Assembly (NCBI GenBank): GCA_949775045.1
Contig: OX459100.1
Span: 18,797,268 to 18,861,267, forward strand
Length of the DNA stretch: 64,000 nt
From: Metridium senile
Lineage: Eukaryota > Cnidaria > Anthozoa > Actiniaria > Metridiidae
Direction of reading: 5' to 3'
The position numbers were made by a program, and so were the translations under genes. A model generated the notes under the pieces. It was not told the origin of the DNA. It ran no database searches and saw only the letters and a list, made by a program, of their open reading frames with translations. This document shows, one piece after another, positions 1 through 64,000 of this stretch (the first letter of the stretch is position 1; each line of letters starts with the position of its first letter).

Positions 1-1251
1 TTTATGAGGGTTTAAAGCTAGACAATTAAAACCTTTTTGCGTGAGTCTTTGTTTACTTAAACTTAACAGGATTAAATGGTCGTTATCTGATTTGACATCA
101 GAAGAGTATAATTGATAGAATAGTTGTAGACGTTGAATGACATGCAATGTATAGTGAATGGATATTTGCTCATTAGAATATCGAATATTTATCCTACTTC
201 GACAACTTGTTATCTTATAATGGAGCAAGGGTTTAAATTGTCGAGATAGGATCAATTACAATGTTGTGTGAAAATCACTCAGTTTGAAACGATCACTGAT
301 GAAGGTCTAAGTGTAGATCGAAACGTCTGAATAAATTTAACCAAAATCAGGCCAGAGTCAAACCAATTTGTATTTTACAATGTTGTGTGAGATGGAATGT
401 GTTTTAAGGACGGGAGAGCATGCATACCAGAAGCTACGATGTAGTAGGAGTTACTAGTTATCTTATAATAGAGCAAGGGTTTGAATTGTCGAGATAGGAT
501 CAAATACACTGTTGTGTGCGATGGAATGTGTTCGAAAGACGGGAGCCATGCATACCAGAAGCTACGATGTAGTAGGGGTTTAATAAATGAGAGGGGCAAA
601 TTGATGGTCAAAAGATCATGTGAAACTACTTCTGTGGGCTGCCTTTTCTTGAATGATCCTTTTCTTAAAATCATCATCATTATAACAGAAGTTCTTTCGC
701 TCCTCTTCCCCCCTCCCCCTCCTCTAGATCTCCCCTCTCAATTCCTCTACCATTGTCGTAATCGTTTTTATAGCCATTTTCATCTGTTATTGATCAACAA
801 GATAAAGCCGCTATTGTTGGACATGCTATATATCTTATTACATCAGGTGTGACCTTCAATCATGTTAAATATTTTGCAGTTCAGTCTCTCTATTAACTCT
901 TTTCAGTTCTTCCAAAAGTGGCAAACATTGTAACTCATTACAAGATTCTCATGAAGAATACTCGAAAAAAAGTTTTTCATCCATGCAGGAATTGACCTCG
1001 CGTTATTCAGATTGTTTAACCATCGAGCTAGCTACTGATGAGTACTTGATGGACGTTCTATAACACTACATAGTTAAGACTTGTTATGTGAATTTATCAA
1101 GCAATAGCTATAACAATAATGTATATATATGTCTTACGAAAACAAATATGAAACAGTAGACGATGAAATATTTTTAAAAGTGTTTCTTGATTATATACGA
1201 CTACAGTAGTGTGACATAGAGGAGCAGAGCGGTCATGGTATGAATTCTCAC
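1..1251. other. No gene recognised; putative sulfotransferase intron 1 and a local duplication
   Basis: If the sulfotransferase exon belongs to an intact gene, this stretch is its first intron. Within it, a segment around 209-280 recurs around 457-520, and the segment 376-451 recurs at 509-580 with a few changes, giving a diverged tandem duplication. Short open frames here follow the repeats and show no recognisable domain. Confidence 0.5.
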
Positions 1252-1411
1252 CTGATTTAGGCCACGAAGCAATGAATACATCACTATTCTTAGTTGTCAG
1301 AGTGCTAAACGCTTTCAGTATCTCTCTATTTGTCCCTGGAAAGTGCATGACTCCATCGATTTCTCTGAAAATCTCAGGATGTGTGTAGCTTGTTTGCTTG
1401 CAGTTCGACAT
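1252..1411 (-). CDS. Cytosolic sulfotransferase, first coding exon (partial gene)
   Basis: This exon starts at an ATG at 1411 and ends at a good splice donor (CAG|GTGAGA) after 53 codons plus one base (phase 1). The peptide ends in DVFIASWPKSG, which matches the 5'-PAPS-binding loop of cytosolic sulfotransferases (family consensus YPKSGTTW, loop residues K, S, G); the intron cuts the loop just before the usual TTW. Upstream residues HPEIFREIDGVMHFPG resemble the N-terminal part of SULT proteins. Members transfer sulfate from PAPS to hydroxyl or amine acceptors in the cytosol. No convincing second exon was found between 1 and 1251, so the rest of the gene should lie beyond the left edge. It could also be an isolated exon of a dead copy. 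The open frame continues upstream of the ATG without a better start. Confidence 0.7.
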
Positions 1412-1860
1412 GTTGGTCTGTGTTGAGGTATGCGATCGACAAGATCGTTTAATAACGATGACAGAAGAGCTAGCTACTATAGTTGAGTGATTTCGTGGGG
1501 TCAATATCCGTGCTAACTGATTCTGGGTTATTGAATAATCTTCTCAAGAGCTCAGATATTAAATTTTTATGAAAAAAGACACTTAATCTTGAAAGAAATT
1601 AAAACTTGAGAAGATTAAAAATAAAGAAGAACATTTTAATCATATTTGATAAGTGCGTCGCAAAATTTTGTTTTAAAGGTAACTGAATGACATGAATGTT
1701 GTTGGATTAAAATAGGGAAATTAATTATAGGAAAAAAGTGAAAACGTGAAGTTGATGGATGTCAATCAAACTGTGTTTACAAGACACATGGTGTTTTTAC
1801 TTCAGTCGGGTTGCGAAACATGTCTGAATCTGGAAGCTGAATTCCCACAATAACGTCTTA

Positions 1861-2138
1861 GTCGGCCGTTGGTCGGCATATAAGAAGTAGCCGTGGGTCG
1901 GCATAAAAGTAGTAGCCGTGGATCGGCAAGGGGCCGTGGGTTGGCAAAAAGAATTGAAGTAGCCGTGAGTCGGCAAAAAGATTTGAAGTAGCCGTGGGTC
2001 GGCATAAAACAAGTAGCCGTGGGTCGGCAAGGGGCCGCGGGTCGGCGTAAAAAAAAATACAAACATAGTAACAACACAGGCAAAACAAATAAATATATAA
2101 AAATAGAATGATAAAAAAACAGAGCCGTGGGTCTGCAA
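1861..2138. repeat. Degenerate tandem repeat, core GCCGTGGGTCGGCA
   Basis: About nine imperfect copies of a roughly 20-bp unit with the core GTAGCCGTGGGTCGGCA are spaced irregularly. The repeat makes frames on the minus strand look open (PTHGY-type repeats), but nothing else supports coding. Confidence 0.75.
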
Positions 2139-3473
2139 ATTGGTTGTTCAAACGTACATAGCCTACTCAGGGCCGGTTCGCTTATTTATGCTCTTCGGTC
2201 ATATTTATTTATTTTTTTCTCTGCGCTGCAATTTTTGTTTTGTTTCTCTTCCCATTTTTTATTTTTTTTATCTTATCATCTTGATCGTACATCCATCCTT
2301 CCGCCCAGTCGTGACCAGAAGGGTTATCTAAACTGCCTCCGGGCGGGTTCCTGGTCCGGCTCAGTTGGGGGGACCCTTCTGCGCTGCGTTTTATCTAGCT
2401 CTTAGTTCCGTACGTGATCCCTATACATCCCCTTCGCTTTGTTGCTAGATCTCCTGCGCAGATTTTTCGATTTTTTGCATCTACCACCTACATTTATGTC
2501 ACTTGCAGTTGGTCTGGTGTGATTGGATGGGTAACCCCCCCCCCCCCCCCCCCCCTTTAGCTGGGTCGGGCCAACCCCCTCGATCGACATGGTGTCATAG
2601 GGAAACAGCAGTAATAAACACATCTGATGGATGGAAGTACGTCCTTTTACTCGCACGACGCCGAATCGGAGGCAGCAGCGAGGATAAGGTTTACCCCTTG
2701 TGCCTTCCTTCTTTCCTCTCTTTTTCTTTTCTTTTTGAGTTTTGGGGAGAATATACCTTATTCACCATGTTAAGGTACTTTGTAGGTATTTGGTTGCTGT
2801 AACGAGTAATCGAAGCGAATAAAGCGTAGGTCTAATCTCTTTTCTCCCATAACTTAACCTTGCCGAGCTTTGAGCGGAGACAATCGGAGTGAGAATGGAG
2901 TACTATCATTTAATATATTTATATGTACCATTATTTCACTTATACACCGAACGCATTTCAAATCTTTTATCATTTATACCAAACACCGACGCAGCCTATA
3001 CTAGTTTAATCGCTAGTTTCCATTTTATCAATCAGCATAAAATGGACTTACAGCTACTAAAGTTGTTCAGTGCAGTTTTAAGCCAACTTAAATAAGTGGA
3101 GCGTGCTGATCTTAAGCTTAATCTTCACTGATCGGCAAGTAAAAGGCCATAAGCGGATCGACAATAGCTCAATAAAGAATAAAAAACGTAAAACTGTTCG
3201 TCTAATGTGAATATTTAATTTCAAGGCTCTTGTCGTCAACTTTAGCCTCTATAACATGTAATAGTTTGTTTAGAATTTAAATACCGTACACATTATCAAC
3301 TGTATATACGTATCAAATACGTATCAACTGTATATACGTATCAAACAATACAGTGACGTATTCTGTTATGGTTTTGCCAACCAACCATTGTTATTAGAAC
3401 AAAGACAATTAAAATATGTATTGTGAAAATGGTTGGAAAGTTAGCATCGCAATACCGACACTTAACAATAGAA

Positions 3474-3777
3474 ATACATACCTATATTTCAATAATCGTC
3501 GCAATCAAAGCTGCAGTCTACACTGTGAAGCTTGCAAAGGATGTCGGTATTTCTTCTCGTGTTATCGATTTATTCATAGCATATTTTGGTTGTACGTGTT
3601 TGTGATATATGACCATAACAAGTTATTGTTGTGGTAGATATAAATACAAATATTTCTTTATAAAACGTACGTGCAATAAACCACAATTTAAGTTTATATT
3701 ACCGACATCCTTTGCAGGCTTCAGAGTGTGGACTGTAGCTTCGGCCGCGACAACGATTTTTGAAATCGGTGTATATT
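3474..3777. mobile_element. Palindromic MITE, family 1, copy 1
   Basis: The left arm (from about 3474, CTATATTTCAATAATCG) is mirrored by the right arm ending at about 3777 (CGATTTTTGAAATCGGTG), with the segment around CTGCAGTC-TACACTGTG-AAGC inverted between them. A related copy is at 35920-36190. No protein is encoded; it is a non-autonomous DNA element. Confidence 0.7.
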
Positions 3778-4206
3778 GAAACACTTCAACGGCCGTAGTC
3801 AAATTGTAAAGAATATATTACACGTTATCGAGGCTGAGGTTGTGGACGAGAACCGTGAAAAGATCTATTTGATATCCAGATGAACAAATAACTGTTTTTG
3901 GATGAGGGGGACTGAAACTACCAGGGCTGGTTACTCAGTAACTGGTATCCATGGTAGTACCGCCATTTTGATTACCCAGAAATCAACAATCCTATATAAT
4001 TCCATTTCACTTGTGACCGCAAGACGAACAAATCGACCTAAAAAATCGTCTAAAGACGGATTCAAATTGTCGCCTTAATATTGTGTTCGTCCTATTGCGC
4101 CACCAGACGTCCGTCACAAGACGATTTATCCGTCCAGACGGTTTGTCCGCTGAGAAAACGCCAGGTGATCTCGCTTTGAAGCTCGCTAAGGATTGTGTAT
4201 GCACCT

Positions 4207-4647
4207 ATCAATGTATTGCCCCAACAGGGGGAGTGCGGCCAAAGTCGGGCTATTGAACATAAACTTTGCCCGTACCTGGGGCTGCTCGATGTTTTTTGAC
4301 GATTTCATCACAAGTTATGCGTCCACAACAGTAAATATATGAGTAAGTATATGAATTTGACGTCCCCAGGACACGGACTATTGACAAAAAGATGTGGAAA
4401 ATGTCAATAGCCCATGTTTATCCTGCAGAGCAGGCATTCTTTTCGCTTTTTTGAGAATTTAGGATCTTGGGCTTCCTGTGTTAATTTTTTGACCGCGCGA
4501 AATATGGAGCTTAGCCAAAAATGGAGCCCGTTTAAAACAGGAAGCCCAAAACCCGATTTTTCCCAAAAAACCCAAATTAAAGAACGCCTGTTTTGCAGGC
4601 TACCCATGGGTTTGCCCGCACTCCCCCCGTTGGAGCAAGACATTGAT
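4207..4647. mobile_element. Inverted-repeat MITE of about 440 bp
   Basis: Outer arms (ATCAATGT...CAACAGGGGGAGTGCGG at 4207-4239) are inverted at 4613-4647, and inner arms (GCAGGC..TTCTTT near 4430) are inverted at about 4579-4602. The inner arm also resembles the hairpin at 9661-9811, suggesting a common family. Confidence 0.65.
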
Positions 4648-4972
4648 ATAATTGCATTATCAAAACGAACAGTTCCAAAATGGCGGCTAGAGACAGCAAT
4701 GCTCTCGGTTACTTTCATGGCATTTGCGTTTTGTTTTTATTCTTTTTTATTGCTTATATAATAGAGCAGCAGAGAGCTTTTCTTATCCAAGTTACATATA
4801 TATTTTTTAATGTAGAGTTATGTTAAGAACGTATTTATAGACTGGGTTAATTAACAGGGGAAACAGCTCTCGAACGACGCCATCTTGGAACTGTTGGCGC
4901 TGCGACACAAATGCTTCTGATTGGCTTATACTAACCGGAAGTGCGCCTGGTGGATATTGACATGGTTTATCG

Positions 4973-5025
4973 ACCTCGTCCCAAGGGCCCTCTCCCTTCG
5001 TTTCGAGGGCCCTGGTAACGAGGTT
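4973..5025. repeat. Short hairpin with GGGCCCT arms
   Basis: CCTCGTCCCAAGGGCCCT is inverted as AGGGCCCTGGTAACGAGG. A related hairpin is present at 9352-9426. Confidence 0.6.
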
Positions 5026-5102
5026 TGATGGTTTATACAAAACAGCAACCAACAAGGTACGTAGAATCATTAGTATTTATTTGAATCATGCAGAATCACT
5101 AC

Positions 5103-5279
5103 ACCAAATCGGCTAACGCGTTGCTATGTATGTTTCCACCCAATTCAAAACCTCTGGAAATAAAAACTTTTGTTTCAAAAAATTCCACGTGATATCGGAA
5201 TACATAAGACAAAGAATCTTATTCCCAAAAGATTTGAATTGGGTGGAAACATACATAGCAACGCGTTAGCCGATTTGGT
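5103..5279. mobile_element. Palindromic MITE of 177 bp
   Basis: Arms of about 45 bp (ACCAAATCGGCTAACGCGTT at the left end) are perfectly inverted at the right end (AACGCGTTAGCCGATTTGGT). Confidence 0.75.
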
Positions 5280-6014
5280 CTATTACAAATCACCTAGAAA
5301 ACTTACTAACAAACAAACAATACAACGCAAACCTGCGGCTGTAACAAACAATCTTAAATAACGCTAACATCATAATAGAACATTAATTCCAGTAACCCTA
5401 TTTCCATGGTAACAGTTCACATGGTAACAGTTTCTTGAAGAACGGCATCCCTGGAAACGGTTTCCATAGCAGCATTTTCCTCAGTAACAACTTTAATTGT
5501 TTAACAATAACAAGAGTTCCTACGACTGTTGGAACTGTTGAAACCTTCATTTGTAAAACTTGAAGAGATGCTTATTAACTTTTATTTTATTTTGTCCTTA
5601 CTGATGAAGAAGACTTGCTCAAATCTACGGCACTAAAATAGCCAGGTTGTAAAATAGCCAAGTATCAACTGTTCGTCCTAGTCTTAACTCGACCGATATT
5701 TACCACAGGTATCCCAAAGCCATTTACAGATTGTTTTCCGTTATGTTTTCCGATTATAACATTATTCTTTTCCCAGATTCTGCACATTGCAATCTAGTGA
5801 CCACCGCTGGACAGCAATAGTGCAGGCGCTGGAAATGTGAATGATCAAGACATCATTCAGTGTCAATTCATTTGTCCTAAATCCATTGTATTCGTCATTT
5901 CCCTCTTCACTTGCCGATGAAACAAAATCTATTCTGTTTTGAACTTAATAACCAAACAATAACTAAAGTTAGCGATAAAAACGGTTGATAGAGTTGTTTT
6001 CATTAACCAGTGAA

Positions 6015-6185
6015 ATCAAATAACAAAACAACACAATGGAATTAAGTTGAATTAAAGAGTGATACACTATAGGGCGTTTCACGGATTATTAATGAAAACC
6101 ACTTATAGAGCTGTTATAAAACCACTTTTTACTGCATCACTCTATAATGCACCTTAATTCTATTGTTCTTTTGTAGTTATTTGAT
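6015..6185. mobile_element. Palindromic MITE of about 170 bp
   Basis: The left arm ATCAAATAAC..GGAATTAAG..AGAGTGAT is inverted at the right end with a few mismatches. Confidence 0.6.
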
Positions 6186-6195
6186 CACACTTGAA

Positions 6196-6518
6196 CTAAT
6201 ACACGGGTAGTCTCCTGCGCAGACGATTATAGTGTCGGATATTCTACCCACTAAGAGCGGCTGCGCAGAAGGCTAATACACGGGTAGTCTCCTGCGCAGA
6301 CGATTTTAGTGTCGGATATTCTTCCTACTAAGAGCAGCTGCGCAGAAGGCTAATACACGGGTAGTCTCCTGCGCAGACGATTTTAGTGTCGGATATTTTT
6401 CCTACTAAGAGCGGCTGCGCAGAAGGCTAATATCACGGGTAGTCTCCTGCGCAGACGATTATAGTGTCGGATATTCTTCCTACTAAGAGCGGCTGCGCAG
6501 AAGCCGCTAATACACGGG
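6196..6518. repeat. 77-bp tandem repeat, four units
   Basis: Four head-to-tail units start at about 6196, 6273, 6350 and 6427; the next start is at about 6507. Each contains CTAATACACGGGTAGTCTCC, two TGCGCAG boxes and GTGTCGGATATT. Units differ by only a few bases, so amplification is recent. Confidence 0.85.
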
Positions 6519-6758
6519 TTAATGAGAACAACTCTAATAAATAGAGTGAAGGCACTATATACCCGCGAAACACATATTGGACTAATGCACCTTAATGGTC
6601 ATTTACAGCGTCCGTACAAGAACTTAGTGAACGTAATAATAGTATACGCTAAACCAGTTTTCTTTTGCGGTTCGTTTATCAAAAAGTACGCACTAAATAG
6701 TCATGTTTTTTCATTGAACGGCCGAAGTAAAATCCCTCCTTGAAATAGATATTAGACT

Positions 6759-6893
6759 AAGGGGCTGTTTATATGAAAGCGAGTTGTCCCTGCTAGCCTG
6801 GATAACTCTTTTGTTTTGTATTCCCCGGGGGACTCAAAACAATAGAGTTATCCCGGCTAGCAGGGACAACTCGCTTCCATATAAACAGGCCCT
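6759..6893. mobile_element. Near-perfect palindromic MITE, family 2, copy 1
   Basis: The arms AGGGGCTGTTTATATG..GCGAGTTG..CTGCTAGCC are inverted around a CCCCGGGG centre. A second copy is at 23829-23960. Confidence 0.8.
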
Positions 6894-7309
6894 GATACAC
6901 CTTATTATAGTCTGCTAGTTCTGTTTTTTTCTTTTGTGTCTATTTGTCTATAACACTGATTTTGTTTCACAAGTTTAGTGCCTTCACTCTACTCTCTACT
7001 TTTGAAAGTGTTTAACGGTATAAAAAGAGAACTAAACTCAACGAACTAAACGGTCTTAACCCCTAATAAAACGACATATTAACAAAGCGCTCTTGCAGTC
7101 AGTGGGTTGTTTTTCTGAGACTGAACAAAGAGCTGCCACTTGAGTCTTTGATGTTATTTCTCAACTAGTACCAATAGAATACAAACATTAAAAGCGTACA
7201 AGATAGAGCACAAAAACCATGAAATAAGGTCAAAATAGTCACTACCTTGCTTATTTACCCATTTCAGATCACGTGATGCTACCCTTGGGAGTTGATTCTT
7301 TCACATGTA

Positions 7310-7478
7310 AAGCCTGGTTCACACGGCATCATAATCATAGTCATTAGAAATGGAGAAGTTTACATTTTGCTTATCATTATGACTATGATTATGACGTTAT
7401 GTCGCACGTGTGAACCGTACAATCTTAGTCGTAAACGTAGTTATGATTATGATTATGACGCCGTGTCAACCAGGCTTA
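7310..7478. mobile_element. Palindromic MITE with AAGCCTGGTTCACACGG ends
   Basis: AGCCTGGTTCACACGGC at the left end is inverted as GCCGTGTCAACCAGGCTT at the right end; the interior is ATTATGACTATG-rich. Confidence 0.75.
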
Positions 7479-7758
7479 AATGTTATAACACGTTCATCAT
7501 AAATAGCCGTTCACCAATAACCATTGAAAGACAATATTATTTGGTAGTAACTAGTTATTTTTTTATGTATTTCATGGATATAGAGTACAAGCTTTAAAAG
7601 CGCGCAACATAAATAGTACTAAATCGTGATATTTTATGCTAATTCTATTGTTTTCTATTGTTTTGTACTATTTAGTACTAAATAGTGGTAAGTGTTGCGC
7701 ACATTTGTTGATTGTAATCTATAGTGTTTGTGTTACTACCACTGAAATACACCTTTCC

Positions 7759-7964
7759 GGAATAGTCTCCTTCACAGTTCCCTGCGCCATCATGAAAGGT
7801 AGCCGGGCCTTTGCATCGAAGCGAGACGAACGTTGAAAGCATGTTAATAATTGTCCGGTAAGGTCTTTAAAGGTCTCTATCATTGCAAGCTCAACGTTCG
7901 TCTCGTTTCGATGCAAAGGCCAGGCTACCTTTCAAGATGGCGCAGGGAACAGGGGACTATTCTA
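7759..7964. mobile_element. Palindromic MITE of about 205 bp
   Basis: Left arm GTTCCCTGCGCCATCATGAAAG, followed by AACGTTCGTCTCGCTT-type sequence, is inverted at the right, ending CTTTCAAGATGGCGCAGGGA. Open frames within it mirror each other. Confidence 0.75.
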
Positions 7965-8007
7965 TTGTTTGCTATTTAGTACTAAATAGTGATATGTTTT
8001 GCACGCT

Positions 8008-8013
8008 TTTATT
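8008..8013 (-). terminator. Candidate poly(A) signal of gene B
   Basis: AATAAA on the minus strand lies about 120 bp after the stop codon of the four-exon receptor gene. It is the first hexamer seen downstream; cleavage there is inferred. Confidence 0.4.
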
Positions 8014-8134
8014 GTTTGTACTCTATATTGTTTGCGCTCTAACTACCACCGAATGACACTGAATAGTGTTATCTCTAGTGGTCAGTTTGGAAACTATTTC
8101 CATTAGTGTTTGTATTCTACGATAGATAATGCCA

Positions 8135-9063
8135 TCATATGTTGGACGTTGACGACGAGAAAGACACAAACTTTTTCACACTACCCCCCTGGTGTACGCT
8201 GTGGTAGACTGCTTTACCGCTGCGCACATTATAGGCGCCGAGCTCCATCGACGTAGGACGCATGTCATCTAGCTGAAGCACATCCGGGGACTCTGAATTC
8301 ATTGAATGACGGTAGATTTCAATATCCGGGATACTGCGCTTGTTGCGACACTGTCGACACATCAGACAGTTGACGTAGGTTCTGCCAGATCGTCTCATAA
8401 TCAAAACGACGACGACGATGAGTAGTAGGAATAGCGCAACGACTGACGCCACTACTAAGATGACGAACTTCTCGCTGTATTCATAGGCTGTCACGCGCGT
8501 GACATGAGCAACGCTGCCGTTACGCCATTTGTAGGTGATAACTGAAGAAGGTGGGTGGCGTGACGGGCCGATTGTAGGTGATGTGTCTGTTTTATCTTTG
8601 TTAGTAATGGACGAATGCACCGTCACGCCAGTTTTATCAGACGAGATAGATGACTTGATAGTCGTCTTGGAACCATTCTTGACATTATGCTTGACGACAG
8701 AGGTCACGTGAGTACGGTTGTCATGCGTCGATATTGTGGTGGTGACAGTCACGTGACCCCCATGAGAACCGTCCGGTCGTACCGTGGGTGCCAGTGTCGT
8801 CATAGTGGTCGGGGTTCCTGGTGTTGGGCTTTTACTCCCACCAGACCCCCATGCGGTTGGAACGAACGGAGGATGACTGGGTTCTGGTCGAGTGGGCGGT
8901 GGGTTGACAAGTCTGCATGCTGATTGTATTATACTCGCTCGATGTGTTGATCGTTCGTGGGTACCGAAGCACTCTAGAGGACCGAGGGTAAACATGGACT
9001 CGGCTGCTTCATCTTTGAACTGTAACATTGTGACGGGAAGAGCGTTCTTGTCTGTAAGGTAAC
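8135..9063 (-). CDS. Gene B exon 4: end of fibrinogen-like domain, stalk, TM, tail
   Basis: The acceptor is CCGTTGTAG|GTTACC, and the first two bases complete a Gly codon left by exon 3. The exon encodes YLTDKNALPVTM, then FTLGPLECFG, which aligns with gene A's [11 protein letters not shown] long Thr/Ser stalk with several N-x-S/T sites follows, then the membrane helix KFVILVVASVVALFLL and a basic stop-transfer MRRSGR. The stop is TGA at 8135. Confidence 0.88.
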
Positions 9064-12000
9064 CTACAACGGATTGATAAGATTAACTTTCTATCTAATT
9101 GAAATAATATTTGAAAAAGGTTATTCATCGGCGTGGATATGAGAAAAGTAGGAACTGTTATTCGTTTGTCCCATGAATGTCAAAGGTTGGGTTACTGAAG
9201 GCGAAAAGCCATTCCTTGATGGAAATAAGAATAGTATGCTAGCAATGTATTTTTAGACGAATAACCCGAAAAATCAAATTTAATTGAAGCTCCTTCAAAA
9301 TATACAAAAGGTCTGAAAAACAAACGAAATTGACATTAGGGGTTTTTTTTCAACCTCGTTCCCAGGGCCCTCTTTCTTCATTTCCAGCCCACCCAAAAGC
9401 GAAGGGAAAGGGCCCTGGGAACGAGTTTTTTTCTTTAATCAATCAAGTAGATTGCTAGGAATTTATTTAGAAACTTTTACGCGTCTCAACCGTAACCATT
9501 TTATGGACACCTCGAGCGAAAGCCTATAAAGTCAGCTATAGTATAGTCTGCCCCACAGCTGTGTTTAGCCTTGTCACGTAACGTAACGAGGGAGTGTTGC
9601 GTGACGAGACTAAACACGGCTGCGGGGGAGACTAACTATGGTAGTAATTCAGTTGATGTTTAGCCTGCAAAACATGCGTTCTTTTGGGTTAAGTAAAAAA
9701 TCGGGTTTTGGTCTTCCTGTGTTGAACGGGCCCCATGTTTCTCGCGGGTATCACGACGACACAGGAACCCCAAAATTCGATTTTTCCCCAAAATCCAAAA
9801 GAACGCCTGTAGTTGAACTAAATAGTTACCTGCATCTTCGCGCCACTTAGCATCGCCAATATCACAGTTACATAGCTTCCTCGGATCATCACATGTTCTA
9901 CTAACACCACAAGCACACATGTGCCCGTTGCTAGGGGCTCCACCCCAGTAACTATGCACGGTACCTGAGCCTGAAACCCACTGCGCAGTCGCAGGACCAA
10001 CAGGAGCGTTAAGAATCTTTGACTTGAAGCAATTAAAACGGATGTGCTGACGGCAACGTGTGCTCTTCTTGACCAAGGCTCTCATACTGGCCATGTCAGC
10101 TTGGTTGTAGGTAATGCGATGGAAGTAGAACCCGTTGTGCGGGCTTGCACCTTCTGGGACTAATTGCTTTTTCTGTTGAGACATGAACACATTAGAAGAT
10201 ATTACAAACGAATTAGGTTGTCTCTAACTAAATTTGATGTTTTTTGATTAGACGTTAAATTCTCTCGCGCTCGCAAACTTGTACAAATTCTACTGATGAA
10301 GGCTAAAGATTTAGCCGAAACGTTTGATTCAAAATCATCAAATTTAGTCAGAGACAACCTAATTCGTTTGTAAAATCATGAATCCTGACTACAACAATCA
10401 TACATTACAAGATAGCCTGATAAAACAACAACAGCAACAACAACAACAACAACAACAGCAACAGCAACGTTTCCATAGGACCTAGAATTTGCAAGAGATT
10501 ACAATTTACAAATAGAAAATTACATGTACAGTAGGTACTGGCCCTAGCAAATAACTAAAAAGCTAAAAATGTGCTAGGACCAATAAAACAGACGATCTTT
10601 AGCTAGTCCTCTTCCTCCTGCGCCGGAAAGTAACGTGGAAAGAAGGAGATGGAAAGAAGAGGAGCGAAAGATCATATGTTTTCACAAGCTAATAGTCCTT
10701 TTCAGTTTTCGTCGTTCAACCTCAGCCTCGATAGTGCGTTATATATTATTTAGAATTTATTAAACAATTCACGTATATTTCGATAGCGTGTAATATATAC
10801 TTTAGAATTTGACTACAGCCCGTGGAATCTGTGTTTCAATATTGAAACACTTACAGATTCCACGGGCTGTAGTCAAATTCTAAAGTATATATTACAAGCT
10901 ATTGAAATGTACGTAAAATGTCCTATATAAGGGCACACGGTGATAATATTATATATGGAAGACCATTGTTTAGGAGAAGCATTGATATGTTAAAGAGAGA
11001 ACTGACGTCATCTGTTAGTGGTGCCGTTAGTGGTGCCGTTAAGTGGTGCCGTTAGTGGTGCTGTTAGTGGTACCGTTAGTGGTGCCGTTAGTGGTGCTTT
11101 TAGTGGTGCTGTTAGTGGTGCTTTTAGTGGTGCTGTTAGTGGTGCTGTTAGTGGTGCCGTTAGTGGTGCTGTTAGTGGTGCTGTTAGTGGTGCCGTTAGT
11201 GGTGCTGTTAGTGGTGCTGTTAGTGGTGCTGCTAGTGGTGCTGTTAGTGGTGCCGTTAGTGGTGCTGTTAGTGGTGCTGCTACCTACCATTTTATCATGA
11301 GTTATGATAGTCGCCGCAGACCTCGATGCCGTTACGTTACACAGAACTTCAAACGCGCTCAAAGGACCCTGTCCATCAGCATCTACAGTGCAGTAAGAAT
11401 CCTGCGATACACCCAAGGCCTTATAGTCGGCGCAGGTAGCTCTGTACAGCGGTATTTCGCAGTAGTTGCCATGGTAAAAGGTTCCTGTACATTCACATGA
11501 GTACTGTTCGCGATACTGTTTACATCGACCACCGTTGAGACATGGGTTGGGGTAACACACGGACTTGATTCTGCACTGATCAACGTCAACACCTATTAAA
11601 CCAGATTTCATCTTCTTTGGGAGTACCTTTGCACCGTTTACTTTTATATTATGCATGCACCCAATAAACCCAGTCCGTTGAGTCCCGCTTCCAATGTAAA
11701 CCTGATTTTCGAATTTCCCAAGAACTGCCAAACGTGGATTTGAATGACGTACTTCCGGTTTATCATCCAATAGGATCCAGAGTTCACGATGATCAACACC
11801 GGAAGCAAGGTCGTGCCACATGCCGTCGTCAAGGTTACTGCCTACGCTGATTTTGATTGGTGGACTGATACCAATTCGAACCTCGAGTTCTAAGGCTCCC
11901 GAGACAAGCCCGACGTAAACGCGAGCGTGGTCGCTCATTCTAAAAGCGATGATTCCATTGGCTGTGTAGGACCGGAAGCTAAGGCTAAATGTTAGGTTAT

Positions 12001-15000
12001 TAAGGGAGGGGTCGGACACTCGTAAATGGCTGTGCGTTGTGGGGAAGCCCACGGGATGGTAGTTGTCCTTACGGCAAGCGTAGGTCAGATCAGTTGATGT
12101 CTTGTAAAACAGTAGCTTATAGTGGGCACCGTACAGAATATCGATGTAATCAAAATAGACGTCCTTCAGACAACCAATGAAATTAGGCGTAGATCTCGAC
12201 CCGTGAAAATCACTTGACAGGCTCCTATCCAGTCCCCCAACATAGACATATTTATCAAGGTCAAGACGGACGAAAGAGCCTGGTGTCGTGGTGGCACGTT
12301 CTTCAGCGTCGAGCGTCAAAATGAGGGTGGTTAGACTGCGATCAAGTTTAACTGTATGCCAGCGGTTATCTGCTAGTTGATCTCCCATGATGACTTGGTG
12401 ACGTCCCGCTATGCTACTGGTGCTCCCCAAGTCAATAGCGAACCTTAAAACACCAATAAATATCGTAAGTCATACAGTGGAACCCCATTAATCCGGCCAC
12501 CGAAGGGATAGCCCAAAGGGGCCGTGTTAACGTGTTAACGTGTTGGTCGTATTAAGCGGGTAAATTTTATAGAAAATATATGGGCATACATTTCGTCAGG
12601 ACCTAAAAAAACTTGCCGCAATAACGGGGTGGCCGTATTAAGGCGGGGTTTCATTGTATATAATATCATACATATTTCAATACAGCTCAAGTTAATACTT
12701 TAATACAATACAGTTACAGTGCGAATCGAAAAACCCTGGGCACCCAGAAATGTTTTTTTTTTAAATATTTGTGGGTGCCCACGGTTTTGTGATTCGCACT
12801 GTAATACTTTTGCATAAATTACGAACGACGACAACGATAATGAATATAAAGAATAGGCATGATGATAAATGTATATGAGGACGACGACAATGTGATGATG
12901 ATGATCAATGATGATGGTGATGGTAAACGTTATGATGAAGATAGTTATGAAGACAATGATGATGATGCTGGTGCTGCTGCTGATGATGCTGGTGCTTTTT
13001 TTTTTTTTTTTAACAAAATTTTATTAAGCAACACATAAAACATTTACAGTAAATGCTGGTGCTGATGATGATGACGATGACGACAAGGACAATGATGATG
13101 ATGATGAAGATGTTGGTGCTGGTGCTGTTGATGATCATCATCATCATAATACGCTCATGATGATGTTGATATAAACGATGGTAGTACCGGTAGTAATGAC
13201 GATGATTATGATGATAAGTGTTGATGATGATGATGATGGTGGCGATGATGATGATGACGATGATAATAAGATGATGGACTAGTGTTGATGATGATGATGG
13301 TGGTGGCGATGATGATGATGATGACGATGATTATAAGGATGATGGACTAGTGTTAATAATGATGACGATGGTGAAAAAAGTAAAACATGACGATGACGAT
13401 CATAAGCAAGATGATACTGACGGAACGAGGATCATTAAGATTTGTTACATAAGTTAAAATAAAAACGTCTTTTATGCAAATAAATCCGATCCAACCATCT
13501 ACATTTATCATGCCAATTTTCTCTTCTTTTGTTATTCCATGAAAGTATTCCGTCTATTGTATTAATGCCGTCCCTTGAGACAGGCTCTGATATTGCTTAT
13601 CGTACAAATGCACCATTTCAAAGAACCGTAGTCTGTTTATAAAGACCATGCTTCATCTTATACTTGAAAAATGGGTTTCTTGGCGATATATTTGATTCAA
13701 TACTCACTGCAGAACATTGTAAGTACATATTCAAGTAGTTTATTATGATATTAAGCTGAAAATTTAGCAATTTATCGTCCAAGTGAGCAGGACAACGGTG
13801 TAAGAGCTATATTGTAGCCAAGCAAACTCGCCCACTGCAGTGAATGCGTTAAGGAATATTCGTTAGAAATGTAACTAGCGAGTAAACTAGTATAGGCTGC
13901 GTCGGTGTTTGATACAAACGATAGGTAATAGAATGAAATTTGTAACACCGTAAAAACTGTTGACTTAACTTTACTGACGTTTCGAGCTTTAGCCCTTTGT
14001 CGGAGTAGCCTTCCGTTAGAAATGATTAGAAGCGAAATGATTAGAATTAGAAGCGAAATGATTAGAAATTATGTTAGAAGCGATAAACAGTTATATTCAA
14101 TCCGTTGATGGTTGTCATCAAAATTTAAGTCTAAGTTTGAGCGGATAAATTGTAATTTGGAGCTACTGAGCCCAAATAATTGTTAAATTGTCGTAACATT
14201 TTCGATTAATGCTCGTAAAAGTTTCGTTAAATCTTCGTGAATCATTTAAAGATATCTAAACGTTTTTCCACAGACGTCGATGTTTTCTTGAACCAACGTT
14301 CTTTAGCTTTCGCACTATGCTCGTAAAACTTTCGTTAAATCTTCGTGAATCATTTTAAAGATATCTAAACGTTTTTCCACAGACATCGATGTTTTCTTGA
14401 ACCAACGTTCTTTAGCTTTCGCACTATGCTCGTAAAAGTTTCGTTAAATCTTCGTGAATCATTTTAAAGATATCTAAACGTTTTCCCCCAGACATCGATG
14501 TTTTCTTGAACCAACGTTCTTTAGCTTTCGCACTATGCTCGTAAAAGTTTCGTTAAATCTTCGGGAATCATTTTAATACTAAATATATTTCCACAGACAT
14601 CGATCTTTTCTTGAAAACGTTCTTTAGCTTTCGCACTATGCTCGTAAAAGTTTCGTTAAATCTTCGGGCATCTTTTAATACTAAATGTATTTCCACACAC
14701 ATCGATGCTTTCTCAGGACCAGCTTGCTTTTAATAGCTTACGCATAAATACTGCTCGTAAAATATTTGCTTAGCATTAATTTTTCCAATGTACATCGATT
14801 GAACCCCGGGGGGGGGGGGGGGGTACTCCCTTTGTCCAAATGGTAGGGGTGATCGGCGGAGATTTTGAAAATGAACCCTAAAAGGTACGCTCAGATACAA
14901 ATAAAGCAGAGTAAAAACGACCCCCCGGGGATTGAACCCTGGAGCACACTTGAACTGTCAAAACTGTTGCGATATTTTCGATCAATGCTCGCGCATTTAG

Positions 15001-18000
15001 TGTATTAAAATCTTCGTTCTAACATATCGTATCGGTGGATAAGCTTTTAAACCAACTTCGTTTAATTTTCGTACGGATTTCGTTTGGCGGACGACAAGAT
15101 CATTCAAAACCTCGATTTTTCCTATTTTCTATCTCAACCATAATCCCTTTCGGTCTTAATAACCTATTTCCACTGCCAACCTTTTCGAACAAGGTGTAAG
15201 GCACCACCTGCATGCTGTAGAAGGCCTTAGGAGATACCCGACCCTATGTAAACACTAATGAATCAGGCCTACTCCGGGTCCTAAAATCGCCGTAATTTTA
15301 GGCGATTTAAGGCGATTTTAGCAAAAAAACTCCTAAAATCTAAGGCGAACTTAGGCGCAAAAAGCTCCTAAAATTTTAGGCGATTTTGAGCGATCTTTAG
15401 TGATCTTATGACCTGTAGTAGGCCTTGAATCGGTATTTAAAATAGGTCTCAATGCACACAACAGTTGGTCAAATGGTATCTCTATATCAGTAGAACTATA
15501 TAAATCACGATTATGATAAACTAGGCCGCTTTTAACGTTATCAATAAATATATCTTAACTCGCACATGGTGAGAAAACCATTGAAGACGACTTTTACAGT
15601 AAAAATAATCAACTGTACACCACGTAAAAAGAGTGCTACTTACTGACGTTACGAATGCTAATGTCTTCCATTTTACAAGTTACCATTTTTACAGTAAGTA
15701 ACACTCTTTTTATGGTGTATAAGTTACCATTTTTACAGCAAGTAACTGGCCTCTCTTTTCAGTGTATAAGTTACCATTTTTACACCAAGTAACCCTCTCC
15801 TTTTTACAGTGTATAAGTTATGATTTTTACAGTAAGTAACAATCTTTTCCACATGCAGTGTATAAGTAACTTTTTTTTAGAGGAACACTATTTTGTGTAC
15901 ACTTTGTATAAAAACCTAGTAAGCAGTATTTTATTTAAATTTTTCTTTTTTTTTCTTTTTCTTTACAAAATACTGTCTATATATTTGAAACAAATTTCAA
16001 AAACTTGTTACAATATTTTTTTAGGGTATATTTGAAGCTGTTTTCAAGTATTACTCTTTAGGAATAAATAAATAACTTTTAGATATGTTGGGATGTGAAA
16101 AAAAGAGAATGTCTTTTCAAGAATTCCCATAAAAATCTTCCTCCTCCGACATTACATTCCTATTACTACAAAATCGATAGAACTATTTGTTTAAATTAGA
16201 TATCTACATCTCTGCATATTCTATCTCCGTCTAACTTTTAGATATGTTGACTGGGCTGTGCAAAGAGAATCCAGTTAACGTTTCGTCAATAATTCCACAG
16301 AAAAATCTTCCTCTTCCAACATTTCATTCCTATGACTACCAAATCGATAGAACTCATTTGTTTAACTTGGATATCTACGTTTCAGCATATTTTATCTCTG
16401 TGTATAACACCATTGAAAGATCAAAGTCATGTCTGATAAGGTTTTCTTTCATGAGTAACAGCGTCCATTAAAGTTCACAATGATAGGGTTACTCGTCTTG
16501 TCAATTTCAATTATGATGGAATCTCAGAGAAATACAAACATTTCCACGTCTAATTCATCAAAACACAAGTTGGAATTATCGTCAACACGTTTGAAAACCG
16601 CCACAATTAGACAAGACAAGCGTCTCAGTTGAAAAACTACAGGAGATAAGAAGAAAAATAACAATTTCTTTCTCAACATAACAATTGTTGAAATTAAATT
16701 GACGTCATAGAACATGTACATTACTTCGAATTGTTGATCAAAAGTTTCGATTTTTTTTTTAAGTTTATGGAATCATTGATCAAAAAGTTTCGAATTTTCT
16801 TATAAGTTTTTTGGAAACACTGATAAGTAGCTTCCAATTTGTTCTGGCAAATTTGATGTGTAATCATTGATTAAAAACCTTCGAATTTGTTTACGTAGAA
16901 CCTAAAGCAATCTAAAGACGAAAAACTGTTTTTAATTTTTCAAAACTAATAAACCTTGAACTTGGAAACTACCACAAAACTTGTACATTTCTTGGAATCA
17001 TTGATCAAAAACCTTCCAAATTGTTCTCGTATTCGATTTGGCAAGACAATTATCCAGTATTTCGTGTATAAAGCCACAGTCTGGGTAGCAAGTAAATTGT
17101 AATTGCTATGATCTGTAGAATTACTGCAAATCTCATCCGCATCACGAGAAATTCGGCAATGTTATTTGTTAAAGGGCGAAACACTTCAAAACAAAAGCTT
17201 CCATTCTGTCTACGATTGCTAGGACCAGCTTGAGCGCTAATTAATTCTATAGCGTTGTTTCGCCTTTGTTTTCATGTACTGGTTTGATTTTAGAATCAAC
17301 AATTTGTTTCTTGGGAGATATTGTCCCGTGAATTATTAATGGTATCATGCATATATGGTTTTTATAAGCGAGTAACTCTATATGCAAACCATTATGATAT
17401 TCGTCTCTGTTTCACGCTCTTTGCGGGTGAACCTCAAAGAAATCTTAACAACCTCAAAGTCTTTTCGATGGTTTTCAAAAGGAGGTTTTTCACTAGAGAG
17501 TATTTTGAAGGCCGGCTGAAGAGTTTCCATTGTTGAGTTGTAATTGAAAAATTATTGACATCCTCTCCACACTCGTTCGCTCGTTATAAAACGACTAAAA
17601 CACTTGTAATATAAACAACACACTCGCCATGACTTAAGTTTAGGATCTTTTGTTTTCAGATCGATGATGAAAAGCAACAAAACTCCGATACAGAGGGGGA
17701 CATTTTTTTTTTAAAGTTTTTCTCACGCTCAATTACATCTATTACCACCGAAATTCCTTGTGGAAAGTTTCGTACAACTGACGGGTTTTCTTTAAATAAA
17801 GAGCATTTCACTTCAGTTTCGAAAATACTCTACTTTTCATATTGGATTTTGCGGTAGATGGTTTTTGTTTATCAATGTTTTCGTTTTTTGGAGAAAACTT
17901 TCATGTAACCTGAGAAGATGTAGTTTTCATTCAAATGTAATTCGCCAAAATAAACATTGATAAGTATCTAAAAAACCTTTTACGTTAAACCAAAACATAT

Positions 18001-18998
18001 GTCCTTCGAAAAACAACACTTTCTTGAACGTTTAGAGAAACGAGTTTGCAAATCGTCCAGTTTTTCTACTATACCAGTTTCGTAAATATACTTATCATTA
18101 AACTTCAGGTAATTTTGTAATATTGGGTGAGGGAAGCGGGCAGTTTTATTCTACGTTTTTATTTGTCTGGAAAATTAGTTATTATTTCATTTACTCTTCT
18201 AGAAAAGCTATTTATTTTGTAAGTTTCGATTGAATGTGACTAATTTAACTAGATTTGAAAGTATTACATTTTGATCCTTCCGATTTTAAAGAGCTGTTAA
18301 TCAACTAATTAGTTACAACCGAGTTGGATGTGATTCGCGTCGGCCGAAACTCTTTCCAACAAAACTTACCCTACGCTCTTAAATCTTTTGAAAATATGAT
18401 GTTTTGTGAATGGAAGTGTGGTTTCAAATATTGCAGTTGTATGCTAAATGAGATGTTTGTGTATGTAAGAGTTTAGAGCTAGCAACACCTTCGCACAAGC
18501 CGTTGTTTTGTCTTGTTTTGTGTGTGTGAAAATCCGTGCTAATTGTACTTCTATTATGTGAAATTGTCAAGAAAGTTATCTATCTTTTGTAAATGACCTT
18601 GCTGAGTCCACACAATGGGTATTTTTTATATGTCCATTGTGTTTTTATCGTTTTTAAAACTACTTTTAGTTCTAGTTATTTTCACATGCTTATACTACAA
18701 GCTAACCACTTGCTCGCGCGCTCGCTCGCTCGCAAACATACCTCAACTTTCCTTGGATTAACTCCAAAGTTATGAAATCACCTTGGGTCCCACTGCTATA
18801 AATAAGCATCCCTGACGGATGGAAAGTCTTGAACTGAAGTGAAATATGGTTTGTCTCAGCTGATATGCGATTGGTGCGAACGTCGTAAGAGATGAACTGA
18901 GGTCCATTGAACTCCACATCGACGCCAACCGCCGTTGAGAATACTTCAAACACGTTCAAACTAAGTAAAAGCAAGCTGAAAATCCACGGTGAAGTCAT
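8135..18998 (-). CDS. Gene B: contactin-associated-protein-like receptor, four exons, 894 aa
   Basis: Exons are 18998-18742, 12443-11288, 10172-9830 and 9063-8135; phases are 2, 0 and 1, and the total length is 895 codons including stop. The protein has a signal peptide (1 to about 24), laminin-G domain 1 (about 25-209), laminin-G 2 (about 220-376), one EGF domain (six Cys, 382-414), a fibrinogen-C-like domain (about 423-617), a Ser/Thr/Pro-rich stalk (about 635-780), a transmembrane helix (about 785-807) and an 87-residue tail. The order resembles part of the neurexin-IV/Caspr family, which mediates cell adhesion and junction organisation. The tail ends in SNI, which fits a class I PDZ ligand. 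The ATG at 18998 is preferred because it opens directly into the signal peptide. Gene A is its tandem paralog. The exact orthologue is not assigned. Confidence 0.85.
9352..9426. repeat. Hairpin with GGGCCCT arms in gene B intron 3
   Basis: AACCTCGTTCCCAGGGCCCT is inverted as AGGGCCCTGGGAACGAGTT. It resembles the hairpin at 4973-5025. Confidence 0.65.
9545..9633. repeat. Short inverted repeat in gene B intron 3
   Basis: AGTCTGCCCCACAGCTGTGTTTAG is inverted with mismatches as CTAAACACGGCTGCGGGGGAGACT. Confidence 0.6.
9661..9811. mobile_element. Hairpin MITE in gene B intron 3, next to exon 3
   Basis: GCGTTCTTTTGG...TCGGGTTTTGG and its inversion end 19 bp before the exon 3 splice donor. It is related to the inner arms of the element at 4207-4647. 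Confidence 0.65.
9830..10172 (-). CDS. Gene B exon 3: fibrinogen-C-like core
   Basis: The acceptor is TCTCAACAG|AAAAAG (phase 0) and the donor GCAG|GTAACT (phase 1), giving 114 codons plus one base. Residues include CRQHIRFNC, VHSYWGGA, CACG and LCNCD, matching gene A's [21 protein letters not shown] and LCNCD. This is the Cys-rich fibrinogen-like module seen in Caspr-type proteins. Confidence 0.88.
10206..10371. mobile_element. Palindromic MITE in gene B intron 2
   Basis: ACGAATTAGGTTGTCTCTAA is inverted at the right end as GAGACAACCTAATTCGT; the centre carries GATGAAGGCTAAAGATTTAGCCGAAACG, a motif like that of the family at 20309-20474. Confidence 0.7.
10422..10466. repeat. (CAA)n/(CAG)n microsatellite
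   Basis: About 15 CAA/CAG triplets lie in gene B intron 2. Confidence 0.85.
10771..10914. mobile_element. Near-perfect palindromic MITE in gene B intron 2
   Basis: The left arm ACGTATATTTCGATAGCGTG plus CTACAGCCCGTGGAATCTGT is inverted at the right with almost no mismatches, around the centre TTTCAATATTGAAA. Confidence 0.8.
11018..11280. repeat. 12-bp minisatellite abutting the gene B exon 2 splice donor
   Basis: About 21 copies of GTTAGTGGTGCC and close variants are present. On the gene's strand the array starts only a few bases after the donor (ATG|GTAGGT) and is the first part of intron 2. Because 12 is a multiple of 3, all frames stay open, which explains the apparent long frames on both strands. 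Read in frame with exon 2 it would give TTNS/TTNG repeats. Confidence 0.9.
11288..12443 (-). CDS. Gene B exon 2: laminin-G 1 (rest), laminin-G 2, EGF, start of fibrinogen-like
   Basis: The acceptor is GTGTTTTAAG|GTTCGC, and its first base completes Arg86 with the AG left by exon 1 (GKLR|FAIDLG). It ends at AAAATG|GTAGGT, phase 0. Residues NRWHTVKLDR, FIGCLKDVYF, GMWHD and FIGCMHNIKV are laminin-G landmarks; CYPNPCLNGG to NYCE is EGF; ATCADYKALG starts the fibrinogen-like part. Confidence 0.9.
12475..12657. mobile_element. pogo/Tigger-type MITE just upstream of gene B exon 2
   Basis: Ends CAGTGGAACCCC and GGGGTTTCATTG form terminal inverted repeats, flanked by TA on both sides. Inside, GGCCACCG is inverted as GGTGGCCGTATTAA. 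It lies about 31 bp upstream of the exon 2 acceptor on the gene's strand. Confidence 0.7.
12714..12804. mobile_element. Hairpin MITE, family 3, copy 1
   Basis: TTACAGTGCGAATCGAAAAA..GGGCACCCAGAAAT is inverted and ends GATTCGCACTGTAA. A second, longer copy is at 22784-23004. Confidence 0.8.
12860..13400. repeat. GATGAT/GCTGGT microsatellite region
   Basis: Long impure runs of GAT, GGT and GAC triplets lie in gene B intron 1 and are interrupted by a retroposed fragment at 12997-13052. Confidence 0.85.
12997..13052 (-). mobile_element. Tiny retroposed 3' end with poly(A), inserted in the microsatellite
   Basis: On the minus strand this reads as about 40 bp ending CTTAATAAAATTTTGTT, then about 15 A. 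It carries a poly(A) signal upstream of the A tail and is flanked by an 11-bp direct repeat ATGCTGGTGCT (12986-12996 and 13053-13063). The repeat lies in a microsatellite, so the duplication could be partly fortuitous. The source transcript is unknown. Confidence 0.6.
13876..14005. mobile_element. Interspersed element, family 4, copy in gene B intron 1
   Basis: It begins AGCGAGTAAACTAGTATAGGC and continues GCGTCGGTGTTTGATA, AAATTTGTAACACCGTAAAAA and TTTACTGACGTTTCGAGCTTT. Copies or parts recur at 2930-3030, 20309-20474 and 62400-62572. Confidence 0.7.
14211..14770. repeat. Tandem repeat of about 108 bp, five units
   Basis: GCTCGTAAAA starts units at about 14211, 14319, 14428, 14537, 14640 and 14753. 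Each unit carries TTCGTTAAATCTTCG, ACATCGATGTTTTCTTGA and CGTTCTTTAGCTTTCGCAC. The rightmost units are the most diverged. Confidence 0.85.
14795..14943. repeat. G-run with flanking inverted repeat
   Basis: ATTGAACCCCGG with a 16-base G run (14808-14823) is paired with CCCCCCGGGGATTGAACCC at the right. The interior (ACTCCCTTTGTCC, GACCCTAAAAGG-like) resembles 57285-57545. Confidence 0.55.
15560..15870. repeat. Clustered repeats of GTTACCATTTTTACAGTAAGTAAC
   Basis: Four or five copies of this near-palindrome occur at 40-50 bp spacing in gene B intron 1. Confidence 0.65.
16074..16399. repeat. Tandem duplication of about 160 bp
   Basis: Two diverged copies start TAACTTTTAGATATGTTG at about 16074 and 16232 and share AAAATCTTCCTC and ATCGATAGAACT. 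Confidence 0.7.
16400..18741. other. Rest of gene B intron 1; nothing recognised
   Basis: AT-rich sequence with T-rich runs. No exon-like open frame with splice sites was found, but short exons cannot be excluded. Confidence 0.4.
18742..18998 (-). CDS. Gene B exon 1: signal peptide and start of laminin-G 1
   Basis: The ATG at 18998 opens MTSPWIFSLLLLSLNVFEVF, a typical signal peptide, followed by FNGPQFISYDV and HISLQFKTFHPSGMLIYS, the start of a laminin-G fold. The donor is TTGAG|GTATGT (phase 2). The frame stays open upstream to a GTG, but ATG is preferred. Confidence 0.88.
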
Positions 18999-20308
18999 CT
19001 TGCACCCTAACACCCTGCAGTATGCTCTCTGGTGTATGACGGTGTGTTTTGATATGAGCTTGTATCGTCGTCTTATCCGTAAATATGATAACTGGGGCTT
19101 GCAACGATCTGCTCTCGCTAATTATCTCGTTTCTGCACACAATCCAATTACTCTCAAATACACCAACATTACGACAATACAACTGCCACCTGATTGGCTC
19201 ATTTACGAAATCCACTGTAAAAACCAACCAATCAAAACCATCGTCTAATATCGGTAAAATAAACGCGATTTATTACAAGAGCAAATTTTGCTTGACATAA
19301 TGTGGCTTGTGCGGTCGAAATAAAAATAATATGTACTAGTCTAAAAGCATGGAACACTAGAAATCCTCAACTATTGTCAATATTGCTATTTCAAGCACTC
19401 ACGAGAGTTTGTTCAAAAGTAATTGTTATTTAAGGTGGATAATTTGCTTATCACACTTATACAAGTAACACACGCTTCGAGGATTTAAATAGACACCTGT
19501 CCTTAAACATGAACTGTTAGCGCTTCTTCTTGTGCTGGTCTTTGTGTAAGGTACTTAAACTAAATGTACTTTAAAACAATGGAGAGAAAAATAAACCTCC
19601 AATGTTACTCTTATTTTGCTCAAAGTTCCAACCAGAGAATAGAGTGTCCTGTACAACTAAAAACTTTCGATACTAAAGCCTACCTAGAAGTATCTCTTTT
19701 GGTTTATTTGATTAATACTTATTCTTTTGTCTCTTTTTATTATTATTTCCACAATTGTAGTAGTCGTTATAGACATGTAGTTATTTTATATGAGTAGTAT
19801 TCACGGGGGGTCGGCACGTGACCACACAGCTGTCTCGTATTAACATTGGACATTTGTTCAATGAATCGTAGGACTTACAATCCCAACACACATATATTTA
19901 TGTATAATATGTATATTACTAAATAAAGAAAACAAATTAATTATTTTCTGTCATAGATATAAGTATTTTCTTCGAAATCTTGTAGTTTAAGGAAAGGTTT
20001 CTTTGTGTAAGAAACGGCGTTTTTGTTTCGATTCGAAATTTTCTTTCAAGCAATTTTCTCATTAGGCTGTTTGCAAACATTATATAAACTTTTCATACTC
20101 TAAGCCAAATTAAATTAATTATTCTACATTAATGATAGATTATTGTTCTCTAGTCTTTGCAATTAGTAGTTGTATAGTGAGTTTTCTGGGCTGAAAAAAC
20201 TGTTAATTCTCAGTACCTGCAAAATTGTGAACATTTTATAGCTTTGTAAATACTCTCTGACTAATCAAATTAATTACTCTACATCGACGATATCAAATTA
20301 GATGGAAA

Positions 20309-20474
20309 CTATAGCGAGTAAACTAGTATAGGCTGCGTCGGTGTTTGATATAAACGAGTAGCCGAATATAATGAAATTTGTAACACCGTAAAAAATGTTA
20401 ACTTAACTTTACTGACGTTTCGAGCTTTTTACTCCGACGAAGGGCTAAAGCTCGAAACGTCAGTAAAGTTAAGA
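20309..20474. mobile_element. Interspersed element, family 4, with 3' palindrome
   Basis: It starts CTATAGCGAGTAAACTAGTA and ends in a palindrome (about 20398-20473), where CTTTACTGACGTTTCGAGCTT is inverted as AAGCTCGAAACGTCAGTAAAG around TCCGACGAAGGG. Confidence 0.75.
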
Positions 20475-21535
20475 TATAAAAGTAGATTAACTCACCAATA
20501 AATATATTTAAGTAAAGAGTTTTATACGGTTAAGATAAAAAACATGGTTTTGTTCATGTGTTTGGGGCAATTTTGTAATTAACCTGTTTGCAAACAGTAT
20601 GTCCACTCTGTTTGAATATGGACTCGTGTCAAGGTGATAATGAGGAGAATCATTTAAAGAAAGCAAACTCACAATAAACATACTTAAGTTGGACAAAAAG
20701 AGTATTTGTGTCATCGTTCAAAGCATAATAGCTCTTGAAACAGCTAGTCACGTTTATAAATATCAGAAATCAAGCAGAAATCGCGGACAAACTTGGAAAA
20801 ATCACGGAAAAATGATCAGAAATGAACCTAGGAAAAGCTATAAGAAATTAATTGAAAATTTTCTTCTCTCCAAAATTTCAAAAGGCTTTCAATTTGGATT
20901 TATAAAGATATAGTTACGTAGTTCCACAATTAGTGAGGCGGAAAAAGTGTTGTTTTCACGAATGAAAAATGTTATAATAAAAATGTTTTCCACAAGTTAT
21001 AATTACAAACTTTTTCAAAATTTATATGTACAATATGCTTCGTAGAAAAAAAACTTCATTTTTGAAAGTTTGTTTAAATTAGATTTCCTTAGTTCTATTC
21101 AAACTTTTATTTGATTTACATGCTCCGTTTGTATGTGTATTATATTGTACTTTCTCAAGTTTTATCAGTAGCTTTTTCCAGCTCCAAAGTCATTCAACTT
21201 TATGATACAAGTACTAAAGTCAAATTTCAAAATGTTTAGTGATACTATTGAGGTTCCGATGTGATATGTTCAAAAAGTTGTAATTATTATCTTGAGACAT
21301 CTTGCACAGAATAACAACAAAGACGGACCAAATCCATAAAAACATGAATAAGTTATGTTTAGATAGACTATTTTAATGTAATGTCAGACCATTGGTAATT
21401 TGGTTGTCGATTGGTATCTCGCTAAGTAACGGCAGTTTTTGTACGCTGTTGCCACCTTGTAATGATAACACAGAAAAAAAAAAACTTCTCTTTTCTTGAC
21501 TTCTTTTCCCCCTTAACTTTCCTTGTAACATTTGC

Positions 21536-21925
21536 ATTTCACATGGTCCCAATGCACTTTACAATTAACTATAATTCAGTATGTAATGTGTGCTTATATA
21601 GCGTATTTCACATCGTCTCAATGCACTTTTAATTACAATTTCCTATCATTTACTAGTATGTAATGTGTGCTTATATTGCGCATTTCACATCGCCCCAATG
21701 CGAGTTTACAATTAACTATCATTTACTATGTAATGTGTGCTTATATAGCGCATTTCACATCGCCCCAATGCGAGTTTACAATTAACTATCATTTACTATG
21801 TAATGTGTGCTTATATAGCGCATTTCACTTCGCGCTAATGCACTTTACAATTAACTATCATTTACTATGTAATGTGTGCTTATATAGCGCATTTCACTTC
21901 GCGCTAATGCACTTAACAATCTACT
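21536..21925. repeat. Tandem repeat of about 70-77 bp, five units
   Basis: TATGTAATGTGTGCTTATAT begins units at about 21580, 21657, 21727, 21797 and 21866; each continues GCGCATTTCAC..CAATGC and ATTAACTATCATTTAC. Confidence 0.85.
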
Positions 21926-22249
21926 ATTTTTAAAAATATTACGCGGTTCTGTTCGCGTGATTCTGTTGTATCATCTAATGATTCTATTGGTAGATAATTG
22001 TTATACTTTCATCTAAAAACCGTTCCATTATCTTTAACTGTTCTGAGTTCCATTAACTTCTTACAACAATGGCCAGCTTGCTTGTCATGCATTTTGGTTT
22101 GTTTTTGCCGCTGAGTTAACCAAACGTGGGCGCAAATATCATAAACCAACCACACATCCGAATAAATAGGCGCCATTTTGTATCGCGACCGACATCTCGA
22201 CCAAGAAGGGGAACTGTTTTTCATTGTGTAATAACAACTATGCGTTTTT

Positions 22250-22740
22250 CATCATCAATAAATGTGTTTATTTATTTCTCCATTTATTCATTAATTGATC
22301 CATATATTTTTAATTTTCCGTTTATTATTGATTAATAAGTCTTAATGGATCAATTCACACATTCATTAATTTTTCCATTTGCTGTTAAATTATTTATCTC
22401 TTCGTTATTCATCCATTTATTCACTGATCCGTTTATTTATTTAATTAATTATATATTTATCCATTCATTTATTCATCTATTATCCATCATGAATTTATTA
22501 AATGATCAGTTAATTCTTTCATTTATCAATTCGTTTATTAATCCCATTTATTCATTCATTTATTCGTACATAAATTTATTCAATGATAAGTTAATTCTTT
22601 CATTTATTCATTCATTTATTAATCCATTTATTCATTCCATTATTCATCCATAAATTTATAAACTGATCCGTTAATTCTTTCATTTATTCATTAATCCATT
22701 TAATCATCCACTTATTCATCCATCTATTATTCATATTTTT
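22250..22740. repeat. ATTTATTCATTC low-complexity tract
   Basis: Impure tetranucleotide-type repeat (TTTATTCA and relatives). The long open frame across it has only repeat composition. Confidence 0.8.
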
Positions 22741-22783
22741 ACTCACAAATCAATAACATCAATGTATCTGTCTATGTACAGCA

Positions 22784-23004
22784 TTACAGTGCGAATCAAA
22801 AAACCATGGGCACTCAGAAATATTTTAGAAATCGTTTATTGTTCGTTGAACAACTCACAAACAACTCTAACTACAAAAGGTTTATCATACTACTTATCAG
22901 TCAAACTTCTTGCGGTGATATAGTTGTTTCTGAGTTGTTCAACGAATAATAAACGATTTCTAAAATATTTCTGGGTGCCCACGGTTTTTTGATTCGCACT
23001 GTAA
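22784..23004. mobile_element. Hairpin MITE, family 3, copy 2
   Basis: Same ends as 12714-12804 (TTACAGTGCGAATC..GATTCGCACTGTAA), with longer inner arms around TTCGTTGAACAACTCA. Confidence 0.8.
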
Positions 23005-23331
23005 TCAGTAATATATATAGTGATGAGATTTGTGTTTTTTTAGCTTTATTCTGCAAGTATAATTAAATTTTAGCTGATAAAACAACAATTTGGCAGCAAG
23101 ATCACGATAACACAGGATACAAAAATCTGAGGTTATATTATAACTCAGCTTAATCGTATACAAAAATCCTGTGAACTCAGAGATATCGACTGTAGATTGT
23201 CGTGAAAACGGTATTCGCTGCCGTCAATTAAAACTAGTGTTAGTCTGTCAATGCTGACTCTGAAGTAAAGCTAGAATATTTGTATTTTTCATCTTCATGG
23301 TTTGTGCGTTCATCTAATATAGTTAATCACA

Positions 23332-23563
23332 TACACCTACTTGCAGTAAGGTTGTCATACAAAATAGAACATTTGTCACAAAGAAAATAGAACATTTGTG
23401 ATTTAGTGCGAAAGTCATTAATTAAAAGACAAAAGAGAGAGTTGAGCTTGAGTGATCTTCTTTTGTCTTTTAATCAATTCCTATCGTACTAAATCACAAA
23501 TGTTCTATTTTCTTTATAACAAATGTATATTTTTGTATGACAACCTTACTGCAAGTAGGTGTA
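23332..23563. mobile_element. Hairpin MITE, family 5, copy 1
   Basis: TACACCTACTTGCAGTAAGG is inverted as CCTTACTGCAAGTAGGTGTA. The paralogous copy is at 28067-28255. Confidence 0.8.
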
Positions 23564-23828
23564 CCAATGAGTTTATTGTGTTTAACTTTTTTTTTACATC
23601 TATTTGCAAGAACGTTGTCATATATAAATATAACAAATACAAAATAGAAATGATTTCGTTGGTTTTATAAATGGTTACATACTGCGTACTGAATATTGCA
23701 TTTTTCAAAAATGTTTATCTTTAATTTCAATTTAAAGCAGTGATGTTAATGCAAGTTTTACACGAATATCATCAATTCTTTTTGCTTATATTAAAATTCA
23801 TTACATGAAAACTAATTGAATAGGACTT

Positions 23829-23960
23829 AAGGGATGTTTATATGGTGGCGAGTTCGTTGTTCCTGCTAGCCCGGGATAACTCTATTGTTTTGTGTTCCCG
23901 GGGAATTCAAGACAATAGAGTTATCCCGGCGACAACTCACTTCCATATAAACAGCCCCTT
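23829..23960. mobile_element. Palindromic MITE, family 2, copy 2
   Basis: GATGTTTATATGG..GCGAGTT..CCCGGGATAACTC is inverted and ends CCATATAAACAGCCCC. It matches 6759-6893. Confidence 0.8.
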
Positions 23961-24371
23961 ACTTTGAGGATACTTGAACCATGAACACTTGACTTTTTCA
24001 TGCTACTATTTTCTGAACCTTCTACTGCTTCAAAACCTCTAAAATGAAGCAGTGAGTTCAAATACACTAAGTGTTCATAATAAATCTTATTCAGTTCGAA
24101 TCTATTCGCTCATGGAATGTGGGTTGAAGAAAAGTAACAAAGAAACTCAAAGTATTCACTGTTCGAGTGTTCTCACTGTAAATAAGTATTTGTTATTTTT
24201 ATATGACGACATTCTTGTAATCAGCTCTATTGTTTAGTTAATACCATTGATATTTGTGACTGGTGTTAGCAAAAACAGAGACATATACCAGAAAGCAATT
24301 CATAGAAAACCAGACTTGCAGAAACATTGATTGAAAGATTGTTTGAAGAGAACTGACGGCCTGCAAGTAGT

Positions 24372-24377
24372 TTTATT
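24372..24377 (-). terminator. Candidate poly(A) signal of gene A
   Basis: AATAAA on the minus strand lies about 195 bp downstream of the gene A stop codon. Confidence 0.4.
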
Positions 24378-24571
24378 TCAAAAGGTTTCTTCCATTATTT
24401 GGATCAAAGCTATCATACCGTCTTTCATTTGACCAATCATCATGAATCAAGCACCTTCTATCTTATGTCATTCCTGCGCATGAGCGTCAACGCTCTTATG
24501 CTTGACATGCATTGCATCTTAATATAAAGCAATCACGTGACACCACCGTGACGTCATATCCATTACCATGA

Positions 24572-26807
24572 CTACACCCAAAAGGAGCTCACCCCACCCC
24601 CTCCTGCGTGACCGTTGCTATGTTCAGTTGGTAGGTGTGTTGTCTCGGTATGAGTCAATTGCCGGCCTCTCGCCGATGACCGTTTTGTTACTAGGGGCAT
24701 GAGGCGAGCTGGGTAACCAGGCGGTCCAGAAGGAGGCACAATGTATTCGCCTCGTTTGCTGTGCGTACGAACACACGAGATAACTTTAGGCAAAATGAAC
24801 TTCAACGCTATCAGTAGCAGTATTATCAATGCACAAGATATGAGTACTATCCCAGGGGTTCCCAGCCCTGACTTCTCGCTTGTCTCTTGCTGCTGAACGT
24901 TAAAGTCTTTATTTTCTCTCGTAGTCGATATTTCCATTGTCGGTGGGTGTGTCCATTTGATAACCCCGGTGGGGTCTGTAGGAAACGTTAGATTGAAGCA
25001 TATCTCACCTACAGGGCACGGCGTACCAGTCGTGACAGCCGTCGTGATGACTGTTGTTACAGTAGTGGGCGGGGTCGTTGGTTCAATGACGGGATAACAT
25101 GCTTTGTCGATCAAGTTGTCGACAGTCGTCGTTACTTGTTTATTGTCACTTTTCCCCCAGCATTCTAACGGACCTAGATGGAAACTTGACGCCGATTTGC
25201 CTGTCTTCTTGTTGAACATGATCACCATGACGGGAAGCTGGTGTTTAATTGTTAAATAACCTTCGTCACTGCGCCATTTGTACTTATCTTTGACGTCGCA
25301 GTTGCAGAGCTTGGCGGGGTTGGCGCATCTACTCGGGCTACTCATCCCGCATGCGCACCGTCCGCTCTCATTCGCCCCGCCCCAGTAATTGTGCTTAACG
25401 TTTCGATCTAGCGACGTCCAAAAGACGTGAGACGGCCCACTTGGCGAGTTCAACAGCTTAGAATTGACACAGTCAAATCTGATGTACTGGCGACATCGCG
25501 CACTATGCCGAACAAGTGCTGCAATCTGACCTTCGTCTAGGTTCTGATAGTAAACCTTATGGACATACTGACCAGCAATGAATTCCCCATCTTTGACTTT
25601 AATAGGACCTGATTCTACGTTATGTTTAATGACGGTGTATGCCCGTCTAGGGTTTGTTAAGTTACATAATGCTGTATACCTATCATCAGGCTTACTCCTA
25701 CCCGTGTGTAACAAGCAATGTGCGTCTTTGGTTAAGCCAAGTCGTCTGTAATCCTCACAAGTCGGTTTAAATACTGGAATGTGGCAAGTCTTCCCTTCGA
25801 AGTATGTCGTCGCGCAATTACAGTAAAATTCCTTCCAGTCTTGGCTACAGATCCCTCTATTTTGACAAGGGTTTGGGAAACACAGGTCCCTAGTTGAACA
25901 CCTCGATGCATCAATGCCGTGCGAATACTTCCTGCTATTCAACGCTTTCAGTGATATTATATGGCTGTCTACTTTAAGGTTCAACATACAGCCTACGAAT
26001 CCTGGAAACTTGGACAACGCGCCACCACGCCCGGCAAAGATCTTCATCCGGGACTTGTTCGAGTAATCAAGCAGTAGTGACGTCATGTTGAGTATCCGCG
26101 TTCTCGCTGATTTATCCAGGTTAAGGCTAATCTTAGGTGGGGAGATAGTGGCGTTGACGTGATGCCACTCACCATCGTGGAGATTATTACCGACCCTAAT
26201 GTGTGACTTGGAACCGTTAGGCGCTATGACGTCATAGATAAGAGCCCCGGCCTGCAATCGTACGTACATTTTGACCTTGATTGCGTTACGGGAGAACAAA
26301 AGCCCGTGCGGGTAAAACGTACGGAACTTGAAGCTCGTCGAGAAAGTATCGTTATCCTGAGGTAGTTTCGGTATAGTTACTTTGACGTACGACTGCGGAG
26401 TTAAGAACGTCACAGGACGGTAATCTTCTAGATGACACGTAAAAGGCATATCTCCGTATATATCAAATGGAGTGCTTCGTGGAAGGTTCGTCCTCGCGTC
26501 TTGTAAACCTTCTAATAACTTTATACCATCGAACTGCAAATCCCCCAGGCATCCACGATAGTGTGGGGCTCTGATGCCGAGGTTTTTCTTCGATGTGTCG
26601 ATCATTCCTGCCACAAAGATATAACTGTTTAGATTGAGCCTGTCGTACGGACCTGGCAGGATCTTTGTCATGGGGGACTGGCTGTCAATTTTGAGCGAGG
26701 TCTGCCTACTACGGCGTTGGACGACGACCGTATGCCATTCTCCGTTGAACAGGTTCTTCCCTACTCGTATCTCTGACTTCTCTTCTCCTCCAAGATAGAG
26801 AGTGTAT
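24572..26807 (-). CDS. Gene A exon 2: laminin-G to cytoplasmic tail in one exon
   Basis: The acceptor is TTTTCTCGATTCAG|ATACAC; its first base completes Lys83 (NGVLK|YTLYLGG). It contains [30 protein letters not shown] and [10 protein letters not shown] (laminin-G), [12 protein letters not shown] (EGF), [19 protein letters not shown] and LCNCDV (fibrinogen-like), and [17 protein letters not shown] (membrane). The stop is TAG at 24574-24572. Confidence 0.93.
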
Positions 26808-29800
26808 CTGAATCGAGAAAACATTGAAGTCAAAACATGGCACACTAAAGTAAAACCCCGCGTATAAGAACCTAGATTTTTCCAATTCAGCCTGAACAGG
26901 TTCTTATATAATTGGTGCTTTACTTGAAATCAGGCTATCTAGGTTATATAAGCATCACTCACTTCATCATTACAACACCTTTCTTCCTATTTTTTTTTTA
27001 CATTCAGATCAATGCTTTTGCACATGGCTCTTTTTTTACAAAAAAAAAAAAGAATGAAAATTTCAGCCTGACAGGTTCTTAAATTTTAGATTCTTATACG
27101 CGGGGTTTTACTGTATTTTATCGTCTTTTTGCAAGTTTTATTTCTACTTTGTCTGTTACCAATGAGGTATTTAAGTTGGTGCATTTTTCACGCAACCATT
27201 CATTTACTGGTTCCCTCATTCTTTAAATAATTTGTTCATCCAACAACAATGTTATTCATCAATGTACCAAAGAATTTAATGAGTTAGATATTGAGCTAAA
27301 ATATTTTTTAAATCCAAGCTTAGGAATACATTTTTGTAAATATTGTTTATTTTTTTTTTTTTTACCTTCTATCTATTATATCGTTTTTGAGTATTTTTAT
27401 AATTTTAGCATTGTACTGTAATTTTTATATATTTATTTGTATTTATTTTAGGGCCCTACTGACAATCGCCTTTGCGAGTAGGTTCATTCATTAAATAATA
27501 TCATTATAATCCATTCATTCAAGCTATTCCGTGTTAGACACTTTCGATACCGTAGAGATGCAAATGTGAATTAAGGTGTGATAAGCTTTGTTCTAAGAAA
27601 CACTAGATAATTCTATAATGCACATTTGCATCTCTACAGTATCGAAAGCATCTAACACGGAATAACTCCATTTACTTATTCATTCATTATTCCATTTGTT
27701 AAGTAATTTATTCTTTATTCATCCATCCGTTTATTCATCCATCCGTTTATTCATTCATCCGTTTATTCATCCATCCGTTTATTCATCCATCCGTTTATTC
27801 ATCCATCCGTTTATTCATTCATCCGTTTATTCATCCATCCGTTTATTCATCCATCCGTTTATTCATCCATCCGTTTATTCATCCATCCGTTTATTCATTC
27901 ATCCGTTTATTCATCCATCCGTTTATTCATTCATCCGTTTATTCATCCATCCGTTTATTAAACTTAGCATGATCAAGATGAATATATTGTGTAAAATGTT
28001 TAGTGTAAAAGTGAGAGAGAGTGAATATACAAAACACGACCACATCAGCTATGCTGTAAACATATATACACCTACTTGCAAGAACGTTGTCATACAACAT
28101 TTGAACATTTGTAATTTAGTGGATTAGGAATAAATTAAAAGTACAAAAGAAGATCATTGAAGCAGAACTCTTTCTTTTGTACTTTTAATTTATTCCTAAT
28201 CCACTAAATTACAAATGTTCAAATGTTAATGACAACGTTCTTGCAAGTAGGTGTATCGTGTATAAATAAATATTATTATTATTCATCTATCCGTTTATTC
28301 ATCTATCCGTTTAGCCATCCGTTTATTCATCCATCATTCCAATCATCCATCCATTTACTTACCTGTCCGTATATTCATTCAGTCGTTCATTCATTCATCA
28401 GTTATTCATTCATTCAAATATTTAGAATTCCATAGCGTTTGCATACATTAGATATGATTCAATTCTAGGGTGAGAGTCTTAATTGTCTTAATTGATGCAA
28501 TTAGTAGTAAGATGCATTATTAACTTTTGATCCGCCCACAACCCCAAGCTGTGGCTATCCTTGTGGACAAGGGTTTTACAGCACAAACGTACACGGCCAT
28601 TTTTAATGTACTCGCATACTTTACTGCACGCATTCTTCCTGCTATTTTTTTCTTAGAATTATTATTTACATATAAATATTAAATATAAACTTTACTATTT
28701 TATTACATATATTATTGATTCTATTAAAAATTTTAACAATTATTAAGGCCCAGGCAAACGGTTTCAACATTTGCTTCAACATCCGTTCGATTTTGTTGAC
28801 TGACAATGTTTAAACGCTTTTAAACTCTTCAACATCAATTCAAACATCGATTCAACACGTTTCAACAATGTTGAAAGAGTTTAAAAGCGTTTAAACATTG
28901 CCATTCAACAAAATCGAACGGATGTTGAAGCAAATGTTGAAACCGTTTGCCCGGGCCTTAAAGCGTCTAAGAATATCCCATAATTTAGGCGCTATAGAAA
29001 TTAATTTTAATTGTTTATTATTATCTATTATTATAAAACAAGCTTACACATGCCTTAAATGGTTATATCTGACAGTTTGTCATAGAACAGCGACAGTTTA
29101 ACGTAGAAAATCATGTGCAAAGAATATGAATTCGTGCTCTCAATCGACATTTTAATATTTTTCGTATTATTTATTGTTCTTCTTTCTTTCTATCTCCTAA
29201 TTTAATTAATCACTCACTTGCTTGCTTGTTTACGTCTGACTTAATCGCTTACTTACTCGCTTACTTACTTACATGCTTACTTTCTTTGCCATTAACTTTT
29301 CTATCCTTGCTTGCCACTTTTATTATTTGGTTTAACTCCAGCGATCCTCTTTCTTTTCTTCACTATTTTCTCATTTGCTTTCTCCTTTTCTTTCTTGCCT
29401 TCTTTCACGCCCTCCGTCCCTCCATCTTTCCTTCCCCCTCCTTTCCTTTTCTCCTTCCTTTTTTACTTCCTTCCTTTCTTCGTTCGTTCGTTCGTTCCTT
29501 CGTTCGTTCGTTCGTTCCTTCCTTCCTTCCTTCCTTCCTTCCTTCCTTCCTTCCTTCCTTCCTTCCTTCCTTCCTTCCTTCCTTCCCTCCTTCTTTCCTT
29601 CCTTCCATCCTTCCCTTCTTACTCTCTTTCGTTCTCGAGCTGTATATTCAAATTATTATCAAAATTCAAACGTTCTAAATTTGGTCTTTCTGCCAATATC
29701 GTGGTATTTTTTTTATAAGGTACTTTAGCATACAACACCTTATCACTATAGCTCTACTTTGTGATATTCGTCTAGTTTTGTCTCCCAATCAAGCAAATCT

Positions 29801-31332
29801 CTGTTATTCTAATATAAATTTGTACACTGTAAAAAGCTTGTCAGAACATGCTATTTCCTGCGGTTGAACTTGTTTTTGTTAAGTTGCAAAACCTGGAAGG
29901 TATATATAAACACTAAAATTACTATTCCAAAAAAAAACTACGAAAAACGTGTTATAAATTGTCGGTCTTATCCCTTTGAAGATTTTTATCTTAAAATTTG
30001 ACGAAAGACATAAAACAAATAAATAAACTAGGAAATACTTCTCTTTTCGGTAATCAATCCGTATACTTAGAGAAATCGACACTATTTCAGATCCTTCCGA
30101 CGTACATGGAATTATTTGTGACACTCTAAATTGGCAACTTGCAGAAGATAATGAAGTTGATGTGTTATCTTCACAAACTAGGGAGCCACTTAGGAAGGTT
30201 ATAAATTTGTTTTTCGTAAGACGCAGCAGGATTTTCTTTCATAAAGCCGCGAAGTTTGTCTGTATGTCCTGCTCGCTCTTATCAGTCTTTTCGACAATGT
30301 AATTCAACAATTTGAACTTCATAGACTAAACTTGGAGCTATTAACTTGTTACAATTTCACTTATCCCTCTTTTCCGGTGACAATACATAGTTTGTCAGTT
30401 CAAGTTTAACCAGTTTTCTGCTTTGTTGAACCTGGTTTTTTTTTCCTCTTATAAATCTGCTTTGTTGAACCTGTTTTTTCTGATCTTATAAATAGCGCAG
30501 TTCGATAAAACAAACTTGGTACATTTTCTTTATCGTCCTTCCCAAAGTCAAGTGCAGAGTTTACCACTTTTTGTTTCGATCATTTATCTTTCAGTTTTGA
30601 TAGAACTCAGTGCGGTTACTATCTCTAATATACATTTTCTCCAATAACGTAATAGACAAAAGTGTTCCCTTTGCTTTAACCGAACCGATGAAATTACGAA
30701 CTAATGAAAAATAAGTTCAAACATCGGCTTAACGCGTACCGTCACACAGTATTTAAAAGTATCGAAGTTTGCTTCACGTTGAACTATATATAAACAATTA
30801 TTTTCATTGCTAAACTAGTCTATCGAAATGTCTATTGTTCAATACAAAACATCGCCACTGTGTCTCAGCGGTTGCATGCATTCTAAAGTACTATGTATGC
30901 CACTATACGATTCATAAACTATAATGTACATTAATATCACATAAACTTCCAAACGCCTCTGTTTCAAACACTCTTGTTTTGCGACTTAAATACTTAAATC
31001 CCAAACCACTGTTATTGTCATGACAAATGACCGACATTGAAAATCCAACCCTCGTTGCCACCAAGCAATTACGTGAGAACTTACTTTAAAACGCCGTTGA
31101 TGAGCTCGAGTTGTACATAGTCTGATGTCCCTCTGCTGTATATCAACAAACCAGAAGGATGGATAGTTTTAAATCGAAGTGTAATAACATTCTTGTCCGT
31201 TGGGATGTTGTCGTTCTTGAGACTGTAACTAAAATATTCTTGTCCTTTAAATGTCACTTCAATAGCTAGACCATTCAAGACGTTTAAAGCCAGCAGTAAA
31301 TAACGTACTAAACGGCAAGATTTGCCGGACAT
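24572..31332 (-). CDS. Gene A: contactin-associated-protein-like receptor, two exons, 827 aa
   Basis: Exons are 31332-31085 and 26807-24572, joined in phase 2 across a 4.3-kb intron (828 codons with stop). Layout: signal peptide (1 to about 23), laminin-G 1 (about 24-207), laminin-G 2 (about 220-386), EGF (392-424), fibrinogen-C-like domain (from about 433 to about 665), Thr-rich stalk, transmembrane helix (about 735-755) and a 72-residue tail with [10 protein letters not shown]. The C-terminus FWV fits a class II PDZ ligand. It is a cell-surface adhesion-type receptor of the neurexin-IV/Caspr group. It shares domain order and intron 1 with gene B, but everything after intron 1 is one exon. 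Ligand and cell type cannot be read from the sequence. Confidence 0.88.
26848..27113. mobile_element. MITE just upstream of gene A exon 2
   Basis: AGTAAAACCCCGCGTATAAG is inverted as CTTATACGCGGGGTTTTACT, and CAGCCTGAACAGGTTCTTA occurs inside in related orientations. It ends about 40 bp upstream of the exon 2 acceptor. Its ends resemble pogo-type elements. Confidence 0.7.
27535..27664. mobile_element. Palindromic MITE of 130 bp
   Basis: ATTCCGTGTTAGACACTTTC is inverted as GAAAGCATCTAACACGGAAT. Confidence 0.75.
27665..27960. repeat. TCCGTTTATTCATCCA tandem repeat
   Basis: About 14 copies of a 16-bp unit with TCATTCA variants. The open frame (IRLFIHPF repeats) is a by-product. Confidence 0.9.
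28067..28255. mobile_element. Hairpin MITE, family 5, copy 2
   Basis: TACACCTACTTGCAAGAACG is inverted as CGTTCTTGCAAGTAGGTGTA; it is related to 23332-23563. Confidence 0.8.
28280..28425. repeat. TTCATCCA/TTCATTCA repeat tract
   Basis: Same repeat type as 27665-27960, less regular, directly after the MITE, which seems to have inserted into one repeat field. Confidence 0.75.
28744..28960. mobile_element. Long perfect-type palindromic MITE
   Basis: AAGGCCCAGGCAAACGGTTT..CAACATCCGTTCGATTTTGT..AACGCTTTTAAACTC is inverted along almost its whole length and ends CCGTTTGCCCGGGCCTT. Confidence 0.8.
29437..29612. repeat. (CCTT)n and (CGTT)n microsatellite
   Basis: More than 20 CCTT units with a CGTT block. 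All three plus-strand frames are open only because of the repeat. Confidence 0.9.
31085..31332 (-). CDS. Gene A exon 1: signal peptide and start of laminin-G 1
   Basis: The ATG at 31332 opens [19 protein letters not shown], then [11 protein letters not shown] and [18 protein letters not shown], closely parallel to gene B exon 1. The donor is TTTTAAA|GTAAGT (phase 2). Confidence 0.9.
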
Positions 31333-33640
31333 GCTGGCAATGTTAGGATAAATTGAGCAAATGGTAGGATTTTCAGCTGATTTTGGAAGGTATTTTATGC
31401 TGCGCCATGCCGTATGGAGTGTCGATGTTGGATGAAACCTACAGGCCTTGTTGTTACTGGATTACTGACGGTCAACAAATTTATCGCAGTCCAAACCCAA
31501 GATTTCAGAATCAGAAATAAAAAACTGTGATTTTACAATTGGCCAATCAAGAGGTAAAAAAATAATTGGTTCTTAATTGATTTTCGCTTTGCGCCATAGC
31601 AGGTGCAAAACCGTGACATTGGATGTACATCTCTTCATTATTCTTGCTCAATCAGAGTTCTTCTCAACGAAACCCGATGTTTAATTTATCCTGTTTTAGT
31701 GTTTTTCAGCTTTAATTTCTTGCTCGAGTACGAACATTTATCCCCGGTGATAGAGTAATTGCAACATGATATTTGTGGTATTCAAATCGAAGCTTTGATC
31801 ATAGGTTCGATCGAAGCTTTGATCAAGGGTCTGTAAGTACGAGCACGGATACTTGTCATGTCACCAGTGTCTATCATAGCTTCTCAAAACCTGTACGATG
31901 ACTATCGAAAAACTTTTACATTCTATAATTCGAGAATACTTCTATCTATCTTATCATGCTCAACTTTTCGCATTTCACGCAGTTTCTTACAAAAAAACCT
32001 CCGAGATATTCAATCAAGCCACTTTGAATTGCCACAAAGATAACAATCAATACATCGATCCCCTTAGAGAGAGATAAGAAGAAAGGTTGCTATCAACTTC
32101 ATTGAGTAACAAACAATAAACTCGTTGTTTCTTTCTTAAATAAAGTGCTAAATTTTACGCCAAAGAAATCCGTTTGTTGTTTGTTACAGCTTGCATGTCT
32201 CGACTGGTTTCGCAATGCGTGATGCGTTGATGTTCTGTGGCTGTAAGATTTGGTTACTCAGCCTATGAACAGTGTACTATTTAATATTTTAAAACTTTGC
32301 TATCAAGAGACAGATCTTTTTTACACAGATTCGTCATTAAAAATGCATTAGAACTAATTCTATCTCAAGAAAATAATTCAACAAACAAAAGAATGACGAC
32401 TCTCTTTTCTTGTAGATTTAAGTTGGAAAACATACGATAAAAATGTCCAGAAAATATTGTCCAGAATTGATTGAATCCATATCTAGCATAACTATATGAA
32501 CATTAAAGGCTATTTTTGAGACAGACTAGGGTTTGAAAAATATTTCCCGCCTGGAGAAATCGAACTTTTACATCGAGAACTAGCTTCAAGAGACAAATCT
32601 TACGTCTTTTCTAACTAATTAACTATATGTTTACTTCAAGCATTTCAGTGTGCAAAATATTAGTGATAAAATATGAATTTTCATCTGTGAGAAAGGTGGA
32701 GTTTATGAATAAAATTATCATGAAATTCAGTATAATAATAAACTTTGTTAAGGAAAAGCCATTTTAATGCTTCAGAAACCATTTTAGTGGCAGAAAACCG
32801 TTAAAATGCTTGTAGAAATGTTTGTGTGACTGCAGAAAAGCCATTTTTAAAACTATAAGAATTATAATACTACATCGATGTACTTAAAGCGGAAACCATA
32901 GTTGGAAACCATTTGAATGCTGCAGGATGGTTTTATAGCAAGGCAGTGGAAAGAACAAAATTATTCTGGTCATCAGTGTTTGTTAGAGCGACATCATTTC
33001 CAGCAGTACTGAAAACATTTAAGACAACCCAGATCATAGTTTATAATGGCACAGAGTAATGCCACACGAAACATTTGAAGTATCTATTCTTAACGAGAAA
33101 AAAGTTGAGTATCGATTCGTCGTTTTTTGCCAAAACAATTTCTTTCATTTTGCACCATATTTCAGATTTTTTATATTATTTTCGCGCAACTGAATCATTT
33201 TGGATTCAATAGTTTTCTTCATTTAGTCCCGAAACCTACATAAGCAAGCACAGTTCTTTTTAACCCGACCTAATTTTGTAAAAGGATTAATTTTTTCCTC
33301 ATCATTTCCCCATTATTTTCTCATGAAATCTTTTCATAATGACATCAATCAATTTAACTTCGAATTTATTTCCTTTCTTACTATTTAGACTCTTTAAACT
33401 AGGGTAATATGAAATTATAAAGATTGTTCATCGTGGATATGAGATAAATACTATGTAATTCATTTGTCTCACGACATTAATGTCGAAGGTTTAGACCGCG
33501 ACGTTTCGACTGCTACTGCTAGTCTTCATCAGGCGACGGGTAGACTTTTAAGGGCTGTAATATCAGGATGTAATTAATAGGTCGGTAATATGCTAGGTAA
33601 ATGTGTAGAGCTTCTGCTCAAAATCTTTGTCTTTATAGTA

Positions 33641-33760
33641 AGTAAATAAGCAAGTAATTAAGTGAGTGAGTAATAGGTAAGTAAGTAAGTAAATAAGTAA
33701 GTAAGTAAGTAAGTAAGTAATAGGTAAGTAAGCAAGTAATAGGTAAGTAGTAAGTAATAG

Positions 33761-33793
<33 letters not shown>

Positions 33794-34120
33794 TTAGTAA
33801 GTAAGTAAATTAGTAAGTAAGTAAATTAGTAAGTAAGTAAGTAATAGGTAAGTAATGAGTTGAAATGCGTTCGGTGTATAAGTGAAATACAGATACATGA
33901 GATATATACATTGATATTTGTCTCATGTATATCTGTAATTGGTAAGTAGGTAAGGAAGTACGTAAGTAAGTAAATAAGTAAGTAAGTAAGTAAATTAGTA
34001 AGTAAGTAATAAGTAAGTATTGAATTGAAATGAATTCGGTGTATAAACGAAATACAGATACATGAGATACATTGATATTTTTCTCATATATCTGTAATAG
34101 GTAAGTACGTAAGTAAGTAA
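33641..34120. repeat. (GTAA)n microsatellite field with embedded duplicated segment
   Basis: Long impure GTAA runs contain two copies of a segment (GAATTCGGTGTATAA..GAAATACAGATACATGAGAT), near 33870 and near 34040. Confidence 0.85.
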
Positions 34121-35919
34121 GCTATGCTTATGTAGAAATACACAATGTTAAATACTTTTCTTCTTTACAGTGTATATCTTTAAAGCTATTTATCAAGAAA
34201 CAAGTCTGGAAACTACTTATATGCTGGGAACAAAGGGCCTTACTTAGGTATGAAATAACGAATAATGCTTTTACTACGAAACGTTGCAGAAGTAGTCATT
34301 TCATTCTAGGTCGTTTTTAGTCATCACAAGTCGTCATCTTTAGTCATCGCAATCTTGACCTGCGATCACGTACGTCGTTACAACAGGAGAATGATATTTG
34401 GCTACTAAGTACAATTATTTTAATTTGATATTTTACTTCTGTGAAAGTGAGAGATAAGATAAGGAATGAATAAGTACATCAGTAGATAAGCAAAAGTCCA
34501 GGGAGGGGGGACTCGTGGTAAAAGTATCGGCTATGCTCGCCGTATCTCGGGGATAAACGTATTGTATGCTCGTCTTATCACGGGGATAAATGTATCGGGC
34601 ATGCTCGCCTTATCTAGGGGTAAAAGTACTAGTTTTTGAGGTATCTCTTTGCATCGGGCAAAACTAATCAGTTGAAGTGTCAACGAATAACAAGGAAAGT
34701 CCATGAAATAATCAAGCTAAGATGGTTTGGACATCATAATACAGAGGGAGAAGATATAATGGAAATGGAAGTGCTAGGGAGTCGGACAAGAAGAAGATGA
34801 TTATCCATAGAAACTGTTGGCTTGCAAGAGATACCAAAGATTGCCAGTAAGACAGTGAGATCTTTAATTAACTTTAATGGTCGACTAAACTATACGCATG
34901 GACTTTAACTATAAATGCTTCTCAGACACCACAAATTCATAGTGAAATACCGTGGGAAGACGTATTTCATTATTTCCTATTTATTGGTGTTTGCTAAGAA
35001 GTACCCGCATAGAGATGAATTTCCTTCTACAGCTCATGCATGATTATTAATGCTGATTACATAAGAATAGCACTAAATACTTGATGATTATAATGAAGAT
35101 GGAGAGACTACATGCAATAAGACATGAGGGACAGAAGAGGAAGAACATAAGACAGAAACAGCTGGAAGAAGCTACTAAAAAACGGGGATCACGCTAAGAG
35201 TAAAAATAAAATTTCTAAAAGCGCGCGAAACGCTGTAGGTGATTATCGAGAAATAGCGTGAATTTATGCACCAATCACCGCGAGCGATTGTCTATAACTG
35301 ATTACTTGGGTATTTCTAATAATTACTTATATTGCAATTTTCTTTGTGAAGTAATTTATTTGTCTTTGAAAAAGAACAAATTGCATGCATTACTATCCTA
35401 GTACAACCAAACGTGAAAGGTTTGGATTATTTCACTAACAAAACTAGTACAAAAAAAACTATGGAGATAGACGGAAACAGCTCATGAAACGATATTATGC
35501 TGTTTGTTTTCATCTGATCAATTACTAAATCTTAAAAGCCTTCCACTTGCTTGAAAACTCTTGTAAAGGCAATGGAATGTGCTAATACTAAATATCATAT
35601 ATATAATATATAACTAATTTGTATGCCGAATACAGCATACATAACTCCATAGCTCATATAATGTTTATAAAACTAATACTACAATAGTAATAATTATGAT
35701 AATAAGTAGTGTTGTCGGTGTTTTTAAAGAACAAATTGAAGTCACACAAGCAACTGATACATCGTATAAAAAAATTCTAACTTTTTCGTATCTAAAAATG
35801 TTGTAATCGAAACTTACTCTAATGATTGTCACTATTGATAAAAACTTGATATCAACACAAAACTACTAACTGAAACGTTCTGAATAAACACATCTTTCAG
35901 TTACAATGCATCTTCTTCT

Positions 35920-36190
35920 ATATACACCTATTTCAATTGTTGTCGTAATCAAAGCTACAGTCCACACTCTAAAGCCTGCAAAGCATATCGGTATTTTCTT
36001 CTCTTCTCGATTTATTCATGGCATATTTTTGCTTGTGCGTGTTTGTGTTATATGACTTGCAACTAGTAGTTATAATAGTAGATGATGAATCAAATATTTA
36101 TTAAAAAAAAAACAAGTAATAAACCAACGATTTATATTCATGTTACCGACATTCTTTGTTGCGACAACGATTTTTGAAATAAGTGTATAT
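35920..36190. mobile_element. Palindromic MITE, family 1, copy 2
   Basis: ATATACACCTATTTCAATTG..AAAGCTACAGTCCACACTC matches 3474-3777; the right arm has lost part of its sequence but ends TTTTTGAAATAAGTGTATAT. Confidence 0.65.
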
Positions 36191-36449
36191 GTGTTGTACA
36201 CATGTTTGAAAGTTCATGCACTAAGCCTACTTCATTGCTGGTTTATGTTCTAGTGTAGATTAGGATATTAACTATGATACAATCAGTGATGAAGATTGTT
36301 CTTGGGAAATAAATTGTCAAGTGTCCTATACGTTTTTCTTCTCATGGTGCAGCTTCAAATAACTGTGATTAAATCAGTAAGAAAACGTTTTTTTTTTCTT
36401 GGAAAGACAGTCTGTCGAAGGCCAGCGATTGCCAGTGTTCTTTTGGTTC

Positions 36450-38060
36450 TTATTCTAACAAAGAAGGATTGTTTTTTAAAGATTGTTTTTGGGAAAACCT
36501 TTGGCATTTTCCAGTGTCCTTTTGATTCTTTTTCTGATAATGAAGAGCGCTTAGCGCTTAGTCTGTTGGTGAAGGATTTCTTCTGAAGGATTGTTGTTGG
36601 AAATACTTTGTCATTTCCCAGTGTCCTATTAGCTCTCAGTCTGTTGTTGAAGGATTCTTTCTGAAGGATTGTTGTTGGAAATACTTCGTCATTTGCCAGT
36701 GTCCTATTAGCTCTTAGTCTGTTGGTGAAGGATTTCTTCTGAAGGATTGTTGTTGGATATACTTCGTCATTTGCCAGTGTCCTATTAGCTCTTAGTCTGT
36801 TGGTGATGGATTTCTTTTGAAGGATTGTTGTTGGAAATACTTTGTCATTTCCCAGTGTCCTATTAGCTCTCAGTCTGTTGTTGAAGGACTTTTTCTGAAG
36901 GATTGTTGTTGGAAATACTTTGTCATTTGCCAGTGTCCTATTAGCTCTTAGTCTGTTGGTGATGGATTTCTTTTGAAGGATTGTTGTTGGAAATAGTTTG
37001 TCATTTGCCAGTGTCCTATTAGCTCTTAGTGTGTTGGTGATAGATTTCTTCTGAAGGATTGTTGTTGGAAATACTTTGTCATTTCCCGGTGTCCTATTAG
37101 CTCTCAGTCTGTTGTTGAAGGACCTTTTCTGAAGGATTGTTGTTGGTAATACTTTGTCATTTGCCAGTGTCCTATTAGCTATTAGTCTGTTGGTGATGGA
37201 TTTCTTTTGAAGGATTGTTGTTGGAAATAGTTTGTCATTTGCCAGTGTCCTATGAGCTCTTAGTGTGTTGGTGATAGATTTCTTCTGAAGGATTGTTGTT
37301 GGAAATACTTTGTCATTTGCCAGTGTCCTATTAGCTCTTAGTGTGTTCGTGATAGATTTCTTCTGAAGGATTGTTGTTGGAAATACTTTGTCATTTCCCA
37401 GTGTCCTATTAGCTCTCAGTCTGTTGTTGAAGGACTTTTTCTGAAGGATTGTTGTTGGAAATACTTTGTTATTTGCCAGTGTCCTATTAGCTCTTGGTCT
37501 GTTGGTGAAGGATTCTTTCTGAAGGATTGTTATGGAAATACTTTGTTATTTGCCAGTGTCCTATTAGCTCTTGGTCTGTTGGTGAAGGATTCTTTCTGAA
37601 GGATTATTATGGAAATACTTTGTTATTTGCCAGTGTCCTATTAGCTCTTGGTCTGTTGGTGAAGGATTCTTTCTGAAGGATTGTTGTTGGAAATACTTCG
37701 TTATTTGCCAGTGTCCTATTAGCTCTTAGTCTGTTGGTGATGGATTTCTTTTGAAGGATTGTTTTTGGAAATAGTTTGTGATTTGCCAGTGTCCTATTAG
37801 CTCCTAATGTGTTGGTGATAGATTTCTTGAAGGATTGTTGTTGGAAATACTTTGTCATTTGCCAGTGTCCTATTAGCTTTTAGTCTGTTGGTGAAGGATT
37901 TCTTTTGAAGGATTGTTGTTGGAAATACTTTGTTATTTGCCAGTGTCCTATTAGCTTTTAGTCTGTTGGTGAAGGATTTCTTTTGAAGGATTGTTGTTGG
38001 AAAATATTTTATCATTTGACAGTGTCCTATTAGCATTTATTCTGATAATCTGTGATGCAA
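36450..38060. repeat. 78-bp satellite array, roughly 19 units
   Basis: The unit contains GAAGGATTGTTGTTGGAAAT, ACTTTGTCATTTGCCAGTGT and CCTATTAGCTCTTAGTCTGT. Variant types alternate, suggesting blocks of higher-order duplication. The period is 26 codons, so minus-strand frames remain open over several units (NRTLANNKVFPTTILQKKSF). It lies immediately 3' of the DED/STAND gene. Several units carry stops, so translation is unlikely. Confidence 0.9.
38036..38041 (-). terminator. Candidate poly(A) signal of the DED/STAND gene
   Basis: AATAAA on the minus strand lies 125 bp after the TGA stop and just before the satellite array, which would leave most of the array outside the transcript. Confidence 0.45.
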
Positions 38061-38165
38061 TCAGTAACGAAAAGAAAGATTGTACTGTAATTCTATTGTG
38101 TTATTTGATGGTGTTCTGTTAACTCTTAGGCGGTGAAGGTTTGTTTCTGACAGTGTCCTACTACC

Positions 38166-41100
38166 TCAGTCAGCCATTATTCTCACGTCGTAACCATCGG
38201 CTCCAAAGTAATTAAACGCTAAACAAAACCTGACCTTCTTTGCCAAGTACGATTCTCCAATTAGTGGTGTTGGTTCACACAAATCTGCACGAAAGAGGAC
38301 GGTCAGACCTTGAGCTTGTATTTGTCCAACCTTGCCAGTTTTTGTTATGGTTCCTGTTAACTTTCGACACAGCTTGGAATATTCTTCGGGGACGGTGCGC
38401 ATTTTTCTTACCTCCTTGACACGCCCTTCGACCAAAACCAGTTGACCCATTCCTTTGCCGCGACCAAGAAACACAACGGGACAGTCAGCATGACGGAGAT
38501 TATCCCGACGATTATGAACCGCATCCTGGAGTTGATGCCTCATCTTCTGCAATTCATCGGTGTATTGGTCACCGCTTCCCTCCAGTATTCGAATGCATAT
38601 AAAAATATAGCGGTAGAGATAGGAAAGGACGGACTTTCCTTTGGTGGACCAAGCTGCTATTTTGTTTTCTGCAGACACCAGAGGCACAGGAATGTGGGGT
38701 GCAACTTTAACCCACAGACGCATTGTGAGGTTGATTTGTTTGTCATACTTAAGAGCTTCTTCTAGAAGTTGAATCAACTCTCCTGCCATCCTAGAGATAG
38801 GTTTTCCTTTTTCTTTGCACAAATCAAGCTCCATAATTACAATCTGTCGATTGATAGAGGCAGTACTTGTCTTGTTTGTTTTCTTGAGATCTTTAAAATG
38901 CGCTATCAGATCTTCTTTGTTGTCTGTCTGTCTAGCACCTCCTAACCTGAAGACATTTCTGCGGAGCTCAGGATAAAATATGCTGTCAGACACTGTCTCC
39001 AAAATATCTGATGTTTCTGTAAAGCCACTCAGAATAAATGGATGTGCTTTGGTTGATTTCAAGTAGTGAAAGAACCCTCCTTCTACAATGCGGTCAATGT
39101 ATCTAAAGATGTCACACATCATCCTTACATGCGGAATGCAGGAATCTTCGGGTTTATCTGGAGTGATACTAACAGCACGTATGAAGGCTCCAACTCCTTC
39201 CACAGCGAGCTGAATTATCTCTTCCAAAGGTGCTTTCTTGTCGATTTTGTTTTTCACTTGTCTTTTGTACACAATCCCTTTCATCTGAGTAAGCTGGCTT
39301 CGGACATTTCTGTTCAACTGAGAAGCAAGGAGAATTCCTTCGTCTGTGCATCGTAGAGCATCATCAAAACCATCTATACCCATCATCACGCTGTAAAATC
39401 TACCAAGATGAACCTTGAAGAAAGGATTTTCTGGGTGGGCTCGTATGGCTTCATGAAAGACTTTGATGACGTCCTCTTTCTCAGGAATATCTTCAATGAG
39501 GGAAGAAAACTGCTTGGAAGTATTTTCATCGGAAATACGATTGAGAAGTATAGCATTACTTAGATCTTCTTCAATAAATGCAATCAACTCTATAGCTTTA
39601 TTGGCCAGGTGAAGTTTCCAGTTGTCTTTACTGATACCGTGGGGTAGAGTTAAAATCTGGCAGATGATTTCCCGGCTAATGGTGTAGTGACGAGGTCTCC
39701 AACATCCGTAAGCATCTTCAATAAGAAGCTCAGTGGCATTGGGTGGTAGAATGTCATCAATTGAATGTAGTTGGCGAGGTTTTAAGCTGAAGATTACCGC
39801 AAGGGAACTTAAGGGAACCTCTTTTTGGCCATAGTAGAGTGCCATACCTAGAAAACACATGGCCTTCATTTGTGCATCATCAAGACCCTCCAAACAACCT
39901 CTTACAAATGGCTCTAGGCCCTTGAACTCGTCACCAAATGCCACAAGTCCGTAATAAAACGGGGTTTGAAGTTGCTCGTTCAGCTTGAGTTGATCCAGGT
40001 TTAATTTCTTTTGGGGACATTGCGAGCTATAAACCTGGTGGAACATTTGTTGCTCTTTACGTGTAAGGAGTTTTGCCAAAGTAAGGGGATCTTTATGCTT
40101 TTTTTGCTGTTCGTGATGTTGACGGTGTACAACGTGCATAATAAGGCAGGATATTTTGTCGTTGGAAAGGTTGCTGTAAAGCGCTTCGATGTCATAGATA
40201 TCAGCACCTGTACAGTCCTTTATATCAGCCAAAATCAGAATTGGAAGTGAACAGAACTGCCAGACAACTTTGATCGCCAGAAAGGTTTCTTGGTTGATGG
40301 CTTTGAGGCAAACGCAAGGATATTTTAAGTGGAAATCATATAGAATTTTCCTTGCAGACGTTGTTCCTCCTGTTCCACGTTGATGAAACAGTGTCTTAGA
40401 TGCTGCTCCTGAGTACTCCAATTCGCGATTAATGGCTTTCTTTATGGGCTCCCACGACTCTCTCTCCACTGCATAATTCATCTCTATCCCATACCATGAG
40501 ATTTGACCTCCCCTGTAAAAATGGTAAGCGTCATCTTTGCCAAATTCTGGACTTTCTCCTACGGTAGTATAGAGAAGCTCTAGTACTGAATTGACCCATC
40601 GCATGGATTGCGGAAGTGCTTCATGCTGTATTGTGCCAGAGCCATCAGATTTTGGAAGGGAAAAATCTGCATTGGCGTCATACAAAGGATTGCAAATCGC
40701 AGTGCTGTAGATAGCTCTGAAGAAGTCTGAGAGATCCACATTAAGTATATTGGTATTCCAGTTTTCCGCGATGTCTTCAAGCCTTTGATCCTCTTTGTTT
40801 GATGAGGAGATAAACTTCACTTGGACAGCATTCTTCCAGAATGGTATTATCTTGAACCCATTAAGAACGTCGTACAGATGCTTATAAACGCGTTTGTTTT
40901 GATTTGACGGTGTCCATAGTGTCAGAAGTGTGACTGGACAAGAATACCTCTTCTTCAGTTGAATGAGAATTTCATGAATCCAATCCAAGTGGTTGTCTAT
41001 ATTTCTTGGCATGTCTGGCAAACCTTGTAGCAAAATCCATGGAATACCATTTGGCAAATGTTTTACTTCCTCATTTTGGGAAGGAGGCAGCATTCTGCAG

Positions 41101-42580
41101 GCAGGTTTACCAGTGTTCTCTAGAAATGTTTCGCACGTTTTGAGGTGGCCAGTTGTCACACTGTTCTGGTCAAAATCAAAAACCGCTACCCACGGTATAA
41201 GTCCAAGATGCACTGCCTCGGGTAAGGCAGCTTCAGCCGGGGAAAGTAACAGAACGAACTTGTGTCGCTTGTCAAACAATTTCAAGTCCTTAACCAACTC
41301 TAGGGTAGAATCTGGAATCCGTTTGCTGCTCATCAAGCACTGGTGCTGTTTTTCTATTTTGGGAGGGAGTTTACCAGACTTTAATATTTCATCTACGACA
41401 CGCTGCGCTGTTTTGTCCCAAGTAAACATCTTGTTCCACTCGGACCTCAGTGCTTCAGCAGAGGAAAAGGCTTTATTGTGATCATAAGAAGCTTTATCTA
41501 TTTCATTTGCCCAAACACAGGCATCATCATCTTCATCATCATCATCAACATTGCCTGAACATTCTGATGAAATATCTTTAATACAATAATGAAACTGTCC
41601 AGGGAGGTGTTTGCGAATGGTATGGGCAAGACCATTGCGTGAGCTTATGACAATTGGTATTCCAATTGCAATCGCATCTAAAGCGCTCACACCAAACGCT
41701 TCAGTTCTTGCTGGCGATAAGAACAACGTGGCTCCTTGAAGATCAATTAGGGCTTGTTTTCTTTCTGGCAGCTCATTCGTATTCAAATCAACATACTTAT
41801 TTTCAATTTCTTTCATAACTTTTTTTGAGGACTTTGTAGAAGCTTTGGAATCAGTGTTCTTGACCATCAGGGTTGATTTTCCTGGAGGGGTGTTGCGCCT
41901 ACTGGATTTGTTGACTGCTTGAATGGCTATATTTAGTCCACTGGCCAATGGTGAACAGAATCTGGCAGGGACGAAATATCGATTGTTATGTGACGACATA
42001 CTATTTCTGGTGTCAAGCTTTGGAAGTCCTGGAATGATTTCCATGACATCTCGGTTAAGGAGACCACTCCATTTTTCACATAGAAGTGTTCCAATTGCAG
42101 CAACGAAGTCGGCAGATCTTGCCAATTCTTCCTCCTTGCATTGCTTATCCACAATGTTGTCGTACTTTAATGACTCATCTGGAAGATCATGGATTACATG
42201 CAGTCGCAGGGCCGACACTTTCTCTGAGTAAAAAATAGCAGCAGGGCCAGTGACTTTGCCGTGTCCAACGACTAAGTTAGGAGAAAAAGGAAGTGCCCCA
42301 AGGTCGTGGTGCTGAAAACGTTGTTGGTTATCTACCTGAAATCCAGGCGTCTCTGAACACGTTATCAATTCAATCTTTTCTTTTCGTGCTTCCTCTCTCT
42401 CGGCCTCAGAAGAGGTTAAAACTAGGCAAGCAACACAATGCCCTGCTCGTGCTAATGCAAGGCAAAGCTCGCGATTAAACACGGGTATACTCTCCCCCCA
42501 GCAATTCCATTCGTTACATATCAATAGAATGTACCATGAATGGTCTGCATTGACATTTTCTCCTGGATCTTTGGCGATTT
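38166..42580 (-). CDS. DED/STAND gene exon 5: GT-B-like domain and complete SAMD9-like core
   Basis: The acceptor is TTACTTTCTTAG|AAATCG; the first two bases complete a Glu codon with the G left by exon 4. The 4.4-kb exon starts IAKDPGENVNADHSWYILLI and the GT-like part begins ICNEWNCWGESIPVFNREL, with SPARTEAFGVSALDAIAIG as the C-terminal donor-site region (E808; D816 where an E is expected). SAMD9-type landmarks follow: IPWVAVFDFD, YRGGQISW, RGTGGTTSARKIL, LTRKEQQMFHQ and the tail KKVRFCLAFNYFGADGYDVR. The stop is TGA at 38168-38166. Large single exons are common in SAMD9-type genes. Open frames on the other strand are shadows. Confidence 0.93.
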
Positions 42581-45500
42581 CTAAGAAAGTAATTTATATA
42601 ATGTCAAAACATATGTCAAAAGATAACCAAAATTGCCTTAGGAAAAATAAGAATGCTATAGACCAAAGCCAAAACTTAGCAGCCGCGCCTTTTTTTGCAC
42701 GTAAATGAGGCTTATTATGCAAACAGAGAAAAAACATTCCGTCGCTAAGGACAAAACTACAACTTCATTGACAGCATTTTATAGTCGTTTTTCCACCTTT
42801 TTCTTTTGTAAAATACTAGAATTTTCAACTAAATTACTGCTTTCTACGTTATATTTTACAATAGTTAGCCTTTTTTCAATTTTTAGTAGCATTTTATTTT
42901 GTTTTTGACCTTTACACTGCTCGACTTCACGCCCTTCTGCGATGAAATTATGGAGGAGAAAAGCGATTCAAAGTCAGGTAAATTGATCTTTTTAACTAAT
43001 TAAAAAAAGTTAGCCTTTTTTTAGCCATACATACGACTTCATATAAGTTTTTTAGTTAATTATCTGTCATTTTGTTGGATATTTTTGTTCAAATCGACCT
43101 CGCTACGGCATCGAGATATGTTGATATTTTTGCCGTCAATCAGGTTACTAATCGCTTGCTAGCACTATAAACCTTTAATTTCAATTGTTTATGCTTTTTC
43201 TTTTTGCAATTCTTTGACAAACGTCCTTTTGAATATTGTTTTACAGATGAAAGAAACAAATAAAACATTCCATGTACCTTTTTCGACAGGGCTTCATTGC
43301 TCAAACTATGGTTATAAGAATCGCAGTTATTCGCTTTCCGGTCGAAGAGCAATTTTTCACTTCAATTTTTCAATAATATATTGAGGTCAATGCCAATTCT
43401 ATGGACATCCTCCTGAATAGAAAGACCTTTTTTCACTGCCGTTTCTCTCTACATTTCACAATGAACAAAATCAGCAAAATAGTTATCCATTTTTTATAAA
43501 ACTATCTCTCTTTTTTGCTCTAAGGTGGGTGTGATAGCTAATGTCAGCAAAAATATGAACATATCTCGATACCGTAGCGAGGTCGATTTGAACAAAAATA
43601 TCCAACAAAATGACAGATAATTAACTAAAAAACTTATATGAAGTCGTATGTATGGCTAAAAAAAGGCTAACTTTTTTTAATTAGTTAAAAAGATCAATTT
43701 ACCTGACTTTGAATCGCTTTTCTCCTCCATAATTTCATCGCAGAAGGGCGTGAAGTCGAGCAGTGTAAAGGTCAAAAACAAAATAAAATGCTACTAAAAA
43801 TTGAAAAAAGGCTAACTATTGTAAAATATAACGTAGAAAGCAGTAATTTAGTTGAAAATTCTAGTATTTTACAAAAGAAAAAGGTGGAAAAACGACTATA
43901 AAATGCTGTCAATGAAGTTGTAGTTTTGTCCTTAGCGACGGAATGTTTTTTCTCTGTTTGCATAATAAGCCTCATTTCCGTGCAAAAAAAGGCGCGGCTG
44001 CTAAGTTTTGGCTTTGGTCTATACACTTTACATACCTGAAGAAAGTTTGTTTGCAGGTTTAGGGTTAGGATTGTCAACATTCTTTTTCACTTTAGTTGCC
44101 TTTGAAAGAAGCAATACAGAATTCAGAACATATTGTTATAAACATATTTAAAGCGAAGGCATGTCAAAACATCTACCTCCAATTTACTTGACGGTTTGTT
44201 ATTCTGATGATTTGCCTTGTTTTGTGAAGGTTCTGGTAAACCCTGTTGGCGATGTTCATCACTTGGCATTTTTGCATGGTTGGTGGGCAGATCTCTTTTT
44301 GTTCGAATTCCTGTTTCTTGCGACGTAGATGCCCTTGAGCCGACATACTGTCGTGTTTCGTGATAATTATCTTTACTTTTTGGTGTCTTTGTATGACCTG
44401 GTGAAAAAAACATTTCATTCTTTTACTTGATCTTTAGCTTTTTGTGGCTAGCTAGCTAGAGGGTAGTAGCCACTATGTCATCGGGCATGAATGAATGAAA
44501 GAGTGAGTGTTAGCTTTTCCGTGAACCGAACTCTTCTTCGGCGATTACGACATGATCCCAACGATTACGACATGATCCGAACGGACGTTTTCTTATCGAC
44601 CATCCATTGATAAACCAACAAGAGTTCATAATAAGTCAGCTACACTTATTGACAATATATTTTTCAATTTGATTGAGCAACCACTTGTTAGTGGCAATAT
44701 TGTATCGGACATAAGTGATCATTTTACACAATTTTGTATTTTATCCTCGAGAAAGAAGGAATTTACATGCAATGGAAAACAAAAACTACGAGACTTTTCA
44801 AAATTCTCAGAGACTGCATTCATAGAGGATCTTCACGATATCAATTTAGATAATCAGATTAACTGCGACGTACATCAGGATGTTAATCAATTATTCTCCT
44901 CTTTTTATAATAAAGTTAATAAGGCAATTAACAAACATGCACCTGTCAAAACGATTTCGAAACGTAAAAAGAAACAACTATCGAAGCCATGGATAACCAA
45001 GGGGTTGCGTAAATCAATTAGAATAAAAAACAAACTCTACCTTGGTGGAGATAGAAAAAAGTATAACATTTACCGTAATAAAATATCTAAGCTTACAAGA
45101 TTAAGTAAAAAACTTTATTATCATAACTACTTTGAATTTAATATTAGCAATATGAAAAAAACATGGCAAGGAATAAATAGCCTTATATCTAACAAGAAGA
45201 ATAAAAAACTATCTATTAATGCTATCAAACAAAATAACAGAAGCACAACTAAAGATCCTAAAAAGATATCTGACACAATGAATAAACACTTTGCGACTGT
45301 GGGACACAAACTAGCATCTAGCCTGCCCAATTCCAAAGCACCATACTATGAATATCTGGACAATAATAGCCCTCTCAACTCATTTTTCTTTATTCCCGTT
45401 TCTACACTCGAGATAGAATTAGAAATTACTTCCCTCCTGACTAACAAAGCCTATGGCTTGTATTCATTTCCAGTTGCCATATTTAAATGTGCAAAATCGA

Positions 45501-48500
45501 TTTTATCAAAGCCACTTGCAGATATAATGAACCTATCAATAAAGACTGCAATATATCCTTCTAAGTTAAAATATTCTAAGATTGTTCCCATCTATAAAGA
45601 CGGAGATGAAGAAGATCCTGGAAATTATCGCCCAATTTCTCTACTCTCTAACATAAATCGTATTTTTGAGAAACTAGTTTACAACCGACTTAAAAATTAC
45701 ATAGAGTTAAATAATATCCTCCACCCTTCACAGTATGGATTTCGCGAAAAGCATTCAACACAACACGCATTACTAGATTTGATAAGTGAAATCCAAGTGA
45801 ATATGGATAAAAAAATGTTCTCCTGCGGGATATTTATTGATCTACAAAAAGCTTTTGATACAGTCAATCACAAAATATTACTATCTAAACTAGAACATTA
45901 TGGAATTCGAGGGATAACTAATAATTGGTTTGCCTCCTATTTATTTGAGAGAAAGCAAACAACCCAAATTAAATCAAGTATATCTGATAAAGAACAAACA
46001 CTATACGGTGTACCACAAGGATCTGTCCTAGGACCTTTACTTTTTCTACTTTATATAAATGACATCCAAAATTCCAGTGATAAATTCCGCTTCTTCCTAT
46101 TTGCAGACGATACAAACTTACTATATTCAGATACAAACTTGCGATCTCTCGAAAGAACTGTAAATAAGGAACTAGCTAATATTTGCGACTGGCTGCTAGC
46201 TAACAAATTAACATTAAATATTAAGAAATCAAATTATATTATTTTTGCTCCATACCAAAAAAAGTGTGACTTTAATCCAATTATAAATGTACTTGATACC
46301 AATACCCGGAAACTGACACCTCTGGAGAAGAAAGACTACGTTAAATACCTAGGTCTCGTAATTGATCGAAACTTATCTTGGAACTACCATATAAATTACA
46401 TAACTTTGAAAATAAGTAAAACCATCGGCATTATCTCTAGATTGCGCCATTATGTTCCATATTCAACCCTACGTACTATTTATCAATCCTTAGTCCACCC
46501 ATATATCTCTTATGGGCTATCTGTTTGGGGCCAAACTACTAAATCAAACCTAAATAAAATCTTGATTCTTCAAAAACGCGCCCTAAGACTTATGCACTTT
46601 GCTACAAACCGTGAACACGCAATCCCTTTATTTGTGGCTTCTGATATCCTCCCACTAGATATGTTTTACTTTCATACTATCTCAGTGCTGATGCACGACG
46701 TGTATAAAAATATTGCCCCCCCCCGAATATTATAAATTTATTCACTCATGTAACATCTGTACATAATTATCATACTAGAGCTGCTAATTCAGGAAATCTT
46801 TTTATTCAACATGGCAGAACATCCAAATTTAACAAATCGTTCTCCTCCACCGGAAGTAGAATCTGGAATGCAGTCCCTGAGAACATACGTCAATCAAGCA
46901 AAAACCTATTCAAGTCCAAATTAAAAAATAGTTTGAAGCAAATCTTAGAAGAGGAAGACGCATACTTAAATACTTCGGAAATAATATCAAAAATTTCAAA
47001 ATTGAAATAATTGGTACCTCAATTGTATTGTATACATATATTTTCTTTAACAGATCTGTAAAAATATATGTGTGTGTATTATTTAATGTAATATATATGT
47101 CTATATATTATTGTTATTATTATTTATTTATTTATTTTCGGTTAACATTTAAAACATTACTATTTTTGTAATATATTGAAATAATAAGTATAATTGTAAT
47201 ATCAAAATGTAAATCTCTATCTAAAGTATCTGCACAGCCTGCCTCGACTAGTTATGCTACCTGCAGGCTGCGCACGTAAATCAAATGTACAACATTATAT
47301 ATTTATAAATAAATTGAATTGAATAAATTGAATAGCCTTTGACACGTGACCCGAAATCTTCTTCGGCGATTACGACATGATCCGAACGATTACGACATGG
47401 TCCGAACGGACGTTTTCTTATCGATTGATTGAGCGTAAAGTCTACCATTTGTTTTTCTCATCTCTGCGAGTTTGAAGGTGAGTTGTCTATTTTTATGATG
47501 CTTTTCTCCTATTTATCTACAATATCCAGGCACAGTTTTCTGTGCATTTATAAAGTGTTAGATTATCAGAACGTTTACAGGTTTTTTGAGGCTTTGTGGA
47601 GACTAAATGCTGTCAAAACGACCGTTCAACCGAAGCGTTTATGTGACTGCCCGACTATGTGGTACCAGTATCGCCGTAGCTCTTTGGTGATTGTTAAACA
47701 GCCAAATCCGCTTTGGAAAGCAAATAATCTCTTTCGAGAGATCGAAAATTCCCTTTGGGGAACGAAAAACTCCCTTCGGGGAACAATTAATTTCCTTCGG
47801 GAAACATGTTAATTAATATTGCTTCAAATTTGTTGAACATTTTGTTTGTTTACATTGATTACTTTGACAAAACTGTTTCATGGTACATTATTAATGAGAT
47901 AAAGAATAGTTTGTTTATCTCACTTGTTTTTGTTGAAAATTAAAAATGTTTACAGAGGTTAGATTCTATTATCATCTACTCCTTTTATTTGCTGCTTTTT
48001 TAAAACATGTATAATTATAATTCAATATGCACGCTCTGCATGCCTTTTATTTAAAACTCTTAATTCTGCAACAAGAATTCAGAAATGCGATTGTAAAATT
48101 CATATCAGTAAATGCATTTCTGCTCAACTTGACCCAGTTCCATGCAGTTCCATCATAAGGCATAAATATAGGTTTTCATGCGTCAATTCTCTATATTCCT
48201 TTTGCTGTTAAGCTAGCCACATGCAGTCCTAGACTGCCTTTAATTTTTCTTATCTCTGAGCTTACCTTTGTTTAGGACGTATTTTTCTTTATTTGAAATG
48301 TTTTGCTTTGAGGAATGATTTCCCGGCGCTGTTCCTAAATGTGTTGAGGTATTTTGCTTAGAACTAGCTTTACCAGTGACTGTTGGCAAGGATGGTGGAG
48401 CTAAGATATGTTTCTCTTGATTCCCAGCCTGCCTTTGGCTTTCATTAGAGTTTGCTGTGCTTGCGATTTTTTGAATGGCATAGTCTTTGGTATATTTGCT

Positions 48501-51500
48501 AACATCTTTTCCCTCATGTGTTTTCTCATCATTGCCAGTTTGTACTTGGTTACCATGGGTTGGTAGAACTGCTTTCTCATTACGTTTTTCATCTCCTGTC
48601 TGGGAGGTGGTCGTTGCATTTGTCTTCTGAATGCCATGGTGTTTGGTAACTAGCAGCGGATCTTTGCGAACATCTTTTCTCTCTTGCCTTTTCTTATCAT
48701 TGCCAGTTTGTACTTGGTTACCTTGGGTTGGTAAAACTGCTTTCTCGTTACGTTTTTCATTTCCTGTGTGAGAAGTGGTTGTGGCATTTGTCGTGTGAAT
48801 GCCATGATGTTTGTTATCTAGCAACTGTTCTTTGCTAATATATTTTCCCTCTTGCCTTTTCTCAACATCTCCAGGTTCTTGGGTTGGTAGAACTGCTTTC
48901 TCGTTACTTTTTTCACCTCCTGTCTGAGAAATGGTCGTTGCATGTTTCGTGTGAATGCCATGGTGTTTGTTACCTAGCAGCGGATCTTTGCTAACTTCTT
49001 TTACCTCTTGCGTTTTATCAGCATTGCCAGCTTGTGCTTGGTCACCTTGGGTTGGCACAACTAAATTCTCGTTACTCTTGTCATCTTCTGTCTGAGATGT
49101 TTTCGATGCTTCATGTTCTTTTGTAGCTTCATCGTCTTTTAAGTTGGCACTCTCTGTGTTAAATTGTTAACCATACATTGTTTATATAAAATTTCGATAA
49201 TTTTTGAACTTTATTAAATGTATGTTAAGCAATTATTGGATGAGTATTATTTTCATATAATACGAAAACCGAATTCAATAATTGTTTTAATGTTCATTCA
49301 AAATATTTTTACGGCTCAAGTTATGTATATCCAAAACGGCGCTTCTTCAATGATAGTTTAAGGTGATTGACTACATTTGGAAATATTGTTACACTTTTCT
49401 TTAAACTACGATCTTTTCATGTGAAATTTAATGCTGATTCCTAATTTGAAAAGAAAAATGGGGTGTCCCGAGCTTGTTTTTGAGATAATCAGCATTAAGG
49501 TGGCTCGACCCAATAACTTTTCGCGAGTACCGTCCGCATTTGAAGCTCCAGTATAAAAACGCGTTGGGTTCGATTTCAAATCCACTTGAACACATTTCTT
49601 TCATAAAGACTGAATTATGATTTAGGATGTTTTTTTGAGAAATCGGACATAATTTTAATTGATTATTACGAAATATATGTTTTAGCCTTGAGTCCAATAT
49701 TAGCCTTTAAAGTCATTTTCTAGCAAAATGCTTCATACTGCTTACACCTTGAATATTTGCCCCCAGTTGTGGAAAGTTTTATCAAAATTTATAAGGCGGT
49801 TTGCAAGATATAGTTTGTAAGTATAGAGTCCCGTGCAAAATTCGAGAGTTTTGCCCTGTTGAAGCTCAAAACGTGTATGGTTCCTAAATAAAATTTTGCA
49901 TTCTATTCAGCTGTTTTTGTGCGCGCGCACATCGTGGGCTCGAATCGAATGGTCAAAGGGCGTTCAAAAGTAGCCAGTCACCTTAATACATCAACACTGC
50001 CTAAAATCAATATTTTTTTCCAGTAAATATTGACGGAACAATATTTCACATCCTTTTGTTGATTTTTTCAGTGGTGTTTTTGCTTTATTTTCCTTGCAAT
50101 ATTGCGCCTATTTCTTCCTCACTAAGTGAGGGAAACCGTCTTGGATTGGTGGCAGCCATTTTTCCGCTCTCTGCGTGTGACGTGAATCGTCCAATAATTT
50201 TTCAGTTATTGGACGATTGACGTATGTCTTCCAAATTCGGTAAGTGTTAGCAGGTTATGAAACATTAACTGGGCAAAATCGACCAATCAGGAACGGGGAA
50301 ATATTTTGAATGAATAATAATGTAAAATAAAATACTTTAAAATAAAAATGAAATAAATATTATGAAAAAGAATGAAAAATACCAAGGGTAAATACCTTCC
50401 TCTGCTTTAATCTGCTTTATCCTTTCCTCGGGTATTTTTTTCTTTTCCCTATTCCTGGTCTGGATTGAAAACAAAGCTACGAAATTTACATTTGTTTATA
50501 GCTGAGACGAAACAATTAATTCTGCTGCATCCCTCCAATATCTAAAGCAAATCTCGCCAAACAACAAGGATTTAGTTTGATTAACTATAAAGAAGGGAGG
50601 TCTCTGTTTATGTAAGCCTGAAGGGTTCAGGAACCCCCCTTGCAATATTTGTAAAGGAAAATATATATATACTGTGAAAATTTATAATTAAATAAATGAA
50701 TAAGTAAGTAAGTAAGCAAGTAAGTAAGTAATTAAGAGGCCGTCTCGGTAGTGATCGAGCAAAGCTGGAAATGGCCCAAAAATCGACCCACCTCAAAATT
50801 TGTACGATCAAAGCCTATCATTTGACTCATCTATCAGTGCAGTTGGTTTTGAGAAAAAATGATTTTTCGATTTTTTAGACGCAAAAGTAGTAATTAGCAT
50901 TTTTGAGACCAACCAACGCTCAAAAACTACAAAAACAAAGTCTTCTCTAACAAAATCTAAAAGCTTGTTTTCTAAAAATTTCCTATGGGTGATACCTCCA
51001 TCCTAATGCTATTATAGGACAATAAATTTGTTTGATTTAGATTGAAGGGTATTAAGATATTAATTTTTAAGTTTGGTCTATTTTTGCACATTTTAAGTAG
51101 GTGTGAAGTAGGTGACATTCAGATGACTAAAAATCGATGTAGTTTTCATGACTCAAAGATGTCCTTGATTTCTTCTGAAAGCTCTATGTTTATGTTAACT
51201 TTTGGTGTGTTAAAATCCGCGGGCAACTATTTTTCTTTATACGAAAATCGGAGTTCATTTATAGTAATTTCAAGTTTTCGCAATTATCACGCAATCGAAC
51301 TGTCATCGATAAACCAGACCGTAAACAGCAAAATACTATTAGTATTAAGCTAAAATGGTTTGCTGAAACTTAAAAACATTCATTACCTTGTAAAGAGTTA
51401 AAAATTGAAAAAACAAGAGTGAATTTAAAAATAAAGCGAACTATTTTTGACTACGGACAATATGCTTCGAATATGCTAATTAGGTAAACATTGACAACGA

Positions 51501-54500
51501 CAAGAAAAGCAAACTTTTTCCATGGAATTTCTCAATTAAGCCTTTGTATCCAACGATTAGATTAAAAAGAAGCTATTTTAAATCTTATGAAACACATCGA
51601 AGCCCTGTCGATATAAAATAAATGTTGGAAAAATTGATTAACTGTTTGACGTGTGTGGCCTTGTCAATTTCATTATGTAATTTGCGATTTTTCGTCTATT
51701 ACATGTCTAATTTTGATTTTCTATAGACCCCTGATCGACATTGTACTTGTTAACTAGCTGTTTTAGCCTTTAGAGTACATTCAGCCGTTAATGTTTGAGT
51801 TCAAGAACACCTGATTTGCCTCTTCGAATCTGCTTCAATTCTGTCCACTCTAGGAAAGAACGTGTTTGAAAAGTTGCAATTTCATCTACCGTTTTCACTG
51901 GATACAAACAGATACAAGCTAGCTAGCACCGTTCTGGGAGGATATAGAAGGGGTATGTGGCTCAGGTGGTTGTAGTGACATTCTTTTGGACGTGTAAGGA
52001 CCTGTTCAACTGGATTAAGGCTTGATATTACAAGGAAACTATTCAATGCATCACATGTTATATTGTGTGGGTCTTCTTCTTTTGACAAAGGGCTAGACTC
52101 TTTTTGAGATGACGCAGTATTTTGTGAAGAGGATGGGTGGTATATCGATTCCTTACAATGCTACTGTTCAATGTGTAGTTGTTTTAAACGTTGAATAATA
52201 TCATCTGCAGGATCAACACTGTAATCTATATCGCTGTGCCTGATTTCACTAACCGGTTGCTATGAGTGACTTATAATAGTCTTACAATGCACGGCCAACA
52301 GCCATAAAGGGCGCGGTCGAATTCAGATAAGATTTAGTGCGCGATTATTAAGCGAATTAATCAGTTCAAATGATTTTGTTTTTGTTTAGAGCTGACCTAA
52401 AATCAAATTTTTAGAACACCAAAAGCTTTAGTTATAATCATATTCTACCTAGCCTGCGTAAGCAGACCCTTATTTGCCCTCTATTACTTTTTTATTCCCA
52501 TTTATCTTTATGTAATTACTTTAATTTATTCATGATTTTATGTTTGATATATACATTGTCTTGTTAAAGATCATGAAAAAACTGACAAGTGAGAAATATA
52601 ATTGTAAATGAAATCGAAAATAAGTATTTTAATTTGTCAATCACCGATATGATCGAGAATGTGTTTTGGGGGATAGTTGATACTATAAAATGTGATACTT
52701 TTGCGCCTTTTGGCGTTGAGTTTATTGCATAGGAAATGACTATGGCTTACTTACTGTATCGGTATTTTCAGTTAGCTTTATACCACCATACGTTTCTCTA
52801 CACGGTCGACCTATTGCTAATTTAATGGAACACAATTATTATTATTACAATTTTGATTGAAAACTTATTGAATGTGTAGCTTATATCATGTATATCGCGT
52901 CACTTTAATTACGTGCATCAAATCATCTGATCCAACTATGTTTGAAGCCTGATATATCAATGCTTATATATGTCGACCTCTCCAATAAATACCAATTTCA
53001 TCTCGATATCTGTCACACATACTGAGTACGTCGTTACTCAGCTGATTCAAATATCCCTTTACAGCAAAGCAAAAGTGTGATATTCTAATAATTAATTAAT
53101 TGAAATAATCAGTTGAAGCTAGTAGACACATCTGAAAATAGCTGGAGTCTTAATTGTTCTGTAAAGTATGAGATCTCCTTCGTAGGAAATGCCCAGTTTG
53201 TTTATAAATGGGAAGATATGTCGAGCTTGATTGTGCTATCGATACCGTTTCTTCATCTATTTTTCGACGATGTAAAGAGCTACCACGCTCTTTCCCAAGA
53301 TAAACGCCTATTCCACACTTTGCCATGAAGTTTGCTTTACTAACTAGTACTGTGAACAAGCTACTAAATGTGTCGTATTGTAAGTAATTCTTGTAAAACA
53401 AACTTATCAAAGAAAATAAAGATTCGAGGGTCATGCTTGCGAAATCAGTTCTTAGCTGACTGTCTTGCGGCGAGTCAAGTAGATTTTTTTTACAACATGA
53501 ACTAAACATTGCCAAGCTTTTAGCGCAATTGAAATAAGATGTAATAGCTTAGACAGGAAAGACTATCGTAATTTTTTTCGTAAAAGCAAAGTTTTCAAAA
53601 TATATCTATTGCTGTACTTGTCGTGTGTTTTTACAAGGCAAATTAAAATGAAATTGACAAGGCCACACACGTCAAACAGTTAATCAATTTTTCCAACATT
53701 TATTTTATATCGACAGGGCTTCGATGTGTTTCATAAGATTTAAAATAGCTTCTTTTTAATCTAATCGTTGAATACAAAGGCTTAATTGAGAAATTCCAAT
53801 GGAAAAAGTTTGTTTTTCGTGTCGCTGTCAATGTTTACCTAATTAGCATATTCGAAGCATATTGTCCGTAGTCAAAAATAGTTCGCTTTATTTTTAAATT
53901 CACTCTTGTTTTTTCAATTTTTAACTCTTTACAAGGTAATGAATGTTTTTAAGCAAACCATTTTAGCTTAATACTAATAGTATTTTGCTGTTTACGGTCT
54001 GGTTTATCGATGACAGTTCGATTGCGTGATAATTGCGAAAACTTGAAATTACTATAAATGAACTCCGATTTTCGTATAAAGAAAAATAGTTGCCCGCGGA
54101 TTTTAACACACCAAAAGTTAACATAAACATAGAGCTTTCAGAAGAAATCAAGGACATCTTTGAGTCATGAAAACTACATCGATTTTTAGTCATCTGAATG
54201 TCACCTACTTCACACCTACTTAAAATGTGCAAAAATAGACCAAACTTAAAAATTAATATCTTAATACCCTTCAATCCAAATCAAACAAATTTATTGTCCT
54301 ATAATAGCATTAGGATGGAGGTATCACCCATAGGAAATTTTTAGAAAACAAGCTTTTAGATTTTGTTAGAGAAGACTTTGTTTTTGTAGTTTTTGAGCGT
54401 TGGTTGGTCTCAAAAATGCTAATTACTACTTTTGCATCTAAAAAATCGAAAAATCATTTTTTCTCAAAACCAACTGCACTGATAGATGAGTCAAATGATA

Positions 54501-57500
54501 GGCTTTGATCGTACAAATTTTGAGGTGGGTCGATTTTTGGGCCATTTCCAGCTTTGCTCGATCACTACCGAGACGGCCTCTTAAGTAAATAAAATAATAT
54601 CTTATAGGTCAAAGAATCGCTCTATTGAGAGGAAAATTACCTTTCTCATGGGAAAATTCCAAACAATTGTTCAAATTTTGCATCAAAAATCTTTCGACTA
54701 TACCTTACGTTTCCTTTCGATTTTTTATCATGAATTATGGATTAAATTTCTCGAATGACCATATTTCCAAAAGTTTACACTCAGCTTAATATTATTCATC
54801 TATCTATTATTCAGAAAATTGTACCTTTGCAGCACATTCATTCTCTTGATGGGTTATTTCCTTTTATGAAAAGAAAATAGATAAGCAATCACTGGTAGAT
54901 GGCAGTTTTAATAATTCAATAATTTAAATACCGCAGTGTCTATATGTACGGCAGCCCGTCGCGGTCTTTAAAAAACTAAATGACAGGCAGTCCAAAATTT
55001 TGTACAAAATTCGAGAGAATGGCTGAAGTTTATCAAATCAAACTAGTTTTATTTCATATAGAAATATCAAGCGCTTATTTCGAGCTAAGCGGAATTGGAT
55101 AAGGACGTAGTGCCTTCCCTCTACATACTATATAGCCGGCTTGACACTTAGAAATTTTCGCCTTGACCTCAATGTACTCAACGACGTGACTGAGTGTTGG
55201 GCGGTCGTAAGTTTTCTCAAAATCGAAAGGAAACTCTTTCAAACGGTAAATTGAACTAGTCTTAGTTCAAATAGAAAAGAAAGAGCTAAAAGAACTCTAT
55301 TTATTGGTCATGTACAATATTTCAACTATTAAACAATGATGTGTTACGTTACTGCCCGTCACGGTCTGGCATGGACTAAATGACAGGCAGTCCAAACTTT
55401 TCGATTCAATCATAAAAGCTAAAAAAATGCTTTCAAATGTCTTCAAATCAAAGTAGTTTTATTTCACAATATCAAGCGCTTATTGTGAACTAAAAGAACT
55501 CTATTTATTGATAATGTACAATTCAACTATCAACGATGTTTTACGTTACTGCCCGTCACGGTCTGGCATTGACTAAATGACAGGCAGTCCAAACTTTTCA
55601 GTCATAAAAGCTCTTCCAGGTTTTGACGAAAAGTTAAGACAGCGTTAATAGTTCTTTACAACATGAATTTATCTTTTGAAATCGATTGTCTTGACTTTTT
55701 GCTATAAAAAATTGCATTGACTGCCTGTCATTTAGTCCATGCCAGACCGTGACGGGCAGTAACGTAACACATCGTTGATAGTTGAATTGTACATGACCAA
55801 TAAATAGAGTTCTTTTAGCTCTTTCTTTTCTATTTGAACTAAGACTAGTTCAATTTACCGTTTGAAAGAGTTTCCTTTCGATTTTGAGAAAACTTACGAC
55901 CGCCCAACACTCAGTCACGTCGTTGAGTACATTGAGGTCAAGGCGAAAATTTCTAAGTGTCAAGCCGGCTATATAGTATGTAGAGGGAAGGCACTACGTC
56001 CTTATCCAATTCCGCTTAGCTCGAAATAAGCGCTTGATATTTCTATATGAAATAAAACTAGTTTGATTTGATAAACTTCAGCCATTCTCTCGAATTTTGT
56101 ACAAAATTTTGGACTGCCTGTCATTTAGTTTTTTTAAGACCGCGACGGGCTGCCGTACATATAGACACTGCGTTTAAATACTTCAAGGAAAGAGACCTGA
56201 TAGAGTTGTAAGTTTAGTTATACTATTTTCGTAAATGAAAAAAGTGGGTTTTTTTGCATGTTTTAATATTTAAAAGCAGCCACACTAGAGTGCATTTTGT
56301 CAAACTGTTAAATAGTTGACCAATACCTAAATTAATACAAATAAGTAAATAACTATCAGTTATTTGACCTCACATAAATTTGAAATCACGTGAAAACTGT
56401 TCGTTATTTCCGGGGGGAAACGACAAGATCTTATGAATTATTTTTGTTATAAATGTTTGTTGATTTTATTAGAGGAACCTGATTTGCTTGACCGTTAGTT
56501 TTGTAAGCTATATTACATAATTTTCACAAATGAAAAAAATGTTTTTTTTTGCATTTTTTTTATCAGTATAAAAGCAGCCACACTATCATATCATATTTTA
56601 CCTTATTTACGGGATTAACACTGTCTTCGCAAACGTCTGAAACTAAAGAAAACAAAATATGTCAAGTATTCATAGAGGTTTTTTGGTCCCAGCTCAGTAC
56701 TGAGAAAATTAGAGTAATAGACTGTTGCATGCGTGCAATGTAAAAAGAAACTCGATCATATAAGCATAAGTATAAGCATAAGCTAAACACAAGAAAACGA
56801 ACATGTTTGTTTTTCTTATGCTTATGCTTATGCTTATGTCAAGTGAAAAATAGAAGAAACTATCTTGTGCTTGTGCTTATGCACTAGTCAAAGTAAACCC
56901 CCACCCCCCCCCCCCCCCCCCCCCAACCCGGGACAGGGTGGGGGCAATGTGGGGCTTGGGATCACTTTTGTCAAGCAATGGTGCCCAAGGGGGTGGGGAT
57001 AAAGTGAATATTTTACTAGTGTGTTAATATAGTGGGGCATTAGGTCGGGATTGGTTCGAGTATTAAGAAGAGGCCTGGAAACTAAACATTCTCTTAGGAG
57101 AAGGACTGGAAACGAAAAATCACTTCAAAGATAGCTTGGGCTCCCTGTGGCTCTATATGAAAGTCAAGGAGCCCCCCACAGATTTGTTGAACCGGAAGGT
57201 CAGTCATACAAAACTGGAATGCATTGATGACAAATCGCTGAAAAACAAGGTATTAAAAAGCCAAGCAGGTCGATAGCTTTGTTCCCCCGTGGGGGTTGGG
57301 GAGGACTCCCTCCAAAAAATGATAGGGGTGCTTGACGGACGGTTTTGAAAAAGGTACGCATAAATTAACTCAGATAGTGATTTCAGACCCTAAAAGGTAC
57401 GACCACATTAAAAAAAATTTCAATATATATAATCGTAAGTTCGAAAACTGACCCTAAAAGGTATGGTGCCAGTTCGAGACCCTAAAAGGTCCGTCGAGCA

Positions 57501-60109
57501 CCCCTATCCATTTTCTAAGGGAGTCCCCTCCATACCATCCCTCCCCCCCCCCCCCCCACACACACACGGGCTTTGTTCAGCCAGCAGCAGTCAACCAGCC
57601 AGCAGCAGCTAACAGAGCTAAGCAGACTCCTGAAATGTTGTTTGCTGAAGATGAAGATGTGTTTTGTTTGTGTGGTTGGCCAGAGGAGGGTGACATGATT
57701 GCTTGTGACAGCAATCAATGCAAGATTGTATGGTTTCATTTCGACTGTGTTGGCATAAATGTAGCCCCACCTGGTCAATGGTTTTGCCCAGTATGCTTAA
57801 AATGTTAAAATTTGAAATAAAAACTATTTGCTATGACGATGACTCAACCATATATATATATACTTATCTAAAGATAATTTTATTTTTGTTTTTATTTTAT
57901 AAAAGTGTAAACAATATATCCGTGAAACACAAAATGCAATTTTGTACAAAAGAGTGCTAATTAAGCTATAGAAAACAAAGGATTTCGTACAAAATCACTT
58001 TTTTTTTTCACTTATAAAGTTTCACGTATAGACCAAAGCCAAAACTTAGTAGCCGCGCCTTTATAGCGCACGGGAATGAGGCTTATTATGCAAACAGAGA
58101 AAAAACATTCCGTCGCTAAGGACAAAACTACAACTTCATTGACAGCATTTTATAGTCGTTTTTCCACCTTTTTCTTTTGTAAAATACTAGAATTTTCAAC
58201 TAAATTACCGCTTTCTACGTTATATTTTACAATAGTTAGCCTTTTTTCAATTTTTAGTAGCATTTTATTTTGTTTTTGACCTTTACACTGCTCGACTTCA
58301 CGCCCTTCTGCGATGAAATTATGGAGGAGAAAAGTGATTCAAAGTCAGGTAAATCGATCTTTTTAACTAATTGAAAAAAGTTAGCCTTTTTTTAGCCATA
58401 CATACGACTTCATATAAGTTTTTTAGTTAATTATCTATCATTTTGTTGGATATTTTTGTTCAAATCGACCTCGCTACGGCATCGAAATATGTTGACATTT
58501 TTGCTGCCATTAGCTATCACAACCACCTTAGAGCAAAAAAGAGAGATAGTTTAATAAAAAATGGATAACTATTTTGTTGATTTTGTTCATTGTGAAATGT
58601 AGAGAGAAACGGCAGTGAAAAAAAAGGTATTCATATTCAGGAGGATGTCCATAGAATTGGCATTGACTTCAATATATTAAAGTGAAAAATTGGTCTTCGA
58701 CCGGAAAGCGAATAACTGCTATTCTTATAACCATAGTTTGAGCAATGAAGCCCTGTCGAAAAAGGTACATGGAATGTTTTATTTGTTTCTTTCATCTGTA
58801 AAACAATATTGAAAACGATGTTGTCAAAGAATTGTAAAAAGAAAAAGCATAAACAATTGAAATTAAAGGTTTACAGTGCTAGCAAGCGATTAGTAACCTG
58901 ATTGACGGCAAAAATATCAACATATCTCGATGCCGTAGCGAGGTCGATTTGAACAAAAATATCCAACAAAATGATAGATAATTAACTAAAAAACTTATAT
59001 GAAGTCGTATGTATGGCTAAAAAAAGGCTAACTTTTTTCAATTAGTTAAAAAGATCGATTTACCTGACTTTGAATCACTTTTCTCCTCCATAATTTCATC
59101 GCAGAAGGGCGTGAAGTCGAGCAGTGTAAAGGTCAAAAACAAAATAAAATGCTACTAAAAATTGAAAAAAGGCTAACTATTGTAAAATATAACGTAGAAA
59201 GCGGTAATTTAGTTGAAAATTCTAGTATTTTACAAAAGAAAAAGGTGGAAAAACGACTATAAAATGCTGTCAATGAAGTTGTAGTTTTGTCCTTAGCGAC
59301 GGAATGTTTTTTCTCTGTTTGCATAATAAGCCTCATTTCTGTGCGAAAAAAGGCGCGGCTGCTAAGTTTTGGCTTTGGTCTATATTCTAACAGTTTTACT
59401 CTATTATCATTTTTGACTCCAGGGGGTCGGGGATTTGATTTCCATTTCTCTCCCACTAAGTGGGGTATTTACCAACATTTGCCAAGTCAATTTTTCAAAT
59501 GCCCCACTTATCCCCACCCTGTCCCGGGTTGGGGGGGGTGGGGGTTTACTTTGACTAGTGCATTATGCTTATGCTTGTGCTTATGCCTGGTGAAAACCAG
59601 CCTTTAGACATCTGCAGTTTTTGCTGATGTGCACGTTTCATTTTTAGCTTTCAGTTACAGTTAAATTAAAATCTTGTGAGTCACTCACTTCACATGCTTA
59701 CAAAAAGTGGTTTGTTTATAATATAGTTTATGGTATTACCTTCTTTTCGTTCATTTGGTAAGGCTTGAGGACAAATAGCTTCACTCGCGGTCGCAACGGC
59801 TTCGGTGGAGGTCATGCAGTTTCTAAGTTGAAAGTTAGTAATCTTGTCTGCTAGATCTTGCCTTGATGCCGTTACCAACAACTCTAGTAGATCTTCCAGC
59901 TTTTTACAGCTAAGTGTACCTGTATTCTCCAACAACCGAAAGAAATCAAAAACCTCTGATAACAAACTTTTTGTATTTTCTCTTTTTGTTTCATCGTCAC
60001 GACAAACGTTTCCACAGAAAGCGGGAGCCAAAAACAGCATCGTGTCCAAATCATCGCGACTGATTTGGCGAGCGATCTCCAATAGGAGCTTTCTGTATTC
60101 GCGATCCAT
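38166..60109 (-). CDS. DED - repeat linker - GT-B-like - SAMD9-family STAND protein, five exons, 1985 aa
   Basis: Exons are 60109-59740, 49153-48266, 44397-44177, 44099-44036 and 42580-38166. Junction phases 1, 1, 0 and 1 all agree and give 1986 codons with stop. Order: DED (about 1-95), low-complexity linker with four 52-56-aa repeats (about 125-515), GT-B glycosyltransferase-like domain (about 516-913), SIR2-like region with IPWVAVFDFD (about 950-1050), FYRGGQISWYG (1202-1212), P-loop QRGTGGTT (1248-1255), Walker-B-like PILILADIKD (1294-1303), helical/TPR-like segment (about 1545-1685) and a C-terminal OB-like domain (about 1882-1985). The C-terminal two thirds match the layout of SAMD9/SAMD9L, described as STAND-like NTPases in antiviral and death signalling; here a GT-like domain and a DED replace the SAM and AlbA parts. 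Extra small exons in the 10.6-kb intron 1 cannot be excluded. Catalysis and ligand are unknown. Confidence 0.85.
42657..44023. mobile_element. Foldback element, copy 1 (1367 bp), filling intron 4
   Basis: Ends are TATAGACCAAAGCC and GGCTTTGGTCTATA. Inverted arms of about 475 bp flank a unique centre of about 420 bp. It occupies all but 88 bp of the 1455-bp intron 4 of the DED/STAND gene. The same element with its centre reversed lies at 58027-59384. Identical 67-102-residue frames in the arms of both copies are repeat by-products. TA at the ends fits a Tc1/mariner-type target, but the palindromic ends make this uncertain. Confidence 0.88.
44036..44099 (-). CDS. DED/STAND gene exon 4 (64 bp)
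   Basis: The acceptor is CTTCTTTCAAAG|GCAACT and the donor TTCAG|GTATGT. It encodes ATKVKKNVDNPNPKPANKLSS plus one base, of the same Lys/Asn/Pro-rich linker character as exons 2 and 3. Phase 0 in and phase 1 out match its neighbours. Confidence 0.72.
44177..44397 (-). CDS. DED/STAND gene exon 3 (221 bp), disordered linker
   Basis: The acceptor is TTTTTTTCACCAG|GTCATA; the first two bases complete Gly420. It encodes GHTKTPKSKDNYHETRQYVG to NNKPSSKLE and ends GAG|GTAGAT (phase 0), followed by a 77-bp intron. A Ser/Gln/Lys/Asn-rich composition without hydrophobic core suggests a disordered linker. An alternative donor (TCAA|GTAAAT, 13 bp earlier) would break the frame with exon 4. Confidence 0.72.
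44511..44599. repeat. Left copy of long direct repeat flanking the LINE
   Basis: TAGCTTTTCCGTGAACCGAA, then CTTCTTCGGCGATTACGACA, ending GGACGTTTTCTTATCGA, matches 47333-47424 with scattered changes. It itself contains a small tandem repeat (GATTACGACATGATCC twice). It is read as an unusually long target-site duplication. Confidence 0.7.
44600..47010 (+). pseudogene. LINE reverse transcriptase open frame, truncated and frameshifted
   Basis: The open frame shows RT blocks in order: NYRPISLLSNINRIFEKL, LHPSQYGFREKHST, GIFIDLQKAFDTVNH, YGVPQGSVLGPLLFLLYIND and FLFADDTNLLYSD (the catalytic FADD). Such RTs copy element RNA at a nicked target. A 9-base C run at 46716-46724 shifts the frame and gives an early stop at 46735; the usual C-terminal part (HTRAANSGNLFIQ, RIWNAVPENI) continues in another frame to a stop at 47010. 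Without its N-terminal endonuclease it cannot mobilise itself. No virus-like envelope or capsid is present. Confidence 0.9.
44600..47332 (+). mobile_element. 5'-truncated non-LTR retrotransposon (LINE) in intron 2
   Basis: It starts inside the end of the endonuclease domain (PTRVHNKSATLIDNIFFN), continues through reverse transcriptase and ends in an AATTGA-type short-repeat tail (AAATTGAATTGAATAAATTGAA), as CR1/L2-like lines do, rather than in poly(A). It lies opposite to the host gene. It is flanked by a direct repeat of about 90 bp (44511-44599 and 47333-47424). Confidence 0.85.
47333..47424. repeat. Right copy of long direct repeat flanking the LINE
   Basis: It begins directly after the LINE tail: TAGCCTTTGACACGTGACCC, CTTCTTCGGCGATTACGACA, ending GGACGTTTTCTTATCGA. 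Confidence 0.7.
47425..48265. other. Left part of intron 2 next to exon 2; nothing recognised
   Basis: A plus-strand open frame of 127 codons (47429-47812) has no recognisable domain. It includes a short imperfect repeat (CTTTCGAGAGA/CCCTTTGGGGAAC/CTTCGGGGAAC/CTTCGGGAAAC). Confidence 0.4.
48266..49153 (-). CDS. DED/STAND gene exon 2: four-repeat disordered linker
   Basis: The acceptor is TTTAACACAG|AGAGTG; its first two bases complete Glu124 with exon 1's last G. The donor is AAACAAAG|GTAAGC (phase 1). The 295 codons contain four degenerate units of 52-56 residues marked by VLPTQGNQVQTGN, KDPLL, KHHGIHTTNATTTSQTG and EKRNEKA, rich in Thr, Gln, Lys, Asn and His. No hydrophobic core is apparent, so it is probably a flexible spacer between DED and effector. 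The polypyrimidine tract is weak, but phase agreement on both sides supports the exon. Confidence 0.78.
49154..50731. other. Right end of intron 1 (gene orientation); nothing recognised
   Basis: AT-rich sequence with a short GTAA run (50695-50730). Short open frames show no domain. Confidence 0.4.
50736..54580. mobile_element. Foldback DNA element with arms of about 940 bp, bounded by TTAA
   Basis: The terminal sequence GAGGCCGTCTCGGTAGTGAT is inverted as ATCACTACCGAGACGGCCTC, with TTAA directly outside both ends. Arms run to about 51675 and from about 53645 and are nearly identical; each carries the same 103-residue frame (51042-51353 and 53963-54274), a by-product. TTAA targets are typical of piggyBac-type elements, but the ends do not otherwise prove this family. 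The 2-kb centre has two minus-strand frames (51882-52088 and 53150-53515), which could be decayed transposase but are not recognisable. Confidence 0.85.
54932..56172. mobile_element. Mutator-like foldback element with 9-bp target duplication
   Basis: Ends CGCAGTGTCTATATGTACGG and CCGTACATATAGACACTGCG are the tips of inverted arms of about 455 bp. A 9-bp direct repeat TTTAAATAC flanks it (54923-54931 and 56173-56181), the duplication length typical of MULEs. The motif ACTGCCCGTCACGGTCTGGCA recurs inside (near 55350, 55550 and, inverted, 55740). No transposase is encoded. Confidence 0.82.
56182..56867. other. Intron 1 stretch, nothing recognised
   Basis: It contains two diverged copies of TATTAAAAGCAGCCACACTA-type sequence near 56270 and 56570, and an ATAAGCATAAG repeat near 56760-56830. 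No gene is supported. Confidence 0.4.
57285..57545. repeat. Inverted repeat with GACCCTAAAAGG motifs
   Basis: GGGGAGGACTCCCTCC..AGGGGTGCTTGACGG is inverted as CCGTCGAGCACCCCT..GGGAGTCCCCTCC, with several GACCCTAAAAGGTACG copies inside. It resembles 14795-14943. Confidence 0.65.
57635..57808 (+). CDS. PHD-finger terminal exon or gene fragment
   Basis: From ATG 57635 to TAA 57808 a 57-residue frame encodes a complete Cys4-His-Cys3 pattern: CLCG, ACDSNQC, WFHFDCVGI and WFCPVCLKC. PHD fingers of this ING-like type bind histone H3 tails. The frame is open further upstream to a plausible acceptor (GCTTTGTTCAG|CC near 57581), so it may be the last exon of a larger protein. Such short C-terminal PHD fingers also occur at the ends of transposon-encoded proteins. 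It lies inside a TIR-bounded region in an intron on the opposite strand, so it is probably a mobile-element remnant. Expression is unknown. Confidence 0.6.
   Translation: MLFAEDEDVFCLCGWPEEGDMIACDSNQCKIVWFHFDCVGINVAPPGQWFCPVCLKC
58027..59384. mobile_element. Foldback element, copy 2 (1358 bp), in intron 1
   Basis: Ends TATAGACCAAAGCC and GGCTTTGGTCTATA with arms of about 475 bp. The centre carries the same sequence as copy 1 in reverse orientation (GTGCTAGCAAGCGATTAGTA here, its complement there). Copies differ at few positions, so both insertions are fairly recent. Confidence 0.88.
59740..60109 (-). CDS. DED/STAND gene exon 1: death effector domain
   Basis: The ATG at 60109 opens MDREYRKLLLEIARQISRDD. 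The six-helix DED pattern is clear: LLLEIARQISRDDLDTMLFL, then LLSEVFDFFRLLENTGTLS and LEDLLELLVTASRQDLADKI with the RxDL motif (RQDL) of death effector domains. DEDs form homotypic filaments with FADD and caspase-8-type proteins. The donor is AAAAGAAG|GTAATA (phase 1), which fits exon 2 directly. An upstream in-frame TTG (60130) is not preferred. A short upstream ATG (60137, three codons then stop) sits just before the start. Confidence 0.88.
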
Positions 60110-61017
60110 TTTCAGAAGCGTTTTTAGCAAGCCATCGCTACATATTCAGTTAACTTAGTAGCGAAGTAAAACATTCCGGCAAATTAGCCAGAAGCCTCCT
60201 ACTAGTATGGCAACCTGAAGGGCCTTAGCGTCTGATTCCGGGAATTTCCCTATCCCATGATTCTCAGCGAGCTCACCCGACCGGACGTAGAGCTATTAAA
60301 ATAAAAACATACACTCTATGCATAAAGGCGTGGCAATAAACATATCATAGTTAATCAGTTTTGGAATACAACAATGCTTTCAATAAAAAGAGCACATCGA
60401 AATTAGTAAAATTCTAAAGTTTTAATTTAGTAACATAAAATGATAAAAAGCTACAGCTGTTTGAATTTACAAGGATTTGACTGAAAATTTGAACTTTGGG
60501 CTGACGAGCCTCGTTTTCATGTTTTTGGTACATTTCAAATTGCTGATAACTCTGCAGTGATTTAATCCATGACACCATAACTCAACCAAATTACTAATTT
60601 AGACATGCTCGTTCTTGTTGAAAAATATTATTGAAATATTTTATTGTTCATTGTGCTCGTTCCCAGTCCTTTCTCTTTATGCATAGGGTCTATATCTGTT
60701 CGATTTATTTGATTTAGGCTCATTTTTAATAATACATTTTAGCAAAAAATGAAAATCACCACTAAAAAAAATACTTAAAAAAAAAGGTCGAAAAAAGTCG
60801 AATCATATTATAAAAGACCGAAAAGGCCCATGGGGCGGATGATATGATCTTATAATTCCCAGAACAACAAATCGAACTTCCCAGAAAGAATGCTTGTTTA
60901 CTGAAAGATTTCTGTGGAATTTAGTGTTTATTTAACACAATATTGCCAGCTTGTTTTTATCTTACGAAAGATATTTCGAACTTCTATTATTAATTGAGTT
61001 TTTTTTAATTCAAAAGC
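60110..61017. promoter_or_regulatory. Head-to-head promoter region between the DED/STAND and EEPD1-like genes
   Basis: This 908-bp gap separates two divergent start codons, so it should contain both promoters and 5' UTRs. It holds a perfect kappaB palindrome near the DED/STAND side and A-rich runs near 60770. No clear TATA box at a fixed distance is claimed. Confidence 0.6.
60240..60250. promoter_or_regulatory. Perfect palindromic NF-kappaB site GGGAATTTCCC
   Basis: The 11-mer matches the consensus GGGRNWYYCC on both strands. It lies about 130 bp upstream of the DED/STAND ATG and about 770 bp from the divergent gene. Cnidarians have NF-kappaB with conserved DNA-binding preference, so control by this factor is plausible; it is not shown. 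Confidence 0.6.
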
Positions 61018-61988
61018 ATGGGAAATAAGCAAAGTGTAATAACTGAAGATCAAGATCAAGGAGAGCCTAGCGCTTCAGAAACCAACAAACCGCACGAAGA
61101 CGAACATACAAGTGAAGAAATCGGAAATGAAAGCAAGAAGCACACTGTCTCCCTTGATAAGGTCGGCTCTGAAGACTTGAAGAAAGCAGGAGTACGAGCA
61201 GAGATTGCGGAGAAATTAGCCGAGGCATCTTCAAAAGGAAGACTCAAAGGTGTTTGTGATGTTGTTCAAGTGCTAGAAAACACTGGAGCTCCTTTGCAAG
61301 TGACCTTCGATGGAACTTTCAAAATTGAGAAAGACGCTACTGGTGCATTGTCATTGCAACGTCAACAACAACCCCCTCTCAAGAAGAAGAGAAAAAGCTT
61401 TAGTTTCCGAAGGTCTTTTGGCAGAAAGAAACGCAAGGAAAGAAGGGAGAGCGATTCTGATTGGATGCCTGATGATGATGAAGAAGGAGGAGGAGAAGAA
61501 GGAGGAGAGGATAAAGGAGGAAAAAAGAAGCTAAAACATCGTAAAAAGCATTCATCAAAAAGTGAAAATGATAACACAGATGATAATGAGGAGCTTGCAG
61601 ATAATGAAAAACTGGACATCAACACTGCGACAGAAGATGAGTTAGATGATGCAGTTGGCATCGGGCCAGCTCTGGCCAAGAAGATAATACAATATAGAGA
61701 ACAACATGGCTTATTCCATGAGCTTGGGGATCTTGTCGCTATAAGGGGCATCAGCAAAAGATCACTCAGCAAGTTGTCATCGCATCTAAAGGTTGAAGAA
61801 CTTGAAGATAATTCTAACAAACCTTGCTCTGATATCAAGCTCAACCCTGTTGCCCGTGACAACAGCCTGCAATATGGTAAACGTGATGTCGTGCGAATGA
61901 TATCATGGAATCTCCAGTGTTTCAGCAACGAGAAAGCATCTAATGAAGGGGTGATAGAAGTGATTTGTAAAACAATTTTAGCAAATGG
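61018..61988 (+). CDS. EEPD1-like exon 1
   Basis: The ATG at 61018 is the first in a long open frame and gives Gly at position 2. The donor is AAATGG|GTAAGT (phase 2). It holds all N-terminal regions, the HhH and the first EEP strand. Apparent minus-strand frames opposite are shadows of the acidic and basic codon runs. Confidence 0.9.
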
Positions 61989-63866
61989 GTAAGTACAACT
62001 AAAGTAAAGAACAGTTAAGTCCCTGTCAAACGGCAATGATAGTTGATGATAGCTCCAACTTTCATGTGCTTTTGACAACCAACTATCATGCACTAGCATC
62101 GTTTATCATGGACTAACATAGAGTTTGAAGATGTTCAAATTTCACTTTCATGATAGTTTTTGCCGTTTGACTGCGCGAATGATAGTTGATGGTAGTTGAG
62201 ACACCTTCAACTATCATCAACTATCATAGCCATTTGAGTCCCTCTATTAACTCTGAGTAAAGGCAACAAGTTGCTTGAGACTATTGCAAGTATGAATTTT
62301 GAGATCAAATGACAGTATTGTTCACAATTACATATACACATACTTGCTTTAATTTGCAATTAGTTTTGCAGACTTAAAAACAAACTTCTTGTTTATTATC
62401 ATAAAAAATGTTAACTTAATTTTACTGACGTCGTACCTTCGTCAGAGGCTAAAGCTCGAAACTTCAGTAAAGTTAAGTTAACATTTTTTACGGCGTTACA
62501 AATTTCATCATATTATCTTTCATTTATATCAAACACCAATGCAGCCTATACTAGTTTATTCGATAGTTTCCATTTGCTTTTTTATTACAGAACCTTTCAT
62601 AATTATGTGGCCATCAAAGAGCAGACAACAATGTGTAAAACGAAGTCTTTAACTGCAGTCGATCAAAATATTGATTGATGGCAGCGTGAACCACCTTTTC
62701 ATGTTGGCATTTGAATGTTGGTTGTCATGTAATAATGAAAGGCACTGTAAGCTGCTTAAGACTATTTCCAGTATAAAATTCAAGACTAAATCACAACTCT
62801 GTCTCAAGTTTCATACTTTCAACCACTTGTTTTTCCAGACATTAAAATAAACTCCATCGGCATACTTGACATTTATGATTGATGGAAACTGTGTGTATGT
62901 ATTGGAATATATATAGTCTACTGCAGAATTCAATAACTACTTGGTGTAGGCAGTCACATAATGGTTATTATGAAAGGTAGAAAAATATAGAATCAAACAC
63001 TCACTTCACAAACTCTGTGTGCATATGAGCCATTCCACCGTGACAGACATTACATTCACAGACCTAAATAAGCTTGATTTATTTTTTCACACAACTGTCT
63101 TAGAACCTTGTCTACAATTTGCATTTTCAGAAATAATTTTCGACTTGTCAGTTTTTTGTCCAAAAGGACTGTGACGGACATTACACCTAAAACTACCACT
63201 AATTCCAGTTGGGTAAATTAGAAGTGAAATTCCTGTGAATTGTGAGAAGTTTATAGCAAACAAATGCTTTTTAGCATTTGGTTATAGGTTACGTTTTCTT
63301 ACTGAAGACCTATATTTTTTAGTTGTTTTTTCAATTTTTAAAAAAAAGGGAATATTTAGCGTGACGGACATTACAAGAAACATTCAGTAAGTCAAATATA
63401 AGAAAATTGCCTAATTTGCTTAGTAAATATCACATAGAATAGATAATATTACAGTAAAATCACATTGAGAACCTTAGTCAGTTTAACTCTCTTTTTGGAG
63501 CACGCTTTTTAATGTTGTCAAATTTTCATTTATTTATTTCAATGTCTCATGTGGAATGACCCATATAGCAAACATTGGTGGTAATTACTTTGCTGTCATT
63601 ACAACAGATGACAAATATTTCTTAACCCTATATAATATTTAATAACCATTATGTGACTGCCTACAGCAAGTAGTTACCCAGAATGTTTCCAAGAATGAAA
63701 AGCAGCCATTATTAATTGTTACATAATTATACAAACCATCCAACATTTGTAATTGTATTGTGTTACATATATCTCAAAGCTCTATCCTGATATCTTTGCT
63801 TTCTTTCCTTACAGGATCAGCCTGGCTGTTTTCCAAGAGATTGGTGATGAGGAAGCCATTTTGAAG
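61018..63866 (+). CDS. EEPD1-like protein: myristoylation signal, MARCKS-like basic patch, HhH, EEP domain (partial)
   Basis: Two exons are in the window (61018-61988 and 63815-63866, phase 2 junction), and the gene continues past the right edge. The N-terminus MGNKQS fits an N-myristoylation signal. A first helix-hairpin-helix-like segment spans about 43-87. Residues 122-140 (KKKRKSFSFRRSFGRKKRK) closely resemble the MARCKS effector domain, a PKC- and calmodulin-regulated membrane-binding patch. An acidic/basic stretch follows, then a ComEA-type HhH (199-259, LDINTATEDELDDAVGIGPA) and the start of an endonuclease/exonuclease/phosphatase fold (RMISWNLQCFS with Asn298; AVFQEIGD with metal-ligand Glu332). 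Vertebrate EEPD1 has HhH plus EEP and acts at membranes and in fork repair; the substrate here is unknown. Confidence 0.85.
62022..62238. mobile_element. Hairpin MITE with AATGATAGTTGATGATAG arms
   Basis: GTCAAACGGCAATGATAGTT is mirrored by the end CAACTATCATAGCCATTTGA, with internal copies of AACTATCATG in both orientations. Confidence 0.7.
62400..62572. mobile_element. Interspersed element, family 4, inverted copy
   Basis: It reads TTAACTTAATTTTACTGACG..AAGCTCGAAACTTCAGTAAAG, then GTTACAAATTTCATCATATT and GCAGCCTATACTAGTTTATT, the complement of 20309-20474. Confidence 0.72.
62927..63685. mobile_element. TIR element of about 760 bp in EEPD1-like intron 1
   Basis: TAACTACTTGGTGTAGGCAG and CACATAATGGTTATTA are inverted at 63641-63681. 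Inside, GTGACGGACATTACA or a one-base variant occurs three times (near 63040, 63170 and 63360). Confidence 0.65.
63815..63866 (+). CDS. EEPD1-like exon 2 (52 bp)
   Basis: The acceptor TTCTTTCCTTACAG|GATCAG and donor TTGAAG|GTGAGT are both strong. It encodes ISLAVFQEIGDEEAILK in phase with exon 1; AVFQE is the second EEP motif, with the metal-binding Glu. Confidence 0.88.
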
Positions 63867-64000
63867 GTGAGTGTCTGTGATCGTGGTTATATATTTTTGG
63901 GGAATTGGAATAGGAAGGGACATGTTCTATTGTTTCAACACGGAAATCTATAATCACTGAGGCCATAAAGCTTTTTCTTCTCTATTTCCTCGATTGTGAA

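Follow-up and report, generated by a model that had tools for sequence, protein, structure and literature searches.

A putative immune-receptor gene of Metridium senile that joins a DED, a GT4-conflict domain and a SAMD9-type core

The antiviral, STAND-like proteins SAMD9 and SAMD9L of vertebrates carry a SAM domain and a tRNase (AlbA-like) domain at the N-terminus, as described in the text of PMC13245274. In a 64,000-nucleotide stretch of the Metridium senile genome (contig OX459100.1; hereafter the window), that part of the chain appears to be occupied by a DED, a linker and a glycosyltransferase-like GT4 domain, raising the question of whether these pieces and the SAMD9-type core behind them are parts of one protein and, if so, what such a protein would do. 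The relevant features are the following:

59740..60109, minus strand: exon 1, with the ATG (at 60109) in an AAAATGG context and the DED; 123 codons plus 1 nt; donor AAG/GTAATA
48266..49153, minus strand: exon 2, repeat linker; 888 nt; phase 1 at both ends; donor AAG/GTAAGC
44188..44397, minus strand: probable exon 3, linker; 210 nt; phase 1 at both ends; acceptor TTTTTTTCACCAG; donor CAA/GTAAAT
38166..42580, minus strand: large 3' exon with GT4, complete SAMD9 core and stop codon; acceptor TTACTTTCTTAG
41400..42527, minus strand: GT4-conflict glycosyltransferase-like domain (GT-B fold), Pfam PF20706
40698..41318 (approximate), minus strand: SIR2-like domain
39384..40619 (approximate), minus strand: STAND NTPase module
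38511..39503 (approximate), minus strand: TPR-type helical array
38178..38363 (approximate), minus strand: C-terminal OB-like beta domain, from a profile match to a SAMD9 chain and strands in the model

The 3' exon, which lies within the minus-strand ORF 38166-42593, encodes SIR2-like, STAND, TPR and OB parts in that order and with a SAMD9 fold; human SAMD9 is already matched by the core with phmmer (1.8e-5), and a second stretch of the core profile A1 matches residues 1307-1449 (chain numbering) of the SAMD9 chain 9zjr_A. The SAMD9 family is defined in the text of PMC5445408 by a Walker A motif with Gly for Lys (GGT/S) and an upstream His. The corresponding region of the window, at 40359-40385, reads H-Q-R-G-T-G-G-T-T, without the usual lysine, and the same Gly substitution and upstream His are found in 36 of 36 rows of the core alignment A1, window included. 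No SAM or AlbA_2 domain was listed by Pfam at E<=1 in the ORFs scanned, GT4 and a DED being present instead. The protein thus has a SAMD9-family core, but is not SAMD9 or SAMD9L proper, which begin with SAM and tRNase/AlbA. The first-pass annotation had named a DED–GT–SAMD9-core architecture and compared it with SAMD9, and was right on both counts. PF01335 and PF20706 score above their cut-offs, and the core has the expected order and fold.

With respect to the gene model, exon 1, the exon 2 linker and the 3' exon join in phase 1 with AG/GT borders to give 1890 aa, and the addition of the exon at 44397-44188, also in phase 1, gives a model of 1960 aa. The support for this probable exon 3 consists of its open frame and splice borders, and no homologue is known. 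The distance from the DED exon to the next exon is 10.6 kb, and about 17 kb separate it from the 3' exon, on the same strand. In-frame stops are present upstream of the exon 1 ATG, and the DED reading frame is open through the exon 1 donor. In the stop-to-stop ORF of the 3' exon, the first in-frame Met is residue 184, well inside GT4, so that a whole GT4 domain needs a start in an upstream exon. Five exons and 1986 codons had been proposed for this gene at first; the phase-matched DED, linker and GT4–SAMD9 exons recur in our model, but the fifth exon and the codon count were not reproduced. A relaxed exon search gave no convincing candidate for a fifth exon that would restore 1986 codons, and another scan says little, because its cut-offs also reject the exons accepted in the model.

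The exon 2 linker contains four repeat copies at spacings of 168, 168 and 156 nt, each a multiple of 3, and no Pfam family above cut-off. Differences among the four units fall on codon positions in the numbers 65, 55 and 74, and single-change codons comprise 30 synonymous and 97 nonsynonymous cases (about 200 and 736 sites, respectively). The differences are thus near neutral, and selection does not prove the coding status of the repeats.

The intron that follows the DED exon contains three long inverted repeats (50729-54587, 58067-59345 and 54932-56172; 640, 443 and 387 nt; 99-100% complementarity), which may be young fold-back elements or an assembly artefact. The intron of the DED gene also holds a PHD-finger ORF (57458-57805, plus strand; PF00628, 7.6e-6). 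Between the linker exons lies a reverse transcriptase ORF (44542-47408, plus strand; PF00078, 1.7e-35), and on each side of it a nearly identical 20-nt sequence is present in about two tandem copies. An ORF with a helix-hairpin-helix domain (61009-61992, plus strand; PF12836, 2.3e-17) is arranged head to head with the DED exon. Judged by eye, this ORF is presumably endonuclease-like at its end, as is the Actinia protein P0004 at its start. A synteny check for the P0004 N-terminus gave no convincing match in the window. Beginning about 130 bp beyond the stop codon of the SAMD9-core gene, a 78-nt tandem repeat is present 19 times (36551-38034), traversed by a 396-codon minus-strand ORF with Pfam scores of the repeat type alone. 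Two similar minus-strand ORFs, 11039-12469 and 24572-26929, encode laminin-G and EGF domains; we take them, from their likeness to Caspr, to be perhaps tandem neurexin/Caspr-type genes; ORF 8135-9082, close by, gave no match to Pfam.

The DED itself, at about 60097-59828 on the minus strand, is recognised as PF01335 (E 4.5e-10; 40.1 bits versus a curated cut-off of 35.9), with no other death-fold family listed by Pfam at E<=1 in the scanned ORFs. The order DED–GT4–SAMD9 core is also present in two Acropora proteins, P0005 and P0007 (from A. muricata and A. palmata; 2010 aa with 6 member sequences and 2015 aa with 8, respectively), with the DED at residues 7-86 and 7-88 and GT4 from 556 and 554. 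These differ from the window in having TPR repeats between DED and GT4, where the window has a linker without a match. Identity to the window is 39-40% in the shared part, and homology runs to the end of the core; here the core rests on alignment, because PF25199 is not listed for the Acropora proteins at E<=0.1. The recurrence of this order makes DED–GT4–SAMD9 look like a real variant of a known immune-receptor class.

For the remaining close relatives, the N-terminal picture is more varied. The large ORF is 67% identical to P0001 and Actinostola P0002 and 58% identical to Actinia tenebrosa P0004, and among the twelve closest relatives (P0001-P0012) a DED is listed for two, both from Acropora. 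Of the other ten, several start in or at GT4 and others have different N-termini; the Actinostola record is marked partial, and Actinia P0004 starts with other sequence. RxDL is a DED motif, and the string RxDLA is common to the window DED and both Acropora DEDs; the window DED and the Acropora DED are otherwise weakly alike (26% over 50 aa, E 0.027; 8.4 bits). When searched as part of the 1890-aa model against long proteins, the window DED matched none of 182 candidates at E<=1, the Acropora proteins included, and a search of 110 candidates with the Acropora DED returned, at E<=0.01, just the query P0005 and P0007, suggesting that the DED end is not widely recognisable from sequence. The faint likeness would fit fast evolution and leaves room for independent gains.

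Both halves of this architecture have been published separately. Mekhedov 2017 (PMC5445408) reports that Cnidaria have members of the SAMD9 family, and that fish and invertebrate members bear CARD, Death, Pyrin or FIIND domains; the latter resemble the window protein in coupling a SAMD9 core to an N-terminal DEATH-superfamily adaptor, and the text of that article contains no match to glycosyl or death effector. Kaur 2021 (PMC8195603) describes, in its main text, metazoan conflict GT4 domains with kin in the conflict systems of bacteria. The fusion partners given there are STAND NTPases for bacteria and TRADD-N for animals that include cnidarians; Acropora digitifera is reported to have over 500 GT4 paralogues in variable fusions, and DEDs usually accompany this TRADD-N clade in invertebrates. 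Those proteins have GT4 in common with the window but differ, by the main-text description, in the SAMD9 core; SAMD9 has no match in that main text, the supplementary architecture lists being where such an order may appear. A related 2020 paper (PMC7159879) has two glycosyltransferase matches and none to SAMD9 in the text searched. No TRADD-N match was found in the ORFs scanned with Pfam. The view of the first-pass annotation that no described system has this exact order fits these main texts, which do not name the fusion, but it must be qualified by the two published halves and the public Acropora records. Among the papers listed by literature searches, none was seen to name such a fusion. 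On sequence evidence, the DED–GT4–SAMD9 protein is probably real in outline, its mechanism being a proposal.

What GT4 might do is indicated by where it sits. The part earlier called GT-B-like is glycosyltransferase-like, as proposed, and can now be named GT4-conflict (E 9.1e-67; 226.1 bits versus a curated cut-off of 26; profile positions 1-384 of 385 covered). The tRNase of human SAMD9 occupies residues 156-385 (text of PMC13245274), and in five entries the matched core starts at 389 or 390, placing GT4 in the SAMD9 effector slot. In bacterial and environmental relatives this slot holds AlbA_2, phosphorylase or TCAD9 domains. For instance, the 23 more distant relatives P0013-P0035 list PF04326 (17/23), PF01048 (1/23), PF19974 (1/23) or none of these (4/23), with GT4 listed for 0/23. 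Twenty bacterial core loci were found through a single peptide pattern, and are therefore a sample; in most of them the core can be aligned along the greater part of its length, with 22-29% identity, and the proteins of A1 have the Walker A of the window. Their N-termini, in contrast to GT4 and DED, are mostly AlbA_2 and also TCAD9: excluding L003, L019 and L020, where they are cut or broken, 17 are readable (14 AlbA_2, one TCAD9 above cut-off, one below, one without a match), and GT4 was absent from the N-terminal pieces scanned in all 20 loci. A pattern-limited scan of bacterial genomes with the GT4 alignment gave 51 pattern matches and no confirmed relative. The distant relatives and bacterial loci support a swappable effector slot.

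Taken as a whole, the explanation that we favour, at slightly better than even confidence, is that a single transcript of one cnidarian gene encodes an intracellular STAND-type immune receptor, DED–linker–GT4–SAMD9 core, that signals through oligomer-driven DEDs. Here, the C-terminal TPR/OB part would sense the trigger, and the SIR2-like and lysine-less STAND modules would first keep the protein inactive and later convert it to an oligomer, by analogy with SAMD9, Apaf-1 and NLRs. GT4, in the effector slot, would act as an enzyme or as a ligand-binding part. In the oligomers, DEDs would be gathered on the N-terminal side of a flexible linker, where they would recruit adaptors or caspases that contain a DED, and cell death would follow. 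A DED that sits at the extreme N-terminus, ahead of a low-complexity linker, is in keeping with the recruitment of DED partners, and the proposal that these include caspase-8-like proteins is plausible. A single coral caspase with tandem DEDs has been reported (PMC7586219), in the text of which FADD has no match.

On the role of GT4, for which the first-pass annotation had suggested a sensor, a toxin-like effector or a scaffold, the evidence is divided. Related GT4 domains have been predicted to be immune effectors (PMC8195603, main text), and the position in the chain favours an effector over a sensor, but the degenerate donor site argues the opposite. Thirteen rows make up the GT4 alignment A2, of which 12 reach the donor site, with columns read by eye. 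The Arg and Lys of the GR...KG donor loop, whose role and exact register in this alignment we assume, occur together in none of the 12: the Arg column is R in the window, K in P0001-P0004 and D, N, D, T, I, N and S in P0005-P0011, and the Lys column has Ser in the window and K just in P0008. The EX7E pair is never E/E (E...D in six rows, including the EX7D of the window, and D...E in six), whereas it is kept as E/E in the three solved enzymes whose alignments were inspected among 38 matches. The typical catalytic signature (EX7E plus GR...KG) is thus absent from the window, on the loop definition and register assumed here. The order of Glu and Asp splits A2 into two sets of six, P0011 grouping with the anemone-like set. 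It is quite possible, if short of an even chance, that GT4 is a pseudo-enzyme that binds a nucleotide sugar, glycan or partner as sensor or regulator, with the DED as sole output, a reading that overlaps with the favoured explanation, since the latter leaves the role of GT4 as enzyme or binder undecided. Against it stand the effector position, the retention of an acidic residue at both sites of the pair and the presence of the HxLP-type histidine in 11 of 12 rows; the last two suggest that the pocket is under selection. GT4 may be an enzyme in altered form, or it may serve for binding.

Symmetric exons of phase 1 occur commonly in animals, and compatible phases could mislead, such that an upstream DED gene would be followed by a separate GT4–SAMD9-core gene with a missed first exon. 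The intervening 17 kb with its several repeats, the near-identical inverted repeats in the intron, the weak DED likeness to Acropora, the ten of twelve close relatives with no listed DED, and the expansion in cnidarians of DEDs with TRADD-N (PMC8195603, main text) are all compatible with two genes. We nevertheless consider this improbable, given the same order in two Acropora proteins, the single strand, AG/GT borders and matching phases at every junction, the DED frame open through its donor and the upstream start needed by the 3' exon. The role of cFLIP is inhibitory, and the fusion might likewise be a decoy or regulator that damps DED signalling instead of activating it, caspase recruitment by the window protein being a proposal. 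A regulator that combines a DED with an inactive caspase domain is how cFLIP is described (PMC8195603, main text). Yet the window protein has the STAND core in full, and it is this part that powers regulated assembly in receptors already known (text of PMC13245274), which makes a damping role very doubtful.

A further reading, which we regard as rather unlikely as it stands, is that cnidarian SAMD9-core receptors swapped the tRNase for a conflict GT4 and gained a DED. Two outputs would result: caspase recruitment, and either sugar transfer or a switch gated by sugar nucleotides. In evolution, such receptors would connect the effector STAND proteins of bacterial type with the adaptor-recruiting STAND proteins of animals. 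The eukaryotic STAND proteins characterised earlier signal through adaptors that they recruit, whereas SAMD9 and prokaryotic Avs carry their own effector (text of PMC13245274). A protein that adds both an adaptor domain and a domain in the effector slot to a SAMD9 core would, if real, join both STAND designs. It would then become possible to test which of the outputs was driven by SAMD9-type cores when animals first evolved, and cnidarian models could serve for the study of SAMD9-type immunity without the tRNase.
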